This document shows, in pieces, positions 1 through 64,000 of a DNA stretch of 64,000 nt. Position 1 is the first letter of the stretch; each line of letters starts with the position of its first letter. This DNA comes from Ornithinimicrobium sediminis (GTDB lineage Bacteria; Actinomycetota; Actinomycetes; Actinomycetales; Dermatophilaceae), in the NCBI RefSeq assembly GCF_021272345.1, contig NZ_JAJSDQ010000008.1, positions 1 through 64,000 on the forward strand, read 5' to 3'. Both the position numbers and the translations under genes were made by a program. Below the pieces are notes generated by a model. The model was not told where the DNA came from. It made no database searches and saw only the letters and a list, made by a program, of their open reading frames with translations.

Positions 1-1
1 C

Positions 2-352
2 GTGCTCGGCCGGCTGTGGCCGCTGGTCAACGACCGCCTCAACTACCTGACCCCGACCAAGAAACCGACCGGGTACGGCACCGACCGCCACGGACGTCGA
101 ACCCGCCTGTACGACCCGCCCCGCACCCCGCTGCAACGGCTCCTGGCCGCCAAGGTCCTGTCCGCAACCCAGGAGAACGAGCTGCTGGCCTACCGCGACC
201 ACCTCAACCCTGCCGACCTGGCCCGCCGGATCGCCGACCTGCAAGCCCGGCTGCTCGTCCTGGCCAAGGACAAGACCGAACAGCTCTACCTCGCCAGCTT
301 CCCCTCAGCCCTCCCCAACCTCCGCCGCGGCATCCGCGTCCAAGCCAGCTGA
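2..352 (+). CDS. C-terminal part of an IS transposase (DDE/integrase type), 5' end outside window
   Basis: The last 116 codons of a transposase whose start lies before the window. The sequence resembles the C-terminal region of actinobacterial integrase-core transposases, with segments such as LWPLVNDRLNYLTPTKKP and KDKTEQLYLASFP and a basic end (RRGIRVQAS). The catalytic core is not in the window, so neither the exact IS family nor completeness can be judged. The stop is followed within 75 bases by two copies of a roughly 29-base direct repeat that look like the terminal transposase-binding sites. The element probably ends near 426, inside an older transposase remnant. Confidence 0.75.
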   Translation: MLGRLWPLVNDRLNYLTPTKKPTGYGTDRHGRRTRLYDPPRTPLQRLLAAKVLSATQENELLAYRDHLNPADLARRIADLQARLLVLAKDKTEQLYLASFPSALPNLRRGIRVQAS

Positions 353-362
353 ACCACCCACC

Positions 363-426
363 ACTTTCGCGGGCATTCCTAGTTGAGGCACGGCCCCAGT
401 TTCGCGGGCACATTGACATGAGGCAC
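363..426 (+). repeat. Two direct repeats at the right end of the first IS
   Basis: Copies at 363-391 and 398-426 share TTTCGCGGGCA, then a variable stretch, then TGAGGCAC, at a 35-base period. They follow the transposase stop immediately. Multiple short direct repeats next to a terminus are typical transposase-binding sites in some IS families (for example IS21-like elements). I read these as the right terminus of the partial IS. Confidence 0.6.
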
Positions 427-436
427 TACGCATCTC

Positions 437-697
437 GCAATCCGTGTTCTCGTCGGTTCAGCGCCTCGCGCTACCCGCGAGTCGATCGAGGCCCACCTGA
501 CCATCGCGTTCGCCGCGCTGGCCGTGGCCCGCTACCTGTAGGAAGCGACTGGGATGAGCATCAAGAAGATCGTCAGGACACTACGACGACTGCAACAAGT
601 CAGCGTCCGCATCGCCGGCCAGGAACACCTCGCCGAAGACCCCCTCACTCCCGCCGCCAAAGCCATCCTCGACGCACTCGACCTCACCGCTCAGTGA
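437..697 (+). pseudogene. C-terminal remnant of an IS1634/IS4-type DDE transposase with in-frame stop
   Basis: One frame reads AIRVLVGSAPRATRESIEAH, then HLTIAFAALAVARYL, a TAG stop at 539-541, and continues in the same frame from 554 (MSIKKIVRTLRRLQQ) to the TGA at 695-697. The RESIEAHLTI...ALAVARYL...TGMSIKK signature is typical of the C-terminus of actinobacterial IS1634-like transposases. The TAG probably replaced a CAG. The 5' part is missing, and the fragment begins where the preceding IS ends, so it looks like a broken older insertion interrupted by a newer one. Confidence 0.7.
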
Positions 698-756
698 CGT
701 ACCCCGGTGGCACGAGTCGGTACTACGGTGGGGTTGCCCCGTTTGGTGGACATCGG

Positions 757-1054
757 TTAGGCGGCTTCTGAGGCCGCGGTGATGGTCCGGTGCTCGAACG
801 TTACCGGAGGGATCTGGCCGAGGGCGCTGTGGCGCCGGCGGCGGTTGTAGACGGTTTCGATCCAGCCGGTGACGGCCCGGATGGCGTGGGCGTGGGTGGC
901 GAACTGGTGACGGTCGTAGAACTCGGTCTTCAGGGTCGACCAGAAGCTCTCGATCTGGGCGTTGTCCCAGCACACGCCTGTGCGTCCGACCGAGAGGAGC
1001 ACGCCCAGGTCCTGCGCGGCGTCGGCGAGCTGGGTGGAGGTGTACTGACCAGAC
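757..1054 (-). pseudogene. IS3-family orfB (integrase core) C-terminal fragment
   Basis: The minus strand encodes the end of an IS3 transposase: GQYTSTQLADAAQDLG, RTGVCWDNAQIESFWSTL, KTEFYDRH and WIETVYNRRRRHSALG, ending at a TAA at 757-759. WDNA..ESFW..LK.E carries the last D-E part of the DDE site; the first catalytic Asp region is missing. The fragment stops exactly at the left inverted repeat of the IS30 element. The missing 5' half does not reappear on the other side of IS30, so it was lost by deletion or recombination, not simply interrupted. Confidence 0.8.
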
Positions 1055-2491
1055 TCAACCAGTCGAAGCAACACCCCGACAGTGGAGGTGTTGATGGGAC
1101 GGCAGCCAGGGTGGATGGTCACACGGACAGGACGACCGGCGATGAGGTCGCCAGGGCGGCCGCCGATCCGTCGGGAGGTCGAGCGGGCGTTCTGGCGCAG
1201 GATCGCCGAGGGCATGACGAGCGAGGATGCCGGGATCGCGGTCGGCGTGTCGGGCTCTGTGGGGTCGAGGTGGTTCCGCGAACGTGGCGGCATGCCGTTG
1301 ATCAGCCTCGACGCACCCTCGGGCCGGTACCTGTCCTTCGCCGAGCGGGAGGAGATCGCGCTGTGGAGAGCCCAGGACCACGGCGTGCGTGAGATCGCCC
1401 GCCGAATCGGGCGCTCGCCCTCGACCATCTCGCGGGAGCTGCGGCGCAACGCCGCGACCCGCGGCGGGAACCTGACGTATCGCGCGGGCGTGGCGCAGTG
1501 GAAGGCAGAGCTGGCAGCCCGCCGGCCTAGGACGGCCAAGCTGGTCACCAACCCACGGCTTCGCGAGTACGTCCAGGAGAGGCTGGCCGGTCAGGTCCGT
1601 CGCCCCGACGGCACCATCGTCACCGGCCCCACGCCGGCACCGTGGAAGGGGCGGAACAAGCCTCGGCGCCAGGACCGCGCCTGGGCGTTGGCGTGGAGCC
1701 CGGAGCAGATCGCCGCCCGCTTGCCGATCGACTTCCCCGATGATGAGTCCATGAGGATCAGCCACGAGGCGATCTACCAGGCGCTGTACGTCCAGGCCCG
1801 CGGAGCGCTCAAGCGCGAGCTCGTCTCTTGCCTGCGCACCGGCCGTGCCCTCCGAGTGCCCAGAGCGCGGGCGCGCAGCAAGCCCGGTGCTCACGTCACG
1901 GCCGAGGTGATGATCAGCGAACGGCCTGCCGAGGTCGAGGACCGGGCGGTGCCCGGCCACTGGGAGGGGGACCTGATCATCGGGCTGCAGCGCTCGGCGA
2001 TCGGCACGGTCGTGGAACGCCGGACCAGGTTCACGATGTTGGTGCACCTGCCGCGCGAGGACGGCTACGGGGTGATCGTCCCGGTGAAGAACGGGCCGGC
2101 GCTGGGCGGTTACGGTGCGCTGTCGATGAACAAGGCCCTCGCAATCACGATGACCACGATGCCGCAACAGCTGCGCCGGTCGTTGACGTGGGACCGCGGC
2201 AAGGAGCTCTCGGCCCATGCCGCGTTCACGGTCCAGACCAAGACGGCGGTCTACTTCGCCGATCCGCACAGCCCGTGGCAGCGCGGGACGAACGAGAACA
2301 CGAACGGGCTGCTGCGGCAGTACTTCCCGAAGGGCACCGACCTCTCGCGGTGGGCCGCCGAGGACCTCGAAGCCGTCGCGCACGCGCTGAACAGCAGACC
2401 GCGCAAGACGCTCGGCTGGAAGACACCGGCCGAAGCGATGCACGAGCAACTACTCTCGATCCAACAAGCAGATGTTGCGACGACCGGTTGA
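1055..2491 (+). mobile_element. Complete IS30-family insertion sequence
   Basis: Bounded by imperfect inverted repeats: left TCAACCAGTCGAAGCAACA at 1055-1073, and right, read on the minus strand, TCAACCGGTCGTCGCAACA at 2473-2491 (16 of 19 matches). It holds one transposase gene whose stop codon is the last triplet of the right repeat. No matching target-site duplication is evident in the flanks (the IS3 orfB fragment on the left, a truncated membrane-protein gene on the right). This suggests an adjacent deletion or recombination between two copies after insertion. Confidence 0.8.
1094..2491 (+). CDS. IS30 family transposase
   Basis: A 465-residue DDE transposase. An N-terminal helix-turn-helix of the IS30 type is visible around GVREIARRIGRSPSTISREL, typical for binding the terminal repeats. 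The catalytic triad is intact: D293 in HWEGDLIIG, D367 in TWDRGKEL and E401 in RGTNENTNGLLRQYFPKG, with the 33-residue D-E spacing of IS30. I chose the ATG at 1094 because GGAGG sits five bases upstream; a GTG at 1082 is in frame. No frameshift is present, so the element is probably still able to move. Confidence 0.9.
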   Translation: MGRQPGWMVTRTGRPAMRSPGRPPIRREVERAFWRRIAEGMTSEDAGIAVGVSGSVGSRWFRERGGMPLISLDAPSGRYLSFAEREEIALWRAQDHGVREIARRIGRSPSTISRELRRNAATRGGNLTYRAGVAQWKAELAARRPRTAKLVTNPRLREYVQERLAGQVRRPDGTIVTGPTPAPWKGRNKPRRQDRAWALAWSPEQIAARLPIDFPDDESMRISHEAIYQALYVQARGALKRELVSCLRTGRALRVPRARARSKPGAHVTAEVMISERPAEVEDRAVPGHWEGDLIIGLQRSAIGTVVERRTRFTMLVHLPREDGYGVIVPVKNGPALGGYGALSMNKALAITMTTMPQQLRRSLTWDRGKELSAHAAFTVQTKTAVYFADPHSPWQRGTNENTNGLLRQYFPKGTDLSRWAAEDLEAVAHALNSRPRKTLGWKTPAEAMHEQLLSIQQADVATTG

Positions 2492-2573
2492 TTCCGCCCA
2501 GCGCGAGGTAGCCGCGGAAGAGGAACAGGGCACCCACCAGCACGGCCAGCACCCCGACGACCCAATCCTCCAT
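2492..2573 (-). pseudogene. 5' stub of a small membrane-protein gene cut by IS30
   Basis: On the minus strand an ATG at 2573 follows GAGGAG with a five-base spacer. It opens a frame reading MEDWVVGVLAVLVGALFLF, one hydrophobic transmembrane segment. After about 27 codons the frame enters the right inverted repeat of IS30, and the reading beyond is unrelated. The good ribosome binding site and codon use indicate a real gene whose remaining part was removed. I cannot name the family from one helix. Confidence 0.6.
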
Positions 2574-2667
2574 CGGTTCTCCTCACGCTCGTCCCGCGCC
2601 AGCACCCCGTCGGTCCGCAGCCTAGGCGGAGCGGGTCAGGACTGGCTACGCATCCTGCCGATGGCGG

Positions 2668-2682
2668 ACCTACCCCGTAGGT
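2668..2682. promoter_or_regulatory. Short perfect dyad upstream of the SDR gene
   Basis: ACCTAC-CCC-GTAGGT, six-base arms with a three-base centre, about 48 bases before the SDR start codon. It could be an operator in the SDR promoter region; the arms are too short for more than a suggestion. Confidence 0.25.
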
Positions 2683-2729
2683 TGGGTCGAGCCGTTGCGT
2701 CGAGAGTGGGAGCAGGAGAGGAGCACAGC

Positions 2730-3506
2730 ATGCTGCATGGCAAGGTCGCGTTGGTGACCGGTGCGGGGTCCGGCATCGGTGAGGCGAGCGCACGGACGCT
2801 CGCTGCGCAGGGTGCGCACGTCACCCTGGTCAGTCGCACCCGGGAGGAGCTCGAACAGGTCGCGTCCGACCTCGAGGCCGCCGGCGCCCAGGCGCTGGTG
2901 GTGCCCGGCGACGTCAGCGAGGAGGACGATGTCCGCCGGATGGTCTCGGCGACCGTGGAGCGCTTCGGCGGGCTCGACGTCGTCGTCGCCAACGCCGGGG
3001 TCAACGGCACGTGGGCCGGCATCGAGGACCTCGGGGTCGAGGACTTCCGGTCCACGGTCGACATCAACCTCACCGGGACGTTCCTCACCGTCAAGCATGC
3101 GGTGCCGCACCTGGCCGAGGGCGGCGGCTCGGTCGTCGTGGTCGCGTCGGTCAACGGCACGCGCGTCTTCTCCAACTCCGGCGCCACGGCATACGCCGCG
3201 AGCAAGGCGGGCCAGGTCGCCCTGACCAAGATGCTGGCAGTCGAGCTCGGGCCGCGCAGCATCCGCCTCAACGTGGTGTGCCCCGGGACGATCGAGACCG
3301 AGATCGACGACAACACGCGGTTCGTGAACTCGGACGTGAAGATCCCGGTCGAGTTCCCGCAGGGGGAGATCCCGCTCACCGAAGGGGCCCCGGGCTCGGC
3401 GCAGCAGGTGGCCGAACTGGTGGCCTTCCTCGCCTCGGACGCGGCCGGTCACATCAGCGGCACCGAGGTGTGGGTCGACGGGGCGCAGTCGCTGCTGCAA
3501 GGGTGA
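2730..3506 (+). CDS. SDR family NAD(P)-dependent oxidoreductase
   Basis: A 258-residue classical short-chain dehydrogenase/reductase, the usual family length. Nucleotide-binding TGAGSGIG is at residues 10-17, NAG (ANAG) follows in the middle, and the catalytic YAASK motif has Tyr155 and Lys159. The C-terminus (ISGTEVWVDGAQS) is typical of SDRs that set the substrate pocket late. The start has GAGGAG about 8 bases upstream. It is a single gene between IS debris and a strong terminator, so context gives no pathway; an alcohol or sugar substrate is possible but unproven. Confidence 0.88.
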   Translation: MLHGKVALVTGAGSGIGEASARTLAAQGAHVTLVSRTREELEQVASDLEAAGAQALVVPGDVSEEDDVRRMVSATVERFGGLDVVVANAGVNGTWAGIEDLGVEDFRSTVDINLTGTFLTVKHAVPHLAEGGGSVVVVASVNGTRVFSNSGATAYAASKAGQVALTKMLAVELGPRSIRLNVVCPGTIETEIDDNTRFVNSDVKIPVEFPQGEIPLTEGAPGSAQQVAELVAFLASDAAGHISGTEVWVDGAQSLLQG

Positions 3507-3527
3507 CCGGCGGTCCCTCGGTCCCTC

Positions 3528-3600
3528 GGGGTCGATCTTCTTCGGCATGCTCATCCTCCTGGACTCAAACAGGAGCGGCATCAAACCTGGGACGCTTCAG
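3528..3600 (-). mobile_element. Micro-remnant of an IS3-family left end (terminal sequence, RBS, first orfA codons)
   Basis: Read on the minus strand, the segment gives TGAAGCGTCCCAGGTTTGA, a form typical of IS3-type terminal repeats. It is followed by a perfect AGGAGG and ATG codons encoding M-S-M-P-K-K-I-D-P at 3554-3528. MPKKIDP is how many actinobacterial IS3 orfA proteins begin. After that the frame runs antisense into the SDR gene and no longer resembles orfA. I infer a deletion derivative of an IS3 element; the assignment rests on a short stretch. Confidence 0.45.
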
Positions 3601-3606
3601 CTCACC

Positions 3607-3650
3607 GCGCGACGAAGGCCCGGACCGCACGGTCCGGGCCTTCGTCGCGC
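3607..3650. terminator. Bidirectional transcription terminator
   Basis: A perfect 21-base inverted repeat (arms 3607-3627 and 3630-3650; arm begins GCGCGACGAAGGCCCGG) with a minimal loop. It lies between the convergent SDR gene and the amino-acid transporter operon. The strong GC stem and the position point to a shared terminator. Confidence 0.85.
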
Positions 3651-3662
3651 ACCCAGCGTCCG

Positions 3663-4604
3663 TCAGTAGCCTTCCTCGGCTGTGCCGGAGGTGCTGCCGG
3701 TGCCGATCTTCCCGTGCATGCCGACCCCGGCGGCGACACCGCCCGTGTCGCCGCCCATGGCCGCCGCGCCGGTGGCCTTGGCGGCACTGCGTGACCTGCG
3801 GCGCTGCCGGTCCTCGATTGCCTCGGCGAGCCTGCCCAGCCCGTAGTTGATGACGATGAACAGCGCAGCCGCGACGATGTAGGCCGGCACGACGTTCGCC
3901 TCAGCTGACCCGAGCTGGCGGGCCCGCGTGAGCAGCTCGGGGTAGAGGATGATGTAGCCCAGCGCGGTGTCCTTGACGATGACGATGATCTGGCTGACCA
4001 GGGTCGGCAGCATCGCGGTCAAGGCCTGGGGGATGAGGATGATGCGTCGGGTCTGCGAGGAGCTCAGTCCGATCGAGAGCCCTGCCTCACGCTGCCCGTT
4101 GGGCAGCGAGCCCACCCCGTTGCGGATGACCTCGCACAGGACCGAGGAGTTGTAGAGCACCAGGCCGGTCACCGTGGCGATGAAGGGGTTCAGGTTGTCG
4201 GGGAACCAGCCCTGCCGGGACAGGAAGAAGAACGTGAAGATCATCATGATCAGCACGGGGACGGCGCGGAAGAACTCGACGAAGACGGTCGTGACCCAGC
4301 GCAGGGGGGCCAGGTCCGACATCCGGCCCATGGCGAGCAGGAGGGCCAGCGACATCGAGATCACGATGGCGGCCAGCGCTGCCCGCGCCGTGTCCCAGAA
4401 GCCGGGGATGTAGTAGTTCTGCCAGATGGACCAGTCCAGGAAGGGCGACCACTTGTCGGCCGTCAGCTGGCCGCGGTCCCACATCCGCCAGCCGATCCAG
4501 CCGAGGGCGCCGGCCACGATGAGGACGCCGACGACGGCGAGGATGCGGTAGAGCCGGATCGCCTTGGGCCCGGGTGCGTCGAAGAGGACCTGCTGCGCGC
4601 TCAT
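3663..4604 (-). CDS. gluD: Polar amino acid ABC transporter permease, GluD-like
   Basis: A 313-residue inner-membrane permease of the His/Glu/Gln/Arg ABC family. A short cytoplasmic N-terminus (MSAQQVLFDAPG) is followed by about five to six hydrophobic segments and the EAA loop (EAGLSIGLSSSQTRRIILIPQA) that contacts the ATPase. FFRAVPVLIMM is the usual permease signature. It starts inside the end of gluC (ATGA overlap) and is last in a gluABCD operon. The last 30 or so residues form a Gly/Ser/Ala-rich tail that is not part of the conserved fold. Glutamate is a guess from gene order; glutamine or other polar amino acids are possible. Confidence 0.85.
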   Translation of the reverse strand: MSAQQVLFDAPGPKAIRLYRILAVVGVLIVAGALGWIGWRMWDRGQLTADKWSPFLDWSIWQNYYIPGFWDTARAALAAIVISMSLALLLAMGRMSDLAPLRWVTTVFVEFFRAVPVLIMMIFTFFFLSRQGWFPDNLNPFIATVTGLVLYNSSVLCEVIRNGVGSLPNGQREAGLSIGLSSSQTRRIILIPQALTAMLPTLVSQIIVIVKDTALGYIILYPELLTRARQLGSAEANVVPAYIVAAALFIVINYGLGRLAEAIEDRQRRRSRSAAKATGAAAMGGDTGGVAAGVGMHGKIGTGSTSGTAEEGY

Positions 4605-5281
4605 CGGCGGACCACCAGCTTCTGGGACAGGTAGCTCACCGCGAGCCCGGTGGGCAGCGTCAGGATGACGAAGCCGATGGCGATGATGAGGAAGTTCAGC
4701 AGGATCACGTCGGGCCGGAACTCGATCATGTTGCGGAGGGCGTAGGCGGCCTCGGCGACACCGATGGCCACGGCGACCGTCGTGTTCTTGATCAGCGCGA
4801 TGAGCACGTTGCCCAGCGGGGTGATCGCGCCCCGGAACGCCTGCGGAAGGATGATGTAGCGCAGGTTCTGGGCGAAGGTGAGCCCGACCGAGCGGGCCGC
4901 CTCGGCCTGCCCGACGGGGATGGTGTTGACGCCGCTGCGGATCGCCTCGGTGACGAATGCCGCGTGGTAGAAGGCCAGGCCGATCACGGCCAGGCGGAAG
5001 TTCAGGTCGACGATGAAGGTGTCCGAGGTGCGCGAGGCGGGCTCGACGCCGAGCTGGCCCCACAGGCCGAGGCTGCAGAAGAGGATGATGAGCGTCAGCG
5101 GGGTGTTGCGCAGCAGGGTGACGTAGGCGGCGCCCGCCCACTGGAGGACTCCCACGGGCGACAGCCTCATGATGGCCACGATCGTGCCGATGATCAGCGC
5201 GAACAGCGATGACCACAGGGCCAGGCGGATGGTCATCCAGAAGGCCGTCAGGACGTTGAAGTCGTTGATCAGCTCGAGCAT
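4601..5281 (-). CDS. gluC: Polar amino acid ABC transporter permease, GluC-like
   Basis: A 226-residue permease that pairs with GluD to form the membrane channel. It shows the HEQRO-type signature RNTPLTLIILF and the EAA loop (EAARSVGLTFAQNLRYIILPQA). Several membrane helices are evident. The start ATG is at 5281. The gene follows the binding-protein gene after a 94-base gap containing a long hairpin, and overlaps gluD by four bases, so the two permeases are translationally coupled. Confidence 0.87.
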   Translation of the reverse strand: MLELINDFNVLTAFWMTIRLALWSSLFALIIGTIVAIMRLSPVGVLQWAGAAYVTLLRNTPLTLIILFCSLGLWGQLGVEPASRTSDTFIVDLNFRLAVIGLAFYHAAFVTEAIRSGVNTIPVGQAEAARSVGLTFAQNLRYIILPQAFRGAITPLGNVLIALIKNTTVAVAIGVAEAAYALRNMIEFRPDVILLNFLIIAIGFVILTLPTGLAVSYLSQKLVVRR

Positions 5282-5309
5282 CGGACTCCTTCAGGAAGGG
5301 CGGACGGGG

Positions 5310-5356
5310 CCCGGCCGGCACACCCGCAGACGGTGGCCTGGGGTGTGCCGGCCGGG
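5310..5356 (-). repeat. Intercistronic hairpin between gluB and gluC
   Basis: A perfect 16-base inverted repeat (CCCGGCCGGCACACCC at 5310-5325 and its complement at 5341-5356) with a 15-base loop, in the gap downstream of the binding-protein gene. It probably protects the gluB transcript from 3' decay or partly terminates transcription, giving more binding protein than permease. This role is known for other ABC operons and is inferred here. Confidence 0.7.
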
Positions 5357-5375
5357 ATGAGCGTGCCGCGCGGGC

Positions 5376-6257
5376 TCAGCCGCAGTGGCCACCGATCTCG
5401 GCCGGGGGGTTCAGGTCGGGGTTGGCGGTGTAGTTGGCGGCACCGAGGTTCTCCTCGATGATCGTCTCCATGGTGCCGTCGTCCCAGAAGCCCTGGAGGA
5501 TCTCGTTGATCTCCTCGCACTGGTCGGAGTCCTTGTTGAGGCCGACGCCGTAGTTCTCCTCGCTGAACGGCTCACCCAGGACGCGCAGCTGCCCGGCGTA
5601 CTGGTCCTGGGCGGCGTAGCCGGCCAGGATGGTGTCGTCCGTGGTCAGGGCGTCGATGGTGCCGTTGGCCAGCTGCTCCACACACTCGGAGTAGGTGCCG
5701 TACTCCTGGAGCTGCACCCCGGGCACCTCCTCCTGCACGTTGTTGGCCGACGTGGAGCCGGTCACGGAACAGAGCAGGCGGCCGTCCAGGTCGTCGAGCC
5801 CGGAGACGTCGCTGTCCTCCGTGACGAGCAGGTCCTGGCCTGCCACGAAGTAGGGCCCGGCGAACTGGACCTCCTCCTTGCGGGCGTCGGTGATCGAGTA
5901 GGTCGCGAAGATCATGTCGACCTGGTTGGTGGTCAGCAGGTTCTCGCGCTGCGGGGTGGGAGCCTCGCGCCAGGTGATGTCCTCCTCGGCGAAGCCGAGC
6001 TCCTCGGCGACGGCGACGGCGACGTCGACGTCCATGCCGGAGTACTCGTCGCCCTCCTGCAGGCCGAGGCCGGGCTGGTCGAACTTGATGCCGATGGTCA
6101 GACCGTCGCCGGAGGCCTCACCTTCGGTGGCGCCGTTGCCGGCGTCGCCGGCGTCGCCGTCGCCACCGTCCCCCTCGTCGTCGGAGCCACAGGCGCTGAG
6201 CACCAGGGCGGAGGCGGCGAGGACGGCGGCGATGCGGTACGGGGAGTGCTGCTTCAC
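5376..6257 (-). CDS. gluB: Polar amino acid ABC transporter substrate-binding lipoprotein, GluB-like
   Basis: A 293-residue extracytoplasmic binding protein. The N-terminus is a lipoprotein signal: basic start, hydrophobic stretch, lipobox LSAC near residue 23, then an acidic/Gly linker (DDEGDGGDGDAGDAG). The rest is a family-3 solute-binding domain: FDQPGLGLQEG, an MDVDVAVAVAEELG segment, TNQVDMIFATYSIT and a SVTGSTSANN ligand-loop region. It captures the amino acid outside the cell and hands it to GluCD. It lies 12 bases after gluA and is followed by a stabilising hairpin. Confidence 0.88.
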   Translation of the reverse strand: MKQHSPYRIAAVLAASALVLSACGSDDEGDGGDGDAGDAGNGATEGEASGDGLTIGIKFDQPGLGLQEGDEYSGMDVDVAVAVAEELGFAEEDITWREAPTPQRENLLTTNQVDMIFATYSITDARKEEVQFAGPYFVAGQDLLVTEDSDVSGLDDLDGRLLCSVTGSTSANNVQEEVPGVQLQEYGTYSECVEQLANGTIDALTTDDTILAGYAAQDQYAGQLRVLGEPFSEENYGVGLNKDSDQCEEINEILQGFWDDGTMETIIEENLGAANYTANPDLNPPAEIGGHCG

Positions 6258-6269
6258 AGTGTTTCTCCT

Positions 6270-7034
<765 letters not shown>

Positions 7035-7170
7035 GGTGGGGACACTACCCACCTGCATGCCTGTGCGGGGCGATGCATAACAGGTCTATACCAAATCGTG
7101 TCCTAACCTCCGCGGGGTCGAGGTGGGTGGTTGCGGCCGGTAGGGGTGCCTCACCTGGCAGTATGGAGGG

Positions 7171-7896
7171 GTGACCAGGCCCAGCAGACGAGCGGTGGTG
7201 CTCGCCGGAGCATTAGCCGGCGCGACGGCGTGGGCGGCCCCGGCCGGAGCCCGCCACAGCAACCTGCGTCACGAACGACCGCTGACCGAGCTGGAGCGCA
7301 CCGACGCCGAGCGTCTGCTGGTCGTGGTGACCAAGGAGGTGCCCCTGGACCCGGTCGACTACGCACCCTCGGACCTGGTCCCGTGGCGGGACACGGCATA
7401 CGAGCTGCGTGCCGAGGTCAACGACCAGCTGGAGGAGCTCTTCTCGGCGGCGGAGGCCGAGGGCCTGGGGCTGCGGGTCATCAGTGGCTACCGGTCCTAC
7501 GAGACGCAGGCCGGCACCTACGACTACTGGGTGCGCAACTACGGCCAGGCGTCGGCCGACGCGACCAGCGCGCGTCCCGGCCACAGCGAGCACCAGACCG
7601 GGCTCGCGGTCGACCTCGACGACCTCACGGGTGGCTGCTACCTCGACGCGTGCTTCGGCGAGCTTCCCGAGGGGCGGTGGGTGGCCCGGCACGCACACCG
7701 CTTCGGGTTCGTCCTGTCCTACCCTCAGGGTCTGCGCGACCGCACGGGCTACACCTACGAGCCCTGGCACCTGAGGTACGTCGGACCGCACGCCGCCCGC
7801 GCGATGCGGGAGCTGGGAGTCCCCCTCCTGCAGGACTACCGTTCACCGCGCGTCGCGGCCGCCGGGCTCGGGTCGCTGCTCGGCCGGCGGGACTGA
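7171..7896 (+). CDS. D-alanyl-D-alanine carboxypeptidase, VanY/peptidase M15 type
   Basis: A 241-residue exported zinc peptidase. A basic N-terminus and an Ala-rich hydrophobic segment (residues 8-27, ending AGA) form a probable signal peptide. The M15B core shows SGYRSYETQ, the zinc motif SARPGHSEHQTGLAVDLD (His and Asp ligands) and the late EPWHLRYVG with the third zinc His and catalytic Glu context. It trims the terminal D-Ala from peptidoglycan stem peptides outside the membrane. The GTG start is immediately after GGAGG, a short spacing. It is divergent from the amino-acid importer and convergent with a LuxR regulator. Confidence 0.88.
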   Translation: MTRPSRRAVVLAGALAGATAWAAPAGARHSNLRHERPLTELERTDAERLLVVVTKEVPLDPVDYAPSDLVPWRDTAYELRAEVNDQLEELFSAAEAEGLGLRVISGYRSYETQAGTYDYWVRNYGQASADATSARPGHSEHQTGLAVDLDDLTGGCYLDACFGELPEGRWVARHAHRFGFVLSYPQGLRDRTGYTYEPWHLRYVGPHAARAMRELGVPLLQDYRSPRVAAAGLGSLLGRRD

Positions 7897-7924
7897 CCGC
7901 GCGGCACGCCCCCTGGGCGCGTCC

Positions 7925-10924
7925 TCACCGCAGCAGGCCCGTGCGGCGGGCGACGGCGGCGGCCTCGGTGCGGCCGCTCGCGCCGAGCTTGGCCAGGATG
8001 TTGGACACGTGCACGCTCACCGTCTTGGTGCTGATGAAGAGCCGCCGCGAGATCTCCCCGTTGGTGCGCCCCTCAGCGACCAGGGCGAGGACCTCCGCCT
8101 CGCGTGGGGTGAGCTGAGGTGGCGCACCACCCGCAGCCTGCGTGGCCCTGCCCCGGCGCGGCGCTGCGGCCTCGAGCTCGGTGAGCAGGGGGGTCGCGCC
8201 GAGCCGGAGGGCCACCGCATGCGCCGGCGCGGCCACCTCCTCGGCCCCGCTGACGTCACCGTGCGCGCGCAGGAGGGCGGCCAGCCTGGCGCGTGACCGC
8301 GCGGCCTCGAAGAGGTGGCCCAGCTGCTCGAACCCCGTCACCGTCTCCTCCCACGCCTGCACCATCGCGGCGTCGTCGGAGGTCCCGGACCCGCCCGTCC
8401 AGCACAGGCGCAGGTGCTCTGCCCTGATGCGGGACAGCCAGGCCCGTCCTTCCGGGCCGTAGGGCCGTCCCACGCCCTCCACCGTGGCCACGACCTCCTC
8501 GGCGGTCGTGAGCAGCTCGTCCCCACGCGCCAGCAACGCCGTCCGCTCCACGCTGCCGGCCCGGGCGGCGTGGGTGGCGAGGTGTCCGGTCAGCAGCGCG
8601 CCGAGGCGGACCTGAGCCTGGAAGACGGGCAGGTCCCACAGCCTCTGCACCGTGCTCGCGCCGTCCACCAGCGCCGCAGTCGCCCCTTCCAGGTCGCCCG
8701 CGTCACCCAGCAGGTCGATCGCGGCCCCGGTGCCGATGATCGCGGCCCAGCCGTCGCTCCTCCATCCTGGCCGCACGCGCTGGAGGGCCGCCGGCCCGTC
8801 GGGGTCACCGCGACCGGCCAGGACGAGCAGACGCAGGGTGCCGACCAGCATCTCGGCCTGCGGGGGAGGAGCCTGACCGGTCGTGTCGGTGAGCGTGTCG
8901 ACCGTGTGCCAGTCGCCGATGGCGTATGCGGTGAGCCCGGCGAGCACGCGCGAGTCGAAGCCGTACGGGGCCCAGCGTCTCCCGTGCCTCAGGGCCAGTG
9001 CGTGAGCCTCGAGGTAGACCTGATGAGCGGCGGCCGCGTCGCCGAGCTCCAGCCGGGCGCCGCCCAGCTGGTGCAGCGCCCTGATGAGGGCGATGTGGTC
9101 ACCGGTGCCGCGGGCCTGGTCGACGACCTGGGTGAGAGCGACGACCGATCCCTGCGGGTCGCCGGAGAGCTCCTTGAGCCGGCCGAGGGTCGTGGCGGCC
9201 TCCACCCGGACCGAGGCGGCCTGGACCTGGTCCGCCATGTCGAAGGCCTCCTGGGCGAAGCGCGCCGCCTCGTCGAAGCGGGCACGGTCGTCGAGCACCC
9301 GTGCACGCACCGACAGGGCCTTCGCCCGCAGGGCCGAAGGTCCGGGAGGCACGAGCTCGAGCGCCTCGGACACGACGTCCAGCGGGTTGACGGGTGCGTC
9401 GTCGGTCAGCAGTGACACGGTGCCGAGCGCGATGAGCAGCTGTGCGCGCTGCGCGGCCCCGATGCGCTCGCCGAGATGGCCGAGCTGGTCGCGCAGCAGT
9501 CCGGCGGACCGGGGGAGCTGCCCGGCCACCATGAGCGCGTCGGCGGCGCGCAGCGTGAGGTCGACCACGTCGACGTCGAGCGCGGTGGCGACCTCCGGGT
9601 CGGCGAGGACCTCCAGGGCGTGCTGGTAGTGCCGGGCCGCCTCGTCAGGACCCCCGACGGCCATGGCGTCGTCGCCCGCCTCGACGGCAGCCGTCGCGGA
9701 TGTCGGCAGGTCGTGAGCGGCACGGGCGTGCCGGGCGAGCTCGGCCGCGGTGCCGCGCGCGCGCCCTTGCACCAGGGCCGCGACGTAGGCGGCGTGCAGG
9801 CGCGTGCGCTCGCCGGGAAGAAGGTCGTCGTGCACGGCCTCGGCCAGAAGGGCGTGCCGGAAGGCGTAGGAGTCGTCGTCCAGCGTCACCAGGACGTGCG
9901 CGTCGACCGCCTCCCGCAGGCCCGCGTCGAGCGCCGTCGGTGGCAGGTCCACCACCTGGGCGAGCAGGGCATGGGAGACCGTGCGGCCCGAGCAGGCCGC
10001 CGCACGCACGACGGCACGGCCCTCCTCACCCAGCCGGTCGAGGCGCACGAGCAGCAGGTCGGTGAGCTCGGTGGGCAGGCTGGCAGGCCCGAGGTCACGG
10101 GCGCCGAGCAGCTCCTCTGCGAAGAAGGCGTTGCCGTCGGCACGGGCGACGATCTCGTCGACGTCCCGCTCGGCCAGGCGGCCGGGGTGGACGGCATGGA
10201 TGAGGGATCGCACCTCGGCGTCGCTGAGCGCCTCGAGCCCCATCCGGGTCACCCGCTGCATGCGCCCCCACTCCGCGAGCCGTGCGCGGAGAGGATGACG
10301 GCGGTGCAGGTCGTCGCTGCGGTAGGACACGACCACGCTCACGGGGGTCTCGAAGCCGCGGGCGAAGAGGAAGGAGAGAAGGTCGCAGGTCGAGCGGTCG
10401 GCCCAGTGCGCGTCCTCGACGACCAGCAGCACCGGTGCAGTGCCCGCCATCCGGGTCAGCGCGCTGTGCACACCCTCGAAGAGCTCGCCACGGGCCAGGG
10501 CCTCGTCAGTGGACGCCACACCAGGAGCGCCTCCGCGGCTGCTCCCGGACCCACTGTGCGCCAGCATGCGCCGACCGGGTTGGAGCCGGGAGACGGCAGG
10601 GTGTGCCTCGAGCAGGTCCTGCAGCAGGCCGGGCCGGGCGGCGTCAAGACGTCCGAACACCTCGGAGAACGGCAGGTAGGGCAGGGCGCTGTCGCCGAAG
10701 TCGAGGCAGTGGCCCATCAGCACCTGCCAGCCGGTGTCGAGAGCCTCGGAGCGCAGGGCACCCAGCAGCCGGGTCTTCCCGACCCCGGCGTCACCGCCGA
10801 GGACGACAGCGGAGCCCCGAGGGTCCGCGCCCAGGCCGAGCAGCGCCGTCAGCTGGTGCAGCTCACGGGTGCGCCCCACGAGGGGGGTCGTCGGCAGGTC
10901 GTCGGCGGGCACGCCTCCCATCAT
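7925..10924 (-). CDS. Large ATPase-LuxR family transcriptional regulator (LAL-like)
   Basis: About 999 residues. An N-terminal AAA/STAND ATPase has a P-loop GGDAGVGKT near residues 43-51 and a Walker B-like segment (PVLLVVEDAHWAD). A long helical, TPR-like middle of Ala-rich repeats follows. The C-terminal LuxR helix-turn-helix (LTPREAEVLALVAEGRTNGE, then STKTVSVHVSNILAKLG) occupies the last 65 residues. Such proteins couple ligand sensing to ATP-dependent activation of transcription. The start is uncertain: ATGs at 10924 and 10921 or a GTG at 10912. A longer upstream reading overlaps the small gene at 10977-11147 and looks non-coding. Target genes are unknown. Confidence 0.85.
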   Translation of the reverse strand: MMGGVPADDLPTTPLVGRTRELHQLTALLGLGADPRGSAVVLGGDAGVGKTRLLGALRSEALDTGWQVLMGHCLDFGDSALPYLPFSEVFGRLDAARPGLLQDLLEAHPAVSRLQPGRRMLAHSGSGSSRGGAPGVASTDEALARGELFEGVHSALTRMAGTAPVLLVVEDAHWADRSTCDLLSFLFARGFETPVSVVVSYRSDDLHRRHPLRARLAEWGRMQRVTRMGLEALSDAEVRSLIHAVHPGRLAERDVDEIVARADGNAFFAEELLGARDLGPASLPTELTDLLLVRLDRLGEEGRAVVRAAACSGRTVSHALLAQVVDLPPTALDAGLREAVDAHVLVTLDDDSYAFRHALLAEAVHDDLLPGERTRLHAAYVAALVQGRARGTAAELARHARAAHDLPTSATAAVEAGDDAMAVGGPDEAARHYQHALEVLADPEVATALDVDVVDLTLRAADALMVAGQLPRSAGLLRDQLGHLGERIGAAQRAQLLIALGTVSLLTDDAPVNPLDVVSEALELVPPGPSALRAKALSVRARVLDDRARFDEAARFAQEAFDMADQVQAASVRVEAATTLGRLKELSGDPQGSVVALTQVVDQARGTGDHIALIRALHQLGGARLELGDAAAAHQVYLEAHALALRHGRRWAPYGFDSRVLAGLTAYAIGDWHTVDTLTDTTGQAPPPQAEMLVGTLRLLVLAGRGDPDGPAALQRVRPGWRSDGWAAIIGTGAAIDLLGDAGDLEGATAALVDGASTVQRLWDLPVFQAQVRLGALLTGHLATHAARAGSVERTALLARGDELLTTAEEVVATVEGVGRPYGPEGRAWLSRIRAEHLRLCWTGGSGTSDDAAMVQAWEETVTGFEQLGHLFEAARSRARLAALLRAHGDVSGAEEVAAPAHAVALRLGATPLLTELEAAAPRRGRATQAAGGAPPQLTPREAEVLALVAEGRTNGEISRRLFISTKTVSVHVSNILAKLGASGRTEAAAVARRTGLLR

Positions 10925-10976
10925 CGCGTGCTGCGCCCGCGTATGCGGTGCGGCGCTCCCGCGGCGGCGGGACGGG

Positions 10977-11147
10977 TCACCCGGCCAGGGCCGCGCAGGT
11001 GCCGACGCACACCTGCGGGCCGCGGCGACGGGACAGCCGGTCGGGGCGGACGGTCCGCCACAGGGGGGCTCGGGACCAGCTCGTGGCGAGCCGCTCACGG
11101 TGGAAGGCGACGACGCTCGGGTGCAGGGGCAGCGGGGTGGTCAGCAC
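10977..11147 (-). CDS. Small hypothetical protein, 56 residues, upstream of the LuxR regulator
   Basis: A GTG at 11147 preceded by GAGGAG with a five-base spacer opens a 57-codon frame. It ends at a TGA 52 bases before the LuxR start. Nearly every third position is G or C (the exceptions are three Arg codons), as in real genes here. The product is basic (HPSVVAFHRERLATSW, then RPDRLSRRRG) and ends QVCVGTCAALAG, with two cysteines spaced C-x3-C. I do not recognise a family. The position suggests cotranscription with the regulator; it could be a leader peptide or a small partner. Confidence 0.5.
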   Translation of the reverse strand: MLTTPLPLHPSVVAFHRERLATSWSRAPLWRTVRPDRLSRRRGPQVCVGTCAALAG

Positions 11148-11201
11148 GATGGCTCCTCGGTGGGGTGTGGGTCCGGCTCTCGGATCCTGTGCTTCGACTC
11201 T

Positions 11202-11270
11202 GCGCCTCTGAGGTAGCCCTCCTCATCGGGCGAAGTCCCTATCTTTCGGTCCCCGCTACCTCAGAGCCGC
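11202..11270. promoter_or_regulatory. Long inverted repeat in the regulator promoter region
   Basis: Arms at 11202-11217 and 11255-11270 are complementary at 15 of 16 positions (arm core CTCTGAGGTAGC, perfect 12 bases), separated by 37 bases. It lies 55 bases upstream of the small gene that precedes the LuxR regulator and 18 bases past the stop of another small gene. Arms this far apart fit two operator half-sites or an activator pair better than a terminator. It could be where the downstream regulator acts on its own promoter. Confidence 0.45.
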
Positions 11271-11287
11271 GCCCCCACCACCGGGTC

Positions 11288-11452
11288 TCAGGTCTCCCGG
11301 GGGTTGAGGTTGCCCGGGTCGGCGTCCGGGTCCTCGAACTCGGTGTCGTCGCCGGTGTCCCGATCGTCCCGGGGGTTGAGGTTGTCCGGGTCTGCGTCGG
11401 GGTCGGGGCGACCGTCGTCGACCTGCTCCTCGTGTCCGCTCTGTTCGCTCAT
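11288..11452 (-). CDS. Small acidic protein with internal duplication, 54 residues
   Basis: The ATG at 11452 follows GGGAGG with a seven-base spacer, a near-ideal ribosome binding site. The 54-residue product is rich in Asp, Glu, Pro and Asn and has no hydrophobic segment. It contains the same 12-13-residue unit twice, DPDADPDNLNPRD and DPDADPGNLNPRE, about 20 residues apart. The family is not recognised. The two units look like short linear binding motifs or a disordered acidic tail protein. It is a monocistronic gene between the tRNA and the LuxR regulator promoter. Codon third positions are GC-rich as in neighbouring genes. Confidence 0.7.
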   Translation of the reverse strand: MSEQSGHEEQVDDGRPDPDADPDNLNPRDDRDTGDDTEFEDPDADPGNLNPRET

Positions 11453-11578
11453 GAGCCGTCCTCCCTGTCACGGTGGCCTGGTCGGCCGCCTTCTCCGCAC
11501 GGTAGTCCGAGCCGGTGCGGCCGGCCTGTCGAGGCACGACGTGCGGCACGGGGAGCGCTGGTAACCTCCGGCACGCAG

Positions 11579-11652
11579 GGGCCAGTAGCTCAGCCGGTCA
11601 GAGCAGCGGACTCATAATCCGTCGGTCGTGGGTTCAAGCCCCACCTGGCCCA
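11579..11652 (+). tRNA. tRNA with CAU anticodon, probably tRNA-Ile2
   Basis: A full cloverleaf: acceptor GGGCCAG/CTGGCCC, D arm GCTC...GAGC, anticodon stem GCGGA/TCCGT with loop CTCATAA (anticodon CAT) and T arm GTGGG/CCCAC. The 3' A is followed by CC but not CCA. CAU fits Met or lysidine-modified Ile2. The T loop TTCAAGC and GGUCG variable region resemble tRNA-Ile2 more than elongator Met, but tilS-dependent identity cannot be proven here. Confidence 0.85.
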
Positions 11653-11729
11653 CCCCCGTCGGCACTGCTCAGGCGCGACGCAGCACCCGGCGGTGCCCGT
11701 CCGGGCGCGCGGCTGCTCGTGTCCGTGGG

Positions 11730-12320
11730 TCATCGCCTCACCTGGTCCCCGCCGTCAGACTCAGGGGTGGGGTGGGCCCGACGCGCGTCGCGGTCGAAGA
11801 TGCCGAGGACCTCGCACGGCCCGGTCTCCGCGCCGAGGGCGTGGGGGAGCATGGTGGGGAGCTCCGCGCACTGGTTGGTCTCGACGCGGTATCGGCGGTG
11901 GCCCAGCAGGAGCAGGGCGGTGCCCGAGAGCACGACGAGCCACTCCCGGCCCGGGTGCGCGCGCAGCTTCGCAGGGTTGTCCGGCGGCGGCGCCGTCAGC
12001 TGTTGTCGGACGACGGTCATGCCCGGGTCGGCGCGCACCGGCCAGCGCAGCATCCCGTGGGCGTGGTCGACCACCGGGCTGGTGACGACGTCGTCCGAGG
12101 CGGTCACGACGAGCTGGTCGAGGGTCGTGTCCAGGGCTCGGGCGAGCACGACGAGCTGGTCGAGGGCCAGCCGCCGTGGTCCGTTCTCGATGCGCGAGAG
12201 CGAGGACTGGCTGAGATGGGCGCGGCTCGCCAGCTCCTCGAGCGACCACCCCTGGGCCACGCGCAGGGCTCGGATGCGCTTGCGCACGAGGCCGTCCAGG
12301 TCCTCGATGTCTTGCTCCAT
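11730..12320 (-). CDS. XRE-family transcriptional regulator with C-terminal cupin
   Basis: A 196-residue regulator. An N-terminal helix-turn-helix (RKRIRALRVAQGWSLEELAS, then HLSQSSLSRIENG) spans about residues 13-60. A cupin-like sensor domain around residues 100-185 includes HPGREWLVVLSGTALLLLG. The start is taken as the ATG at 12320; an in-frame ATG at 12347 exists. A perfect dyad overlaps the chosen start, which suggests autoregulation. It is divergent from a flavin-dependent oxidoreductase, the common arrangement in which such a regulator controls its neighbour. Confidence 0.82.
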   Translation of the reverse strand: MEQDIEDLDGLVRKRIRALRVAQGWSLEELASRAHLSQSSLSRIENGPRRLALDQLVVLARALDTTLDQLVVTASDDVVTSPVVDHAHGMLRWPVRADPGMTVVRQQLTAPPPDNPAKLRAHPGREWLVVLSGTALLLLGHRRYRVETNQCAELPTMLPHALGAETGPCEVLGIFDRDARRAHPTPESDGGDQVRR

Positions 12321-12335
12321 ACGCAAGACCGTATG
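12318..12335. promoter_or_regulatory. Candidate operator CATACG-N6-CGTATG
   Basis: A perfect six-base dyad (CATACG at 12318-12323, CGTATG at 12330-12335) that includes the start codon of the XRE regulator and lies 78 bases before the divergent oxidoreductase. It is the best-placed palindrome in the divergent region and is therefore the likely binding site of the regulator. Confidence 0.45.
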
Positions 12336-12412
12336 TCTGCAACGCATGATCGATCTACCGTCGTCATCGCCGGCCCGCACCCGCCGGATGCCGTGACGAA
12401 GGAGCACCACCC

Positions 12413-13282
12413 ATGACGACGCAGGCTGCAACCCATATGTCTGACCCGCTCCCGCACCGGACCGTGGACGCCGTGGTGGTCGGTGGCGGGGCCGCCGGGC
12501 TCAACGGTGCGATCATGCTGGCCCGCTCGCGCCGCTCCGTCGTGGTCGTCGACGACGGCCGGCCTCGCAACGCACCCGCCGACGGGGACCTGCGCTTCAC
12601 CATCACCCTTGCGGACGGTCGCACCGTGACCGCCCGGCGGGTGCTCGTGGCCACCGGCCTGCGCGACGTCCTGCCCGACGTGCCCGGGTTGTCCCGGCAC
12701 TGGGGCCAGGCCGTCGTCCACTGCCCCTACTGCCACGGCTGGGAGGTGCGCGACGAGCCCATCGGCGTGCTCGGCGGCAGCGCGGCCTCCGTGCACCAGG
12801 CGTTCCTCTTCCGCCAGCTGACCGATGACCTCGTCTTCCTCACCCGCGGCGTCACGCTGGACGCCGACACCCGCGTCCGCTTCGGCGCCCGGGACATCAG
12901 GGTCGTCGACACCCCGGTGGCGGAGGTGGTCACCGACGCGGACGGCACCCTGGCGGGGGTCCGCCTCATCGACGGTGAGGTCGTGAGCCGCCGCGTGCTG
13001 GTGGTCGGCACCACGATGCAGGCCCGCACCGACGGGCTGGAAGGCCTCCGGCTGCCGAGGGAGGACCTGCCCGACGGCAAGGGCCGCCGGTTCGTCGCGG
13101 GCACGGCCGGCGCCACCGCGGTGCCGGGGGTGTGGGTGGCGGGCAACGTCACCGACCCGACCGCCCAGGTGGGGGCGTCGGCCGCGGCCGGTGCGCTGGC
13201 GGGGGCGCACATCAACGCTCTCCTGGCCGCCGCCGACACCGACGCTGCGCTCGCGGCGCATGCCGTCGCCGGACGTGCCTAG
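12413..13282 (+). CDS. Thioredoxin-reductase-like FAD/NAD(P) oxidoreductase, internally shortened
   Basis: A 289-residue protein. The FAD-binding GGGAAGLNGA is at residues 24-33, redox motif HCPYCHGWE has Cys104 and Cys107, an NAD-binding GVLGGSAAS follows, and the C-terminal GVWVAGNVTDPTAQVGASAA closes the FAD site. Relatives of this type are usually about 40-60 residues longer. Here the text jumps at about residue 58 (nt 12584) from GRPRNAPADG straight to LRFTITLADGRTVTARR, skipping the segment that normally follows NAPA (typically starting HGFL). The frame is kept, so this is an in-frame internal deletion. AGGAG lies before the ATG at 12413. Activity may be altered. Confidence 0.82.
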   Translation: MTTQAATHMSDPLPHRTVDAVVVGGGAAGLNGAIMLARSRRSVVVVDDGRPRNAPADGDLRFTITLADGRTVTARRVLVATGLRDVLPDVPGLSRHWGQAVVHCPYCHGWEVRDEPIGVLGGSAASVHQAFLFRQLTDDLVFLTRGVTLDADTRVRFGARDIRVVDTPVAEVVTDADGTLAGVRLIDGEVVSRRVLVVGTTMQARTDGLEGLRLPREDLPDGKGRRFVAGTAGATAVPGVWVAGNVTDPTAQVGASAAAGALAGAHINALLAAADTDAALAAHAVAGRA

Positions 13283-13362
13283 GTCACCCCCTCCGGCCCG
13301 CCCACCCCGCGAACCGGGGGTGCCGCGCATAGACTGGCTGCAGGCCCAATGACGGGAGGACC

Positions 13363-13830
13363 ATGTCCCACGGGACGCAGACGGACGCGGCTGCCACGCG
13401 AGCCGCGACGGTCCGCAGGATCGCGGAGCAGCACGCCTCTGCGCGAGGCCCGCTGATGCCGGCCCTGCACGGCGTCGTGGCTGAGCTCGGCCACATCGAC
13501 CCGCTCGACGTGCCGGTGGTCGCGGACGTGCTCAACCTCTCCGTCGCCGAGGTGCACGGCGTCGTCTCCTTCTACACCGACTTCCGCACGCGGCCGGCGC
13601 CCGCCCACACGGTGCACCTGTGCCGTGCGGAGTCCTGTCAGGCCCTGGGCAGCCAGCCGCTCTACGAGGACACGGTCCGGCGTTTCGCCGGTCGCGAGGA
13701 CGTCGAGGTCGACCACGTCTTCTGCTTCGGCAACTGCCCGCTCGGCCCCTCGGGCACGGTCGACGGGCGGCTGCACGGCCGGCTGACCCCGGAGCGCATC
13801 ACCCGTCTCACCCAGGACTGGCAGCCATGA
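13363..13830 (+). CDS. fdsG: NAD-dependent formate dehydrogenase gamma subunit (NuoE-like)
   Basis: A 155-residue thioredoxin-fold 2Fe-2S protein homologous to NuoE of complex I. Four cysteines are present in two pairs: LCRAESC, and VFCFGNCPLGPSG. In soluble NAD-dependent formate dehydrogenases it passes electrons within the diaphorase part. GGGAGG precedes the ATG. It is the first gene of an fdsGBAD operon, with its stop overlapping the start of fdsB (ATGA). Confidence 0.9.
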   Translation: MSHGTQTDAAATRAATVRRIAEQHASARGPLMPALHGVVAELGHIDPLDVPVVADVLNLSVAEVHGVVSFYTDFRTRPAPAHTVHLCRAESCQALGSQPLYEDTVRRFAGREDVEVDHVFCFGNCPLGPSGTVDGRLHGRLTPERITRLTQDWQP

Positions 13831-15383
13831 CCACCGTCTACGTCCCGTGTGACTCCTCCGCCGTGTCGGTGGGAGCCGACGAGGTGGCGGCAGCCCTGGC
13901 CGCCGTCGAGGGGGTGCAGGTGCTGCGCAACGGCTCACGCGGGATGCTGTGGGCCGAGCCGCTCGTCGAGGTGGTCACCGAGCGCGGGCGGGTGGGCTAC
14001 GCCGGCGTGAGCGCCGAGGACGTGCCGCGGCTCGTCGCAGCCGGACTGCTCACCGGGGAGGACACCCCGGAGTGCCTGGGCGTCGTGGACGAGCACGAGT
14101 GGCTGCGCTCGCAGCGGCGGGTCTCCTTCGCCCGGGTCGGGCTGATCGAGCCCACCGACATCGCGGCCTACGGCGAGCACGGCGGCTGGGCCGGGCTGCG
14201 TCGTGCCCTGTCCCTGGCCCCGGCCGACGTCGTCGCGGAGGTCACCACCTCGGGTCTGCGCGGACGCGGAGGGGCCGGGTTCCCGGCGGGCGTCAAGTGG
14301 AGGACCGTGCTCGACGCCCCGGCTGGGCTCCGGTTCGTGGTCTGCAACCTCGACGAGGGTGACAGCGGCACGTTCGCCGACCGGATGCTGTGCGAGGGCG
14401 ACCCCTTCACCCTCATCGAGGGGATGGTCATCGCCGCCCATGCCACGGGCGCCTCCGAGGGCTACGTCTACTGCCGCTCCGAGTACCCCGCCGTCGTCAC
14501 CACCCTGCGCCGGGCCATCGAGGTCGCCTACGCGCACGGCTACCTGGGCGAGCGGATCACCGGCAGCGACCTGAGCTTCGACCTCGAGCTGCGGGTCGGC
14601 GCCGGTGCCTACATCTGTGGCGAGGAGACCTCCATGCTGGAGAGCCTGGAGGGCCGGCGCGGCGAGGTGCGGGCCAAGCCGCCGATCCCCGCCCTGCACG
14701 GGCTCTTCGGCAGGCCCACCGTCATCAACAACACGCTCACCTTCGCTGCGGTGCCGATGATCCTGGCAGACGGAGGTGCTGCCTACGCGGCGCTGGGCAC
14801 CGGTCGCTCCCGCGGCACCCAGGTCTTCCAGCTGGCCGGCAACATCGCCCGCGGCGGCATCGTCGAGGCCGACTTCGGCATCAGCCTCGGTGACCTCGTG
14901 ACCGGCTACGGCGGTGGCACCCTGTCCGGCCGGCCCGTGCGCGCGGTCCAGGTGGGCGGCCCGCTCGGGGCCTACCTGCCGGTGGACAGGCTCGACGTCC
15001 CCATGGACTACGAGGCCCTGGCCGCGGCCGGCGGGATGCTCGGGCACGGCGGCATCGTGGTCTTCGACGACACCGTCGACATGGCCCGTCAGGCCAGGTT
15101 CGCCATGGAGTTCTGCGCCGCCGAGTCGTGCGGCAAGTGCACACCGTGCCGGGTGGGTGCCGTGCGAGGTGTGGAGACCCTCGACCGGATCATCGCCGGG
15201 GTGCGCCGCGAGGACAACCTGCTCCTGCTCGAGGACCTGTGCACCACCATGACCAAGGGGTCACTGTGCGCCATGGGCGGTCTCACACCGATGCCCGTGC
15301 GCAGCGCCGTGCAGCACTGGCCGGAGGACTTCGACGCCCCGGCCGTCCACGACATACCGTCCTCCGGAGGGAGCGGACCATGA
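13827..15383 (+). CDS. fdsB: NAD-dependent formate dehydrogenase beta subunit (NuoF-like)
   Basis: A 518-residue flavoprotein. An N-terminal thioredoxin-like region is followed by the NADH/FMN domain (RGRGGAGFPAGVKW, CNLDEGDSGTFADR, GAGAYICGEETSMLESLEG) and the C-terminal 4Fe-4S motif ESCGKCTPCRVG with a later Cys (DLCTTM). It takes electrons from the iron-sulfur chain and reduces NAD. Four-base overlaps on both sides couple its translation to fdsG and fdsA. Confidence 0.92.
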   Translation: MTTVYVPCDSSAVSVGADEVAAALAAVEGVQVLRNGSRGMLWAEPLVEVVTERGRVGYAGVSAEDVPRLVAAGLLTGEDTPECLGVVDEHEWLRSQRRVSFARVGLIEPTDIAAYGEHGGWAGLRRALSLAPADVVAEVTTSGLRGRGGAGFPAGVKWRTVLDAPAGLRFVVCNLDEGDSGTFADRMLCEGDPFTLIEGMVIAAHATGASEGYVYCRSEYPAVVTTLRRAIEVAYAHGYLGERITGSDLSFDLELRVGAGAYICGEETSMLESLEGRRGEVRAKPPIPALHGLFGRPTVINNTLTFAAVPMILADGGAAYAALGTGRSRGTQVFQLAGNIARGGIVEADFGISLGDLVTGYGGGTLSGRPVRAVQVGGPLGAYLPVDRLDVPMDYEALAAAGGMLGHGGIVVFDDTVDMARQARFAMEFCAAESCGKCTPCRVGAVRGVETLDRIIAGVRREDNLLLLEDLCTTMTKGSLCAMGGLTPMPVRSAVQHWPEDFDAPAVHDIPSSGGSGP

Positions 15384-18283
15384 CCACCACCACGCCGCGC
15401 AGCGGGGGCCCGGCCCCCGGGCTCGCACCGGAGCCCGACTACGGCACTCCGGCGGTGCGTGGCGAGGCCACCGCCGGCGTCACCGTCGACGGCAGGCACG
15501 TGCAGGTGCCCCCGGGCACCTCGGTCATGCGCGCGGCTCGCGAGGCCGGCATCGAGATCCCCAAGCTGTGCGCCACCGACCGGCTCGCGGCGTTCGGCTC
15601 GTGCCGCCTGTGTGTGGTCGAGGTCGACGGCGCCAAGGGAGTGCCGGCATCCTGCACGACGCCCTGCGTCGACGGCATGGTCGTGCGCACCGACACCGAG
15701 CAGGTCCGCCAGGTCCGCCACGGGGTGATGGAGCTCTACCTGTCGGACCACCCGGCCGACTGCGCCGGGTGCGCCCGGGGCAGCTGTGAGATGCAGGACC
15801 TCGCCCGCAGGACGGGCGTCGCGCAGGTGCGCTACGGCCTCGTCGACACCCCGACGGCCACGCACGTCGACGGGGGTGCCGCGCGCGACGTGTCCAACCC
15901 CTACTTCGACTACGACCCACAGGCCTGCATCGTGTGCTCCCGCTGCGTGCGGGCCTGTGCCGACATCCAGGGCACGTTCGCGCTGACCGTGCAGGGGCGC
16001 GGGTTCGACGCGCGGATCGCCCCCGGCCCGACCGACTTCCTGGGCTCGGAGTGCGTCTCCTGCGGCGCCTGCGTGCAGGCCTGCCCGACCGACGCCCTGG
16101 TGGAGAAGTCGGTGGTGCAGCTCGGTATGCCGACGCGCGCGGTCGACACGACGTGTGCCTACTGCGGGGTGGGCTGCTCGTTCCGCGCCGAGGTGCAGGG
16201 CTCCGGGCCCGAGACGCGGGTGGTGCGGATGATGCCGAGCAAGGCCGGCGGCGCCAACGAGGGCCACTCGTGCGTCAAGGGCCGGTTCGCCTACGGCTAC
16301 GCCAACCATCCCGACCGGCAGATGCACCCCATGGTGCGCGACTCCATCGACCAGGAGTGGCGGGTGGTGTCGTGGGAGGAGGCCGTCACCAGGGTGGCCG
16401 ACGGCTTCCGTGCCGTGCAGGCCGAGCACGGCGTGGGCTCGATCGGCGGCATCTCCTCCTCGCGGTGCACCAACGAGGAGGTCTACGTCGTCCAGAAGAT
16501 GGTCCGGGCCGCCTTCGGCAACAACAACATCGACACCTGCGCCCGCGTCTGTCACAGCCCGACCGGCTACGGCCTGAGCCAGACCTTCGGCACCTCGGCC
16601 GGCACCCAGGACTTCGCGTCGGTCGACGAGACGGACGTGATGCTGCTCATCGGGGCCAACCCGACCGATGCCCACCCGGTGTTCGGCTCGCGGATGAAGA
16701 GACGGCTGCGACAGGGCGCCCAGATCATCATCGCCGACCCGCGGCGCATCGACCTGGTCCGCACGCCCCATGTCGAGGCGGCCCACCACCTGCCGCTGCT
16801 GCCCGGCAGCAACGTCGCGTTCATCAACGCCATGGCGCACACCATCGTCAGCGAGGGTCTGCACGACGAGCAGTTCCTGCGGGAGCGGTGCGAGGACGTG
16901 GAGGACTACCTGCAGTTCATCGTGCGCGAGGAGAACTCGCCCGAGACGACGGCCGAGGCGACCGGCATACCCCCCGAGCAGCTGCGCGCCGCGGCCCGGC
17001 TCTTCGCCGCCGCACCCAACGGCTCGATCTACTACGGGCTGGGGGTGACCGAGCACAGCCAGGGCTCGACGATGGTCATGGGCCTGGCCAACCTGGCGAT
17101 GGTCACCGGCAACATCGGGCGTCCGGGGGTGGGCGTGAACCCGCTGCGGGGACAGAACAACGTGCAGGGCTCGTGCGACATGGGCTCGTTCCCGCACGAG
17201 CTGCCGGGCTACCGGCACGTGGGCCTGGACGACGTGCGTGACATCTACGAGTCGCTGTGGCACGTCACGATCAGCCCCCAGCCGGGACTGCGCATCCCCA
17301 ACATGTTCGACGCGGCGATCGGGGGCACCTTCAAAGGGGTGTTCGTGCACGGCGAGGACATCGCCCAGTCCGACCCGAACCTGCACCACGTGCGTCAGGC
17401 GCTGACCTCGATGGACCTGGTGGTCGTGCAGGACCTCTTCCTCAACGAGACCGCGAAGTACGCCCACGTCTTCCTGCCGGGCAGCTCGTTCCTGGAGAAG
17501 GACGGCACGTTCACCAACGCCGAGCGGCGTCTCAACCGGGTGCGCCCGGTGATGCCGAGCCTGGTCGGCAAGGACGAGTGGCAGATCGTGTGCGACATCG
17601 CGACGGCGATGGGCTACCCGATGCACTACGAGAGCGCCGCGCAGATCATGGACGAGATCGCGGCCACCACGCCCACGTTCGCCGGCGTGTCGTTCGCACG
17701 GCTGGACGAGGAGGGCAGCATGCAGTGGCCGGTCAACGACAAGGCACCGCACGGCACCCCGACCATGCACGTCGACGGGTTCGTGCGCGGCAAGGGACGG
17801 CTGGTGCCGACGGTCTACGTGCCGACCACGGAGACGACGAACCGACGCTACCCGCTGGTCCTGACGACGGGGCGCATCCTCACGCAGTACAACGTCGGCG
17901 CCCAGACACGGCGCACGGCCAACTCCACCTGGCACCCCGAGGACGTCCTGGAGATGCATCCCGCCGACGCGCAGATGCGCGGCATCTCCACCGGTGACCG
18001 GGTGGAGCTGTCCAGCCGCGTCGGGGTCACCACGTTGACGGCACTGGTCAGCGACCGGATGCAGCCCGGCGTGGTCTACACGACCTTCCATCATCCGGTC
18101 AGCGGCACCAACGTGATCACCACGGAGAACTCCGACTGGGCGACCAACTGCCCGGAGTACAAGGTGACGGCCGTCCAGGTCGCGGTGGCGAACGCCGGCC
18201 GCGCCGACCTGGCCGCCAGGGCCGGCACCGACACGGTGGACCCGGTCGCCGGCGTGGCCGACGCGGAGGTGGCCCGCCGATGA
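15380..18283 (+). CDS. fdsA: NAD-dependent formate dehydrogenase alpha (catalytic molybdenum) subunit
   Basis: A 967-residue molybdopterin enzyme that oxidises formate to CO2. N-terminal 2Fe-2S ferredoxin domain (FGSCRLCVVEVDG), His-Cys NuoG-type cluster (SDHPADCAGCARGSCEMQ), two 4Fe-4S clusters (ACIVCSRCVRAC, ECVSCGACVQACP), then the 4Fe-4S/molybdopterin domain starting TTCAYCGVGCSF. The active-site residue in ARVCHSPTG is Cys391, encoded by TGT, so this is a Cys form, not selenoprotein. The C-terminal bis-MGD-binding domain includes TTGRILTQYN. It overlaps fdsB and fdsD by four bases. Confidence 0.93.
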   Translation: MTTTTPRSGGPAPGLAPEPDYGTPAVRGEATAGVTVDGRHVQVPPGTSVMRAAREAGIEIPKLCATDRLAAFGSCRLCVVEVDGAKGVPASCTTPCVDGMVVRTDTEQVRQVRHGVMELYLSDHPADCAGCARGSCEMQDLARRTGVAQVRYGLVDTPTATHVDGGAARDVSNPYFDYDPQACIVCSRCVRACADIQGTFALTVQGRGFDARIAPGPTDFLGSECVSCGACVQACPTDALVEKSVVQLGMPTRAVDTTCAYCGVGCSFRAEVQGSGPETRVVRMMPSKAGGANEGHSCVKGRFAYGYANHPDRQMHPMVRDSIDQEWRVVSWEEAVTRVADGFRAVQAEHGVGSIGGISSSRCTNEEVYVVQKMVRAAFGNNNIDTCARVCHSPTGYGLSQTFGTSAGTQDFASVDETDVMLLIGANPTDAHPVFGSRMKRRLRQGAQIIIADPRRIDLVRTPHVEAAHHLPLLPGSNVAFINAMAHTIVSEGLHDEQFLRERCEDVEDYLQFIVREENSPETTAEATGIPPEQLRAAARLFAAAPNGSIYYGLGVTEHSQGSTMVMGLANLAMVTGNIGRPGVGVNPLRGQNNVQGSCDMGSFPHELPGYRHVGLDDVRDIYESLWHVTISPQPGLRIPNMFDAAIGGTFKGVFVHGEDIAQSDPNLHHVRQALTSMDLVVVQDLFLNETAKYAHVFLPGSSFLEKDGTFTNAERRLNRVRPVMPSLVGKDEWQIVCDIATAMGYPMHYESAAQIMDEIAATTPTFAGVSFARLDEEGSMQWPVNDKAPHGTPTMHVDGFVRGKGRLVPTVYVPTTETTNRRYPLVLTTGRILTQYNVGAQTRRTANSTWHPEDVLEMHPADAQMRGISTGDRVELSSRVGVTTLTALVSDRMQPGVVYTTFHHPVSGTNVITTENSDWATNCPEYKVTAVQVAVANAGRADLAARAGTDTVDPVAGVADAEVARR

Positions 18284-18573
18284 GCCTGCAGGGGGGCTTC
18301 GAGGTCGACTCCGAGGCGCGGATGCACGAGCCACCGGAGATCCGCCTCGGCGGCGACGTCGCCCGAGCCTTCGCCCACTACCCGCCGGAGCGGGCGGCGC
18401 ACGAGATCGCCACCCACCTCCGCAAGTTCTGGGAGCCGCGGATGCGGGCCGCGGTCGTCGCGCGGGTCGCACAGGGCGACAGCCGGGTCGACCCGCTGCT
18501 GGCCGAGGCCGTGCGCCGCTACCTCGCGGGGGACATCGACTCCGGCGAGATCGCCGAGCCCTCAGGCGGCTGA
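18280..18573 (+). CDS. fdsD: Formate dehydrogenase delta subunit
   Basis: A 97-residue protein of the FdsD family, with conserved text IAKQF-like here as IATHLRKFWEPRMRAAV. In characterised FDHs it is needed for assembly or stability of the alpha subunit. It starts in a four-base overlap with fdsA and is followed by a GC hairpin that probably ends the operon. No fdsC/fdhD sulfurtransferase gene follows, so that maturation factor must be encoded elsewhere. Confidence 0.88.
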   Translation: MSLQGGFEVDSEARMHEPPEIRLGGDVARAFAHYPPERAAHEIATHLRKFWEPRMRAAVVARVAQGDSRVDPLLAEAVRRYLAGDIDSGEIAEPSGG

Positions 18574-18587
18574 GCGGCGACTCCTCC

Positions 18588-18605
18588 GGGCGGTCGTGAC
18601 CGCCC
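18588..18605 (+). terminator. Hairpin after fdsD
   Basis: A perfect eight-base inverted repeat, GGGCGGTC-GT-GACCGCCC, 15 bases after the fdsD stop. There is no T run, as is usual in actinobacteria. It probably terminates the formate dehydrogenase operon. Confidence 0.5.
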
Positions 18606-18679
18606 GTCCCCGGCTGCTCGTGCCACGGCGGGGAATGGTGGGTGGACGTGACCGGGTTCCGTGCGCGAACCGAGACCTC

Positions 18680-18695
18680 GGTGACGCATCTCACA
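18680..18695. promoter_or_regulatory. CRP/FNR-like palindrome in front of the redox cluster
   Basis: GGTGA-CGCATC-TCACA matches the CRP-type consensus TGTGA-N6-TCACA at nine of ten positions. It lies 15 bases before the ATG at 18710 and touches the AAGGAG ribosome binding site. That location suits repression, or a promoter with a very short leader. Confidence 0.4.
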
Positions 18696-18709
18696 AAGGA
18701 GAAGGAACC

Positions 18710-19162
18710 ATGAGCACGACGACTGCTTCGAGGATGTCGCTGAACAGCACCACCCTGGTTCACGGGGTGGCCGGAGGGTTGGCCGGAGGTGTGGTCTTCG
18801 GGGTGCTGATGCAGATGATGGACATGATGCCGATGGTCGCCATGCTGGTGGGCTCGGAGGCTGTGGCTGTGGGCTGGGTCGTGCACCTGGCGATCTCCGC
18901 CTTCATCGGAGCGGCGTTCGTGGTGCTGCTGGGCGCCAGGGTCAGCTCCCTGGGCACCGGCCTGGGCCTGGGGGTGGCCTGGGGCCTGGTCTGGTGGGTG
19001 CTGGGTGCGCTGGTCGCGATGCCGGCCCGGTTGGGCATGCCGCTGTTCGAGATCAACGACATGAGCCTGCAGAGCCTGATGGGCCACGTGGTCTTCGGTG
19101 CGGTGCTCGGGGCAGTGGTGGCCGTCATGGGTGGCCGCGGACGCACCGGCACGGACGCGTAG
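18710..19162 (+). CDS. Small membrane protein with Met-rich segment, function unknown
   Basis: A 150-residue protein with about four hydrophobic segments (residues about 17-35, 40-60, 65-85, 125-145). The second region contains a cluster of methionines, VLMQMMDMMPMVAMLV. Glycines are frequent at helix faces. The family is not recognised. AAGGAG precedes the ATG with good spacing. The stop overlaps the GTG of the thioredoxin-like lipoprotein gene, so it probably belongs to the same operon and may act with it at the membrane. Met clusters can bind copper, but that is only a suggestion. Confidence 0.7.
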   Translation: MSTTTASRMSLNSTTLVHGVAGGLAGGVVFGVLMQMMDMMPMVAMLVGSEAVAVGWVVHLAISAFIGAAFVVLLGARVSSLGTGLGLGVAWGLVWWVLGALVAMPARLGMPLFEINDMSLQSLMGHVVFGAVLGAVVAVMGGRGRTGTDA

Positions 19163-19764
19163 TGGCACCGGGCCGGCGGCCCGGCCGCGTCGCGGGTGCC
19201 GCCGTGGCGCTGTGGGGCGGCGCCCTGGTGCTCGCTGCCTGCTCCGGGGTGGAGACCCCAGCGCCAGGCGCCGGATCGCCGACCGGGTCGGAGCCGCCGG
19301 CAGGGGAGCAGGCCACGGACGTCTCCGCAGCGGCAGTCGACCCGGGGCCGGCCGTGCCGGCACTGGAAGGGCAGACCCTGGACGGGACGGACCTCGACCC
19401 GGCGTCGGTGACCGGCCGGTCGGTGCTGCTGTGGTTCTGGGCTCCGTGGTGCGTGGTGTGTCGGGCGGAGGCTCCCACGGTGCTGGAGATGGCCGAGGAG
19501 CTCGAGGACGAGGTGACGGTCGTCGGGGTGGCCGGCCGGGGCACTGTCGAGGAGATGCAGGCGTTCGTCGACGACACCGGGACCGCGGGCCTGACCCACG
19601 TGGCCGACGTCGACGGCGCGACCTGGCGGGACTTCGGCGTGGTGGCCCAGCCGGCCTTCGCGTTCGTCACCCCTGAGGGCGGACGTGAGGTGTTCGTGGG
19701 GGCGCTGGACGAGGACGACCTGCGCGCGTTCGTGCAGGGCGCGACGGGTGAGGACGGAGGGTGA
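19162..19764 (+). CDS. Thioredoxin-like (TlpA/ResA type) lipoprotein
   Basis: A 200-residue exported thiol-disulfide protein. It begins with a basic N-terminus, a hydrophobic stretch and a lipobox (LVLAACS), then a Pro/Gly/Ala linker up to about residue 65. The thioredoxin fold carries the active site WFWAPWCVVCRAEAP (C-x2-C), and a cis-Pro region (VAQPAFAFVTP) follows. It acts on the outer face of the membrane, reducing or oxidising partner cysteines. The GTG start overlaps the stop of the membrane protein gene, and the gene ends in a GTGA overlap with the DUF3179 gene. Confidence 0.85.
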   Translation: MAPGRRPGRVAGAAVALWGGALVLAACSGVETPAPGAGSPTGSEPPAGEQATDVSAAAVDPGPAVPALEGQTLDGTDLDPASVTGRSVLLWFWAPWCVVCRAEAPTVLEMAEELEDEVTVVGVAGRGTVEEMQAFVDDTGTAGLTHVADVDGATWRDFGVVAQPAFAFVTPEGGREVFVGALDEDDLRAFVQGATGEDGG

Positions 19765-21005
19765 GGACGATGCGACGCAGGAGGCAGGTGACGGTGCTGC
19801 TGGTCGGGGCCGCGCTGCTCACGGCCTGTGCGCCCGCCGGCGACGACGGCACCGGCGTGTCGGGTGAGCAGTCCGCGGCGGACGGTGACGCGCCATCGGC
19901 GGAGCCGGGCGGGTCGGTCGTGCTGGAGGAGGTGGAGCAGTCTGCGCAGCTCGACGTCCCCTCGGCGTTGACCGACCCCGTCGACCCGGCGCTGCCTGCG
20001 CCGGTGGTCGACGTGGACCGGATCCGTTCCGGGGGGCCGCCACCGGACGGGATCCCGGCCATCGACGAGCCGCGCTTCGAGCCGGCGTCACAGGTGGAGT
20101 GGCTGGACGAGCGGGAGCCGGTGCTGGCGCTGGACCTGGCGGGGCAGTCGCGCGCCTACCCGGTGCAGGTGCTGACCTGGCACGAGATCGTGAACGACAC
20201 GGTGGGTGGTGTGCCGGTGGCGGTGACCTACTGCCCCCTGTGCAACTCCGCCCTGGCGTTCGAGCGTGAGCTGGACGACCACCTCGTCACGTTCGGCACC
20301 TCGGGCAGCCTGTACAACTCCGCACTGGTCATGTACGACCGGCAGACCGAGTCGCTGTGGTCCCAGATCGAGGGACGGGCGATCGCCGGTGAGCTGACCG
20401 GCACCGAGCTGGAGCGAGTCCCGGTCGCGACGGTGCCCTGGTCCACCTGGGTGGAGGCCAACCCCGAGGGCTGGGTGCTGAGCCGGCCGACAGGCACCGG
20501 GCGCGACTACGGACGCAACCCCTACGTGGGCTACGACGAGGCGGCCTCCGAGCCCTTCCTCTACGACGGGGAGAGCGACCCGCGGCTGCCTCCCAAGGAG
20601 CGGGTGGTGGCCTTCCCGGACGCGCAGGAGGCCCTCGCGGTGCGGCTCGCCGACGTGGCGGAGCAGGGGGCCGTCACGGTGCCGTTGGACGGGGCCGAGG
20701 TCCTCCTGGTCGCGGGGGGTGGACTGGCATCCAGCCTGGACACCTCCGCGATCGCGGACGGCGCCGAGGTCGCCGCCACCGGGGCCTTCTCGACGGTCGT
20801 CGACGAGCGTGACCTGAGCTTCGTCGCCGACCCCGACGGAGACGGTGCCAGGGACGAGCAGACCGGCACCCACTGGGACGTCCTCGGCAGAGGCAGCGAC
20901 GGGCCGCTGGCCGGTCGCCAGCTCGAGAGCGTGCCGCACGTGGACACCTTCTGGTTCGCCTGGGCTGCCTTCCGTCCCGAGGCCACCATCTGGTCAGGAC
21001 CCTGA
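19761..21005 (+). CDS. DUF3179 domain lipoprotein
   Basis: A 414-residue exported lipoprotein (basic start, lipobox LLTAC at about residue 23, then an acidic/Gly linker) with a DUF3179 domain from about residue 95 to the C-terminus. Conserved features are YPVQVLTWHEIVND, VTYCPLCNSALAF with a C-x2-C, and LYNSALVMYDRQTESLWSQ. The family function is not established; the Cys, His and Trp pattern suggests a metal or thiol site. It is translationally coupled to the thioredoxin-like gene, so its CPLC pair is a natural substrate for that protein. The start is GTG 19761 or ATG 19770. Its 3' end overlaps the convergent ccdA-like gene by 12 bases. Confidence 0.82.
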   Translation: MRTMRRRRQVTVLLVGAALLTACAPAGDDGTGVSGEQSAADGDAPSAEPGGSVVLEEVEQSAQLDVPSALTDPVDPALPAPVVDVDRIRSGGPPPDGIPAIDEPRFEPASQVEWLDEREPVLALDLAGQSRAYPVQVLTWHEIVNDTVGGVPVAVTYCPLCNSALAFERELDDHLVTFGTSGSLYNSALVMYDRQTESLWSQIEGRAIAGELTGTELERVPVATVPWSTWVEANPEGWVLSRPTGTGRDYGRNPYVGYDEAASEPFLYDGESDPRLPPKERVVAFPDAQEALAVRLADVAEQGAVTVPLDGAEVLLVAGGGLASSLDTSAIADGAEVAATGAFSTVVDERDLSFVADPDGDGARDEQTGTHWDVLGRGSDGPLAGRQLESVPHVDTFWFAWAAFRPEATIWSGP

Positions 21006-21848
21006 GGCCCGGGCCGACCGCCGACGGGCCACCACGCGTGCGGCGCCGACGACGGCCAGCACGGCCGCACAGACCAGCAGCACCCACCACGGTCCGACCG
21101 AGGAGACCGCCTGGGAGGCCCGCGCGGACAGGGTGGCGACCCAGACCACCGGACCGGCCGGCACCGGCTCACCGGTGAAGGTGCGCCACTCGACCCATCC
21201 GAACCACACGACATACGCGCCCGCCACCAGCACCAGGACCCCGGAGACACGGCTCACGTAACGGGTCCACGACCGCAACCGGCCGCCGGCCGCCTGTCCC
21301 GCCAGACCGACGACGAGGGCCAGGGTGGTGAGCACCGCACCCATGCCCGCGGCATACGCCAGCATCGCGCCCACACCCAGCAGCGGGCCGGCATCCGGAG
21401 CCGCGAAGACGGACATGACGGCAGCGAGGAAGACCGGCAGGGTGCACGACAGCGAGACGGTGGCATAGACGACCCCGTATGCCGTCATGCCCGCGAACGA
21501 GTCGCTCACCGTGAGGCGTGCACGCGGCACCCGCACCGACACCTCACGACCGGTCACCAGCCAGCCGCCGAGGCCCAGCAAAAGCACCCCGGAGGCGATC
21601 GTGACCACGCTCAGCCACGGGCCCAGCGACACCGAGAGAGCGGCGACGAGCGCGCCGACCACGCCGAACACCGCGACGAAGCCGACCGTCACCGCAGCTC
21701 CGACCACGAGTGCACGGCCGACCGCGGAGCGGCGCGAGCCCCGGTCGCCCACGAACACCGCCAGGTAGGTCGGCAGCAGGGCGAAGCCGCACGGGTTGAA
21801 CGCCGCCACCAGCCCGGCCGTCAGCGCCAGGGCGATCTCGGGTCTCAC
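20994..21848 (-). CDS. CcdA-like cytochrome c biogenesis/thiol electron carrier membrane protein
   Basis: A 284-residue polytopic membrane protein of the CcdA/DsbD-beta family, with six or more hydrophobic segments. The two signature cysteines are in FNPCGFALLPTYLA and in SLSCTLPVFLAA. These shuttle electrons from cytoplasmic thioredoxin to an extracytoplasmic thioredoxin-like protein. The thioredoxin-like lipoprotein convergently encoded next to it is the obvious partner. The GTG start at 21848 has only a weak ribosome binding site. An extra C-terminal helix pair extends beyond the minimal family length. Confidence 0.85.
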   Translation of the reverse strand: MRPEIALALTAGLVAAFNPCGFALLPTYLAVFVGDRGSRRSAVGRALVVGAAVTVGFVAVFGVVGALVAALSVSLGPWLSVVTIASGVLLLGLGGWLVTGREVSVRVPRARLTVSDSFAGMTAYGVVYATVSLSCTLPVFLAAVMSVFAAPDAGPLLGVGAMLAYAAGMGAVLTTLALVVGLAGQAAGGRLRSWTRYVSRVSGVLVLVAGAYVVWFGWVEWRTFTGEPVPAGPVVWVATLSARASQAVSSVGPWWVLLVCAAVLAVVGAARVVARRRSARASGS

Positions 21849-22022
21849 GACGTGACCGTCCCGGCGGGCAGGGCAGGGACCAGCGCGAGGGTGCTCGCGG
21901 GCGGCCGTGACATCCTGACCCTTCCTGGTGGACCGTTCGACGAGCGGAACCCGGTCAGGCACCCGCCCCATTCCACCAAGGGTGCTCGACGTCGTCGTGA
22001 CCCGCTGCGCCCGACGGGCGCA

Positions 22023-22037
22023 GGGACCTTCGGCCCT
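22023..22037. promoter_or_regulatory. DosR-like imperfect dyad upstream of the acyl-CoA/2-oxo acid operon
   Basis: GGGACCTTCGGCCCT has the GGGAC...GNCCC layout of DosR/DevR-type hypoxia sites in actinobacteria. It is 36 bases before the ATG at 22073. A second hairpin, CTGCGCCC-GAC-GGGCGCAG-like, lies just upstream (about 22005-22023). The rest of the interval 21849-22072 shows no gene. Confidence 0.35.
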
Positions 22038-22072
22038 GGCCGCCGGGCTCGGTGCCCGGCAGTGTGGTCCCT

Positions 22073-23908
22073 ATGGGCGAGACACAGATGTCACGCGGTG
22101 GGTCGGGGCCGGACGGGCTGGGGGAGCGGCCGCCGGTCGTGCATGTCCCCAGGAGGGCTCCCCTGGTCGGTGACTACGAGCAGCGACGCAGGAGCTTCAC
22201 CTGGGAGGAGGCCCGTGGGTGGCTCGAGGGGCTGCCCGGTGGTGGGATCAACATCGCGCACGAGGCGGTGGACCGGCACGCACACAGTGAGCTCGCCGAC
22301 ACCGTGGCGCTGCGGTTCCTCAGCCGCACCGAACCCACGAGCGAGCTGACCTACGCCGACCTGGCACGGCTCAGTGACGTGGCCGCCGTGGCGCTGCGCG
22401 AGCTCGGGGTCGAGCGGGGTGACCGGGTCTGCACGCTGCTGCCGCGCTCGCCCGAGCTCTACCTCACCGCCCTCGGCACGCTCAAGGCGGGCGCGGTCTA
22501 CTGTCCGCTCTTCCCGGCCTTCGGCACCGAGCCGGTGCGCCAGCGGCTGGAGCTCGGCAGCGTCCGGGTGCTCGTCACCGACACCCTGTCCTACACCCGC
22601 AAGGTCGCCGCGGTCCGTGACCGGCTCCCCGGGCTGCGCGTGGTGCTGCTCGTCGACGCCCCCGAGCAGGGCAGCGACGAGGGCGGCACGGTGCCGTGGG
22701 CCACGGTGATGGCCGACGCCGCCCGGGTCGTCGAGCGCGACGGCTTCACCATCGCGGCCACGGCACCGGAGGACCCCGCGCTGCTGCACTTCACCAGCGG
22801 GACCACCGGCCGGCCCAAGGGCGCCGTCCACGTGCACGAGGCTGTCGTGGCGCACCACGCGACCTCGCGTTTCTGCCTCGACCTCGCGCCAGGTGACACC
22901 TACTGGTGCACGGCCGACCCGGGCTGGGTGACCGGCACGTCGTACGGCATCATCGGTCCGCTGACCTGCGGGGTCACGGTCGTGACCGACTCGGCCGACT
23001 TCGACGCCCGGCGCTGGTGGTCGATCCTGCAGGACCAGCGCATCTCGGTCTTCTACACCGCGCCCACCGCCTTGCGCATGCTCATGCGCAAGGGCGCGGC
23101 GCTGGCCCGTGAGCACGACCTGTCAGCGCTGCGCCACGTCGTCAGCGTCGGTGAGCCGCTCAACCCCGAGGCCGTGGTCTGGGGCACCGAGGCCTTCGGC
23201 ATGCCGGTGCACGACACCTGGTGGCAGACCGAGACGGGCGCCATCATGGTGAGCAACTACCCGGGGATGCCGGTGCGCCCGGGCTCGATGGGCCGCCCCG
23301 TGCCGGGGGTGGAGGTGGGCATCCTGGCGCGCGGGGAGGACGGGCGTGCGGCCGTGGTCGACGGGCACGTGCACGAGGTGTCGGAGGCGGGCGGCCTGGG
23401 CGAGCTCGCCCTGCGACCGGGCTGGCCCTCCATGTTCCGCGGCTACCTCGGGGAGCCCGAGCGCTATGCACGGGCCTTCGCCGACGGCTGGTACCTCACG
23501 GGCGACCTGGCCCGGCGCGACGGCGACGGCTACCTGTGGTTCGTCGGCCGTGCCGACGACGTCATCAAGTCGGCGGGCCACCTCATCGGCCCCTTCGAGG
23601 TCGAGAGCGCGCTGATGGAGCATCCAGCGGTCGCCGAGGTGGGGGTCATCGGCAAGCCCGACCCGCTGGCGGGGGAGATCGTCAAGGCCTTCGTGACGCT
23701 CAAGGCCGAGCACGAGCCCACCGAGGCGCTGCGTCGCGAGCTCATCGTCTTCGGCCGCAGACGGCTGGGGTCGGTGGCACCGCGGGAGGTCGAGTTCGAC
23801 GAGCATCTCCCGCACACCCGGAGCGGCAAGGTGATGAGACGGCTGCTGAAGGCACGGGAGCTGGGGCTGCCCGAGGGCGACCTGTCCACGGTGGAGCACC
23901 CGTCATGA
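22073..23908 (+). CDS. Acetyl-CoA synthetase-like AMP-forming acyl-CoA ligase
   Basis: About 611 residues. The ANL adenylation motifs are present in order: [15 protein letters not shown] (P-loop), [14 protein letters not shown] (ACS-type), [28 protein letters not shown], the hinge [14 protein letters not shown] and the catalytic Lys region RSGKVMRR. This combination is typical of acetate-CoA ligases, with propionate also possible. The start is chosen at ATG 22073; an ATG at 22088 is also possible and neither has a strong ribosome binding site. It is first in a run of five overlapping genes with a 2-oxo acid dehydrogenase and an acyl carrier protein. A ligase in such an operon may salvage free acyl acid into acyl-CoA. 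Confidence 0.85.
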
Positions 23909-24903
23909 GCGCCCTGCCGGCCGACCGCCAGGGGCTGGTGGAGGCGGGCGCCCCGGGGATGCTGCGCGAGATGATGCGGATCCGCAGGTTCGAGGAGATG
24001 TGCGCCGAGCTCTACAGCGCGACCCGGATCAGGGGGTTCGTGCACCTGTGCATCGGCGAGGAGGCCGTCGCCGTCGGCGTCGTCTCCTCGCTCGCCGAGG
24101 GGGACGCCGTCTTCTCGACCTACCGAGAGCACGGGCACGCGCTCGCGCGAGGGGTGCCGATGCCGTCCGTCATGGCCGAGATGTTCGGCAAGGTGACCGG
24201 GTGCAGCCGGGGGCGAGGGGGCTCCATGCACCTCTTCGACGTCTCCCGGCGGTTCTACGGGGGCAGCGCCATCGTGGCCGGCGGCATCCCGCTCGCGGTC
24301 GGGACCGCGCTGGCCGACCGGCTGCACGGCACCTCCGACGTCACCGTCGCGATCTTCGGCGAGGGGGCCATGGCCGAGGGCGCCTTCCACGAGAGCGCCA
24401 ACCTCGCGGCGCTGTGGGGCCTGCCGGTGCTCTTCGTGTGCGAGAACAACCGCTACGCCATGGGCACGGCCCTGGCCCGGGAGCACGCCGACACCGACCT
24501 CACGGCCCGCGCCGCGTCGTACGGCATGGTCGCCTGGTCGGTCGACGGCATGGACGTCCTGGCCGTGCAGGACGCGACGTGCCGCGCGCTCGCCCTCGTG
24601 CGTGGGGGCGGTGGCCCGTGTTTCCTGGAGCTGCGCACCTACCGCTTCCGGGCGCACTCGATGTACGACCCGGACCGTTACCGCGACAAGGCGGAGGTCG
24701 AGGAGTGGAAGGGGGCCGACCCCATCCCGGCGCTGTCGTCACTGTTGGTCGAGCACGACGTGCTGACCCAGGACGAGCTCACCGCGTGGGCTGCGGAGAT
24801 CGAGGCCGAGGTGGCCGCCGCGGTGGAGGCCGCGGACCGCGCGCCGCTGGAGCCGGTGGAGGACCTCACCCGGTTCGTGACCACCGAGGAGGAGCGGACA
24901 TGA
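23905..24903 (+). CDS. 2-oxo acid (pyruvate/acetoin) dehydrogenase E1 alpha subunit
   Basis: A 332-residue thiamine-diphosphate enzyme subunit. [11 protein letters not shown], the TPP motif [20 protein letters not shown]...[10 protein letters not shown], and the phosphorylation-loop-like [15 protein letters not shown] are seen. Text such as [13 protein letters not shown] is typical of AcoA/PdhA proteins. With the beta subunit it decarboxylates a 2-oxo acid or cleaves acetoin and transfers the acyl group to E2 lipoate. It starts in an ATGA overlap with the ligase gene. The substrate is not decided by sequence. Confidence 0.88.
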
Positions 24904-25898
24904 CCGACACCGGCGCCCCCGTGACGACCTACCGCGAGGCACTGCGGGAGGCGCACCGTGACGCCATGCGGCGCGATCCCGAGGTCTTCCTCATGGGCGA
25001 GGACGTGGGTCGCTACGGCGGGTCCTTCGCCGTCAGCCTGGGACTGCTCGAGGAGTTCGGCGAGGACCGGGTGCGGGACACACCCCTGTCGGAGGTCGCC
25101 TTCACCGGTGCCGGCATCGGCGCCGCCCTGCGCGGGATGCGGCCGATCGTCGAGATCATGACCGTCAACTTCAGCCTGCTCGCCCTGGACCAGATCCTCA
25201 ACAACGCGGCCACCCTGCGGCACATGTCGGGTGGGCAGGTGAACGTGCCGGTCGTGATCCGGATGACCACCGGCGGCGGACGCCAGCTCGCCGCGCAGCA
25301 CTCCCACAGCCTGGAGGGCTGGTACGCCCACATCCCCGGGTTGCGGATCGTGGCACCGGCGACCGTCGAGGACGCCCGCGGCATGCTGTGGCCCGCCCTC
25401 CAGGACCCCGACCCCGTCCTGTTCTTCGAGCACGGCTCGCTCTACCCGCTCAAGGGGCCGCTGCCCGACCCGGCCCCGGAGGTCGACATCGTCAGTGCGG
25501 CCGTGCGCCGGCCGGGGCAGGACGTCACGGTCGTCACCTACGGTGCCGGCGTGGGCAAGGCCCTGACGGCGGCCACCGAGCTCGCGAGAGAGGGCATCGA
25601 GGCCGAGGTGGTGGACCTGCGGGTGCTGCGGCCGCTGGACGACGCGACCGTGCTCGCCTCGGTCGCCCGCACCCACCGGGTCGTCGTGGTCGACGAGGGG
25701 TGGCGTTCCGGTGGCCTGTCGGCCGAGATCTCGGCCCGGATCGCCGAGCAGGCGTTCTTCGACCTGGACGCTCCGGTCGAGCGGGTCTGCGGGGTGGAGG
25801 TGCCTGTGCCCTACGCGGCTCACCTGGAGCGGGCGGCACTGCCCCAGCCCGAGGACGTCGTCGCCGCCGTCCTGCGGGTGGTGCGCGGCGATGGGTGA
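24900..25898 (+). CDS. 2-oxo acid (pyruvate/acetoin) dehydrogenase E1 beta subunit
   Basis: A 332-residue transketolase-like subunit. [49 protein letters not shown] and a C-terminal transketolase domain with [12 protein letters not shown] are characteristic of AcoB/PdhB. It completes the alpha2beta2 E1. It overlaps the alpha gene by four bases and the E2 gene by eight, a tight operon. A separate homodimeric pyruvate dehydrogenase (aceE at 52472-55234) exists in this genome, so this E1 likely serves a different or conditional substrate. Confidence 0.9.
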
Positions 25899-27285
25899 CT
25901 TCCGTATGCCGTCGCTCGGGGCGGACATGGAGGAGGGGATCCTCCTGGAGTGGCTGGTGGCCCCGGGGCAGCAGGTGCACCGCGGTGACGTCATCGCGGT
26001 CGTCGAGACCCCCAAGTCAGCGGTCGAGGTCGAGTGCTTCCAGGACGGCACCGTCCGCGAGCTCGTGGCGGACGAGGGGGAGCAGGTGCCCGTGGGCGGG
26101 GTGCTGGCGCGGCTGGACGACGGGCCGCCGTCCGCCCCCGCCGAGGAGGCTCCGGCCGCCAGGGACGGGGAGCCGGCCGCAGAGCCTCCGAGAGCCGTGG
26201 CGCAGCACGCGGCCCACCGCACCGTCTCGCCGCTGGTGCGTCGCCGCGCCCGGGAGCTGGGCCTGGACCCCGACGAGGTCACGGGCACCGGCCCCGGGGG
26301 GACGGTGACCCGCAGCGACGTGGAGACGGCCGCTGCCGCGGCTGCCGTGACCGACGCCATGGTGCCGCCCGGGTCCCCCTCGCGGTCCGGGACGCCGGCG
26401 CCACCCGGTGCGGACACGGCACGCGCCAGGGTGTCGCCCTATGCCCGGCGCCTGGCGAAGGAGCGAGGTGTGGACCCCGGCGGTCTGACCGGCACCGGTC
26501 CCGGCGGGACGGTGCGCGCCGCGGACGTGCTGCGTGCCGTGCCAGGCACGCCGTCGCGCTCCCCGGAAGCCGTGGCCGACCCGATGCCGCAGCGTCCGTC
26601 CCGGCGTGCGGCCGGGACCTCCGCCGACACGATGCGCGAGAGCATCGCAGCGGTGATGACGGCCTCCAACCGCGACATCCCGCACTACTACCTGAGCACG
26701 ACCGTGGACATGGCTGCGGCCACCGACTGGGTGCGGCGGCGCAACCGGGAGCTACCGGTCGAGGAGCGGCTCGTGCCCTCCGCCCTGCTCCTGCTGTCGG
26801 CTGCCCGGGCCGCCCGGGACGTGCCCGAGCTCAACGGGCACTGGGTGGACGGGACGTTCCACCCGGCCGACACGGTCGACCTCGGTGTCATCGTGTCGCT
26901 GCGCCGGGGCGGGCTCCTCGTGCCGGTGATCCCGGCGGCGCACGAGCGGACGGTGGGCGAGACGATGGCTGCCCTGCGGGAGCTCACCAGCCGGTCCCGT
27001 GCCGGGCGTCTGCGTGGTTCCGACCTGGTGCCTCCCAGCATCACCGTCTCCAACCTCGGTGACCAGGGCGTCGAGAGCGTGCTGGGCGTGATCTACCCGC
27101 CTCAGGTGGCGCTGGTGGGTTTCGGGGCCGTCTCCGAGCGCCCCTGGGCCGTCGACGGTCTGCTCGGTGTGCGACCCCTCGTCACCGTCACCCTCGCCGG
27201 CGACCACCGTGCCAGTGACGGTGCGGTGGGGGCCAGGTTCCTCAAGCGACTGGCCCGTTTCCTGCAACGACCGGAGGAGCTATGA
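25891..27285 (+). CDS. 2-oxo acid dehydrogenase E2 acyltransferase with two E3/E1-binding domains
   Basis: A 464-residue E2. The N-terminal lipoyl domain has Lys42 in [10 protein letters not shown]. Two peripheral-subunit-binding domains follow instead of one: about residues 112-150 ([20 protein letters not shown]) and about 181-216 ([20 protein letters not shown]), each ending TGTGPGGTV. The C-terminal catalytic acyltransferase domain (about 240-464) has the active His439 in AGDHRASDG. It carries acyl groups from E1 to CoA. No E3 (dihydrolipoamide dehydrogenase) is in the window. The stop overlaps the acyl carrier protein start by four bases. Confidence 0.9.
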
Positions 27286-27515
27286 CACCCGCGGAAGCCC
27301 GGAGCCTGCTCGAGGATGCACTACGGGCGGTCGTGCCCGACGCCAGCCTGGAGGGCATGCCCGGTGACACGGACCTGCGCGAGGAGCTCGAGCTCGACTC
27401 GCTCGACTTCCTCACCGTCGTCGAGCGGCTCAGCATCGGTGCAGGCGTGCGCATCGAGGAGGACGAGGACCTCAGGACCATCGATGCCGTGGTCGGGCGG
27501 CTCACCGGCGGGTGA
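27282..27515 (+). CDS. Acyl carrier protein encoded in the 2-oxo acid dehydrogenase operon
   Basis: A 77-residue ACP-like protein. The phosphopantetheine site is Ser40 in ELELDSLDFLTVVERL, with acidic helices around it as in carrier proteins. It is clearly distinct from the fatty-acid AcpP at 46438-46686 (DIDSLSMM). It starts in an ATGA overlap with the E2 gene and ends in a 14-base convergent overlap with a membrane protein gene. Its place beside an acyl-CoA ligase and an E2 suggests it accepts an acyl group made by one of them. No dedicated ketosynthase is nearby. Confidence 0.88.
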   Translation: MTPAEARSLLEDALRAVVPDASLEGMPGDTDLREELELDSLDFLTVVERLSIGAGVRIEEDEDLRTIDAVVGRLTGG

Positions 27516-28158
27516 GCCCGTGCTCCAGGCCGCGCCGCCAGCGACGGGCCCCCGCGGCGCCGGCCAAGGCCAGCGACATGGCGACCACCACGGCCAGCAC
27601 GAAGGTCCAGGGCGAGGCGCCGGTCACCGACGCGCCGACGGCGACGTGGGCGACAGTGCCCGGGACGATCCCGACGGCGGTGCCGGCCACATAGGCACCC
27701 CAGGGCACGGCGGTCAGGCCGAGGGCGTAGCTGACCGGGGAGAAGGGGAGCACCGGCACCAGGCGCAGCCCCACCACGGCGAGCGTCCCGTGCCGGCGCA
27801 GGGCGGCGTCGACGGTCGCGACCCGGTCGCCGACGGTGACCTCGACCGCCTCCCGGCCCAGGGAGTGGGCCAGCGCGAAGGCAGCCACGGCCCCCAGCAT
27901 GGAGGCGACCCACACCAGCCCCACCCCCCAGCCCAGCCCGAAGACCCACCCGGCCGTCACGGCCAGCACGTTCTTGGGCAGGGGTGTCAGCACCGCCACG
28001 GCATACCCGAGCACGAAGGCGACAGGGGCGACAGGGCCGAGGTCGGTCAGCCACGCCTCGACCCCGGCGCGGGTGGGCACCCCCACCACCGCAGCAGCCA
28101 CGACGCCGCCGAGGACGAGCAGCACCAGGACCAGTGCTCGCCGGCGCCAACCGTCCAT
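27502..28158 (-). CDS. TVP38/TMEM64 (DedA-like, VTT domain) membrane protein
   Basis: A 218-residue membrane protein with about five or six hydrophobic segments. The VTT-domain pattern is seen in [16 protein letters not shown] and in the re-entrant region [20 protein letters not shown], with a conserved Arg and Pro. Family members act in lipid or small-molecule membrane homeostasis; the exact substrate is unknown. A GGAG lies about eight bases before the ATG at 28158. The gene is convergent with the operon ending in the acyl carrier protein and divergent from pgi. Confidence 0.8.
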
Positions 28159-28276
28159 CGCGCACGCTCCGACCTGTGAACGCGGGCCGGACCGACGACC
28201 CGGCCGCGGCCCCGTGGCTCGATCGTACTGGCCCGCAGCCTGGAAAGAGCCCACGAGGTGCGGCAGACTGCACGCC

Positions 28277-29914
28277 ATGGCCGTGAGCGATCTTCCCCAG
28301 TGGCAGGCCCTGCAGGACCATCACGCACAGGTGGGGGAGGTGCACCTGCGGACCTTGTTCGAGGAGGACCCCACGCGTGGGGAGCGGCTCGTCGCCGAGG
28401 TCGGAGGGGTGTACCTCGACTACTCCAAGCACCGGGTCACCGACGAGACGATGCGGCTGCTGGTCGACCTGGCCGAGGCGTGCGGGCTGCGCCGTCGCAT
28501 CGACGCGATGTTCGCGGGCGAGCGCATCAACACCACGGAGGACCGGGCGGTGCTCCATGTCGCGCTGCGTGCCTCGGCGGACAGGGTCATCGAGGTGGAC
28601 GGCCAGGACGTGGTCCCGGACGTGCAGGAGGTGCTGGGCCGGATGCGGGTCTTCGCCGACGACGTGCGGGAGGGCCGGTGGACCGGGCACACCGGCAAGC
28701 GCATCCGCACTGTGGTCAACATCGGCATCGGCGGCTCCGACCTCGGGCCGGCCATGGCCTACGAGGCGCTGCGCGACGCCACGACCAGGGACATGACCTT
28801 CCGGTTCGTGTCCAACGTCGACGCTGCCGACATCGTGGAGGCCACGCGCGACCTGGACCCGGAGGAGACCCTGTTCGTCGTCGCCTCCAAGACCTTCACC
28901 ACCGTGGAGACGCTCACCAACGCGCGGACCGCGCGCGAGTGGCTGGTCGCCGCTCTCGGCGAGGAGGCCGTCGCCCGCCACTTCGTGGCGGTGTCGACCA
29001 ACCGGGAGAAGGTGACCGACTTCGGGATCGACCCGGGCAGCATGTTCGGCTTCTGGGACTGGGTCGGCGGACGCTACTCCTTCACCTCTGCCATCGGCCT
29101 GTCGCTCATGGTCGCCATCGGGCCCGACGCCTTCGAGGAGATGCTCGCGGGCTTCCGCACCATGGACGACCACTTCCGCACCGCCCCCCTGGAGAGCAAC
29201 ATCCCGGTCCTGATGGGGCTGCTGGGGGTCTGGTACGGCAACTTCTTCGGCGCCGACACGCACGCGGTGCTGCCCTACAGCCAGTACCTCCAGCGGTTCC
29301 CGGCCTACCTCCAGCAGCTCGACATGGAGAGCAACGGCAAGTCGGTGACGCTCGACGGCTCTCCGGTGGGCGTGCAGACCGGTCCGGTGGTCTGGGGACA
29401 GCCGGGCACCAACGGTCAGCACGCCTTCTACCAGCTCATCCACCAGGGCACCAAGCTCGTGCCGGCCGACTTCATCGGAGTGGTCGAGCCGTTCCACGAC
29501 GGCCCCGGCTCGCTCGGGACCCAGCACGACCTGCTCACCGCCAACCTGCTCGCCCAGACCGAGGCGCTGGCCATGGGCAAGACCGCGGAGGAGGTGCGGG
29601 CCGACGGGGTGTCCGGCACGTTGGTGGCCCACCGCACCTTCCCGGGCAACAGCCCGACCTCCACACTCCTGGTCGACCGGCTCTCACCGCATACGCTCGG
29701 CCAGCTGGTCGCCCTCTACGAGCACAAGGTCTTCGTGCAGGGCGCCATCTGGGGCATCAACAGCTTCGACCAGTGGGGTGTCGAGCTCGGCAAGGTGCTG
29801 GCCCAGCAGATCGACCCCGAGCTCGTGGGCGACGTGGCCGAGCTGAGCCACGACAGCTCGACCAACGCGTTGATCCGCCGGTACCGCACCGGGCGAGGCC
29901 GCTCCACGGCCTGA
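28277..29914 (+). CDS. pgi: Glucose-6-phosphate isomerase
   Basis: A 545-residue cytoplasmic enzyme that interconverts glucose-6-phosphate and fructose-6-phosphate. The family's landmarks are all here: [58 protein letters not shown] with the catalytic Glu, [15 protein letters not shown] with the catalytic His, and [11 protein letters not shown] with the late Lys. The length is normal for the bacterial/eukaryotic type. It is a single gene with the start at ATG 28277. Confidence 0.95.
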
Positions 29915-29933
29915 CCTGTCCCGGGCTGCGAGG

Positions 29934-32285
29934 TCAGCGGGCGGGACGCGAGGTCTGACGCAGCTGCCGGGCGACGGCCTGGGCGCGCCCCCGGACGTCG
30001 AGCTTGCGGTAGATGCTGGAGGTGTGGTGCATCACCGTCTTGGGGGTGATGCCCAACGCGGCGGAGATCTCCTTGTTGGACTCACCGGCGACGAGCCGCT
30101 CCAGCACCTGCTCCTCCCGCTCGGTCAGGTGGCGCGTCCCCTCCAGCGGTGCGGTCGGCACCTCGGGGGCCATCGAGGCGGTGTAGGTGATGGCTTCCTG
30201 GGCGGCCGTCGCGTGCCCGAGGGCAGCCCCGGCGGCGTAGGCCGCCTCCAGCTCGCCGTCCCCCCCGCTCGCCCGGAACGCCTCCAGGGCCTGGTCGTAG
30301 CGCTGCCCGGCCCAGGGCGGCAGGCTGGGGCGCAGGACCGGGAGATGGACCGAGGTCATGCCGTGGAACCGCGCCGCCTGCACCGGGTCGTCATGGGCCT
30401 GGGCAACATAGGCCAGGCACATCAACGGAGCCCCGCACCACCCCCAGACGCCGGCGGCACGGGCCATGGCGATGGCCTCGCCGCAGTGGACGGCGGCAGC
30501 GGGGAGGTCGCCGGCGCGCAGGGCGTCCATGGCTGCCACGGGCTGGACCCAGGCCTGCGTATGCCGGTCGCCGGACCGGCGCGCCCCGGTCACCAGCTCG
30601 TCGGCCGTGGGCAGCGGCAGGCCGGTGTCGGCACTGCCGGGCAGGGTCCGCAGCAGACCTGCGGTAGGCACCACCAGGGCGGGGTCCTCCAGGTGCAGTG
30701 CTCGCTCGTGGGCCGCGCGAGCCCACGACAGGGCTTCGTCGACCCGGCCCTCCTGGTGCGCCAGCATGCCGGACCACAGCTCGAACCGGGTCAGGTTGTA
30801 GGTGTCGGCCAGGGACCGCGCGAGTGCGAGGCCCTCGGCGCACAGCGGGACGATGCTCTCCCGGTGGTGCAGCGTGCGGGAGGTCCGCACAGCGAGCGCC
30901 AGCACCCCGACCAGCACCTCAGGGGAGGCCGTGCGGGCCAGCGCGACCGCCGCGTCCAGGTCGGGCAGCACGGAGTCGACCTCCTCCGCGTGCCTGGCGC
31001 TCTCGGCACGGTGCAGTGCGTGCCACGCCCGCAGCTGGGACCGGATGCCCGGGGCTGCGCCGCGACAGTCCGCGACGTCGCGGGTGCGCTGGAGCAGCGC
31101 GACATGAGCAGCGTGGGTGCCGCGGTTGAGCCACAGGGGGGCCAGCGCCAGGCACAGCGTGCTCGCCGCAGCCGAGTCCGCGGATCGCAGGGCGTCGTGC
31201 AGCGCCGTCACCAGGTCGACCTCGACCGGCTGGACGAGGCGCCTGGCGGTGGTGGGCCGTCCTCCGGCCTCGGCCGCCAGGGAGCGGGTCGCCACGTCCT
31301 GGGCCCAGAGGTGGTGCCGACGGTCGAGGTCGCGCAGGCAGGCCTGACCATGGACACCGAGCTCGTGCCGGGCGTGCTCGCGCACGAGCGGGTGCAGGGA
31401 GAACAGGCTGGCGCCGGAGCGGTGGTCCGCGTCCACCAGGTGCACGTCGACCAGGGTCGAGAGCCTCTCCACGACGTCGGGCAGCCCGGAGACCGCCTCG
31501 ACCGCCTCGACACCCACCGCGCTGCCGAAGACGGTCAGCTCCTGGAGCAGCTCACGCTCGGGTGCGGCGAGGAGCGCCAGACTCCACCCGATGGACCCGA
31601 AGAGGTCGGGCTCGTCCCCCCCGCCATCGGGGGAGGAGCAGCCCAGCACCTCTCTCGACGAGGAGCGTTCGAGCAGCCTGCGCAGCGTCGGGGGTGAGAA
31701 CGCGGCGGTGCGCGCTGCGGCGAGCTCGATCGCCAGTGGCAGCCCACCGAGCCGGACGCAGACGGCCGCGATGTCGGACAGCGCTGGGCCGTCCATCCGC
31801 GCTGTCGTGCCGGTGGCAGCGGCGACGTCGAGGAAGAGCTGCACCGCAGGGTGCCGGGCCAGCCCAGCCGTCGGAGCCTGCGGGTCGGCGTCGGCGAAGG
31901 GCTGCAGGCGCACCACGCGCTCGCCGGGGACGTGCAGGGGGGCGCGTGCCGTGACCAGGAGGCGCAGGTCCGGCCTGGACCCCAGCAGTGCGGAGAGCGC
32001 CTCGGCGGCGTCGGGCGTGCGATGCACGTCGTCCACCACCACGAGGCCGGGCATGCCCTCGAGGGCGGCGGCGACCGCGGGCGCGAGCAGGCCGTGCTCG
32101 AGCACCTGACGGGCGTCGACGGTGGCGACCGGCCCGACGTCGAGGTCCGGCAGGTCGGCGACGTGCCGCGCCAGCCGCGACTTGCCGACGCCGGGGAGCC
32201 CGGTCAGCGTGACCAGCCGGCAGCGCGCTTGGCCGAGCAGCCGGACGACCTCCGCCACGGCCTCGCTGCGCCCGCGGAGCGGCAT
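29934..32285 (-). CDS. ATPase-LuxR family transcriptional regulator
   Basis: A 783-residue regulator. P-loop TGLPGVGKS is at residues 28-36, and a Walker B-like region LVVVDDVHRTPDAAEAL and an ATPase lid follow. The middle is a helical, Ala/Leu-rich repeat region. The C-terminal LuxR helix-turn-helix is EREEQVLERLVAGESNKEIS then LGITPKTVMHHTSSIYRKL. The start is set at ATG 32285, with GGGGTG upstream. It is divergent from the giant SpvB/Rhs gene across a 133-base region with overlapping palindromes, so it is the prime candidate to control that gene. Confidence 0.87.
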   Translation of the reverse strand: MPLRGRSEAVAEVVRLLGQARCRLVTLTGLPGVGKSRLARHVADLPDLDVGPVATVDARQVLEHGLLAPAVAAALEGMPGLVVVDDVHRTPDAAEALSALLGSRPDLRLLVTARAPLHVPGERVVRLQPFADADPQAPTAGLARHPAVQLFLDVAAATGTTARMDGPALSDIAAVCVRLGGLPLAIELAAARTAAFSPPTLRRLLERSSSREVLGCSSPDGGGDEPDLFGSIGWSLALLAAPERELLQELTVFGSAVGVEAVEAVSGLPDVVERLSTLVDVHLVDADHRSGASLFSLHPLVREHARHELGVHGQACLRDLDRRHHLWAQDVATRSLAAEAGGRPTTARRLVQPVEVDLVTALHDALRSADSAAASTLCLALAPLWLNRGTHAAHVALLQRTRDVADCRGAAPGIRSQLRAWHALHRAESARHAEEVDSVLPDLDAAVALARTASPEVLVGVLALAVRTSRTLHHRESIVPLCAEGLALARSLADTYNLTRFELWSGMLAHQEGRVDEALSWARAAHERALHLEDPALVVPTAGLLRTLPGSADTGLPLPTADELVTGARRSGDRHTQAWVQPVAAMDALRAGDLPAAAVHCGEAIAMARAAGVWGWCGAPLMCLAYVAQAHDDPVQAARFHGMTSVHLPVLRPSLPPWAGQRYDQALEAFRASGGDGELEAAYAAGAALGHATAAQEAITYTASMAPEVPTAPLEGTRHLTEREEQVLERLVAGESNKEISAALGITPKTVMHHTSSIYRKLDVRGRAQAVARQLRQTSRPAR

Positions 32286-32324
32286 GTGCGACGACACCCC
32301 GGTGAGTATTCCAGACCGTCGCAC

Positions 32325-32343
32325 CCCTATAGGGCATTTGCCC
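32325..32343. promoter_or_regulatory. Overlapping palindromes in the LuxR/Rhs divergent promoter region
   Basis: A perfect CCCTATAGGG at 32325-32334 runs into GGGCA-TT-TGCCC at 32332-32343, sharing the GGG. They lie 40-58 bases from the LuxR start and 76-94 bases from the Rhs start. TATAGG in the first dyad could also be a -10 element on either strand. This is a likely operator or promoter core. Confidence 0.45.
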
Positions 32344-32418
32344 GATGCGGCCAGGACGGGACCTCTGCTGGACTCGGCATGCCCGTGCGGTCGGCGCGGG
32401 TCAACCGAGGAGTCGGCT

Positions 32419-35400
32419 ATGCGCAACGATCACGTGGTCCTGGGATCCCTGCTCTCGCTGGTGCTGGTCGGGACGGTGTCCGTGGCGCCGATCTCGGCCA
32501 CGGTCGACCCCGATGCGGGGCCTGGCGGGTCCGCTCTGGGGCGTGAGCCGCTGATGACCCCCGAGGCCCTCGGCGACGGCAGTGTCGACGGGTTGCAGTA
32601 CGCCGACCCCGCCGAGGCCCTGTCCACCATCTCACCGCCGGAGGCCTCGAGCGACGGTGGTGCCCAGCTCGGCTACCCGCTGCTGCTGCCGCCGGGCCGC
32701 GGGATCACCCCCGAGCTGGCCTTGACCTACGACTCCGGCGGAGGCAACGGGTGGCTGGGCCTGGGCTGGGACCTGTCGGTCGGCGAGGTCGCCGTCGACA
32801 CCAGCTTCGGCGCGCCCCACTTCGACCCCGACCTGGAGAGCGAGACCTACCTGCTCGACGGGGAGATGCTCGTGCCCAACTCCCTCGGTGAGACCTGGGA
32901 GCCCCGGGTGGCGGGCGACCGACAGGACTACACCCGCCAGGTCGAGTCCGACTACGAGCAGGTCATCCGCCGGTCCGTGGGCGACGGGGGCCCCGACGAC
33001 TACTACTGGGAGGTGCACGACAAGGAGGGCAACGTCCGCTGGTACGGCGGGCACCCGGACTCCGGTGGTCCGGTCGGCACACCTGTGCAGAAGGCGGGGG
33101 AGGACCTCACGATCGACCGGGACGCCATCGTGTACGACGAGGCGGGCAACGCCGTGCGCTGGCTGCTCTCCGCCCAGCGTGACGTCGGCGTGAACCTCAT
33201 CCGCTACGAGTACGAGACGATCCACTACGCGGAGGCCGGCACCGGCTGGAGCCCCGTCGAGACCTGCTCCTCCAGCGCCACGGCTGTCTGTGCCCGACAC
33301 ACCTACCTCAGCAAGATCGAGTACACCGCTGCCGCGCAGGCCTCCGGGATGCCTGAGGACCCGGCGTACGAGGTGCACTTCGAGCTCGAGTCCGACCTGG
33401 CCCCGGACGCGGACGTGCGCCTCGACCCGGTGGTCGACGGCATGGGTGGCTACGTCGACCTCGTGACCGAACGGCTGGCCCGGGTCGAGGTGCGCTACGG
33501 CGCACGCGACGGGGCCGGGGCGCGTGACTACGACCAGGTCGCCGTGCGCTTCGACCTCGACTACACCCACCCCGGCGGTCCCCGCCCCTTCGGCAAGACG
33601 CTGCTCAGGTCGGTCGCGCAGAGCGGTGGCACGGCCGACGAGGCCGTCCACGAGTTCGAGTACTACGACGAGGTGACAGACGGCGACGGCACCTACGACG
33701 GCTTCGCCGAGCAGGCGCAGACCTGGGACACCGGCTCCGACCTGCCCAGCCGCCTGCTCCTCGACTCCGAGGTCTCGGTGGGGGCGCTCGGGTCGTCCCA
33801 GAGCAACTCGGCCGAGGGCCACGCCTACATCGGCTTCAACCCGGCGATCCCTCAGAAGGTGGGCTCGTTCGGCGGCTCGATCCAGATCGGTGGGGGCAGG
33901 ACCGAGGCCATGTCCGAGTGGGTCGACCTCAACGGGGACTCGCTGCCGGACAAGGTGTTCCTGGAAGGCAGCGAGGTCAAGTTCCGGCTCAACCGCAGCG
34001 GCCCGAGCGGGGAGACGTCCTTCGGAGGTGTGAGGACGGCGACAGGGATATCGGCGCTGTCCTCCGAGAGCAACCTCGGGCTGCAGGGGTCCGTGGAGGC
34101 CCACCTGGGGGTCACCGTGGCCTTCGGGCTGGGCGCCGACGTCTCGTGGGGCGACACCTACTTCACCGACGTCAACAGCGACGGGCTGCCCGACCTCGTC
34201 ACCGGCGGCCAGGTCTTCTTCAACCGGCTGGTCGCGGGCGTCCCGACGTTCGCGACCGGCAGCGACGGCACGTTCGTGCCTCTTCCCGACAACAGCGTCA
34301 CGCCGGACATCTCGGTCGAGCGGCTCGACGAGATCCAGGCAGACCTCGCCCAGCAGTCGCCCCTGGTGGACACCGTGCGCCGCTGGGAGGCGCCCTTCGG
34401 CGGCACCGTGTCCATCGACGCGCCGGTGACCCTCGACCCGCCCAACGGCTCCTCGGTCGACGGCGTCAGGGTCGCCGTGGAGCACGACGGGGACGAGCTC
34501 GAGTCGGCCAACCTGCTCTCCACCGGAGCCACCGCCTTCGGCGCCCCGATCACCCGCGAGGTCGACCCCGGTGACCACCTCTACTTCCGGGTGGGCTCGG
34601 TCAACGACGGCGCCAACGACGAGGTGGAGTGGGCCCCTGTCGTGAGCTACACGGCGATCGACGACGTGGCCGACGTGGCCGACGTGCCGCTCGACGTCAA
34701 TGGCCTGTCCCAGACCGAGTTCTCGGCGGCCGACGACTTCACCCTGGCCGGCCGGCCCGACACCCTCGTCGTGATGCCCTTCGAGGGGACGGTGCGCTTC
34801 GAGGCCGTCGTGGACAAGACCGCGGTCACCACCGACGAGCTGCGCCTCGTACTGGAGCACAACGGCGTCACGGTCGCCGGCTCCGACATCACGATCCCCG
34901 CCGACCTCGTCGGCAAGCAGACGCTCTCCGTCGACTTCTCGGTCGCGGAGCCGGTGCTGCCGGACCCGGACGACCCGGACGCGCCCACCTCGCAGGACAC
35001 GGTCCACGCCCGCCTGGCGGTGGACTCGCCGATCGACCTGACGGTGGTCGACTGGGCACCGCGTGTCTTCTACACGGCTGCGGTGAACCGGCAGGACGAG
35101 CCGGTGGACGTCGGTAGCCCCACCGAGCCCACCATCGTCGTCGACCTCGCACCGGAGGTCGACCAGTACCCCCAGCGGTCGACCAGCGAGGTGTCCACCC
35201 CCTGGGAGGCCACGACGAGCGACACCGTCGACGCGGTCGTCGCGCTGAACCTGCTGGCCGACAACCCCGGTGGACGCGCCGTCCTCTCGGTGAAGTCCGT
35301 CGACGGCGTGGTCGCGCAGCAGGATCTCACCATCCCCGCCAGCGACTCCTCCGACTCCTTCGAGACCGTCGTCGACCTCGACGCGGCGATCACCTCCGGT

Positions 35401-38400
35401 GAGGACTACTGGGTCGACCTCGTCATCCGAGACGCGGGCGTCTCGGAACGCACGACCTTCGGCTCGGTGGCACTGCGTCCCGACGGCGCCGACGATGACG
35501 ACGACGACGTCGACGTCCCCGCCACCCTGCACTGGAGCGGGCGGCAGGGCATCTTCCCGCTGGGCTACCGCGGCTGGGCCGTGGCCGGCTACACCGCCCC
35601 CGGGGCCCTGGCGACGACGCCGGTCGACGAGTCGGCGTTCGTGATCGACACGGACGAGCTGCCGAGCGACCCGGTGGCGCCCAGCGGCTTCGAGGACCTC
35701 GAGACCGAGGCTCCGGAGCCGGACCCCTCGTTCGCGTTCCTGCCGGTCGCCTCACCGGTCGTGCTGGAGAACCAACCCGCACCGTTCGCCGGCCCCGTGT
35801 GGCGGGGGAGCCGGGACAACATCGCAGCCACGGCCGACCGCGTCCGGTCCTCCCGCTACGGGGCCGACAGCGTGGAGATCGGTGCCTCGACCGGTGGGTC
35901 CGGGCGAGGGGTGACCCGGGTGGGGGTCGCCGCTCCCTCCGCGGCGCTCTCCTTCGGTCTGGGCCCCCTCGGTGCTTCGTTCGGTGTCGGTCCGAGCTTC
36001 GGGCTGGTCGACTACGAGGACATGAACGGTGACGGCTACCCCGACGTCATCACCCCGGCCAACATCCACTACACGACGCAGCGTGGCACCTTCGCCTCGG
36101 CGGCCCGCTCGTTCAGCGAGCTCATGGACGTCACCAACCAGGACCTGACCTTCTCGGTGAGCGGAGGCCTGTCCAGCGGCCTGGTCGACATCAAGTCGAA
36201 CACCAAGGGCAAGACGAACGCGACCCAGGGCTCCGCCGCCGGCAAGGGCGACGACGCCAACGACTCGGGCGGCGGTGTGGGCATCGGCGTGGAGGTCAAC
36301 GCCAGCTGGACCAGTCCCAACGCCTCCGGCCCGGCCGACTCCGCGCTGGTCGACGGCATCGGCGCCGACCCGACGCAGACCTACGGCGACCAGCTGTCCG
36401 AGACGCCGGGGGACTCCAGTGGGCAGGGCGCGCCCATCCAGCAGGAGCTCGCGGACGTCAACGGGGACGGGCTCCCCGACCGGGTCTTCACCACGCCGGA
36501 GGGCGTCTTCGCGCACTACAACCTCGGCTACGCCTTCACCCAGGGCGCGGTGAAGATCAGCAGCGGCGGCTTCGAGGCGATGGAGTCCTATGCGGGGGCG
36601 CTGTCCCTGGGCTTCTCCACGCCGTGGGCGGAGTTCTCCGGGGGTGTGGCGCTGAACTGGAACTACGACCTCGCGCGCTACACCTGGGCCGACGTCAACG
36701 GCGACGGCATCCTCGACCAGGTCCACAAGCGCAGCACGGCGGGCTCGCCCTACGTGGCCTTCGGCACCGGCTCCGGCGTCCTGACCCCGCGGGTGTACGG
36801 CACCATGCAGAGCGCCAGCCCTGCCAACGGGGTGGACACCGGGCCACAGGCATCCTTCGACCGCAGCAACTCCCTCGGGGGAGGCTTCGACTTCACGGTC
36901 TACGTCGGCCCGCTGTGTCTGGTCGCGTGCTACCTCGTCATCAACCCGGGCGCGAGCTACCAGAACTCCGTGAGCTCCCCGGAGGTCGACCTGCAGGACG
37001 TGGACGGTGACGGCTTCGCCGACTCGGTCTCCACCACCGACGACGACGAGCTCAAGGTGCGCCTGAACCAGCACGGCCGCACCAACCTGCTCGCCGGGGT
37101 GAGCAACCCCCTGGGTGGCCACATCGGCCTGGAGTACGAGCGCGACGGCAACACCGTCGACCACCCCGACTCGGTGTGGACCATGAGCAAGGTCGAGGTC
37201 GACGACGGCCGCCCCGGTGACGGGGCGGACGTGCTGGCCACCGCCTACGAGTACTCCGGTCTGCGGTACGACCGGGTGCACCGTCAGTCGCTGGGCTACT
37301 CGACGGTGCGCGAGCGCGAGCTCGACGCCGCGTCGGGTGACCCGGTCCGGGACACGGAGCGGACGTTCCTCAACGACAACGTCTTCGTCTCCGGTCTGGA
37401 GACCGCGGCTCTGGTGACCGACGCCCAGACCGGCGAGAACCTGCGCGGAGCCACCATGGAGTGGGGCTTCCGCGACGTGCGCGTCGCGCCGGACGACGTC
37501 CGCGCACCGGTCGAGACCGTCTCGGCGCCGCTGCTGGACGGGCTCACCGGTGTCGGGTCGCTGGGCCGCTCGGTCGCGCCGCTGATGCTGGAGGTCGGGG
37601 AGCAGTTCTACGACGGCCCGGACGTGGGCCAGGAGACCCGGACGACCTTCGTCTACGACGGTCTGGGCAACGTCCTCGTGCAGGCGGACGAGGGCGAGAC
37701 CGACGACCCCGGCGACGACCTGGTCGCGAGCTTCACCTACAGCGACTGCGAGATCTCCTCCTCGGTCGGCTGCGTGGACGAGCCTGCGAACACCTCCCCG
37801 TTGTGGTCGGACACGCTGTGCTCGACCTGGGTGAGCCTGCCTGCGGTGGTCGAGGTCACCAACGGTGCCAGTGGGGCGGACGAGGTGGTCTACCGGCACC
37901 GCGACGGCCGTGCCGACCTGTGCGACAACGCCTCCGTCACCCACCTGGAGGAGCGGGTCGACGACTCGACGGTGGCGGTGACCTCCCTGGCCTACAACGC
38001 CTTCGGCAGCTACGACCGGATCGTGTACCCCGAGGGCGAGGACGGCATCCGCTACGCCGTGGCCTACACCTACGACGACGACCGCTCCTCCGACATCGCC
38101 GAGGTCACCGACTACGACCTCGACGACGCGGCAGTGCAGGACTTCCTGGACAGCGGCTCCGTCGCCGGCGCCGTGCGCGTCGGGCTGACCTCGTCCGCGA
38201 CGTTCGAGCCGCTCTCGGGCCGGGTGGCCTCGCGCACCGACGCCAACGGCAACGAGACGACCTACGGGTACGACGCGCTGGGGCGCATCGTCTCGATCAG
38301 CAGCCCACGCCCGTCCGACCCCGAGCCCCTGGTCACCTACGAGTACCACCCGTCAGCCGAGGACTACGGGTATGCGGTGGCCCGGCACTACGACGCCTTC

Positions 38401-41211
38401 AACCCCGGTGACACCATTGACACGGTCACCTTCGTGGACGGCATCGGCCGGGTGACGCAGACCAAGCGGGACGCCCGGCTCTTCGACGGAGCAGGGCAGC
38501 CGGCGGTGGACGGCCGGATCGTCAGCGGGGCGACCACCTTCGACGCCCTCGGACGTGCGGTGGAGCAGTACTACCCGGTCGCCGACAGCGAGACCCTGGA
38601 GACCTACGAGCTCGACGTGCCCGCAACCGCGCCCACCACCACCGAGTACGACCTGTGGGACATGCCTGTCGTCGTGGTCGAGCCCGGCGACCGACGCACC
38701 GAGACGTCATACGAGTATGCCGAGCTGGACGGCGTGGTCGTCTACAAGACGACCACGACCGACCCGAGGGACCGGGCCACGGTCAGCTGGACCGACGTGC
38801 GTGACCGGGTGCTGGCGCTCGACGACGAGCCCGAGGGCGCCGAGGCGCTGCGCGCGACGTACGAGTACAACGGCATGGGTGAGCTGCTCACCTTCGTCGA
38901 CACCGCCGGTGAGACGACGACCCACAGCTACGACATGCTCGGACGGCGGCTGACCAGCCAGACCCCGGACGGTGGGCTCGTCGAGCTCTCCTACGACCCC
39001 GAGGGCAAGCTGGTGAGCAGGGTCAACCCCAACCTGCGCGCGGCGGGGGAGGCGACCACCTACGGCTACGAGCTGAGCAGGCTCGTGTCCGTCGACCACC
39101 CGGGCGCCACTCCCGACGTCCGCTACACCTACGGCGACATGGGTGCTGCAGGCAACGGCGCCGGACGCATCGTGCGGTCCGAGGACGGGACGAGGATCGT
39201 GAGCATGGCCTACGACGAGGCCGGCGCACTGGTCGAGCAGACCGCGGAGATGAAGCTGCACAACTGGGACCCGAGCAAGGACACCTCGCGGTTCCGCTGG
39301 ACGACGGCCTGGGCCTACGACGGCCTCGGCCGGGTGGAGTCGATGGTCTACCCCGACGGCCAACGGCTGGCCTACGACTACGACGCCGGCGGCCAGCCGC
39401 TGAGCGTCGTGGGCGAGGAGGACGGCTACGAGACCGTGGTGGTCGGCGTCGACGAGGAGGGCAACGACATCACGGAGCAGCAGCCGCGCACGTGGGAGTA
39501 CGACTACCTGCTGGACCGGCAGTACGACGAGTTCCTCACCCCGCGGTTCGCCGAGCTGGGCAACGGGGTGAGCACGCAGTGGTCCTACGACGAGGACACG
39601 CGGCGGTTGGCGCGGGTGCAGTCCCTGTCCCCGAACCGCAACGTGCCGGACCCGGCATACCAGGAGATCCAGGACCTGAACTACACCTACGACGCGGTGG
39701 GCAACCCGCTGACCTACGTCAACGACCTGCCGGCCCCCCTGCCCAGCCTCTTCGGAGGTGCCACCCGGCAGTCCTACACCTACGACCCCTACGACCGTCT
39801 GGTCGAGGCGTCGGGGGAGTGGGACCAGTCCAAGGACCGGATGCGCCGGTACACCGTCGAGCTGGGCTACGACGAGTTCGGCAACGTCGTGGCCAAGGAC
39901 CAGCGCGACGAGGTCTACAACGGTCGACGCGGTCTGGTCCAGCGTGACACGACCTACTCCTTCGACCGCCTGTACGAGGAGGAGGCACCGCACCAGGCGA
40001 CCTCGGTCGGCAGGGACACCTACCACTACGACGCGAACGGCAACCTGCTCGGCCTCAAGGACTCGCGGGACCGCTGGATCCGGCAGCTCACCTGGGACGC
40101 GACCGACCGGCTGCGCGTCGTCGACGACGCCTCGTCGACGACGACCTACCGGTACGACGACACCGGCCAGCGGACCATCGAGCGTGGGCCCCAGGGAGAG
40201 ACGGCCTTCGTCAACCCGTGGGTCACGGTGCGCAACGGCACCGAGATGTTCAAGCACGTCTGGGTGGGTGAGGAGCGCCTCGCCACCCAGCGTGACGACG
40301 GCGGTGAGGAGGAGCTCAAACGCTACTTCCTGCACAAGGACCTGCAGGGCAGCACGAACATGGTCACCGACTACCGCGGTGACACGTTCCAGCACCACGA
40401 GTACTTCCCGACCGGTGAGGTGTGGATCGACGAGAGCAGCACGGTCTTCCGCACGCCCTACCAGTTCGCCGGGTCCTACACCGACGAGGTGCGTGACCTG
40501 CTGAGCACCGGAGCACGCTGGTACGACCCGCAGCGGGAGCTGATGTACTCGGCCGACCCGATCCTCGTGGACGACCCCACAGCCGTCGTCGACCAGCCCA
40601 GCCTGAGCACGGCATACGCGTATGCCGGGTCGAACCCGGTGGCGAACGTCGACCCCACCGGCTACGTGTTCACCAGCGCCCAGGCACCGGCCGTCATCAA
40701 GGCGCACGAGGCCGACCGCGCGAGGCTCAAGGCCAACCCGAAGCTGGCCGGCATCGTCGCCGACAGCCTGCAGACCCGGCTGCCACGCTCCTTCGTGCGG
40801 CTCGGCCTGGACATCGAACGCGCCGACCGGCTGCAGAAGTTCGCCGACCGGTTCGACGCGAAGCCCTTCGTGGAGATCAACCTGAGCGAGGGCACGGTGA
40901 AGTTCAGCCTCGGCATCGGCAAGCGGCTGAAGGTGGGCGGAGACTCCAGCAGCGCGACGGGTGCGCAGACCTCAGACGTGGCGACGACCCAGGGCAGCGG
41001 ACCGAGCGCCACCAACGGTCAGCCGCCGCCGACGGGCGGCAGCAGCGCGCAGGCCCCGCAGTCGCCCGCGCAGACCTCGATGGGTGCGGGCTCCCAGGCC
41101 GATGCGGGGTCCTCCGCCCAGCCGCCGCCGCGGCCACCGAAGCCGCTCCCGAAGTCGCCGGCCCAGACTTCTGGTGCCGGGGACGCAGGGGTGGCGCGCG
41201 CTGGCCAGTGA
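32419..41211 (+). CDS. Giant secreted SpvB/FG-GAP/YD-repeat/Rhs protein, putative polymorphic toxin
   Basis: A 2930-residue protein. An N-terminal signal (MRNDHVVLGSLLSLVLVGTV) is followed by a SpvB-type domain (about 75-330: GYPLLLPPGRGITPELALTY, GWLGLGWDLSVGEV). FG-GAP/VCBS calcium repeats follow (DLNGDSLPDKV about 502, DVNSDGLPDLV about 584, DMNGDGYPDVI about 1200, DVNGDGLPDRV about 1350, DVDGDGFADS about 1530). YD repeats run from about 1750, and an Rhs core (LQGSTNMVTDYRGDTF, GARWYDP) ends at DPTGY (2745-2749). The last 181 residues are variable: a charged helical part, then a Pro/Ser/Ala-rich tail ending at 2930; no known toxin fold is recognised. Likely a shell delivering or presenting its C-tip. 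Confidence 0.9.
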   Translation: MRNDHVVLGSLLSLVLVGTVSVAPISATVDPDAGPGGSALGREPLMTPEALGDGSVDGLQYADPAEALSTISPPEASSDGGAQLGYPLLLPPGRGITPELALTYDSGGGNGWLGLGWDLSVGEVAVDTSFGAPHFDPDLESETYLLDGEMLVPNSLGETWEPRVAGDRQDYTRQVESDYEQVIRRSVGDGGPDDYYWEVHDKEGNVRWYGGHPDSGGPVGTPVQKAGEDLTIDRDAIVYDEAGNAVRWLLSAQRDVGVNLIRYEYETIHYAEAGTGWSPVETCSSSATAVCARHTYLSKIEYTAAAQASGMPEDPAYEVHFELESDLAPDADVRLDPVVDGMGGYVDLVTERLARVEVRYGARDGAGARDYDQVAVRFDLDYTHPGGPRPFGKTLLRSVAQSGGTADEAVHEFEYYDEVTDGDGTYDGFAEQAQTWDTGSDLPSRLLLDSEVSVGALGSSQSNSAEGHAYIGFNPAIPQKVGSFGGSIQIGGGRTEAMSEWVDLNGDSLPDKVFLEGSEVKFRLNRSGPSGETSFGGVRTATGISALSSESNLGLQGSVEAHLGVTVAFGLGADVSWGDTYFTDVNSDGLPDLVTGGQVFFNRLVAGVPTFATGSDGTFVPLPDNSVTPDISVERLDEIQADLAQQSPLVDTVRRWEAPFGGTVSIDAPVTLDPPNGSSVDGVRVAVEHDGDELESANLLSTGATAFGAPITREVDPGDHLYFRVGSVNDGANDEVEWAPVVSYTAIDDVADVADVPLDVNGLSQTEFSAADDFTLAGRPDTLVVMPFEGTVRFEAVVDKTAVTTDELRLVLEHNGVTVAGSDITIPADLVGKQTLSVDFSVAEPVLPDPDDPDAPTSQDTVHARLAVDSPIDLTVVDWAPRVFYTAAVNRQDEPVDVGSPTEPTIVVDLAPEVDQYPQRSTSEVSTPWEATTSDTVDAVVALNLLADNPGGRAVLSVKSVDGVVAQQDLTIPASDSSDSFETVVDLDAAITSGEDYWVDLVIRDAGVSERTTFGSVALRPDGADDDDDDVDVPATLHWSGRQGIFPLGYRGWAVAGYTAPGALATTPVDESAFVIDTDELPSDPVAPSGFEDLETEAPEPDPSFAFLPVASPVVLENQPAPFAGPVWRGSRDNIAATADRVRSSRYGADSVEIGASTGGSGRGVTRVGVAAPSAALSFGLGPLGASFGVGPSFGLVDYEDMNGDGYPDVITPANIHYTTQRGTFASAARSFSELMDVTNQDLTFSVSGGLSSGLVDIKSNTKGKTNATQGSAAGKGDDANDSGGGVGIGVEVNASWTSPNASGPADSALVDGIGADPTQTYGDQLSETPGDSSGQGAPIQQELADVNGDGLPDRVFTTPEGVFAHYNLGYAFTQGAVKISSGGFEAMESYAGALSLGFSTPWAEFSGGVALNWNYDLARYTWADVNGDGILDQVHKRSTAGSPYVAFGTGSGVLTPRVYGTMQSASPANGVDTGPQASFDRSNSLGGGFDFTVYVGPLCLVACYLVINPGASYQNSVSSPEVDLQDVDGDGFADSVSTTDDDELKVRLNQHGRTNLLAGVSNPLGGHIGLEYERDGNTVDHPDSVWTMSKVEVDDGRPGDGADVLATAYEYSGLRYDRVHRQSLGYSTVRERELDAASGDPVRDTERTFLNDNVFVSGLETAALVTDAQTGENLRGATMEWGFRDVRVAPDDVRAPVETVSAPLLDGLTGVGSLGRSVAPLMLEVGEQFYDGPDVGQETRTTFVYDGLGNVLVQADEGETDDPGDDLVASFTYSDCEISSSVGCVDEPANTSPLWSDTLCSTWVSLPAVVEVTNGASGADEVVYRHRDGRADLCDNASVTHLEERVDDSTVAVTSLAYNAFGSYDRIVYPEGEDGIRYAVAYTYDDDRSSDIAEVTDYDLDDAAVQDFLDSGSVAGAVRVGLTSSATFEPLSGRVASRTDANGNETTYGYDALGRIVSISSPRPSDPEPLVTYEYHPSAEDYGYAVARHYDAFNPGDTIDTVTFVDGIGRVTQTKRDARLFDGAGQPAVDGRIVSGATTFDALGRAVEQYYPVADSETLETYELDVPATAPTTTEYDLWDMPVVVVEPGDRRTETSYEYAELDGVVVYKTTTTDPRDRATVSWTDVRDRVLALDDEPEGAEALRATYEYNGMGELLTFVDTAGETTTHSYDMLGRRLTSQTPDGGLVELSYDPEGKLVSRVNPNLRAAGEATTYGYELSRLVSVDHPGATPDVRYTYGDMGAAGNGAGRIVRSEDGTRIVSMAYDEAGALVEQTAEMKLHNWDPSKDTSRFRWTTAWAYDGLGRVESMVYPDGQRLAYDYDAGGQPLSVVGEEDGYETVVVGVDEEGNDITEQQPRTWEYDYLLDRQYDEFLTPRFAELGNGVSTQWSYDEDTRRLARVQSLSPNRNVPDPAYQEIQDLNYTYDAVGNPLTYVNDLPAPLPSLFGGATRQSYTYDPYDRLVEASGEWDQSKDRMRRYTVELGYDEFGNVVAKDQRDEVYNGRRGLVQRDTTYSFDRLYEEEAPHQATSVGRDTYHYDANGNLLGLKDSRDRWIRQLTWDATDRLRVVDDASSTTTYRYDDTGQRTIERGPQGETAFVNPWVTVRNGTEMFKHVWVGEERLATQRDDGGEEELKRYFLHKDLQGSTNMVTDYRGDTFQHHEYFPTGEVWIDESSTVFRTPYQFAGSYTDEVRDLLSTGARWYDPQRELMYSADPILVDDPTAVVDQPSLSTAYAYAGSNPVANVDPTGYVFTSAQAPAVIKAHEADRARLKANPKLAGIVADSLQTRLPRSFVRLGLDIERADRLQKFADRFDAKPFVEINLSEGTVKFSLGIGKRLKVGGDSSSATGAQTSDVATTQGSGPSATNGQPPPTGGSSAQAPQSPAQTSMGAGSQADAGSSAQPPPRPPKPLPKSPAQTSGAGDAGVARAGQ

Positions 41212-41278
41212 GCCGGGCACGGCCCCTTCGGACCGGCCGCACGAGTGCCCCGAGGGCGCCTGTGGTGGACTGGCAGGC

Positions 41279-41719
41279 ATGTCGCGGCGGACGAGGTGTC
41301 TCAGCGCAGTGGTGGCCGTGCTCCTGGTCTCGGGCTGCGGCTCAGACGAGGTGACCACCGCACCGTCCACGTCCGACAGCACAGCGGCGACGGGGGATGC
41401 GGCCGGCGAGGCGGCGGAGCAGCGTTACCCCGACATCGTCGAGGTCGAGGTCGAGCGCGGCGACGGGTCCGCCACGCTGCGGGTCACGGTGTCGTCCCCG
41501 TACGACTCGCCGGAGCGCTATGCCGACGGCTGGCGGGTGCTCGACCAGGACGGCCAGGTGCTGGGCGAGCACACGCTGCTGCACGACCACGCCGGCGAAC
41601 AGCCGTTCACGCGCACCCAGAGCGACCTGGTCGTGCCGGAGGGCACGGACCGGCTGACCGTCGAGGGCAGGGACTCGGTCCACGGCTACGGGGGCGGCAC
41701 GGTCTCGGTCGACTGGTGA
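41279..41719 (+). CDS. Small lipoprotein downstream of the Rhs gene
   Basis: A 146-residue exported lipoprotein. Basic start MSRRTRC, hydrophobic stretch, lipobox LLVSGC near residue 20, then a Thr/Ser/Ala linker and a beta-rich domain (EVEVERGDGSATLRVTVSSP, PERYADGWRVLDQDG, TLLHDHAGEQPFTR). The family is not recognised. It lies 67 bases after the giant toxin-like gene on the same strand. Its place could make it an immunity or accessory lipoprotein, but nothing in the sequence proves that. Confidence 0.65.
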   Translation: MSRRTRCLSAVVAVLLVSGCGSDEVTTAPSTSDSTAATGDAAGEAAEQRYPDIVEVEVERGDGSATLRVTVSSPYDSPERYADGWRVLDQDGQVLGEHTLLHDHAGEQPFTRTQSDLVVPEGTDRLTVEGRDSVHGYGGGTVSVDW

Positions 41720-41742
41720 GGACCGCGGCGCGCCGGTCCCAC

Positions 41743-41772
41743 TTGTGACCTGTGTGACACCTGTGGCATTCT
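41743..41772 (+). promoter_or_regulatory. Candidate promoter with tandem 9-base repeats before the DUF3145 gene
   Basis: TTGTGA at 41743-41748 and CATTCT at 41767-41772 are 18 bases apart, plausible -35 and -10 elements. The spacer is made of near-repeats TGTGACCTG, TGTGACACC and TGTGGCATT (41744-41770). The DUF3145 start codon is 75 bases downstream. Confidence 0.4.
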
Positions 41773-41847
41773 GTGGCGGAGCAGTAGTCCGTGCCGCCGT
41801 CCGGCGAGGTCGTTGGGGAAGACGTCCCTCGCATCAAGGAGGCCCGG

Positions 41848-42363
41848 ATGTCCGCTGTCATGCCACGTGTCATGACTCGCGGGGTGGTGTTCATTCACTC
41901 CACCCCGACTGCGCTGTGCCCGCATATCGCGTGGGCCCTGGAAGGCGTCCTGGACACCCGGGTCGCCCTCGACTGGACCCCGCAGACGGCCCAGCCGGGC
42001 ACCATGCGTGCCGAGTTCTCCTGGACCGGTGAGCAGGGGACCGGTGCACAGCTCGCCAGCGCGATGCGCGGCTGGGACGGCCTGCGGTACGAGGTCGTCG
42101 AGGAAGCCAGCCGCGGGTCGGACGGCGCCCGCTGGACGCACACCCCCGCCCTGGGCATCCACCACGCGCGCCTGTCCGCGAACGGGGACGTCGTCGTCAA
42201 CGAGGACCGCCTGCGAGCCATGGTCGCCGAGGCGGGAGGGGCGATGGGGGTCCTGGCCGCGGAGGTCGACCTCGCACTGGGCTCGGCCTGGGACGCGGAG
42301 CTGGAGCACTTCCGGCACAGCGGCGAGGGTGCCCCCGTCAAGTGGCTGCACAAGGTGGGGTGA
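41848..42363 (+). CDS. DUF3145 family protein
   Basis: A 171-residue cytoplasmic protein of an actinobacteria-specific DUF3145 family. Typical text is TRGVVFIHSTPTALCPHIAW near the start and GSAWDAELEHFRH with KWLHKVG at the end. Function is unknown. AAGGAGG lies five bases before the ATG at 41848, one of the strongest ribosome binding sites in the window, which suggests high expression. It is convergent with the glycosyltransferase gene, only 13 bases apart. In other actinobacteria this gene also occurs near the fatty acid synthesis operon. Confidence 0.85.
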   Translation: MSAVMPRVMTRGVVFIHSTPTALCPHIAWALEGVLDTRVALDWTPQTAQPGTMRAEFSWTGEQGTGAQLASAMRGWDGLRYEVVEEASRGSDGARWTHTPALGIHHARLSANGDVVVNEDRLRAMVAEAGGAMGVLAAEVDLALGSAWDAELEHFRHSGEGAPVKWLHKVG

Positions 42364-42376
42364 CCCCGTCACGGCC

Positions 42377-43489
42377 TCACCGAGCTGCGCTACGCCGCAC
42401 CCGCTCGTGGATCGACAGCATCCGCTCCGCCGACGCCTCCCAGGTGAACCGTTCGGCCTGACGGCGGGCCGTCGTGCGTGCCCCGGGCCTGCGCAGGAGC
42501 TGCACGACGCCGTCGGCGAAGGCCCCGGGGTGCGACCGGGCGACCAGCCCTCCGTCACCCACGACCTCCCCGAGGGCACCCTCGACAGGACAGACGGTCG
42601 GGACGCCGCAGGCGAGCGCCTCCAGGGCGGCCAGCCCGAAGGTCTCCACCGGTCCGGGTGCAATCGCGACGTCGGCGGCTGCCATCTCCGAGGCGAGCTG
42701 CCGTCGGTCGGTGATGTAGGGCCGGAAGGTCACCGGGAGGTCTTCGGCGAGGTCCATGAGCGCGTCACGCATGGGTCCTGTCCCCAGCACGGTCAGCTCG
42801 GCGGCGACGCCTCGGTCGAGCAGGGTCTGCAGGGTCCTGATGCTCAGCCCCGGGTTCTTCTCCGGCGAGAGGCGACCGCAGTGGATGACCCGTGCTGGGC
42901 GACCAGAGCCGGGTGCCGGGTGCGTCGGCGGCCGGTCACCGGGGACGAACGTGGCGAGGTCCACCCCCAGCGGCACCACCTCGGCGGGCACGCCGAGGCG
43001 CGTGAACTCCTGCGCGGCGAAGGCGCTGGGGCAGACGATGGCGTCGTAGGAGGCGGCACTGCGCCGGTTGACGGCGTCGGCGAGGGCGTGGGCGGGCCGG
43101 TCCGGCACGGGGGTCCGACGCTCGAGGATGCCGGTGAGGTGCTCATGGCTGATCATGATCGACCCGACGCCGTGGCGGCGTGCCCACCTACCGGTCCACC
43201 GAAGGGTGGAGCGGTCGGACACCTCGACCGTGTCGGGCCGCAGCTGCTCGAGCACGTCGGTGACCGCGGAGCGCCGCAGGATCAAGGAGTAGCCCGTGCT
43301 GCCCACCGGCACGGCGGGCAGGTGGTGGACCGTGCCCTGCTCCTGGTGCACCACGGCGGGGCCGGGGCCAGGGATCACCAGAAAGACCTCGTGGCCGCGG
43401 GCGCGGTAGACCTGTCCCCACTCACGCAACGCGGTCTTGATCCCCCCCGAGGTGGGGCTGACGAAGTTGGCGATCCGCACGATGCGCAT
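42377..43489 (-). CDS. Family 4 (GT-B) glycosyltransferase
   Basis: A 370-residue GT-B fold glycosyltransferase. The N-terminal acceptor domain begins MRIVRIANFVSPTSGGIKTA, with a Gly-Gly loop. The C-terminal donor domain has CGRLSPEKNPGLSIRTL and the nucleotide-sugar EX7E-type motif around GPVETFGLAALEALACGVPTV. It resembles actinobacterial phosphatidylinositol mannosyl- or glucosyl/mannosyltransferases of the MgtA/PimB type, but the donor and acceptor are not decided by sequence. It probably acts on lipid or cell-envelope glycans at the cytoplasmic membrane face. It is monocistronic, just upstream of a 32-base tandem repeat. Confidence 0.83.
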   Translation of the reverse strand: MRIVRIANFVSPTSGGIKTALREWGQVYRARGHEVFLVIPGPGPAVVHQEQGTVHHLPAVPVGSTGYSLILRRSAVTDVLEQLRPDTVEVSDRSTLRWTGRWARRHGVGSIMISHEHLTGILERRTPVPDRPAHALADAVNRRSAASYDAIVCPSAFAAQEFTRLGVPAEVVPLGVDLATFVPGDRPPTHPAPGSGRPARVIHCGRLSPEKNPGLSIRTLQTLLDRGVAAELTVLGTGPMRDALMDLAEDLPVTFRPYITDRRQLASEMAAADVAIAPGPVETFGLAALEALACGVPTVCPVEGALGEVVGDGGLVARSHPGAFADGVVQLLRRPGARTTARRQAERFTWEASAERMLSIHERVRRSAAR

Positions 43490-43528
43490 GACCGCTCAAC
43501 CTAGCGGACCGCCGCCCGCGCATCCCAG

Positions 43529-43623
43529 GGCAACGCGGGTCGGGTGGGTGCAGACTCCCTGGCAACGCGGGTGGGTGGGGTGCAGACTCCCTGGCAACGC
43601 GGATAGGCCGGGGGCTCCTGGCG
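43529..43623. repeat. Tandem 32-base repeat between the glycosyltransferase and accD genes
   Basis: Units begin GGCAACGCGGGT and end GCAGACTCCCT at 43529-43560 and 43561-43592, differing at a few positions. A diverged third unit starts at 43593 (GGCAACGCGGATAGG). The period is exactly 32. It lies upstream of the glycosyltransferase start and downstream of accD, so it could affect either end. Slipped replication is the likely origin; there are no CRISPR-like spacers. Confidence 0.75.
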
Positions 43624-43626
43624 ATG

Positions 43627-45074
43627 TCAGAGCGGGATGTTGCCGTGCCGGCCGCGGCGCTGGGGGGCGTCCAGGATGGCCTGCGCCAGCGCGGTCCGCG
43701 TCTTCTTCGGCTCCACGACCTCGTCGATGACCCCGATCTCGACAGCGCGCTGGAGGCCGCCGGTGAGCTTGGCGTGCGACTCGGCCAGCTCGGCCTCGAC
43801 CGCGGGACGCTCCTCCTCCGGCACCTCGGCCAGCCTGCGCCGGTGCAGGATGCGCACCGCGGCGACATGGCCCATCACGGCGATCTCCGCGGTGGGCCAG
43901 GCGAAGACACGCGAGGCACCCAGCGAACGGGCGTTCATGGCGATGTAGGCGCCTCCGTAGGTCTTGCGGGTCACCAGGGTCACCCGCGGCACGACGGCCT
44001 CGGCGAAGGCATGCAGCAGCTTGGCGCCGCGACGCACGACACCGTCCCACTCCTGCCCCACGCCAGGCAGGTAGCCGGGCACGTCGACGAGCACGACGAG
44101 CGGCACCCCGAAGGCGTCACACATGCGCACGAAGCGTGCGGCCTTCTCGGCGGAGATGGAGTCCAGGCACCCGCCGAGGCGCATCGGGTTGTTGGCGACG
44201 ACCCCTACGGTGCGGCCCCCGAAACGGCCCAGGGCGGTCACGATGTTGGGAGCCCACTTGGGGAAGAGCTCGACCGTCTCGCTGCCCTTGTCCAGCAGGT
44301 TGGTGATGAGCGGGTGCACGTCGTAGGCGCGTTTGGCGGACTCGGGGAAGGTGGAGGCCAGGTCGCGGTCCTTGACCTTGCCGATCGCGAGCTCACCCTG
44401 GTCGGCCAGCAGGGAGCACAGCCGGCGACCCTGCTCGTACGCGTCGTCGGTGGTCTCGGTGACCACGTGGACCACACCCGAACGGCGCCCGTGCGGCTCC
44501 GGGCCGCCCAGGCGCAGCGCGTCGACCGACTCGCCGGTGACCGAGCGCACCACGTCGGGGCCGGTGACGAAGATCCGGCCGTCGGGTCCGAGCACCACGA
44601 CGTCGGTGAGCGCCGGTCCGTAGGCGGCACCGCCGGCCGCAGCACCCAGCACGACCGAGATCTGGGGGATCACACCGGAGGCCCGCGTCATGATCGCGAA
44701 GACCTCCCCGACGGCGTGCAGAGACACGACGCCCTCGGCCAGGCGAGCCCCACCGGAGTGCCACAGGCCGACGACCGGCACCTGCTCCTCCAGCGCCCGC
44801 TCGTAGGCCGTCATGATGACCTTGCAGCCGTCGACACCCATGGCGCCGCCCTGGATGGTGGCGTCGGAGCAGAAGGTCACCACCCGAGCACCCTTGACCG
44901 TGCCGACCGCGGCCAGGAAGCCGGAGTCGTCGACCGGGGTGATGTGCTCGACGGACCCCTCGTCGTAGAAGGTCGCCAGCCGCTTGACCGGATGGCGCGG
45001 GTCCTGGTCGCGAGGCAGCTTGGCCTTGGCCGAGGCGGAGGCCTCCGAGGACGCGGTGCTGGGGACGCGGACGG

Positions 45075-45078
<4 letters not shown>
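43627..45078 (-). CDS. accD: Acyl-CoA carboxylase beta (carboxyltransferase) subunit
   Basis: A 483-residue carboxyltransferase of the acetyl/propionyl-CoA carboxylase beta family (AccD6-like by position). The crotonase-fold halves show SGGARLAEGVVSLHAVGEVF, GAAAGGAAYGPALTDVVVL, RLGGCLDSISAEKAARFVRM, DVPGYLPGVGQEWDGV and a C-terminal RGRHGNIPL end typical of the family. It transfers CO2 from biotin to acetyl-CoA, giving malonyl-CoA for the fatty acid synthase genes upstream. The ATG overlaps the fabF stop (ATGA), so it is the last gene of the fabD-fabH-acpP-fabF-accD operon. The biotin-carrying alpha subunit is elsewhere. Confidence 0.9.
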
Positions 45079-46328
<1,250 letters not shown>

Positions 46329-46381
46329 GTCTGCTGCTCCTCGAAAAACGGTGGTGGTCGATGGTTCCGTGGGAGGGGGCG

Positions 46382-46434
46382 GCACGGTCCGGTATGCGGC
46401 GTCGCAGGGATGCGCACGGCATACCGGACCGTGC
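46382..46434 (-). repeat. Stable hairpin between acpP and fabF
   Basis: A perfect 16-base inverted repeat (GCACGGTCCGGTATGC at 46382-46397, its complement at 46419-46434) with a 21-base loop, three bases after the acpP stop. It could end or slow most transcripts after acpP, or protect the acpP message, so that carrier protein is made in excess of FabF and AccD. Confidence 0.7.
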
Positions 46435-46437
46435 TGG

Positions 46438-46686
46438 TCAGCCCTGGTTGTTGTTGATGTAGTTGACGGCGTCCCGGACGTGGGTGAGGTTCTTGACCTC
46501 GTCGTCGGGGATGCGCACGCCGAACTTGTCCTCGGCGTTGACCACGATGGTCATCATGGACAGCGAGTCGATGTCGAGGTCCTCGGTGAACGACTTGTCC
46601 ATCTGGACGGCGTCGGTCTCGATACCGGTCTCCTCGTTGACGATCTCGGCCAGACCCTCGAGGATCTCCTGCTCGTTGAGTGCCAT
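46438..46686 (-). CDS. acpP: Acyl carrier protein of fatty acid synthesis
   Basis: An 82-residue acidic carrier protein. Phosphopantetheine is attached to Ser41 in DLDIDSLSMMTIV, as usual for actinobacterial AcpP. It carries the growing acyl chain between FabD, FabH, FabF and the other enzymes. AGGAG is found before the ATG at 46686. It sits between two intercistronic hairpins (a short one at 46729-46751 and a long one at 46382-46434), which may set its level apart from its neighbours. Confidence 0.95.
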   Translation of the reverse strand: MALNEQEILEGLAEIVNEETGIETDAVQMDKSFTEDLDIDSLSMMTIVVNAEDKFGVRIPDDEVKNLTHVRDAVNYINNNQG

Positions 46687-46728
46687 GTGGCGGTGCTCCT
46701 TCGTGTGTGTGGGCAGTGCGGTTGGGCT

Positions 46729-46751
46729 GACCCGGGATAACCCGCCGGGTC
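46729..46751 (-). repeat. Small hairpin between fabH and acpP
   Basis: GACCCGG at 46729-46735 pairs with CCGGGTC at 46745-46751 across nine bases, within the 72-base gap after fabH. It is weaker than the one after acpP. Possibly an mRNA processing or stability element. Confidence 0.35.
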
Positions 46752-46758
46752 CCGGGAG

Positions 46759-47808
46759 CTAGGGCAGGACGACGACCTGCGCGGCGTAGACCAGCCCGGC
46801 ACCGAAGCCGATCTGCAGGGCGAGCCCTCCGTGGGGGATGTCGCCGGCCTCGAGCATGCGCGACATGGCCAACGGCACCGAGGCCGCCGAGGTGTTGCCG
46901 GTCGTGGCGACGTCCCTGGCGACGGCGACCCCCTCAGGGAGCTTGAGCGCCTTGACCATGGCGTCCGTGATGCGCATGTTGGCCTGGTGGGGGACGAAGG
47001 CGTCCAGGTCCTCGGGCGCGATGCCGGCGGCCGTGATGGTGCGCGCGGCAACGGGGGCCATGGAGAAGACCGCCCAGCGGAAGACGGACTGGCCCTGCAT
47101 CTCGATGGCGGGCCAGGTGGGGGTCTCCTGCCCGGGCTGGGGATGGTCCATCGCGGGTCGCAGGTCGGTCCAGGCCTGCCGCTGCACGATCTTGTCCCAG
47201 TTGTGGCCGTCCGAGCCGGCGACCGTGGGACCGATGCCCGGGAAGTCCGAGGGGCCCACGACCGCCGCGCCTGCCCCGTCGCCGAAGATGAACGCGGTGC
47301 CGCGGTCGGTGGGGCTGGTGAAGTCGCTGAGCTTCTCGACGCCGACGACCAGCACGAACTGCGCGCTCCCGGCGCGGATCATGTCGTTGGCCATGGAGAT
47401 GCCGTAGCAGTAGCCCGCGCACGCTGCCGAGATGTCGTAGGCCGCCGGGTCGTCGGCACCGAGCCGGATCGCCAGCAGCGGGGCGGCCGCCGGCGTCTGG
47501 TAGGGAAAGCTGACGGTGGCGAGGAGGATGACGTCGATCTGGTCGGCGCTCACGCCGGCCATCTCCAGGGCCTTGACCGACGCGTGCTCGGCCATGTCCA
47601 CGACCGTCTCGTCGGGGGCGGCGAACCGGCGCTCGATGATGCCGGAGCGCTGCTGGATCCACTCGTCGGAGGAGTCGATGTGCCGGCAGATCTCCTCGTT
47701 GGTGACGACCCGCTCCGGCCGGTACCCGCCGATGCCGTGGATGCGGGCGTGCCGGGGCCCGTCCGGGACCGTGAGCGCGGTGCGTCCGGTGATGGGCTGC
47801 AGGGTCAT
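46759..47808 (-). CDS. fabH: Beta-ketoacyl-ACP synthase III
   Basis: A 349-residue enzyme that starts fatty acid synthesis by condensing an acyl-CoA primer with malonyl-ACP. The catalytic Cys130 is in SAACAGYCYG, His in VPHQANMRI and Asn in TTGNTSAASVP. About 19 residues precede the usual FabH start (IHGIGGYRPERVVTNEEI), a slight N-terminal extension. The ATG at 47808 overlaps the fabD stop (ATGA). Branched primers would be expected in this group of organisms, but that cannot be read from the sequence. Confidence 0.93.
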   Translation of the reverse strand: MTLQPITGRTALTVPDGPRHARIHGIGGYRPERVVTNEEICRHIDSSDEWIQQRSGIIERRFAAPDETVVDMAEHASVKALEMAGVSADQIDVILLATVSFPYQTPAAAPLLAIRLGADDPAAYDISAACAGYCYGISMANDMIRAGSAQFVLVVGVEKLSDFTSPTDRGTAFIFGDGAGAAVVGPSDFPGIGPTVAGSDGHNWDKIVQRQAWTDLRPAMDHPQPGQETPTWPAIEMQGQSVFRWAVFSMAPVAARTITAAGIAPEDLDAFVPHQANMRITDAMVKALKLPEGVAVARDVATTGNTSAASVPLAMSRMLEAGDIPHGGLALQIGFGAGLVYAAQVVVLP

Positions 47809-48986
47809 GTGACGTCCTCCGTCGGGTGCAGGCGGAGCAGGGGCTGACCGGGCGCGACGGGGTCGCCGTCCTCGGCCAGCCACTCGATGACGTGACCGCC
47901 GTGCACGGCCACGACCTCGTGCGTGTCACGACGGGTGGCCACGCTCGCGACGACCTGTCCGGGGGTGACGTCGGTCTCGGTGTCGACCAGCGTGGTGAGG
48001 GCCCCCTTGACGGGAGACACCACCAGGCGCCAGGAGGGGGTGACCGAGGACTCCTCGAGGGAGCCGTGCTCGCGGATCATCCGGTGAGCCGCGTCCAGGT
48101 CGTCGGGGGCCTTCAGGGCAAGGACCTCGACGCCGGGCAGGGCACGCTTGGCGAGCCCGGCGAGCGTGCCGGCAGGCGGGATCTCGATGAGACCGGTCAC
48201 GCCGAGGTCGGCGAACGTCTGCATGCACAGGTCCCAGCGCACCGGGTTGCTGACCTGGCTGACCAGGCGCTGCAGCACCTCGCGGCCCTCCTGGACGATG
48301 GCGCCGTCGCGGTTGGACACCAGCGTCGTGCGGGGGTCGTGCACCGAGATCGCCCGGGCATAGCCGCCGAGCCGGTCCACGGCGGGGGCCATGTGCTCCG
48401 TGTGGAACGCCCCTGCGACCTGCAGGGGGACGACCCTGGCCTTGGCCGGCGGGTCCTCCCGCAGCGCCTGCAGCTGCTCGGTGGTGCCCGCAGCGACCAC
48501 CTGGCCGGCACTGTTGACGTTGGCCGGGGTCAGCCCCTGCCTCTGCAGGGCTGCCAGCACCTCGTCGGGGTCGCCGCCGAGGACGGCCGACATGCCGGTC
48601 GGGCGCACGGCGCTGGCTGCAGCCATCCCCTTGCCCCGCTCCCGCACGAACACCATGGCCTGCTCGGCGCTCAGGACACCGGCGGCGGAGGCGGCCGTGA
48701 TCTCCCCGACGGAGTGACCCGCACCGGCGCCGACGGCGCGGAAGCCGTCGGCAGGGTGGTCGAAGAGGGCCAGCAGCGAGATCAAACCCGAGCCGACGAT
48801 GAGCGGCTGGGCCACCGCGGTGTCGCGGATGGTGTCGGCGTCCGAGGTGGTGCCGTGGGCGACCAGGTCCAGGGAGGCGACGGCGGCCAGCCACTCCATC
48901 CGGGCACGGAAGCCGGGCAGCTCCAGCCAGGGGGAGAGGAAGCCGGGGGTCTGGGAGCCCTGTCCGGGGGCGACGATGACGAGCAC
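47805..48986 (-). CDS. fabD: Malonyl-CoA:ACP transacylase fused to a C-terminal biotinyl/lipoyl-like domain
   Basis: A 393-residue protein. The transacylase core has the start APGQGSQTPGF, nucleophile Ser92 in GHSVGE, His in AFHTEHM and IEIPPAGTLAG. It loads malonyl groups onto AcpP. The usual enzyme ends near residue 310. Residues 318-393 form a separate beta-rich piece, with SPVKGALTTL, TPGQVVASVATRRDTHEV and VHGGHVIEWLAEDGDPVAPG. This has the pattern of biotinyl/lipoyl domains, but the modified Lys position is replaced (TRRD). GTG start at 48986. First gene of the operon, controlled by the upstream FasR-type regulator. Confidence 0.92.
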   Translation of the reverse strand: MLVIVAPGQGSQTPGFLSPWLELPGFRARMEWLAAVASLDLVAHGTTSDADTIRDTAVAQPLIVGSGLISLLALFDHPADGFRAVGAGAGHSVGEITAASAAGVLSAEQAMVFVRERGKGMAAASAVRPTGMSAVLGGDPDEVLAALQRQGLTPANVNSAGQVVAAGTTEQLQALREDPPAKARVVPLQVAGAFHTEHMAPAVDRLGGYARAISVHDPRTTLVSNRDGAIVQEGREVLQRLVSQVSNPVRWDLCMQTFADLGVTGLIEIPPAGTLAGLAKRALPGVEVLALKAPDDLDAAHRMIREHGSLEESSVTPSWRLVVSPVKGALTTLVDTETDVTPGQVVASVATRRDTHEVVAVHGGHVIEWLAEDGDPVAPGQPLLRLHPTEDVT

Positions 48987-49053
48987 ACCCCCACTCTGCC
49001 GCCCCCTACCGGACTTCGCCTGTCAAGGATGCCGACCACATACGGCGGACGAT

Positions 49054-49073
49054 CTTGTGGGGTTCCTACAAAG
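49054..49073. promoter_or_regulatory. Candidate FasR operator upstream of fabD
   Basis: CTTGTGGGG then TTCCTACAAAG, an imperfect dyad, read on the minus strand as CTTTGTAGGAA..CCCCACAAG. It is 68-87 bases before the fabD start, a suitable place for an activator, and overlaps the stop codon of the fasR-like gene (49066-49068). TTGACA lies about 35 bases closer to fabD (complement of 49019-49024), a possible -35 element. Confidence 0.5.
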
Positions 49074-50280
49074 AGCTGCGGTCAGGGCCGCCACGTCCGA
49101 TGGCATCACGCCACCCTCGCTGCGGTGGTTCCGTCAACCGGCCCAGCGCCAGAGCCACCTGGACGACCCAGGCGTCGCGGCTGGAGGTGAGGTCGAGATG
49201 GACCAGGTCCTCGACGCGCCGCAGCCGGTAGCGCACGGTGTTGGGGTGCACGAACAGCACCCGCCCGGTGGCCTCCAGCGCCCCCCCGCAGTCGAGGTAG
49301 GCGGTGGCCGTCTCGAGCAGGGCCGAACCGTTGTCGCGCAGCGGGCGGTAGACCCGGTCGACCAGGGTGCGCCGGGCGGGGGCCTCCCCGATGAGCGAGC
49401 GTTCGGCGAGCAGGTCGTCGGCAGCGACGGGGCGAGGGGCCTGAGGCCAGGCCCGCACGGCGTCGAGCCCGGACAGCGCCGCGCGGGCCGAGCGACCCGC
49501 GGCATACAGGTGGGGGACCCGCGGCCCCACCACGACGGGGCCGGTGCCGAAGTGCGGCACCAGGCGGGCGGCGTCCTCGAGGGGCTCGTCGGTGTGGCCG
49601 AGCACACAGATGAGGCGGTTGCCCTGCACCGCGGTGAGCGCGTCCCGCCCGACCCGGCGTGCCGCCTGGCGCAGGGACAGCACAACGGCGGCCGCGTCGT
49701 GGGTTCCTGCAGGCAGGGGAGCCGTGCCGGCCAGCACCGCGACCCGCGTCACCTCCGACCAGCCGAGCTCGGCGGCCCGGCTGCGCAGGGTGTCGTCGGC
49801 CTCACCGCGCACGACCGCGTGCACCACCAGGGACTCCAGCCGCGCGTCCCAGGCGCCGCGTGACTCAGCCGCGGAGGCGTAGATCTCGGCCGTGGCGAAG
49901 GCCACCTCCCGCGAGTAGCGCAGCACCCCCTCGCGCAGGGCGCCCTCGTCGCCCTCCCCGGCGAGCAGGTGCACATGCTCCTCGACGGTGTCGACGGTCG
50001 TGCGCACCAGGTCGAGCGTCTGGCGCAGCGTGATCTTCTGTGCCAGCTCGCGGGGTGCAGTGCCGAAGATGTCGGCGGTGACGGCAGGGGTGCCACCTCC
50101 GCTGCGGTACCACGCCAGGAAGGCCGCGACCCCGGCCTGGGCGACGAGCGAGACCCAGGAACGGTCCTCCGCAGGCAGCTCGCGGTACCACGTCAGGTCA
50201 CGTTCCATGCGCTGTGCCGCCGCTGTGGCGACCACGCCCGCGTGCCGGGCGGGGAGGTCGCGCGGTTGGTCGGTGGCCAC
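49066..50280 (-). CDS. fasR: PucR-type transcriptional activator of fatty acid synthesis (FasR-like)
   Basis: A 404-residue regulator. A helical N-terminal sensor (MERDLTWYRELPAEDRSWV, AFLAWYRSGG) is followed by a GGDEF-like middle and a PucR C-terminal helix-turn-helix (LFVHPNTVRYRLRRVEDLV, then DLTSSRDAWVVQVALALGRL). In Streptomyces the protein with this build next to fabD activates the fab operon; the place and text here match. GTG start. It is transcribed in the same direction as fabD, with 79 bases between, holding the candidate operator. Confidence 0.88.
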   Translation of the reverse strand: MATDQPRDLPARHAGVVATAAAQRMERDLTWYRELPAEDRSWVSLVAQAGVAAFLAWYRSGGGTPAVTADIFGTAPRELAQKITLRQTLDLVRTTVDTVEEHVHLLAGEGDEGALREGVLRYSREVAFATAEIYASAAESRGAWDARLESLVVHAVVRGEADDTLRSRAAELGWSEVTRVAVLAGTAPLPAGTHDAAAVVLSLRQAARRVGRDALTAVQGNRLICVLGHTDEPLEDAARLVPHFGTGPVVVGPRVPHLYAAGRSARAALSGLDAVRAWPQAPRPVAADDLLAERSLIGEAPARRTLVDRVYRPLRDNGSALLETATAYLDCGGALEATGRVLFVHPNTVRYRLRRVEDLVHLDLTSSRDAWVVQVALALGRLTEPPQRGWRDAIGRGGPDRSSL

Positions 50281-50357
50281 CGCCTCACCCTAGTCCGAGA
50301 CGAGGGCAGCAGACAGGCCGGTTTGTGCCCGGGACACAACAGCGGTGAGATGGCACC

Positions 50358-51368
50358 GTGCATCTGGACACCCCCGGGACAGGGCGCCCCCTGGTCATCG
50401 GCCACCGCGGCGCCCCGGGCTGCCGGCCCGAGCACACCTTGGAGTCCTATGCGCTGGCCGCCCGCATGGGAGCCGACTGCATCGAGCCCGACGTCGTCCC
50501 CACGCGGGACGGCGTGCTCGTCGCCCGCCACGAGAGCGAGATCTCCGGCACCACCGACATCGCCGACCGTCCCGAGCTGGCGGACCGTCGGACGACGAGG
50601 ACCGTCGACGGGCACACGGTGACCGGGTGGTTCACGGAGGACCTGACGCTCGCCGAGCTGCGAACCCTGCGTGCGGTCGAAAGGATCCCCGCGCTGCGGC
50701 AGCCCGCGTCGACCCTCGACGGCAGGTTCGCGGTGCCCACGCTGGCCGAGATCCTGCGCCTGCGCGCCGGGTTGTCGGACGAGCTGGGCCGGGAGATCGC
50801 CGTCTACATCGAGACCAAGCACCCGAGCCACTTCGCCGGGCTCGGGCTGTCGCTGGAGGAGCCGCTGGTGGAGGAGCTCACGAGGGCCGGGCTCACCGGC
50901 CCCGGTGCGCCGGTGTTCGTGCAGTCCTTCGAGCTGGGCAGTCTGCGCCGTGTGCGTGCCGCGACCGGGCCGGGAGTGCCCCTGGTGCTCCTCGTCGCGC
51001 AGGCGGACGGCCCCGTGGCGCTGTCCGACGCGGCACTTGCGAGCCTGGCGCACGAGGTCGAGGCGATCGGGCCGGACAAGCTGCTCGTCATCCCCTGGCA
51101 GGAGGACGAGCAGCTGGGCGCCCCGACCGACCTCGTGGCACGCGCGCACGCCGCCGGTCTGCTCGTGCACCCGTGGACCTTCCGCGCGGAGAACCACTTC
51201 CTGCCCCGCGACCTGCGGCTCGGGCGGCGACCGGCCGACCACGGCCATCTGCTGGCCGAGCTGGCGGCCTACCTCGAGGTCGGGGTGGACGGCGTCTTCA
51301 CCGACCATCCCGACCTCGGCGTGCTCGCGCGGGACGCGTCGTCCAGGGTTCACCGACGCGACACCTGA
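50358..51368 (+). CDS. glpQ: Glycerophosphodiester phosphodiesterase
   Basis: A 336-residue GDPD-family enzyme that splits glycerophosphodiesters to glycerol-3-phosphate and an alcohol. The catalytic HRG (His16), the metal pair E43-x-D45 (IEPDVVPTRDG), the second His58 (LVARHE) and the E152-x-K154 segment (YIETKHP) are intact. No signal peptide is seen, so it acts in the cytoplasm. GTG start, close to the end of the divergent fasR gene. Followed by a degenerate paralogue. Confidence 0.88.
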   Translation: MHLDTPGTGRPLVIGHRGAPGCRPEHTLESYALAARMGADCIEPDVVPTRDGVLVARHESEISGTTDIADRPELADRRTTRTVDGHTVTGWFTEDLTLAELRTLRAVERIPALRQPASTLDGRFAVPTLAEILRLRAGLSDELGREIAVYIETKHPSHFAGLGLSLEEPLVEELTRAGLTGPGAPVFVQSFELGSLRRVRAATGPGVPLVLLVAQADGPVALSDAALASLAHEVEAIGPDKLLVIPWQEDEQLGAPTDLVARAHAAGLLVHPWTFRAENHFLPRDLRLGRRPADHGHLLAELAAYLEVGVDGVFTDHPDLGVLARDASSRVHRRDT

Positions 51369-51408
51369 GCGTCGGGCCCCGGACCGCCTGACAGGTTTGA
51401 CTGCCCGG

Positions 51409-52440
51409 GTGAGCCTCCCGAGCACCGTGCAGGCCCCCCGGCCGGAGCTGCTGCACCGCTGCCCGGGCGGCTTGGCACCCGGCGGTCCCGAACCCGTGGT
51501 CGTCGGGCACCGGGGTGCCTGCGGCTACCGCCCGGAGCACACGCTCGCCTCCTACGCGCTGGCGGCGCGGATGGGGGCCGACTACGTGTCGGTGGACCTC
51601 GTGGTCACCGCGGACGAGCAGCTCGTCGCCCGGCACGAGAGTGAGCTGTCCTCCTCGACGGACGTGGCGCGACGACATGAGCTCGCCGACCTGCGGCGGG
51701 TGCGGCACCTGGACGGGTATGCCGTGCAGGGCTGGTTCGCCGACGACCTGACCTTGGACCAGCTGCGTCGTCTGCGGGCCGTGGAGCGCTACCCGCACCT
51801 GCGCCACGGGAGCGTGCTCTACGACGGGCTGCTCGACGTGCCCACACTCGAGGAGGTGCTGCAGCTGAGGGCTGCGCTCGTCGGCCAGCTCGGCCGCGCC
51901 CTCGGGCTGGTGCTCGCCGTGCGGTGCCCGGACCGGCGCCAGGTCACGACGACCTGGCGTCTCCTGCAGCGCCATGACCTGGACCGACCGGACGGCCCGG
52001 TCATGCTGGCCGCGGAGTCACTCACGGTGCTGGAGGCGCTGCGTGCCGAGGGGGCTCGGCTGCCCCTGGCCTGGCGGGCGCTGGCCGGCGAGTGCGAGCC
52101 CACCGACCTCAGGCGTGCCGCCGCCGTGGCCCAGGTGGTGGCGACCGACAAGCAGGTGGTCATGCCACGACGCCTCGACGGCAGGCTCGGCGAGCCGACG
52201 GGCTGGGTGGAGCGGGCGCACCGGCTCGGCCTGGCCGTGCACGCCTGGACGTTCCGCGCCGACAACGTCCACCTGCCCACGGACCTGCAGATCGGCAACG
52301 ACCCCTCGCGGCTGGGGCACGGCGCGCGGGAGATGCGGAGGTTCGCGCGGGCGGGTGTCGACGGCTGGGCCACCGACCACGCGGACCGCGGGGTGCTCGC
52401 ACGCCGCAGCGACGAGCACCCCGCGGTGGGTGGCGCGTGA
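51409..52440 (+). CDS. GDPD-like paralogue with lost metal-binding residues
   Basis: About 343 residues, 40 bases after the first GDPD gene and clearly a tandem copy: VVGHRGACGYRPEHTLASYA mirrors the first protein. HRG (His34) and the second His (76) remain. The Glu of E-x-D is Ser61 (VSVDLV), and the Glu of the ETK motif is Ala170 (LVLAVRCPD, with Lys changed to Arg172). The fold seems kept, and the C-terminal VHAWTFRADN and ATDHAD remain. Most likely inactive as a phosphodiesterase, perhaps binding or regulatory. The start (GTG 51409) has a weak ribosome binding site. Confidence 0.8.
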   Translation: MSLPSTVQAPRPELLHRCPGGLAPGGPEPVVVGHRGACGYRPEHTLASYALAARMGADYVSVDLVVTADEQLVARHESELSSSTDVARRHELADLRRVRHLDGYAVQGWFADDLTLDQLRRLRAVERYPHLRHGSVLYDGLLDVPTLEEVLQLRAALVGQLGRALGLVLAVRCPDRRQVTTTWRLLQRHDLDRPDGPVMLAAESLTVLEALRAEGARLPLAWRALAGECEPTDLRRAAAVAQVVATDKQVVMPRRLDGRLGEPTGWVERAHRLGLAVHAWTFRADNVHLPTDLQIGNDPSRLGHGAREMRRFARAGVDGWATDHADRGVLARRSDEHPAVGGA

Positions 52441-52471
52441 GCGGGGCGCCGACCCGCTCCGAGGACACCGG

Positions 52472-55234
52472 TCAGGCGTCACCACCGGCCGTGCCGGAGG
52501 TGCCGGCCGTGACGTCGTCGATGCGGTACTTCTCCGCCGCCTGCAGGGGCACCTGTGGGTCGATCTCACCACGGTCGGCGAGCATCTGCAGGGCCTTGAC
52601 CGCCATGGAAGGCCCGTCGATGTGGAAGAACCGCCGGGCGGCGGCCCGGGTGTCGGCGAAGCCGAAGCCGTCGGCCCCGAGCGCGTAGTAGTCCTCGGGC
52701 ACCCAGTTGGAGATCTGGTCCTGCACCTGGCGCATCCAGTCGCTCGTCGCCACGACCGGGCCACGCCCCTCCGAGAGCCGGCGGGTCACATAGGGCACCC
52801 TGCGCTCCTCGTCGGGGTGCATGAAGGCGTCCTCGTCGCACGCCATCGCCTCCCGCCGCAGCTCGGACCAGGAGGTCACCGACCACACGTCGGCACTGAC
52901 CCCCCAGTCGTCCCGCAGCAGCTCCTGGGCCTCGACCGCCCACGGGACACCGACACCGGAGGCGAGCAGCCGCACGTTCTTGCCGTCCTCGCCCCCGTCA
53001 CCGGCGCGCAGCAGGTACATCCCCTTGAGGATGCCGTCGACGTCCACGTCCTCCGGCTCGGGCGGCTGGACCATCGGCTCGTTGTAGACGGTGAGGTAGT
53101 AGAGGACGTCCTCGGGGTCCTCGCCGTACATGCGGCGCAGCCCGTCACGCAGGATGTGGGCGATCTCGTAGCCGTAGGCCGGGTCGTAGGACACGACCGC
53201 CGGGTTGGTCGCGGCCAGCAGCTGCGAGTGTCCGTCGGCGTGCTGCAGGCCCTCGCCGGTCAGGGTCGTCCGGCCGGCCGTGGCGCCGACCATGAAGCCG
53301 CGGGTCAGCTGGTCGGTCGCGGCCCAGATGCCGTCTCCGGTGCGCTGGAAGCCGAACATCGAGTAGAAGACGTAGAACGGCACCATCGGCACACCGTGGG
53401 TGTCGTACGACGTCCCGGCCGCCGTGAGCGCGGCGATCGAGCCCGCCTCGTTGATGCCGACGTGCAGGATCTGCCCGCTCACCGACTCCTTGTAGGTGAG
53501 CATCAGGTCGGCGTCGACCGAGGTGTAGTTCTGGCCGTGGACGTTGTAGATCTTCGCCGAGGGGAAGAAGCTGTCCATGCCGAACGTGCGGGCCTCGTCG
53601 GGGATGATCGGCACGATGTGCTTGCCGAACTCCTTGTCGCGCATCAGGTCCTTGAAGATGCGCACGAACGCCATCGTCGTGGCGACGCCCTGCTTGCCCG
53701 AGCCCTTCTTGGCGGCCTTGTAGGCCTCGTCCCCGGGCAGCGTGAGCGGGGTGGCCGCGGCCGGCCGGCGCTCCGGCAGGTAGCCGCCCAGCTTCTGCCG
53801 CCGCTCCTTCATGTAGCGGATCGCCTCGTCGTCCTCACCCGGGTGGTAGTAGGGCGGGGCGTAGGGGTCGGCCTCGAGCTGCTCGTCGGTGATCGGGATC
53901 CGCAGCCCGTCGCGGAAGGCCTTGAGGTCGTCCAGCGTGAGCTTCTTCATCTGGTGCGTCGCGTTGCGGCCGGCGAAGTGGCTGCCGAGGCTGTAGCCCT
54001 TGATGGTGTGAGCCAGGATCACCGTCGGCTGACCGGTGTGGTTCATGGCCGCCTGGTAGGCCGCGAAGACCTTGCGGTAGTCGTGGCCACCGCGCTTGAG
54101 CTTCCACCAGATGTCGTCGTCGGACCAGTCCTTGACGAGCTCCTTGGTGCGCGGGTCGCGCCCGAAGAAGGAGTCGCGGATGAACGCCCCGTCGTTGGCC
54201 CGGAAGGTCTGGAAGTCACCGTCGGGGGTGGTGTTCATGAGGTTGACCAGCGCCCCGGACTTGTCGCCCTCGATGAGCGGGTCCCAGCCACGGCCCCAGA
54301 GGACCTTGATGACGTTCCAGCCGGCCCCCCGGAAGAAGGACTCCAGCTCCTGCACGATCTTGCCGTTGCCGCGGACCGGTCCGTCCAGACGCTGCAGGTT
54401 GCAGTTCACCACGAACGTCAGGTTGTCCAGCTCGTCGTTGGCCGCGACCTGCAGCAGGCCACGCGACTCGGGCTCGTCCATCTCGCCGTCGCCCAGGAAC
54501 GCCCACACATGCTGCTCGGAGGTGTCCTTGAGACCGCGGTTCTGGAGGTACTTGTTGAACTGGGCCTGGTAGATCGCGTTCATCGGGCCCAGACCCATCG
54601 ACACCGTCGGGAACTGCCAGAAGCCCGGCATGTTGCGTGGGTGCGGGTAGGAGGACAGGGTGCGCAGCTCGCCGTCGACGTAGTGCGAGTGTTCCTGGCG
54701 GAAGCCGTTGAGGTCGTCCTCGCCGAGCCGGCCCTCGAGGAAGGCCCGGGCGTACATGCCCGGAGAGGCGTGGCCCTGGAAGAACACCTGGTCGCCGCCG
54801 CCCTCGTGGTCACGGCCGCGCCAGAAGTGGTTGAAGCCGACCTCGTAGAGCGTGGCCGCGGAGGCGTAGGTCGAGATGTGCCCGCCGACGGAGACGTCGG
54901 GGTGCTGGGCCCGGTGCACCATGACGGCGGCGTTCCAGCGCATCCAGGCGCGGTACCGACGCTCCACGTCCTCGTCGCCGGGGAACCAGGGCTCCTCCTC
55001 GGGGCCGATCGTGTTGATGTAGTCGGTGGTCGTCAGCGACGGGATGCCCACCTGCGCCTCCCGAGCCCGCTCCAGCAGGCGGAGCATCAGGTAGCGGGCA
55101 CGGCGGCGCCCACCCGCCTCGATGGCCCCGTCGAGCGAGGCCAGCCACTCCTGCGTCTCCTCGGGATCGGTGTCCGGAATCTGGCTCGGCAGGCCGTTCA
55201 GGATGGGGCCTGAACCGGATCGGTCCTTCGCCAC
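52472..55234 (-). CDS. aceE: Pyruvate dehydrogenase E1 component, homodimeric type
   Basis: A 920-residue thiamine-diphosphate enzyme, the length of AceE proteins. It decarboxylates pyruvate and transfers acetyl to E2 lipoate. The TPP-binding region [14 protein letters not shown], early [20 protein letters not shown] and [17 protein letters not shown] are characteristic. GTG start at 55234 with GAGAGG upstream. It is single, as is usual in actinobacteria, where E2 and E3 are encoded elsewhere. The E1 alpha/beta genes at 23905-25898 form a second, different system. Confidence 0.95.
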
Positions 55235-55393
55235 GACACGTCCTCTCTGTTGCGGGTCACTTCGCTTCGCCTCAGTCTGTCACGGCGGTATGCCGCGTGC
55301 CGTCGCGCGTAGGAGCGTGCGCAGCCGCGTTGGCTTTACAAGTGGAGACCCGTCCGGTTGGCTTGGCGCCACACCAGCAGGAGGGAGCGGGAC

Positions 55394-55807
55394 GTGGTAG
55401 GCACCGAGAGCGGCCGTGTGGCCGGACCGGTGGACAAGCTGGGCTTCCGGCCCGGCCATGTCGTCATGGAGTTCGGGTTCGACGACGACGTGGACGCGGA
55501 CCTCCGCGAGTCCGTCGAGGACGTCGTCGGGAGCGAGCTGGAGGACGACGCCTACGACGGCGTCGTGGACGCGGTCCTGCTCTGGTGGCGCGACGGTGAC
55601 GGCGACCTCACCGACGAGCTCGTCGACGCCCTCACGATGGTGGAGGAGGGTGGCTTCATCGCCCTCCTCACACCGGGCAAGGGCCGCAGCGACCGGGTCG
55701 AGGCCTTCGCTGTCCAGGAGGCCTGCACGACGTCCGGCCTGACGGCCAGCGGCGCCGTCCCCGTCGGTCGCGACTGGCTCGCCCAGCGGCTGGTGGGCCG
55801 CAAGTGA
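55394..55807 (+). CDS. DUF3052 family protein
   Basis: A 137-residue cytoplasmic protein of an actinobacteria-specific family of unknown function. Conserved text is VDKLGFRPGHVVMEFGFDDD, DAVLLWWRDGDGDLTDELVD and a C-terminal DWLAQRLVGRK. I placed the start at GTG 55394, with GGAGGG eight bases upstream; longer readings lack such a site. It is divergent from aceE, and its stop overlaps the next gene (GTGA). The same pairing with an AhpE-type peroxiredoxin is known in other actinobacteria, so the two may work together. Confidence 0.88.
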   Translation: MVGTESGRVAGPVDKLGFRPGHVVMEFGFDDDVDADLRESVEDVVGSELEDDAYDGVVDAVLLWWRDGDGDLTDELVDALTMVEEGGFIALLTPGKGRSDRVEAFAVQEACTTSGLTASGAVPVGRDWLAQRLVGRK

Positions 55808-56295
55808 GCGCACCGCACCAGCAGGGGAGCCCCGGCGTCGGGGACCCCGCCCCCGACTTCACGCTGCGCGACCAGTACGGCCAGCAGGTCACGTTGTCCC
55901 AGGCCGTGCAGGACAAGCACGCACTGCTGGTCTTCTTCCCGTTCGCCTTCTCCGGCATCTGTGCCGGGGAGCTCCTGGAGATCCAGCTCAACATCGACCG
56001 GTTCAGCAACGAGCACGTGCAGGTCTACGGCATCTGCTGCGACGGTGCCCCGGCGATCAAGGCTTGGGCCGCCCACGAGGGCTACCGTTTCCCTCTCCTG
56101 TCCGACTTCTGGCCGCACGGCCAGGTCGCCCGTGCCTACGGTGTGCTCCACGAGGAGTCCGGCATGCCTGTGCGCGGCACCTTCCTTGTCGACCCCGGGA
56201 TGACGGTGCGCTGGGCGCTGGTCTTCGGTCCCGGCGAACAGCGCGACATCGGCGTCCTGCACGACGCCGTGAAAGGCCTGCCCCGGCCGGCCTGA
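55804..56295 (+). CDS. ahpE: AhpE-type one-cysteine peroxiredoxin
   Basis: A 163-residue peroxide-reducing enzyme. The peroxidatic Cys53 is in FFPFAFSGICAGEL, matching mycobacterial AhpE. FPLLSDFWPHGQVARAYGV and RGTFLVDP are also AhpE-like. There is no classical resolving Cys, though two cysteines (GICCDG) occur at about residues 78-79, which is unusual for the family. The GTG overlaps the DUF3052 stop by four bases. It uses a low-molecular-weight thiol or thioredoxin-like reductant. Confidence 0.9.
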   Translation: MSAPHQQGSPGVGDPAPDFTLRDQYGQQVTLSQAVQDKHALLVFFPFAFSGICAGELLEIQLNIDRFSNEHVQVYGICCDGAPAIKAWAAHEGYRFPLLSDFWPHGQVARAYGVLHEESGMPVRGTFLVDPGMTVRWALVFGPGEQRDIGVLHDAVKGLPRPA

Positions 56296-56340
56296 CAGAA
56301 TGAGCGATCGGCGCGTGCCCACCCGGGGCTGCGCCGTCAG

Positions 56341-56413
56341 GGGCCTGTAGCTCAGGTGGTAGAGCACCGCGTTTACACCGCGGATGTCGTCGGTTCGAGC
56401 CCGGCCGGGCCCA
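56341..56413 (+). tRNA. tRNA-Val (TAC)
   Basis: A full cloverleaf: acceptor GGGCCTG/CGGGCCC, D arm GCTC...GAGC, anticodon stem CCGCG/CGCGG with loop TTTACAC (anticodon TAC) and T arm GTCGG/CCGGC with loop TTCGAGC. CCA is not encoded. The next gene's GTG begins two bases after the discriminator base. Confidence 0.93.
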
Positions 56414-56414
56414 C

Positions 56415-57308
56415 GTGGACACCTCACCTGCCGTCGCGAGCCTGCGTGAGGTGGTGGCTGCCCTGGAGCAGCTCTACCCTCCCGAGCACGCCCAGTCGTG
56501 GGACCGGGTCGGGCTGGTCGCCGGTGACCCGGACCAGCCGGTGCGGCGGGTGCTCCTGGCGGTGGACCCCACCCTGGCGGTGATCGCCGAGGCACAGGAG
56601 CGTGCTGCCGACCTGGTCGTCACCCACCACCCGCTGCTGCTGCGCGGCATCCACTCGGTCGCCACCACCACGGCCAAGGGGGCTGCGGTCACAGCGCTCG
56701 TCGTGTCGGACACCGCCCTCTACTGCGCACACACCAACGCTGATGTCGCCGACCCGGGGGTGGGCCAGGCCCTGGCCCTCGCCTGCGGTCTGGGTCACAC
56801 CGAGGCGCTGGTCGTCACCGAAGGCCGCGAGCTCGGTCGCGTGGGCGACCTCACCGAGTCCTGCTCACTGGGTGACCTCGCCCGGCGCCTGGCCGACCGG
56901 CTGCCCCCGACCGCGGGCGGGATCCGGGTCAGCGGGCCACCCGAGGCGCGGGTGCGCCGGGTGGCCGTGCTGGGTGGCGCGGGGGACACCGCCTTCCCGC
57001 AGGTGCGGGCCTGCGACGCCGACGTCTACGTGACGTCCGACCTCCGCCACCACCCCGCACTCGAGGCCCGCGAGGAGGCCGCCGTGGGTGACGGTCGTCC
57101 CTACCTCGTCGACGCCGGCCACTACGCCAGCGAGTGGCTCTGGCTGCCCAGCCTGGCGGAGCGGCTCGGCGCTGCGATGGAGGCCGCGGGCACTACGGTG
57201 GAGATCGAGATCTCCTCGGTCCGGACGGACCCCTGGGACTTCGTGGTGGGAGCTGCGGGCCCGGAGACGACCACCCCCAGCACTCAGACCAAGCGAGGTA
57301 TGCCGTGA
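56415..57308 (+). CDS. Nif3-like dinuclear metal protein (YbgI/YqfO family)
   Basis: A 297-residue Nif3 family protein. REVVAALEQLYPPEHAQSWD and VGLVAGDPDQP form the N-terminal half; VTHHPLLLRG carries metal-binding His; CAHTNADVADPGVGQAL follows; VDAGHYASEW at the C-terminus completes the site. Often annotated GTP cyclohydrolase I type 2 homologue, but function is not settled. GTG start just after tRNA-Val, with no room for a ribosome binding site outside the tRNA, so translation may be leaderless after tRNA processing. Overlaps the next gene by GTGA. Confidence 0.88.
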   Translation: MDTSPAVASLREVVAALEQLYPPEHAQSWDRVGLVAGDPDQPVRRVLLAVDPTLAVIAEAQERAADLVVTHHPLLLRGIHSVATTTAKGAAVTALVVSDTALYCAHTNADVADPGVGQALALACGLGHTEALVVTEGRELGRVGDLTESCSLGDLARRLADRLPPTAGGIRVSGPPEARVRRVAVLGGAGDTAFPQVRACDADVYVTSDLRHHPALEAREEAAVGDGRPYLVDAGHYASEWLWLPSLAERLGAAMEAAGTTVEIEISSVRTDPWDFVVGAAGPETTTPSTQTKRGMP

Positions 57309-58042
57309 AAGCCGACCCGAGCCGCCAGGCGAGACTGCTCGACCTGCAGGCCCTCGACACCCGTCTGGCCCAGCTGGACCATCGTGCGCGGTCGCTGCCG
57401 GAGCACGCCGACGCGGCACAGCTCACCGAGCGGCTCGGAGACCTGGAGGCGGAGGTCGTGCGGACGCGCACCGCCCAGCAGGACGTCCAGCGTGAGCTCA
57501 CCAAGGCAGAGGCCGACGTCCAGCTCGTGCGTGACCGGGCCGAGCGCAACCGCACGCGTCTGGAGGTGGGCACCGGGACGGCGCGTGACCTGCAGGGGCT
57601 ACAGCACGAGCTGGAGTCGCTGGCCCGACGTCAGGAGGTGCTCGAGGACCTCGAGATCGAGGTCATGGAGCGCGCCGAGACCGCCGACGCGGCCGCCCTC
57701 CAGGCAGAACGGGCTCGTGACGAAGCCCTCGAGCAGCTCCAGCAGGTCACCGCTCGCCGGGACGCGCTGCTCGCCGAGGTGCAGGCCGAGCGGGCGGAGG
57801 TGGCAGCTGGACGCGACGGTCTGGTCGGCGAGGTGGGGGCGGACCTGGTCGCTCTCTACGAGCGGATCCGAGCCCACAGCGGCACTGGCGCGGCCCCGCT
57901 GCAGGCCCGCCGCTGCGGAGGCTGTCACATGGAGCTCAACCCGGTGGTGCTGAGCAGGATCAAGGCCGCTGAGGAGGACGAGGTGCTGCGCTGTGAGGAC
58001 TGCAGCCGGATCCTGGTCCGCACCGACGAGTCGGGGTCCTGA
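57305..58042 (+). CDS. Coiled-coil zinc-ribbon protein (DUF164 type)
   Basis: A 245-residue protein, mostly long coiled coil from about residues 15 to 185 (heptads rich in Leu, Ala, Glu, Arg). It ends in a four-Cys zinc ribbon, RRCGGCHMELNPVVLSRI then VLRCEDCSRILVR. Close to mycobacterial Rv2229c in place and form. A role in nucleic-acid or ribosome-related processes is proposed for the family; there is no specific evidence here. It overlaps the Nif3 gene start (GTGA) and is followed directly by the RNase H fusion. Confidence 0.88.
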   Translation: MKADPSRQARLLDLQALDTRLAQLDHRARSLPEHADAAQLTERLGDLEAEVVRTRTAQQDVQRELTKAEADVQLVRDRAERNRTRLEVGTGTARDLQGLQHELESLARRQEVLEDLEIEVMERAETADAAALQAERARDEALEQLQQVTARRDALLAEVQAERAEVAAGRDGLVGEVGADLVALYERIRAHSGTGAAPLQARRCGGCHMELNPVVLSRIKAAEEDEVLRCEDCSRILVRTDESGS

Positions 58043-58043
58043 G

Positions 58044-59261
58044 GTGGGCCGGTCCCGCCGGCTCCTCGTCGAGGCGGACGGTGGGTCGCGTGGCAACCCG
58101 GGAGTTGCCGGCTACGGCGCGCTGGTGCGGGACGCGGGGTCCGGCAGGGTGCTCGCCGAGCGCGCCGCCCCCCTGGGGCGCGCGTCCAACAACGTCGCCG
58201 AGTACCAAGGCCTCATCGCCGGGCTGCAGGCCGTGCTCGACCTCGGTCTCGCGGACGGTGCCGAGGTCGCTGTCCGGATGGACTCCAAGCTCGTCGTGGA
58301 GCAGATGGCCGGGCGGTGGAAGATCAAGCACGAGGACATGCGACGCCTCGCGCTGCAGGCCAGGGACCTCGTGCGTCAGATCGAGGCGGCCGGTGGCGCG
58401 GTCTCCTGGACCTGGGTGCCACGGGCCGCCAACGGACCGGCGGACGCGCTGTCGAACGTCGGCATGGACGGGCGCACGGTGCATCACGACCACCGCGAGG
58501 ACCTCGCGGAGAAGGACCCGCCGGACGGCGGCCCCGTCGCGGCGACCCCGACCTTCGGGGAGGGCCGCGCGCCGGTCGCCGATGTGGTGCTGTCGACAGA
58601 GACCACCCCGACCTTGGAGGGCTCCTGCCGCCTCGTGCTGGTGCGGCACGGGGTCACCGACTTCACGACGTCTCGGCGGCTGGACGGCCGCGGTGGCGCG
58701 GACCCCGAGCTCAACCGGCTGGGCCGGGCGCAGGCCGCGGCGGCGGCCGGTGCCGTGCGCGCCCTGCTCGAGCGTTCCGAGCAGGGACCGGTCAGCGTGA
58801 TGACCTCTGAGCTGCGACGGGCTCGCCAGACCGGCGCGGCGCTGGCCCGCGAGCTGGGGGTTGAGCCGGAGACGGACCCGGACTGGGACGAGCAGGGCTT
58901 CGGCGACTGGGACGGTCTCACGATGGAGGAGCTGGCCCGCGACTTCCGCGAGGAGCTGCACCGCCTGCGGGTGGACGCCGACTACGCCAGGCCGGGCGGG
59001 GAGAGCCACCGGCAGCTGGCGGCGCGGGTCTCGGACGCCTTCGGCCGAGCGGTGCGTCGCGGGGGCACCGTGGTCGTGGCGACCCATCGCAAGCCCGTCA
59101 TGTGCGTGCTGGCCCAGGTGCTCGGGATCGACCACGACCGGGTCTGGTCGGTCGCCACGGCACCCACGTCCCTGACCGCCTTCGAGGTCTGGCCGGACGG
59201 TGGCGTCCAGGTGGCCTTCGTGAACGACACCCACCACCTGCACGGCCTGGACGGCTCGTGA
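58044..59261 (+). CDS. Bifunctional RNase HI/phosphatase
   Basis: A 405-residue fusion. N-terminal RNase HI domain (about 1-140): VEADGGSRGNPGVAGYGALV, NNVAEYQGLIAGL and RMDSKLVVEQ supply the acidic metal ligands. C-terminal histidine phosphatase domain (about 195-400): LVLVRHGVTDF with the catalytic His, and SELRRARQTG. The same fusion is known in mycobacteria (Rv2228c), where the first part degrades RNA in RNA/DNA hybrids and the second is an acid or alpha-ribazole-type phosphatase. GTG start. Last of a three-gene operon after tRNA-Val. Confidence 0.9.
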   Translation: MGRSRRLLVEADGGSRGNPGVAGYGALVRDAGSGRVLAERAAPLGRASNNVAEYQGLIAGLQAVLDLGLADGAEVAVRMDSKLVVEQMAGRWKIKHEDMRRLALQARDLVRQIEAAGGAVSWTWVPRAANGPADALSNVGMDGRTVHHDHREDLAEKDPPDGGPVAATPTFGEGRAPVADVVLSTETTPTLEGSCRLVLVRHGVTDFTTSRRLDGRGGADPELNRLGRAQAAAAAGAVRALLERSEQGPVSVMTSELRRARQTGAALARELGVEPETDPDWDEQGFGDWDGLTMEELARDFREELHRLRVDADYARPGGESHRQLAARVSDAFGRAVRRGGTVVVATHRKPVMCVLAQVLGIDHDRVWSVATAPTSLTAFEVWPDGGVQVAFVNDTHHLHGLDGS

Positions 59262-59464
59262 CGCGCCGTTCGGCTGCCCGGGCAGGACGCCGCCCCACCC
59301 CGAGCACCGGAGGGCATGCGGCATACGACGGCCTGCAGGGTGTCACCAAGGCCGGGTTATGGTTGGCCCCGTCGTGTCACGGTCCGCGGCCCGCCCGCCC
59401 ACGGCGCGCCGCACGAGCCTCCGCGACCCCGACCACCCTGCCCGCGACCGAGGACTGACATCGC

Positions 59465-60829
59465 ATGCGCTACGCCGAATCCATCATCGACCTGGTGGGC
59501 CACACCCCCCTGGTCAAGCTCAACCACGTCACCGGTGACGTGCGGGCCACCGTGCTGGCGAAGGTCGAGTACCTCAACCCGGGTGGCTCGGTGAAGGACC
59601 GCATCGCGACGCGCATCATCGACGCCGCCGAGGCCGACGGGCTGCTCGGGCCCGGTGGCACGATCGTGGAGCCGACGAGCGGCAACACCGGGGTGGGGCT
59701 GGCGCTCGTGGCGCAGCAGCGCGGCTACCGCTGTGTGTTCGTGTGCCCGGACAAGGTCGGCGAGGACAAGCTCAACGTGCTGCGTGCCTACGGGGCCGAG
59801 GTCGTCGTCTGCCCCACGTCGGTCGCGCCGGACCACCCGGACTCCTACTACAGCGTGAGCGACCGGCTGGCCCGCGAGATCGAGGGCGCGTACAAGCCCA
59901 ACCAGTACGAGAACCCGCACGGCCCGAGGAGCCACTACGAGACCACGGGGCCGGAGATCTGGGAGGACACCGAAGGGCGCGTCACGCACTTCGTGGCTGG
60001 TGTCGGCACGGGCGGCACGATCACCGGCACCGGGCGGTACCTCAAGGAGGTCTCCGGAGGCCGGGTGAGGGTCGTCGGTGCCGACCCGGAGGGCTCGGTC
60101 TACTCCGGTGGCACGGGACGGCCGTACCTGGTGGAGGGCGTCGGCGAGGACATCTGGCCCGGTGCGTACGACCCGTCGGTGCCGGACGAGATCGTCGCCG
60201 TGAGCGACGCCGAGTCCTTCGCGATGACCCGCCGGCTGGCCCGGGAGGAGGGGCTGCTGGTGGGGGGCTCCTGTGGCATGGCGGTCGTCGCCGCGCTGCG
60301 CGTCGCCCGTGACCTCGGCCCGGACGACGTCGTCGTGGTGATCCTGCCCGACGGCGGCCGTGGCTACCTCGGCAAGATCTTCAACGACACCTGGATGCGC
60401 AGCTACGGCTTCGTTCCGGCCTCGCAGGAGAAGACCGTGCGCGACGTCGTGAGCAGCAAGAGCGGCGACCTGCCGGCGCTCGTCCACGCCCACCCGACCG
60501 ACACCGTGCGCGACGCCGTGTCGATGATGTCCCAGTACGGGGTCTCGCAGCTGCTCGTGCTCTCCGCCGAGCCACCCGTGGTGATGGGAGAGGTCGTGGG
60601 CGCGGTCAACGAGCGTGACCTTCTCGACGCGGTGTTCCACGGCGAGGTGCGGATGAGCGACACCGTCGCCACCGTGGTGGGCCCGCCGCTGGGGCTCATC
60701 GGGGTCGGTGAGACCGTGGCTGCGGCCCGCGAGGCCCTGGCCTCGACCGACGCCCTGCTCGTGACCGAGGACGGCAAGCCCGTGGCCGTCCTCACCCGAC
60801 CCGACCTGCTGACCTTCCTCTCGGAGTGA
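59465..60829 (+). CDS. cbs: Cystathionine beta-synthase
   Basis: A 454-residue PLP enzyme. It condenses serine (or O-acetylserine) and homocysteine to cystathionine. PLP Lys44 is in NPGGSVKDRIA. EPTSGNTGVGLALVAQQ and GVGTGGTITGTGRYLK bind the cofactor phosphate. The C-terminal part (about 335-454) holds two CBS motifs (DTVRDAVSMMSQYGVSQLLV, VGETVAAAREALAST), a regulatory module. It starts at ATG 59465 after a 203-base leader without a recognisable gene; TATGGT near 59359 could be a -10. It forms a pair with the next gene. Confidence 0.93.
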   Translation: MRYAESIIDLVGHTPLVKLNHVTGDVRATVLAKVEYLNPGGSVKDRIATRIIDAAEADGLLGPGGTIVEPTSGNTGVGLALVAQQRGYRCVFVCPDKVGEDKLNVLRAYGAEVVVCPTSVAPDHPDSYYSVSDRLAREIEGAYKPNQYENPHGPRSHYETTGPEIWEDTEGRVTHFVAGVGTGGTITGTGRYLKEVSGGRVRVVGADPEGSVYSGGTGRPYLVEGVGEDIWPGAYDPSVPDEIVAVSDAESFAMTRRLAREEGLLVGGSCGMAVVAALRVARDLGPDDVVVVILPDGGRGYLGKIFNDTWMRSYGFVPASQEKTVRDVVSSKSGDLPALVHAHPTDTVRDAVSMMSQYGVSQLLVLSAEPPVVMGEVVGAVNERDLLDAVFHGEVRMSDTVATVVGPPLGLIGVGETVAAAREALASTDALLVTEDGKPVAVLTRPDLLTFLSE

Positions 60830-60835
60830 TCTGAC

Positions 60836-61981
60836 ATGACCGGTTTCGCCACCCGTGCCATCCACGCCGGACAGGCCTTCGACCCGACCACCGGGGCCGT
60901 GATCCCGCCCGTCTACCAGACCTCCACCTTCGTGCAGGAGCACGTCGGTGGTCTGCGGGCGGGCTACGAGTACGCCCGCGGCACCAACCCGACCCGTGAC
61001 GCGCTGCAGGAGCTCATCGCCGACCTGGAAGGGGGCAGCCACGGGTTGTCCTTCGCCTCCGGGCTGGCTGCCGAGGACGCCGTGCTGCGCGGGCTGCTGC
61101 GTCCCGGAGACCACGTGCTGATGGGCAACGACGTCTACGGCGGCACACATCGGCTGGCCAACCGCATCCTCGCCCCGTGGGGCGTCGAGCTGAGCACCGT
61201 GGAGATGTCGGACGTCGACGCCGTGCGTGCGGCGATCCGACCCACTACCGCCATGCTGTGGCTCGAGACCCCCAGCAACCCGCTGATGAAGATCACCGAC
61301 ATCGAGGCCGTGGCGGCTCTCGGACACGAGCACGGCACGGTCGTGGTCGTCGACAACACCTTCGCCTCGCCGGCGCTGCAGAGGCCGCTCGCCCTGGGCG
61401 CCGACCTGGTCGTGCACTCGGCCACGAAGTACCTCGGCGGGCACTCGGACGTCCTGGGCGGTCTGGTCGCCACCGGCGACGCCGAGATCGCCGAGAAGGT
61501 GGGCTTCCTGCAGTTCGCGGCGGGAGCAGTCTCCGCTCCGTGGGAGGTGTTCCTCACCATCCGGGGCATCAAGACCCTGCAGATCCGCATGCGCCAGCAC
61601 AGCGACAACGCCACCGCGGTCGCCGATGCCCTGCTGGGGCACCCGGCCGTGGAGCGGGTCTACTACCCGGGACTGCCCGAGCACCCCGGCCACGACGTGG
61701 CATCACGGCAGATGGAGCGCTTCGGCGGGATGGTCTCGCTCGCCCTGCACGGCGGTGCGCAGGCAGCACGGACGTTCGCCGAGTCGACATCGGTCTTCCA
61801 GCTCGCCGAGTCCCTCGGCGGCGTCGAGTCCCTGGTCAACTACCCGGCCGAGATGACCCACGCCTCGGTGCGCGGCACCGAGCTGGAGGTGCCGGACAAC
61901 GTGATCCGGCTGTCCGTCGGCATCGAGGACGAGGCCGACCTGGTCGCCGACGTCCGCTCCGCGCTGGCGCGTCTGGCCTGA
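60836..61981 (+). CDS. Cystathionine gamma-synthase/gamma-lyase
   Basis: A 381-residue Cys/Met metabolism PLP enzyme. PLP Lys198 is in SATKYLGGHSD, with YEYARGTNPTRDALQ near the N-terminus and the C-terminal LSVGIEDEADLVAD. Both the synthase and lyase share this text. The position six bases after cbs suggests the lyase direction (cystathionine to cysteine) as the second step of reverse transsulfuration, but gamma-synthase activity cannot be excluded. Confidence 0.9.
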   Translation: MTGFATRAIHAGQAFDPTTGAVIPPVYQTSTFVQEHVGGLRAGYEYARGTNPTRDALQELIADLEGGSHGLSFASGLAAEDAVLRGLLRPGDHVLMGNDVYGGTHRLANRILAPWGVELSTVEMSDVDAVRAAIRPTTAMLWLETPSNPLMKITDIEAVAALGHEHGTVVVVDNTFASPALQRPLALGADLVVHSATKYLGGHSDVLGGLVATGDAEIAEKVGFLQFAAGAVSAPWEVFLTIRGIKTLQIRMRQHSDNATAVADALLGHPAVERVYYPGLPEHPGHDVASRQMERFGGMVSLALHGGAQAARTFAESTSVFQLAESLGGVESLVNYPAEMTHASVRGTELEVPDNVIRLSVGIEDEADLVADVRSALARLA

Positions 61982-62021
61982 CAGCCAGCCCCAGCGGCGC
62001 GCCGCCGGCGTCCGCAGACCC

Positions 62022-62774
62022 TCAGGCGCTGCGCGCTGTGGCGTCGAGCACCCACCCCGGTCGTCGCGGGCTCGGCGCCTCGAGCGCGACCTCGAAGTCC
62101 GGGCTCAGCAGGGCGGCCAGGGCCTGCGGCGTCCGCGGGTCGACCGCGGTCGTGCACAGCGCACGGGCGACCAGACCGCGGGTGTGCTTGGCCATGTGCG
62201 TCGCACCGGGCACACGCACCCTGACCCACCGGGCGGCCGGCTCGCCCTCCGGCACCCAGGCCGCCGCATACGTGCTCGACCGGCAGTCCACGACCAGGCC
62301 GCGCCCGACGAGCCCGGGGAGCACCGCCGCCAGGGGCCCGCGCCAGTGTCGGGCGAGCGGCCCGACACCGGGCAGGTTGACCGACATGGAGAGGCGGTAG
62401 GGCGCGACCCGGTCGGTGGTCCGCAGCGCTCCGTAGAGGGCAGAGACGACCAGGAGCCGACGGTGCGCACGGCGTCGGGCGCCGGCCTCGAGACCGGGCA
62501 GGTCGAGTGCGTCGTAGAGCACCCCGGTGTAGAGCTCGCTCACCCGCACGGCCGGTGCGGTGCGCAGCCGGGTGTTGCGAGCGACCTCCTCTGCGAGCGC
62601 AGGGCTCACGCCGAGCACGTGCGGCGCCTCGTCGGTCGCGCTCAGCCGGCCGACCGCGTCGACGACACCGCGGCGTGCCTGGGTGAGCTCGGGGAAGGAC
62701 AGGCGGGACAGCTCCATCGGGGTGCCGCGGCGGCGGACGGTCTTGGTCTCGGAGGGGGGCAGCAGGATGAGCAC
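62022..62774 (-). CDS. yaaA: Peroxide stress protein YaaA
   Basis: A 250-residue YaaA/DUF328 protein. The conserved N-terminus LILLPPSETKT and YTGVLYDALDLP, then VVSALYGALRTTDRVAPYRL are typical. In E. coli it lowers intracellular free iron under H2O2 stress. GTG start at 62774 (complement). It is convergent with the cystathionine gene and divergent from the HAD gene (53 bases). Confidence 0.88.
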   Translation of the reverse strand: MLILLPPSETKTVRRRGTPMELSRLSFPELTQARRGVVDAVGRLSATDEAPHVLGVSPALAEEVARNTRLRTAPAVRVSELYTGVLYDALDLPGLEAGARRRAHRRLLVVSALYGALRTTDRVAPYRLSMSVNLPGVGPLARHWRGPLAAVLPGLVGRGLVVDCRSSTYAAAWVPEGEPAARWVRVRVPGATHMAKHTRGLVARALCTTAVDPRTPQALAALLSPDFEVALEAPSPRRPGWVLDATARSA

Positions 62775-62826
62775 GGTCGCAGCCTAGGTGGCCGGACCCC
62801 CAGGGTTGCTGCGTAGGGTGCCGTCC

Positions 62827-63639
62827 ATGCTGGTCGACAGTGGTCTGCCGAGGGTGGTCGCGACGGACTGCGACGGGACCCTGCTGCGCAGCGACGGCAC
62901 GGTCTCCGGACGCACCCGGCGTGCCCTGGCGCGCGCCGAGGAGGCCGGCATCACCGTGGTGCTGGTCACGGCACGGCCCCCGCGCTGGATGCACGAGCTC
63001 GCGGAGGTCGCCGGTGGCCACGGCGTGGTGCTGTGCGGCAACGGAGCCTTCACCTACGACCTGTCGCTGCGGGAGGTGACCTCGCACCGGCTGATGGACC
63101 CGCAGGTCGTGCTGGAGGTCGTGGCCGACCTGCGCTCGCAGCTGCCGGGGGTGACCTTCGCCCTGGAGAGCCTGCGTGGTTTCGCCCGCGAGCCCGACTT
63201 CGAGCGGGCCTCCGGCCGGCACGACGGACAGTGGCGGGTCGGACCGGTCGAGGAGCTCGTGGAGCACGCCCCCGGCAAGATCCTGGTCCGCCACCCGACC
63301 TGGGCCGTCGACGACCTGCACGACCGCGTCTCCGCGGTGGTGGCGCGGCGCGCCGAGGTGTCCCACTCCGGTGCCGTCGGCCTGGCCGAGCTGGGCCCGG
63401 CGGGGGTGACCAAGGGGCTGGCTCTGGCAACCTGGTGCACGGAGCAGGGGGTGAGGGCCGAGGAGGTCTGGGCGTTCGGTGACATGCCCAACGACCTGCC
63501 CATGCTGACGTGGGCCGGACGGTCGTTCGCCGTGGGCAACGCCCACCCCGCGGTGCACGCCGCGGCGACCGACCGGTGCCCCGCCAACGACGACGACGGC
63601 GTCGCGGTGACCCTGGAGATAGCACTTTCCCGGGTCTGA
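62827..63639 (+). CDS. HAD-superfamily (Cof type) hydrolase
   Basis: A 270-residue phosphatase. HAD motif I VVATDCDGTLLRSDG, motif II VLVTARPPRWM, Cof-type cap in the middle, motif III Lys (GPAGVTKGLALATW) and motif IV FGDMPNDLPML are present. Cof-type enzymes dephosphorylate sugar phosphates, pyridoxal phosphate or flavin precursors; the substrate is not predictable. I placed the start at ATG 62827; an in-frame start at 62788 would add 13 residues. Confidence 0.87.
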   Translation: MLVDSGLPRVVATDCDGTLLRSDGTVSGRTRRALARAEEAGITVVLVTARPPRWMHELAEVAGGHGVVLCGNGAFTYDLSLREVTSHRLMDPQVVLEVVADLRSQLPGVTFALESLRGFAREPDFERASGRHDGQWRVGPVEELVEHAPGKILVRHPTWAVDDLHDRVSAVVARRAEVSHSGAVGLAELGPAGVTKGLALATWCTEQGVRAEEVWAFGDMPNDLPMLTWAGRSFAVGNAHPAVHAAATDRCPANDDDGVAVTLEIALSRV

Positions 63640-63708
63640 CGCGCGGGACGCGCGCGGGACGAGCCGTCAGCGAGCGAGCCACCGGGTGTCGCGGACGTCA
63701 CGGGACGG

Positions 63709-64000
63709 TCAGTGCGGTGGCACCCGGCCGCGACCGGCCTTCGTCTGCGACCGTCGCTTCTTGGCCTCCAGCCGTCGATGCTGGGACCCCCTGGTGGGGC
63801 GGGTCGGCCGTCGCGGGGGCGGCGGGGGTGCCAGTGCCTCTCGCAGCAGCGCAGCCAGGCGCTCCCTGGCCACCGCCCGGTTGCGCAGCTGCGAGCGTCG
63901 CTCCGAGGCGGCCACGGACAGCCGCCCGCCGACCAGGCGGTCGCCCAGCACGGCGAGGACCCGCTCCCGCTGGGCCGGCGTGAAGGCCGCCGACGCAGCC
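63709..64000 (-). CDS. arfB: C-terminal part of ArfB/YaeJ-type release-factor-like protein, 5' end outside window
   Basis: The last 97 or so residues, on the minus strand, with the start beyond 64000. Visible text is RERVLAVLGDRLVGGRLSVA, RRSQLRNRAVARERLAALL and the basic tail RRLEAKKRRSQTKAGRGRVP. This basic tail and the SQLRNRAVARE segment fit the ArfB ribosome-rescue peptidyl-tRNA hydrolases, whose tail enters the mRNA channel of stalled ribosomes. The catalytic GGQ motif lies outside the window, so the assignment rests on the C-terminal half. Confidence 0.75.
   Translation of the reverse strand, partial: AASAAFTPAQRERVLAVLGDRLVGGRLSVAASERRSQLRNRAVARERLAALLREALAPPPPPRRPTRPTRGSQHRRLEAKKRRSQTKAGRGRVPPH

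Follow-up and report, generated by a model that had tools for sequence, protein, structure and literature searches.

The question raised by this locus is why a gene set resembling that of a pyruvate dehydrogenase should begin with an acetate-activating ligase and end with an acyl carrier protein (ACP) of its own, when textbook 2-oxo acid dehydrogenases deliver their acyl groups to CoA. The set lies in a 64,000-nucleotide stretch of the Ornithinimicrobium sediminis genome (contig NZ_JAJSDQ010000008.1, positions 1 to 64,000; hereafter the window), where five genes, all on the forward strand (22073-27515), overlap successively by 4, 4, 8 and 4 bases. The first encodes an acetate--CoA-ligase-like enzyme of the AcsA type (22073..23908; PRK04319, acetate--CoA ligase, 834 bits against a cut-off of 729) with Leu at the position of Acs Arg526 in the alignment to E. 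coli Acs. It is followed by the pyruvate dehydrogenase subunits E1 alpha (23905..24903; PF00676 and TIGR03182, pyruvate dehydrogenase E1 alpha, 429 bits, cut-off 394) and E1 beta (24900..25898; PRK09212, 410 bits, cut-off 321). The E2 (25891..27285) comprises one lipoyl domain (PF00364), two E3-binding domains (PF02817, in two stretches) and an acyltransferase domain (PF00198) with the motif DHRASDG and an inserted Arg338; among its matches listed, none reaches a curated NCBIfam cut-off. The last gene (27282..27515) encodes a dedicated ACP of 77 amino acids with Ser40 in LDSLDF. An earlier note on this DNA had described five overlapping genes of this composition, with both of these motifs, and had set them apart from the housekeeping pyruvate dehydrogenase. 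The coordinates and family matches confirm the composition, both motifs are present, and a separate AceE of the homodimeric type is indeed encoded in the window (52475-55234, reverse strand; TIGR00759, 1385 bits, cut-off 860). Compared with a pyruvate dehydrogenase complex of the E1 alpha/beta kind, the cassette shares the E1 alpha model above its cut-off, the catalytic His of E2 and the lipoyl domain, but it has no E3 in the operon, carries its own ACP and ligase as well as the Arg insertion in E2, and forms a separate clade.

The reading that we prefer, with a probability of roughly one in two, is that the five genes constitute one module handling acetyl groups under oxygen limitation, in which the ACP would receive its acetyl group from E1 and E2 and would also be the partner of the ligase. 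For the substrate, the acyl transfer to the ACP, the use of the ACP by the ligase, the direction and the low-oxygen induction, we infer the following scheme from the sequences. The E1 subunits would decarboxylate pyruvate with thiamine diphosphate and the acetyl group would move to the lipoyl arm of E2, the E3 component presumably being supplied from elsewhere in the genome. From there the E2 would acetylate the 4'-phosphopantetheine arm of the ACP, which would replace CoA or serve alongside it. The AcsA-like ligase, with its thioester-forming half-reaction altered, may work on the same ACP thiol, most likely under low oxygen in the direction acetyl-S-ACP + AMP + PPi → acetate + ATP + HS-ACP, an outcome that would yield ATP while leaving the CoA pool untouched; loading of acetate onto the ACP, in the opposite direction, is also conceivable.

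The ACP proved to be a conserved member of the set, as the earlier note had anticipated. In a co-occurrence analysis, loci were collected by E2 similarity using an E2 alignment made from ACP-linked copies (80 of 592 confirmed stretches were kept and the other 512 left out), and the order ligase-E1 alpha-E1 beta-E2-ACP was intact in 81 of 87 loci so collected. The cassette was found in ten bacterial phyla; since the E2 query was built from ACP-linked copies, this linkage holds for its close relatives only. A lack of conserved linkage in relatives, which would have spoken against the earlier note, is not what these loci show. All five genes were present in 76 of 80 genome loci, and three of the remaining four are cut by contig ends. 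Searched with the ACP model, 33 loci surrounding E2 genes from outside the cassette (142 kb in total, mostly with just 1.5 kb per side, and two of them, L113 and L130, overlapping) gave no match at E 0.01. The linkage therefore appears to exceed chance: 81 of 87 loci keep the order, while the model stays empty around other E2 genes.

Arg338 is inserted in 96 of 98 cassette E2 rows (the window being counted twice among the 98) and is absent from all 31 other E2s compared; a single branch with support of 100 separates the same two groups. The catalytic positions of the E2, those of the HRxxDG motif and its Thr/Ser partner, are kept (His439 in 98/98 cassette rows, Asp443 in 96/98, Thr or Ser at 387 in 98/98). 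In the ACP family alignment Asp39 and Ser40, the DS motif with its phosphopantetheine serine, are invariant (96/96). The window ACP itself yields no Pfam match at 1e-3 (18.1 bits with PF00550, cut-off 20.8), while 51 of 53 members of the family alignment match PF00550 at that threshold; on its sequence, the window protein is a divergent family member. Across 78 loci the ACP co-varies modestly with its partners (Spearman 0.41 with E2, 0.40 with the ligase, 0.35 with E1 alpha and 0.28 with E1 beta).

The ligase is altered at a residue that may bear on the choice of acceptor. Its alignment comprises the window, L009 and 82 of the 87 loci (L031, L054, L070, L078 and L093 are absent), and all 84 sequences keep the acetate-pocket Trp414 and the catalytic Lys609. 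At the position of Acs Arg526, which stabilises the CoA-thioester conformation, Leu occurs in 68 and Met in 16 of the 84, and Arg in none. The 33 Acs-like ligases aligned from outside the cassette (28 betaproteobacterial sequences, three paralogs of this genome, PDB 9g79 and that of E. coli) all have Arg there. The cassette ligases (86) are split from these 33 by one branch with support of 100; both this tree and that of the E2s were made by quick and FastTree methods, gave long-branch warnings, and the E2 trees retain the long-branch rows L011 and L083. Relative to AcsA acetate--CoA ligase (PRK04319, PDB 9g79), the cassette enzyme thus shares the curated model, the acetate pocket and the catalytic lysine, but differs by Leu or Met for Arg526 and by its separate clade. 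Loss of Arg191, which is variable among the cassette ligases, was also considered as a mark of CoA independence and was rejected: AcsA 9g79 lacks it too, having Glu there. On the other hand, Arg584, which in Acs contacts the 3'-phosphate of CoA, is Arg in all 84 aligned cassette ligases, as if CoA were still bound, and this counts against the ACP as acceptor. The published mutants bear on Arg526 in two ways: in the Acs of M. thermautotrophicus, an Ala variant at the equivalent position was not saturable with CoA, and changes of Arg526 and Arg584 in a study of the S. enterica enzyme cost only about 2-fold in turnover (both in the part of PMC10455477 consulted, the latter as cited there).

The retained Arg584, together with the invariant His439 of E2, would suit an ordinary CoA-dependent pyruvate dehydrogenase accompanied by an acetyl-CoA synthetase, the pair being induced at low oxygen and the ACP playing a structural or regulatory part, as also considered in the earlier note, or supplying octanoyl-ACP for LipB-dependent lipoylation of the E2. 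We regard this as unlikely, even though the window ligase and E1 alpha reach curated CoA-type models and ACPs can serve as subunits of complexes (the family profile matches complex I ACPs). Neither the replacement of Arg526 nor the Arg insertion in E2 would be needed by such a pair, and the acetate-type pocket suggests that ligase and E2 share an acetyl rather than an octanoyl group. No lipA or lipB families appear among the named neighbour clusters, a weak argument because only 10 of the 96 clusters were named.

The same pocket bears on the substrate. Acetoin, which had earlier been considered as a substrate alongside 2-oxo acids, is not favoured here, since the window E1 alpha reaches the pyruvate dehydrogenase model and Trp is retained in the acetate pocket of the ligases. 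Acetoin or longer 2-oxo acids as substrates of the complex are in our view very doubtful, despite the resemblance of DHRASDG to the motif of acetoin E2 and a weak match of the acetoin E2 model NF011457 to the N-terminal part of the E2 (88 bits, cut-off 307). The annotators of plasmid copies chose pdhA in 7 of 7 annotated cases, and Trp414, invariant here, restricts the Acs pocket to acetate according to the part of PMC10455477 consulted.

Transfer from E1/E2 proteins to a carrier is already known or proposed in antibiotic-type pathways, as far as the consulted parts of their descriptions tell. In the glycolicacyl-ACP loaders of the quinocarcin-type and scleric acid pathways (QncN/QncL/QncM and SclQ1-4), E1-type, lipoyl E2-type and separate ACP proteins jointly charge the ACP; they differ from the cassette by residing in antibiotic-type clusters with NRPS partners and by a ketose-derived C2 unit, and the part of the account consulted mentions no acetate ligase (PMC6335953). 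Similarly, in the pepteridine pathway the E2 of Plu2796 was proposed to prime a carrier phosphopantetheine instead of CoA, and the carrier Ser is required for the product, but Plu2796 is a fusion of E2 with carrier and condensation domains encoded among pteridine genes, as described in the portion consulted (PMC5384830). Together with these precedents, the invariant Ser40, the replacement of Arg526 and the Arg insertion in E2 lend indirect support to the suggestion of the earlier note that the E2 or the ligase may load the ACP. Acetate:ACP ligases are also familiar from citrate lyase and malonate decarboxylase, where they load acetate on a dedicated ACP with conversion of ATP to AMP; the partner enzymes there are unrelated to those of the cassette, with no E1 or E2.

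Built from the same parts, the antibiotic-type loaders raise the alternative that acetyl-ACP from the module serves as the starter unit of a fatty acid, polyketide or peptide, and a plasmid copy (L027) with two extra AMP-binding proteins directly upstream would fit it. This appears quite improbable in light of the neighbouring genes. Pfam put names to 10 of the 96 neighbour clusters, namely USP, Hsp20, CBS, ABC ATPase, P-type ATPase, phosphoribosyltransferase, DUF1918, zinc alcohol dehydrogenase, AAA domain and family-X-type polymerase, with no ketosynthase, condensation or thioesterase families among them; PEP synthase flanks 10 of 87 loci. The long ORF that follows the ACP gene in the window (27502-28278) is on the opposite strand. 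In favour of the acetyl module we count the PEP synthase genes and the result that neither acetate kinase nor phosphate acetyltransferase was found in the flanks of the 87 loci (E. coli queries, E 1e-10).

USP ORFs flank 31 of 88 loci; counted without overlap they number 50 over 1.16 Mb of flanking DNA, where about 4.6 domains are expected from an approximate background (530 matches in 24 chosen host genomes of rounded sizes totalling 135.2 Mb). For the 24 loci of the background genomes alone, 8 had USP ORFs (20, some overlapping) in 0.37 Mb, with 1.5 expected. USP genes clump, and among the neighbour families a matched background was made for USP only. The window's contig carries no USP gene.

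Returning to the acetyl module, its proposed link to oxygen limitation rests largely on upstream sites. A DevR/OsdR-type box, AGGGACCTTCGGCCCT (22022..22037), ends 36 bp upstream of the ligase ATG and is one base off the S. coelicolor OsdR sites AGGGACCTTCGGCCCC and CGGGACCTTCGGCCCT in the part of PMC5069765 consulted. The box was spotted in the window first and tested afterwards, giving p=0.001 by a matrix of 25 OsdR sites against the rest of the window. Its core GGGACYWWNGKCCC occurs at 11 places in the genome, and the read-backwards control at 0. Upstream of the ligase, matrix hits at p<=0.05 were obtained in 13 of 36 actinobacterial loci including the window (expected 1.8) and in 3 of 46 non-actinobacterial loci (expected 2.3), loci from one genus being not independent in these and the following box counts. 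The 36 were scored from 40 actinobacterial rows named, the others having no aligned ligase (L031, L054, L078) or no upstream DNA (L009). The exact DosR core turned up upstream of 4 of the 87 loci (0.8 expected), a weak result in part because longest-ORF starts sit too far upstream; later scans were anchored on a conserved ligase residue. At least 9 of the 10 core positions matched in 7/36 actinobacterial loci (background 3.6%), and a looser pattern (at least 11 of 13) in 21/36 actinobacterial loci (background 10%) and 2/46 others (5.5%). The part of the S. coelicolor OsdR site table consulted names no such operon (PMC5069765), which is meaningful only if that species carries the set.

A scan of the 46 non-actinobacterial loci for four site types returned 9 FNR/FixK boxes (expected 3.1), 4 NtrC (expected 5.1), 0 CRP (expected 0.3) and 1 sigma-54 (expected 2.1); a search of the same upstream DNA for shared palindromes returned none. 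When the FNR/FixK scan was repeated by group, 6 of 20 proteobacterial loci carried perfect boxes (expected 0.46), as did none of the 36 actinobacterial and none of the 26 remaining loci. The cassette shares its box sequence and its USP, Hsp20 and zinc alcohol dehydrogenase neighbours with the DevR/DosR and OsdR dormancy regulons and the Burkholderia lxa low-oxygen locus, but the descriptions of these systems, as consulted in part and with the founding lxa account excepted, name no acs-PDH-ACP set. Overall, the box evidence suggests that many copies are tied to dormancy-type or low-oxygen regulation. The low-oxygen link (the DevR/OsdR-type box, the FNR/FixK boxes of relatives and the stress-gene neighbours) goes beyond the earlier note.

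The conserved five-gene order in ten phyla and the low-oxygen-like sites point to a possibly undescribed form of protein-bound acetyl handling; our search of the open-licence literature found no description of a stress-linked ligase-E1-E2-ACP set. Only tentatively would we extend this to a widespread route that bypasses CoA and converts pyruvate to acetate and ATP via the ACP: an AMP-forming ligase that no longer has the arginine closing on CoA would use acetyl-ACP, AMP and PPi, and DevR/OsdR or FNR/FixK, oxygen regulators unrelated to each other, would switch the route on in different phyla, sparing CoA. That a set with a carrier of its own and a ligase altered at a CoA-relevant residue is conserved across ten phyla suggests that carrier-bound acetyl may be part of primary metabolism, beyond antibiotic synthesis. 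If so, many acsA, pdhA and acyl carrier protein annotations would name the wrong acceptor, and resting or hypoxic cells would gain energy with their CoA pool spared. This bears on how non-growing cells keep producing ATP from pyruvate, a question for which the module offers a small, expressible system.

A few copies depart from the standard arrangement. Locus L054 has no ACP behind its E2, and at L156 a ligase with Leu526 has no E1 alpha within 1.5 kb downstream, the genome's ACP lying on another contig. The locus L015/L109 was considered as a ligase-ACP fusion, which was rejected in favour of an internal deletion or assembly error: it consists of ligase residues 21-409 followed by the last 45 residues of E2 and then the ACP, with no E1.

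The five genes at 22073-27515 (+ strand), encoding an AcsA-type ligase (acsA), E1alpha, E1beta, E2 and an acyl carrier protein (ACP), are interpreted as a form of 2-oxo acid dehydrogenase with a probable carrier-protein partner. As read from the sequence, consecutive genes overlap by 4, 4, 8 and 4 bases, in agreement with the 4-8 bases given in an earlier note on this DNA, and the separate ACP described there, with Ser40 within LDSLDF, is indeed present as a divergent protein of 77 residues. It scored 18.1 bits against PF00550 (cut-off 20.8), and a Pfam search at 1e-3 gave no match; the following long ORF (27502-28278) lies on the opposite strand. Curated models put names on the ligase and both E1 subunits, and Pfam assigned one lipoyl, two E3-binding and one acyltransferase domain to the E2 (25891-27285). 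By a rough pattern, such a tandem pair of E3-binding domains occurs in 13 of 97 cassette E2s.

Counterparts are located elsewhere: AceE at 52475-55234 (- strand), FabF at 45078-46385 with an adjoining second ACP (approximately 46456-46656), which we interpret as that of fatty-acid synthesis, and lipoamide dehydrogenases scoring above cut-off on two contigs other than that of the window. The set is thus neither the main pyruvate dehydrogenase (PDH), as the earlier note had argued from the separate AceE, nor the source of the fatty-acid ACP. Other genes in the window include a formate dehydrogenase alpha subunit upstream of the set on the same strand (15128-18283; TIGR01591, 851 bits) and a very long ORF of 3029 aa (32122-41211) resembling, by reading, an RHS/YD-repeat protein.

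Our search of the open-licence literature found no description of the five-gene set. Precedents for a transfer from E1/E2 to a carrier are provided by QncN/L/M and SclQ1-4 (available sections of PMC6335953) and, as a proposal, by the pepteridine pathway (available sections of PMC5384830); these systems belong to secondary metabolism.

Conserved linkage in other genomes, the check put forward in the earlier note, was observed on a broad scale. A protein search of plasmids, together with seven annotated regions, revealed the identical gene order in Streptomyces, Methylocystis, Rhodococcus, Sinorhizobium, Cupriavidus and Burkholderia; Leisingera shows it too, but there one gene covers both E1alpha and E1beta. 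When genomes, one for each species, were scanned with an E2 alignment from the plasmid copies, at least 592 stretches were confirmed among at least 594 candidates; the best 80 were kept and 512 confirmed stretches left out, a selection that matters since the query was built from ACP-linked copies. These best 80 of at least 592 span ten named phyla (Actinomycetota 37, Pseudomonadota 16, Bacteroidota 7, Acidobacteriota 5, Thermodesulfobacteriota 5, Nitrospirota 4, Chloroflexota 2, and Verrucomicrobiota, Binatota and Myxococcota 1 each, plus one locus without a phylum), and 76 of them contain all five genes. Together with the 7 plasmid loci, 81 of 87 show the canonical order on one strand, with the same selection by ACP-linked query. 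Of the four genome loci without all five genes, L070, L093 and L101 are truncated where their contigs stop, and L054 lacks an ACP behind E2. A wider gap interrupts the otherwise canonical order of L071, and the ligase and ACP of L053 lie farther away. As a control, the ACP model was run on 142 kb from 33 loci that surround E2 genes of other kinds, and gave no match. Individual loci show further variation. In seven proteobacterial cassettes (L025, L074, L085, L088, L092, L095 and L099) a single ORF scores for both E1alpha and E1beta, a natural fusion of both E1 subunits that is also annotated as one gene in L025; L104 (a Desulfobacterales MAG) has two ACP-family matches after E2, from about 11254; and in L054 (10001-13500) no ACP follows the E2, which ends in an acidic C-terminal tail, and the ligase-coding sequence is divided between two reading frames.

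Cassette proteins also form distinct groups. By quick methods carrying long-branch warnings, a single branch with support 100 separates 98 cassette from 31 other E2 catalytic domains, and likewise 86 cassette from 33 other ligases. An extra E2 residue, Arg338, is Arg in 96/98 cassette E2s and missing from 31/31 others; the residue preceding the Asp of DHRxxDG is Ser/Thr in 95/98 cassette E2s vs Ile/Leu/Val in 29/31 others. Asp39 and Ser40 of the ACP are identical in 96/96 members of the family alignment. In 84 cassette ligases aligned to E. coli Acs, Trp414 (acetate pocket), Lys609 and Arg584 are each kept in all 84 and Arg191 is variable, while the Arg526 position is occupied by Leu (68/84) or Met (16/84). 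Arg is found there in E. coli Acs, PDB 9g79, three paralogs of the window's genome and 28 of 30 ligases sampled from betaproteobacteria; the other two, L155 (which E1alpha adjoins) and L156, have Leu. According to the available sections of PMC10455477, Arg191, Arg526 and Arg584 of Acs are important for CoA binding and catalysis, Arg526 contacts the phosphate of the acyl-adenylate and is considered to stabilise the conformation in which the thioester forms, and with Ala at this place in the M. thermautotrophicus enzyme CoA saturation was not reached; milder effects in S. enterica are cited there.

The presence of the module is patchy. In the taxonomic order to which the window's genome belongs, a family ACP (at least 74 bits against the family profile) was found in 6 of 119 genomes, that genome included, the next scores (at most 56 bits) being read as ordinary ACPs; in a betaproteobacterial sample it was found in 6 of 143, including the chosen centre. 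One of the latter genomes, G325, has the family ACP and the Leu526 ligase (L156) on separate contigs, and no E1alpha lies in the 1.5 kb downstream of that ligase. Patchiness combined with plasmid carriage suggests horizontal spread.

Upstream of the window acsA lies AGGGACCTTCGGCCCT (22022-22037). OsdR of S. coelicolor corresponds to DevR, which regulates dormancy in mycobacteria. Predicted OsdR sites are AGGGACCTTCGGCCCC, upstream of narG2 and a USP gene, and CGGGACCTTCGGCCCT in the region separating SCO5978 from SCO5979, for which binding was demonstrated by EMSA (PMC5069765, available sections). In the window's genome there are 11 sites with the core GGGACYWWNGKCCC (control, 0). Sites other than the window's adjoin, by Pfam, one USP, one Hsp20 and two zinc alcohol dehydrogenase genes; at four of the 11, the ORF tested has no Pfam family. 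Two of these DevR-type boxes (G000:C10:453485 and C13:123101; L191, L194) adjoin genes for a CueP-like copper protein and a thymidine kinase. With a matrix from 25 OsdR sites, p being derived for each locus from stretches elsewhere in it, p<=0.05 was reached upstream of acsA in 13/36 actinobacterial loci (expected 1.8; the window is among them) and in 3/46 others (expected 2.3). Perfect boxes of the FNR/FixK site type (TTGAYNNNNRTCAA) precede 6/20 proteobacterial cassettes (expected 0.46), 0/36 actinobacterial and 0/26 other loci. As judged from these predicted sites, the same module seems to have been adopted by two unrelated kinds of oxygen regulator.

USP-cluster ORFs flank 31/88 loci, followed by CBS (21), Hsp20 (17), phosphoribosyltransferase (17) and P-type ATPase (15), each cluster being named from one representative. 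The available sections of PMC5069765 and PMC6127331 mention several flank families in connection with DevR, OsdR or lxa. PEP synthase flanks 10/87 loci, and a search of the window's contig revealed no USP gene. The remaining likeness of the flank families to the DevR/OsdR/lxa gene sets is presumed by us. In the available main text of the low-oxygen papers compared (the founding lxa paper excepted), the terms "acyl carrier" and "pyruvate dehydrogenase" are absent.

The most likely working of the module can be proposed as follows. E1 would make acetyl from pyruvate and E2 would carry it; as the ligase is of the acetate type, both activities would meet at an acetyl thioester, with the ACP as the dedicated thiol protein. 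The putative relay would run from pyruvate via acetyl-lipoyl-E2 and acetyl-S-ACP to acetate and ATP, a ligase direction that only the low-oxygen setting suggests. Such a relay could explain both the joint travel of ligase, E2 and ACP and an altered thioester half-reaction of the ligase. The flanks of the 87 loci, which gave no match to acetate kinase or phosphate acetyltransferase, fit this relay, although a phosphate acetyltransferase is part of the B. cenocepacia lxa locus (PMC6127331, available sections). The invariance of Arg584 is an argument that the usual site is occupied by CoA or by some other partner with a phosphate, for example the arm of the ACP. Finally, across 78 loci, ACP pairwise distances track those of E2 (0.41) and ligase (0.40) more closely than those of E1alpha (0.35) and E1beta (0.28), a weak hint of preferential co-variation with the former two.
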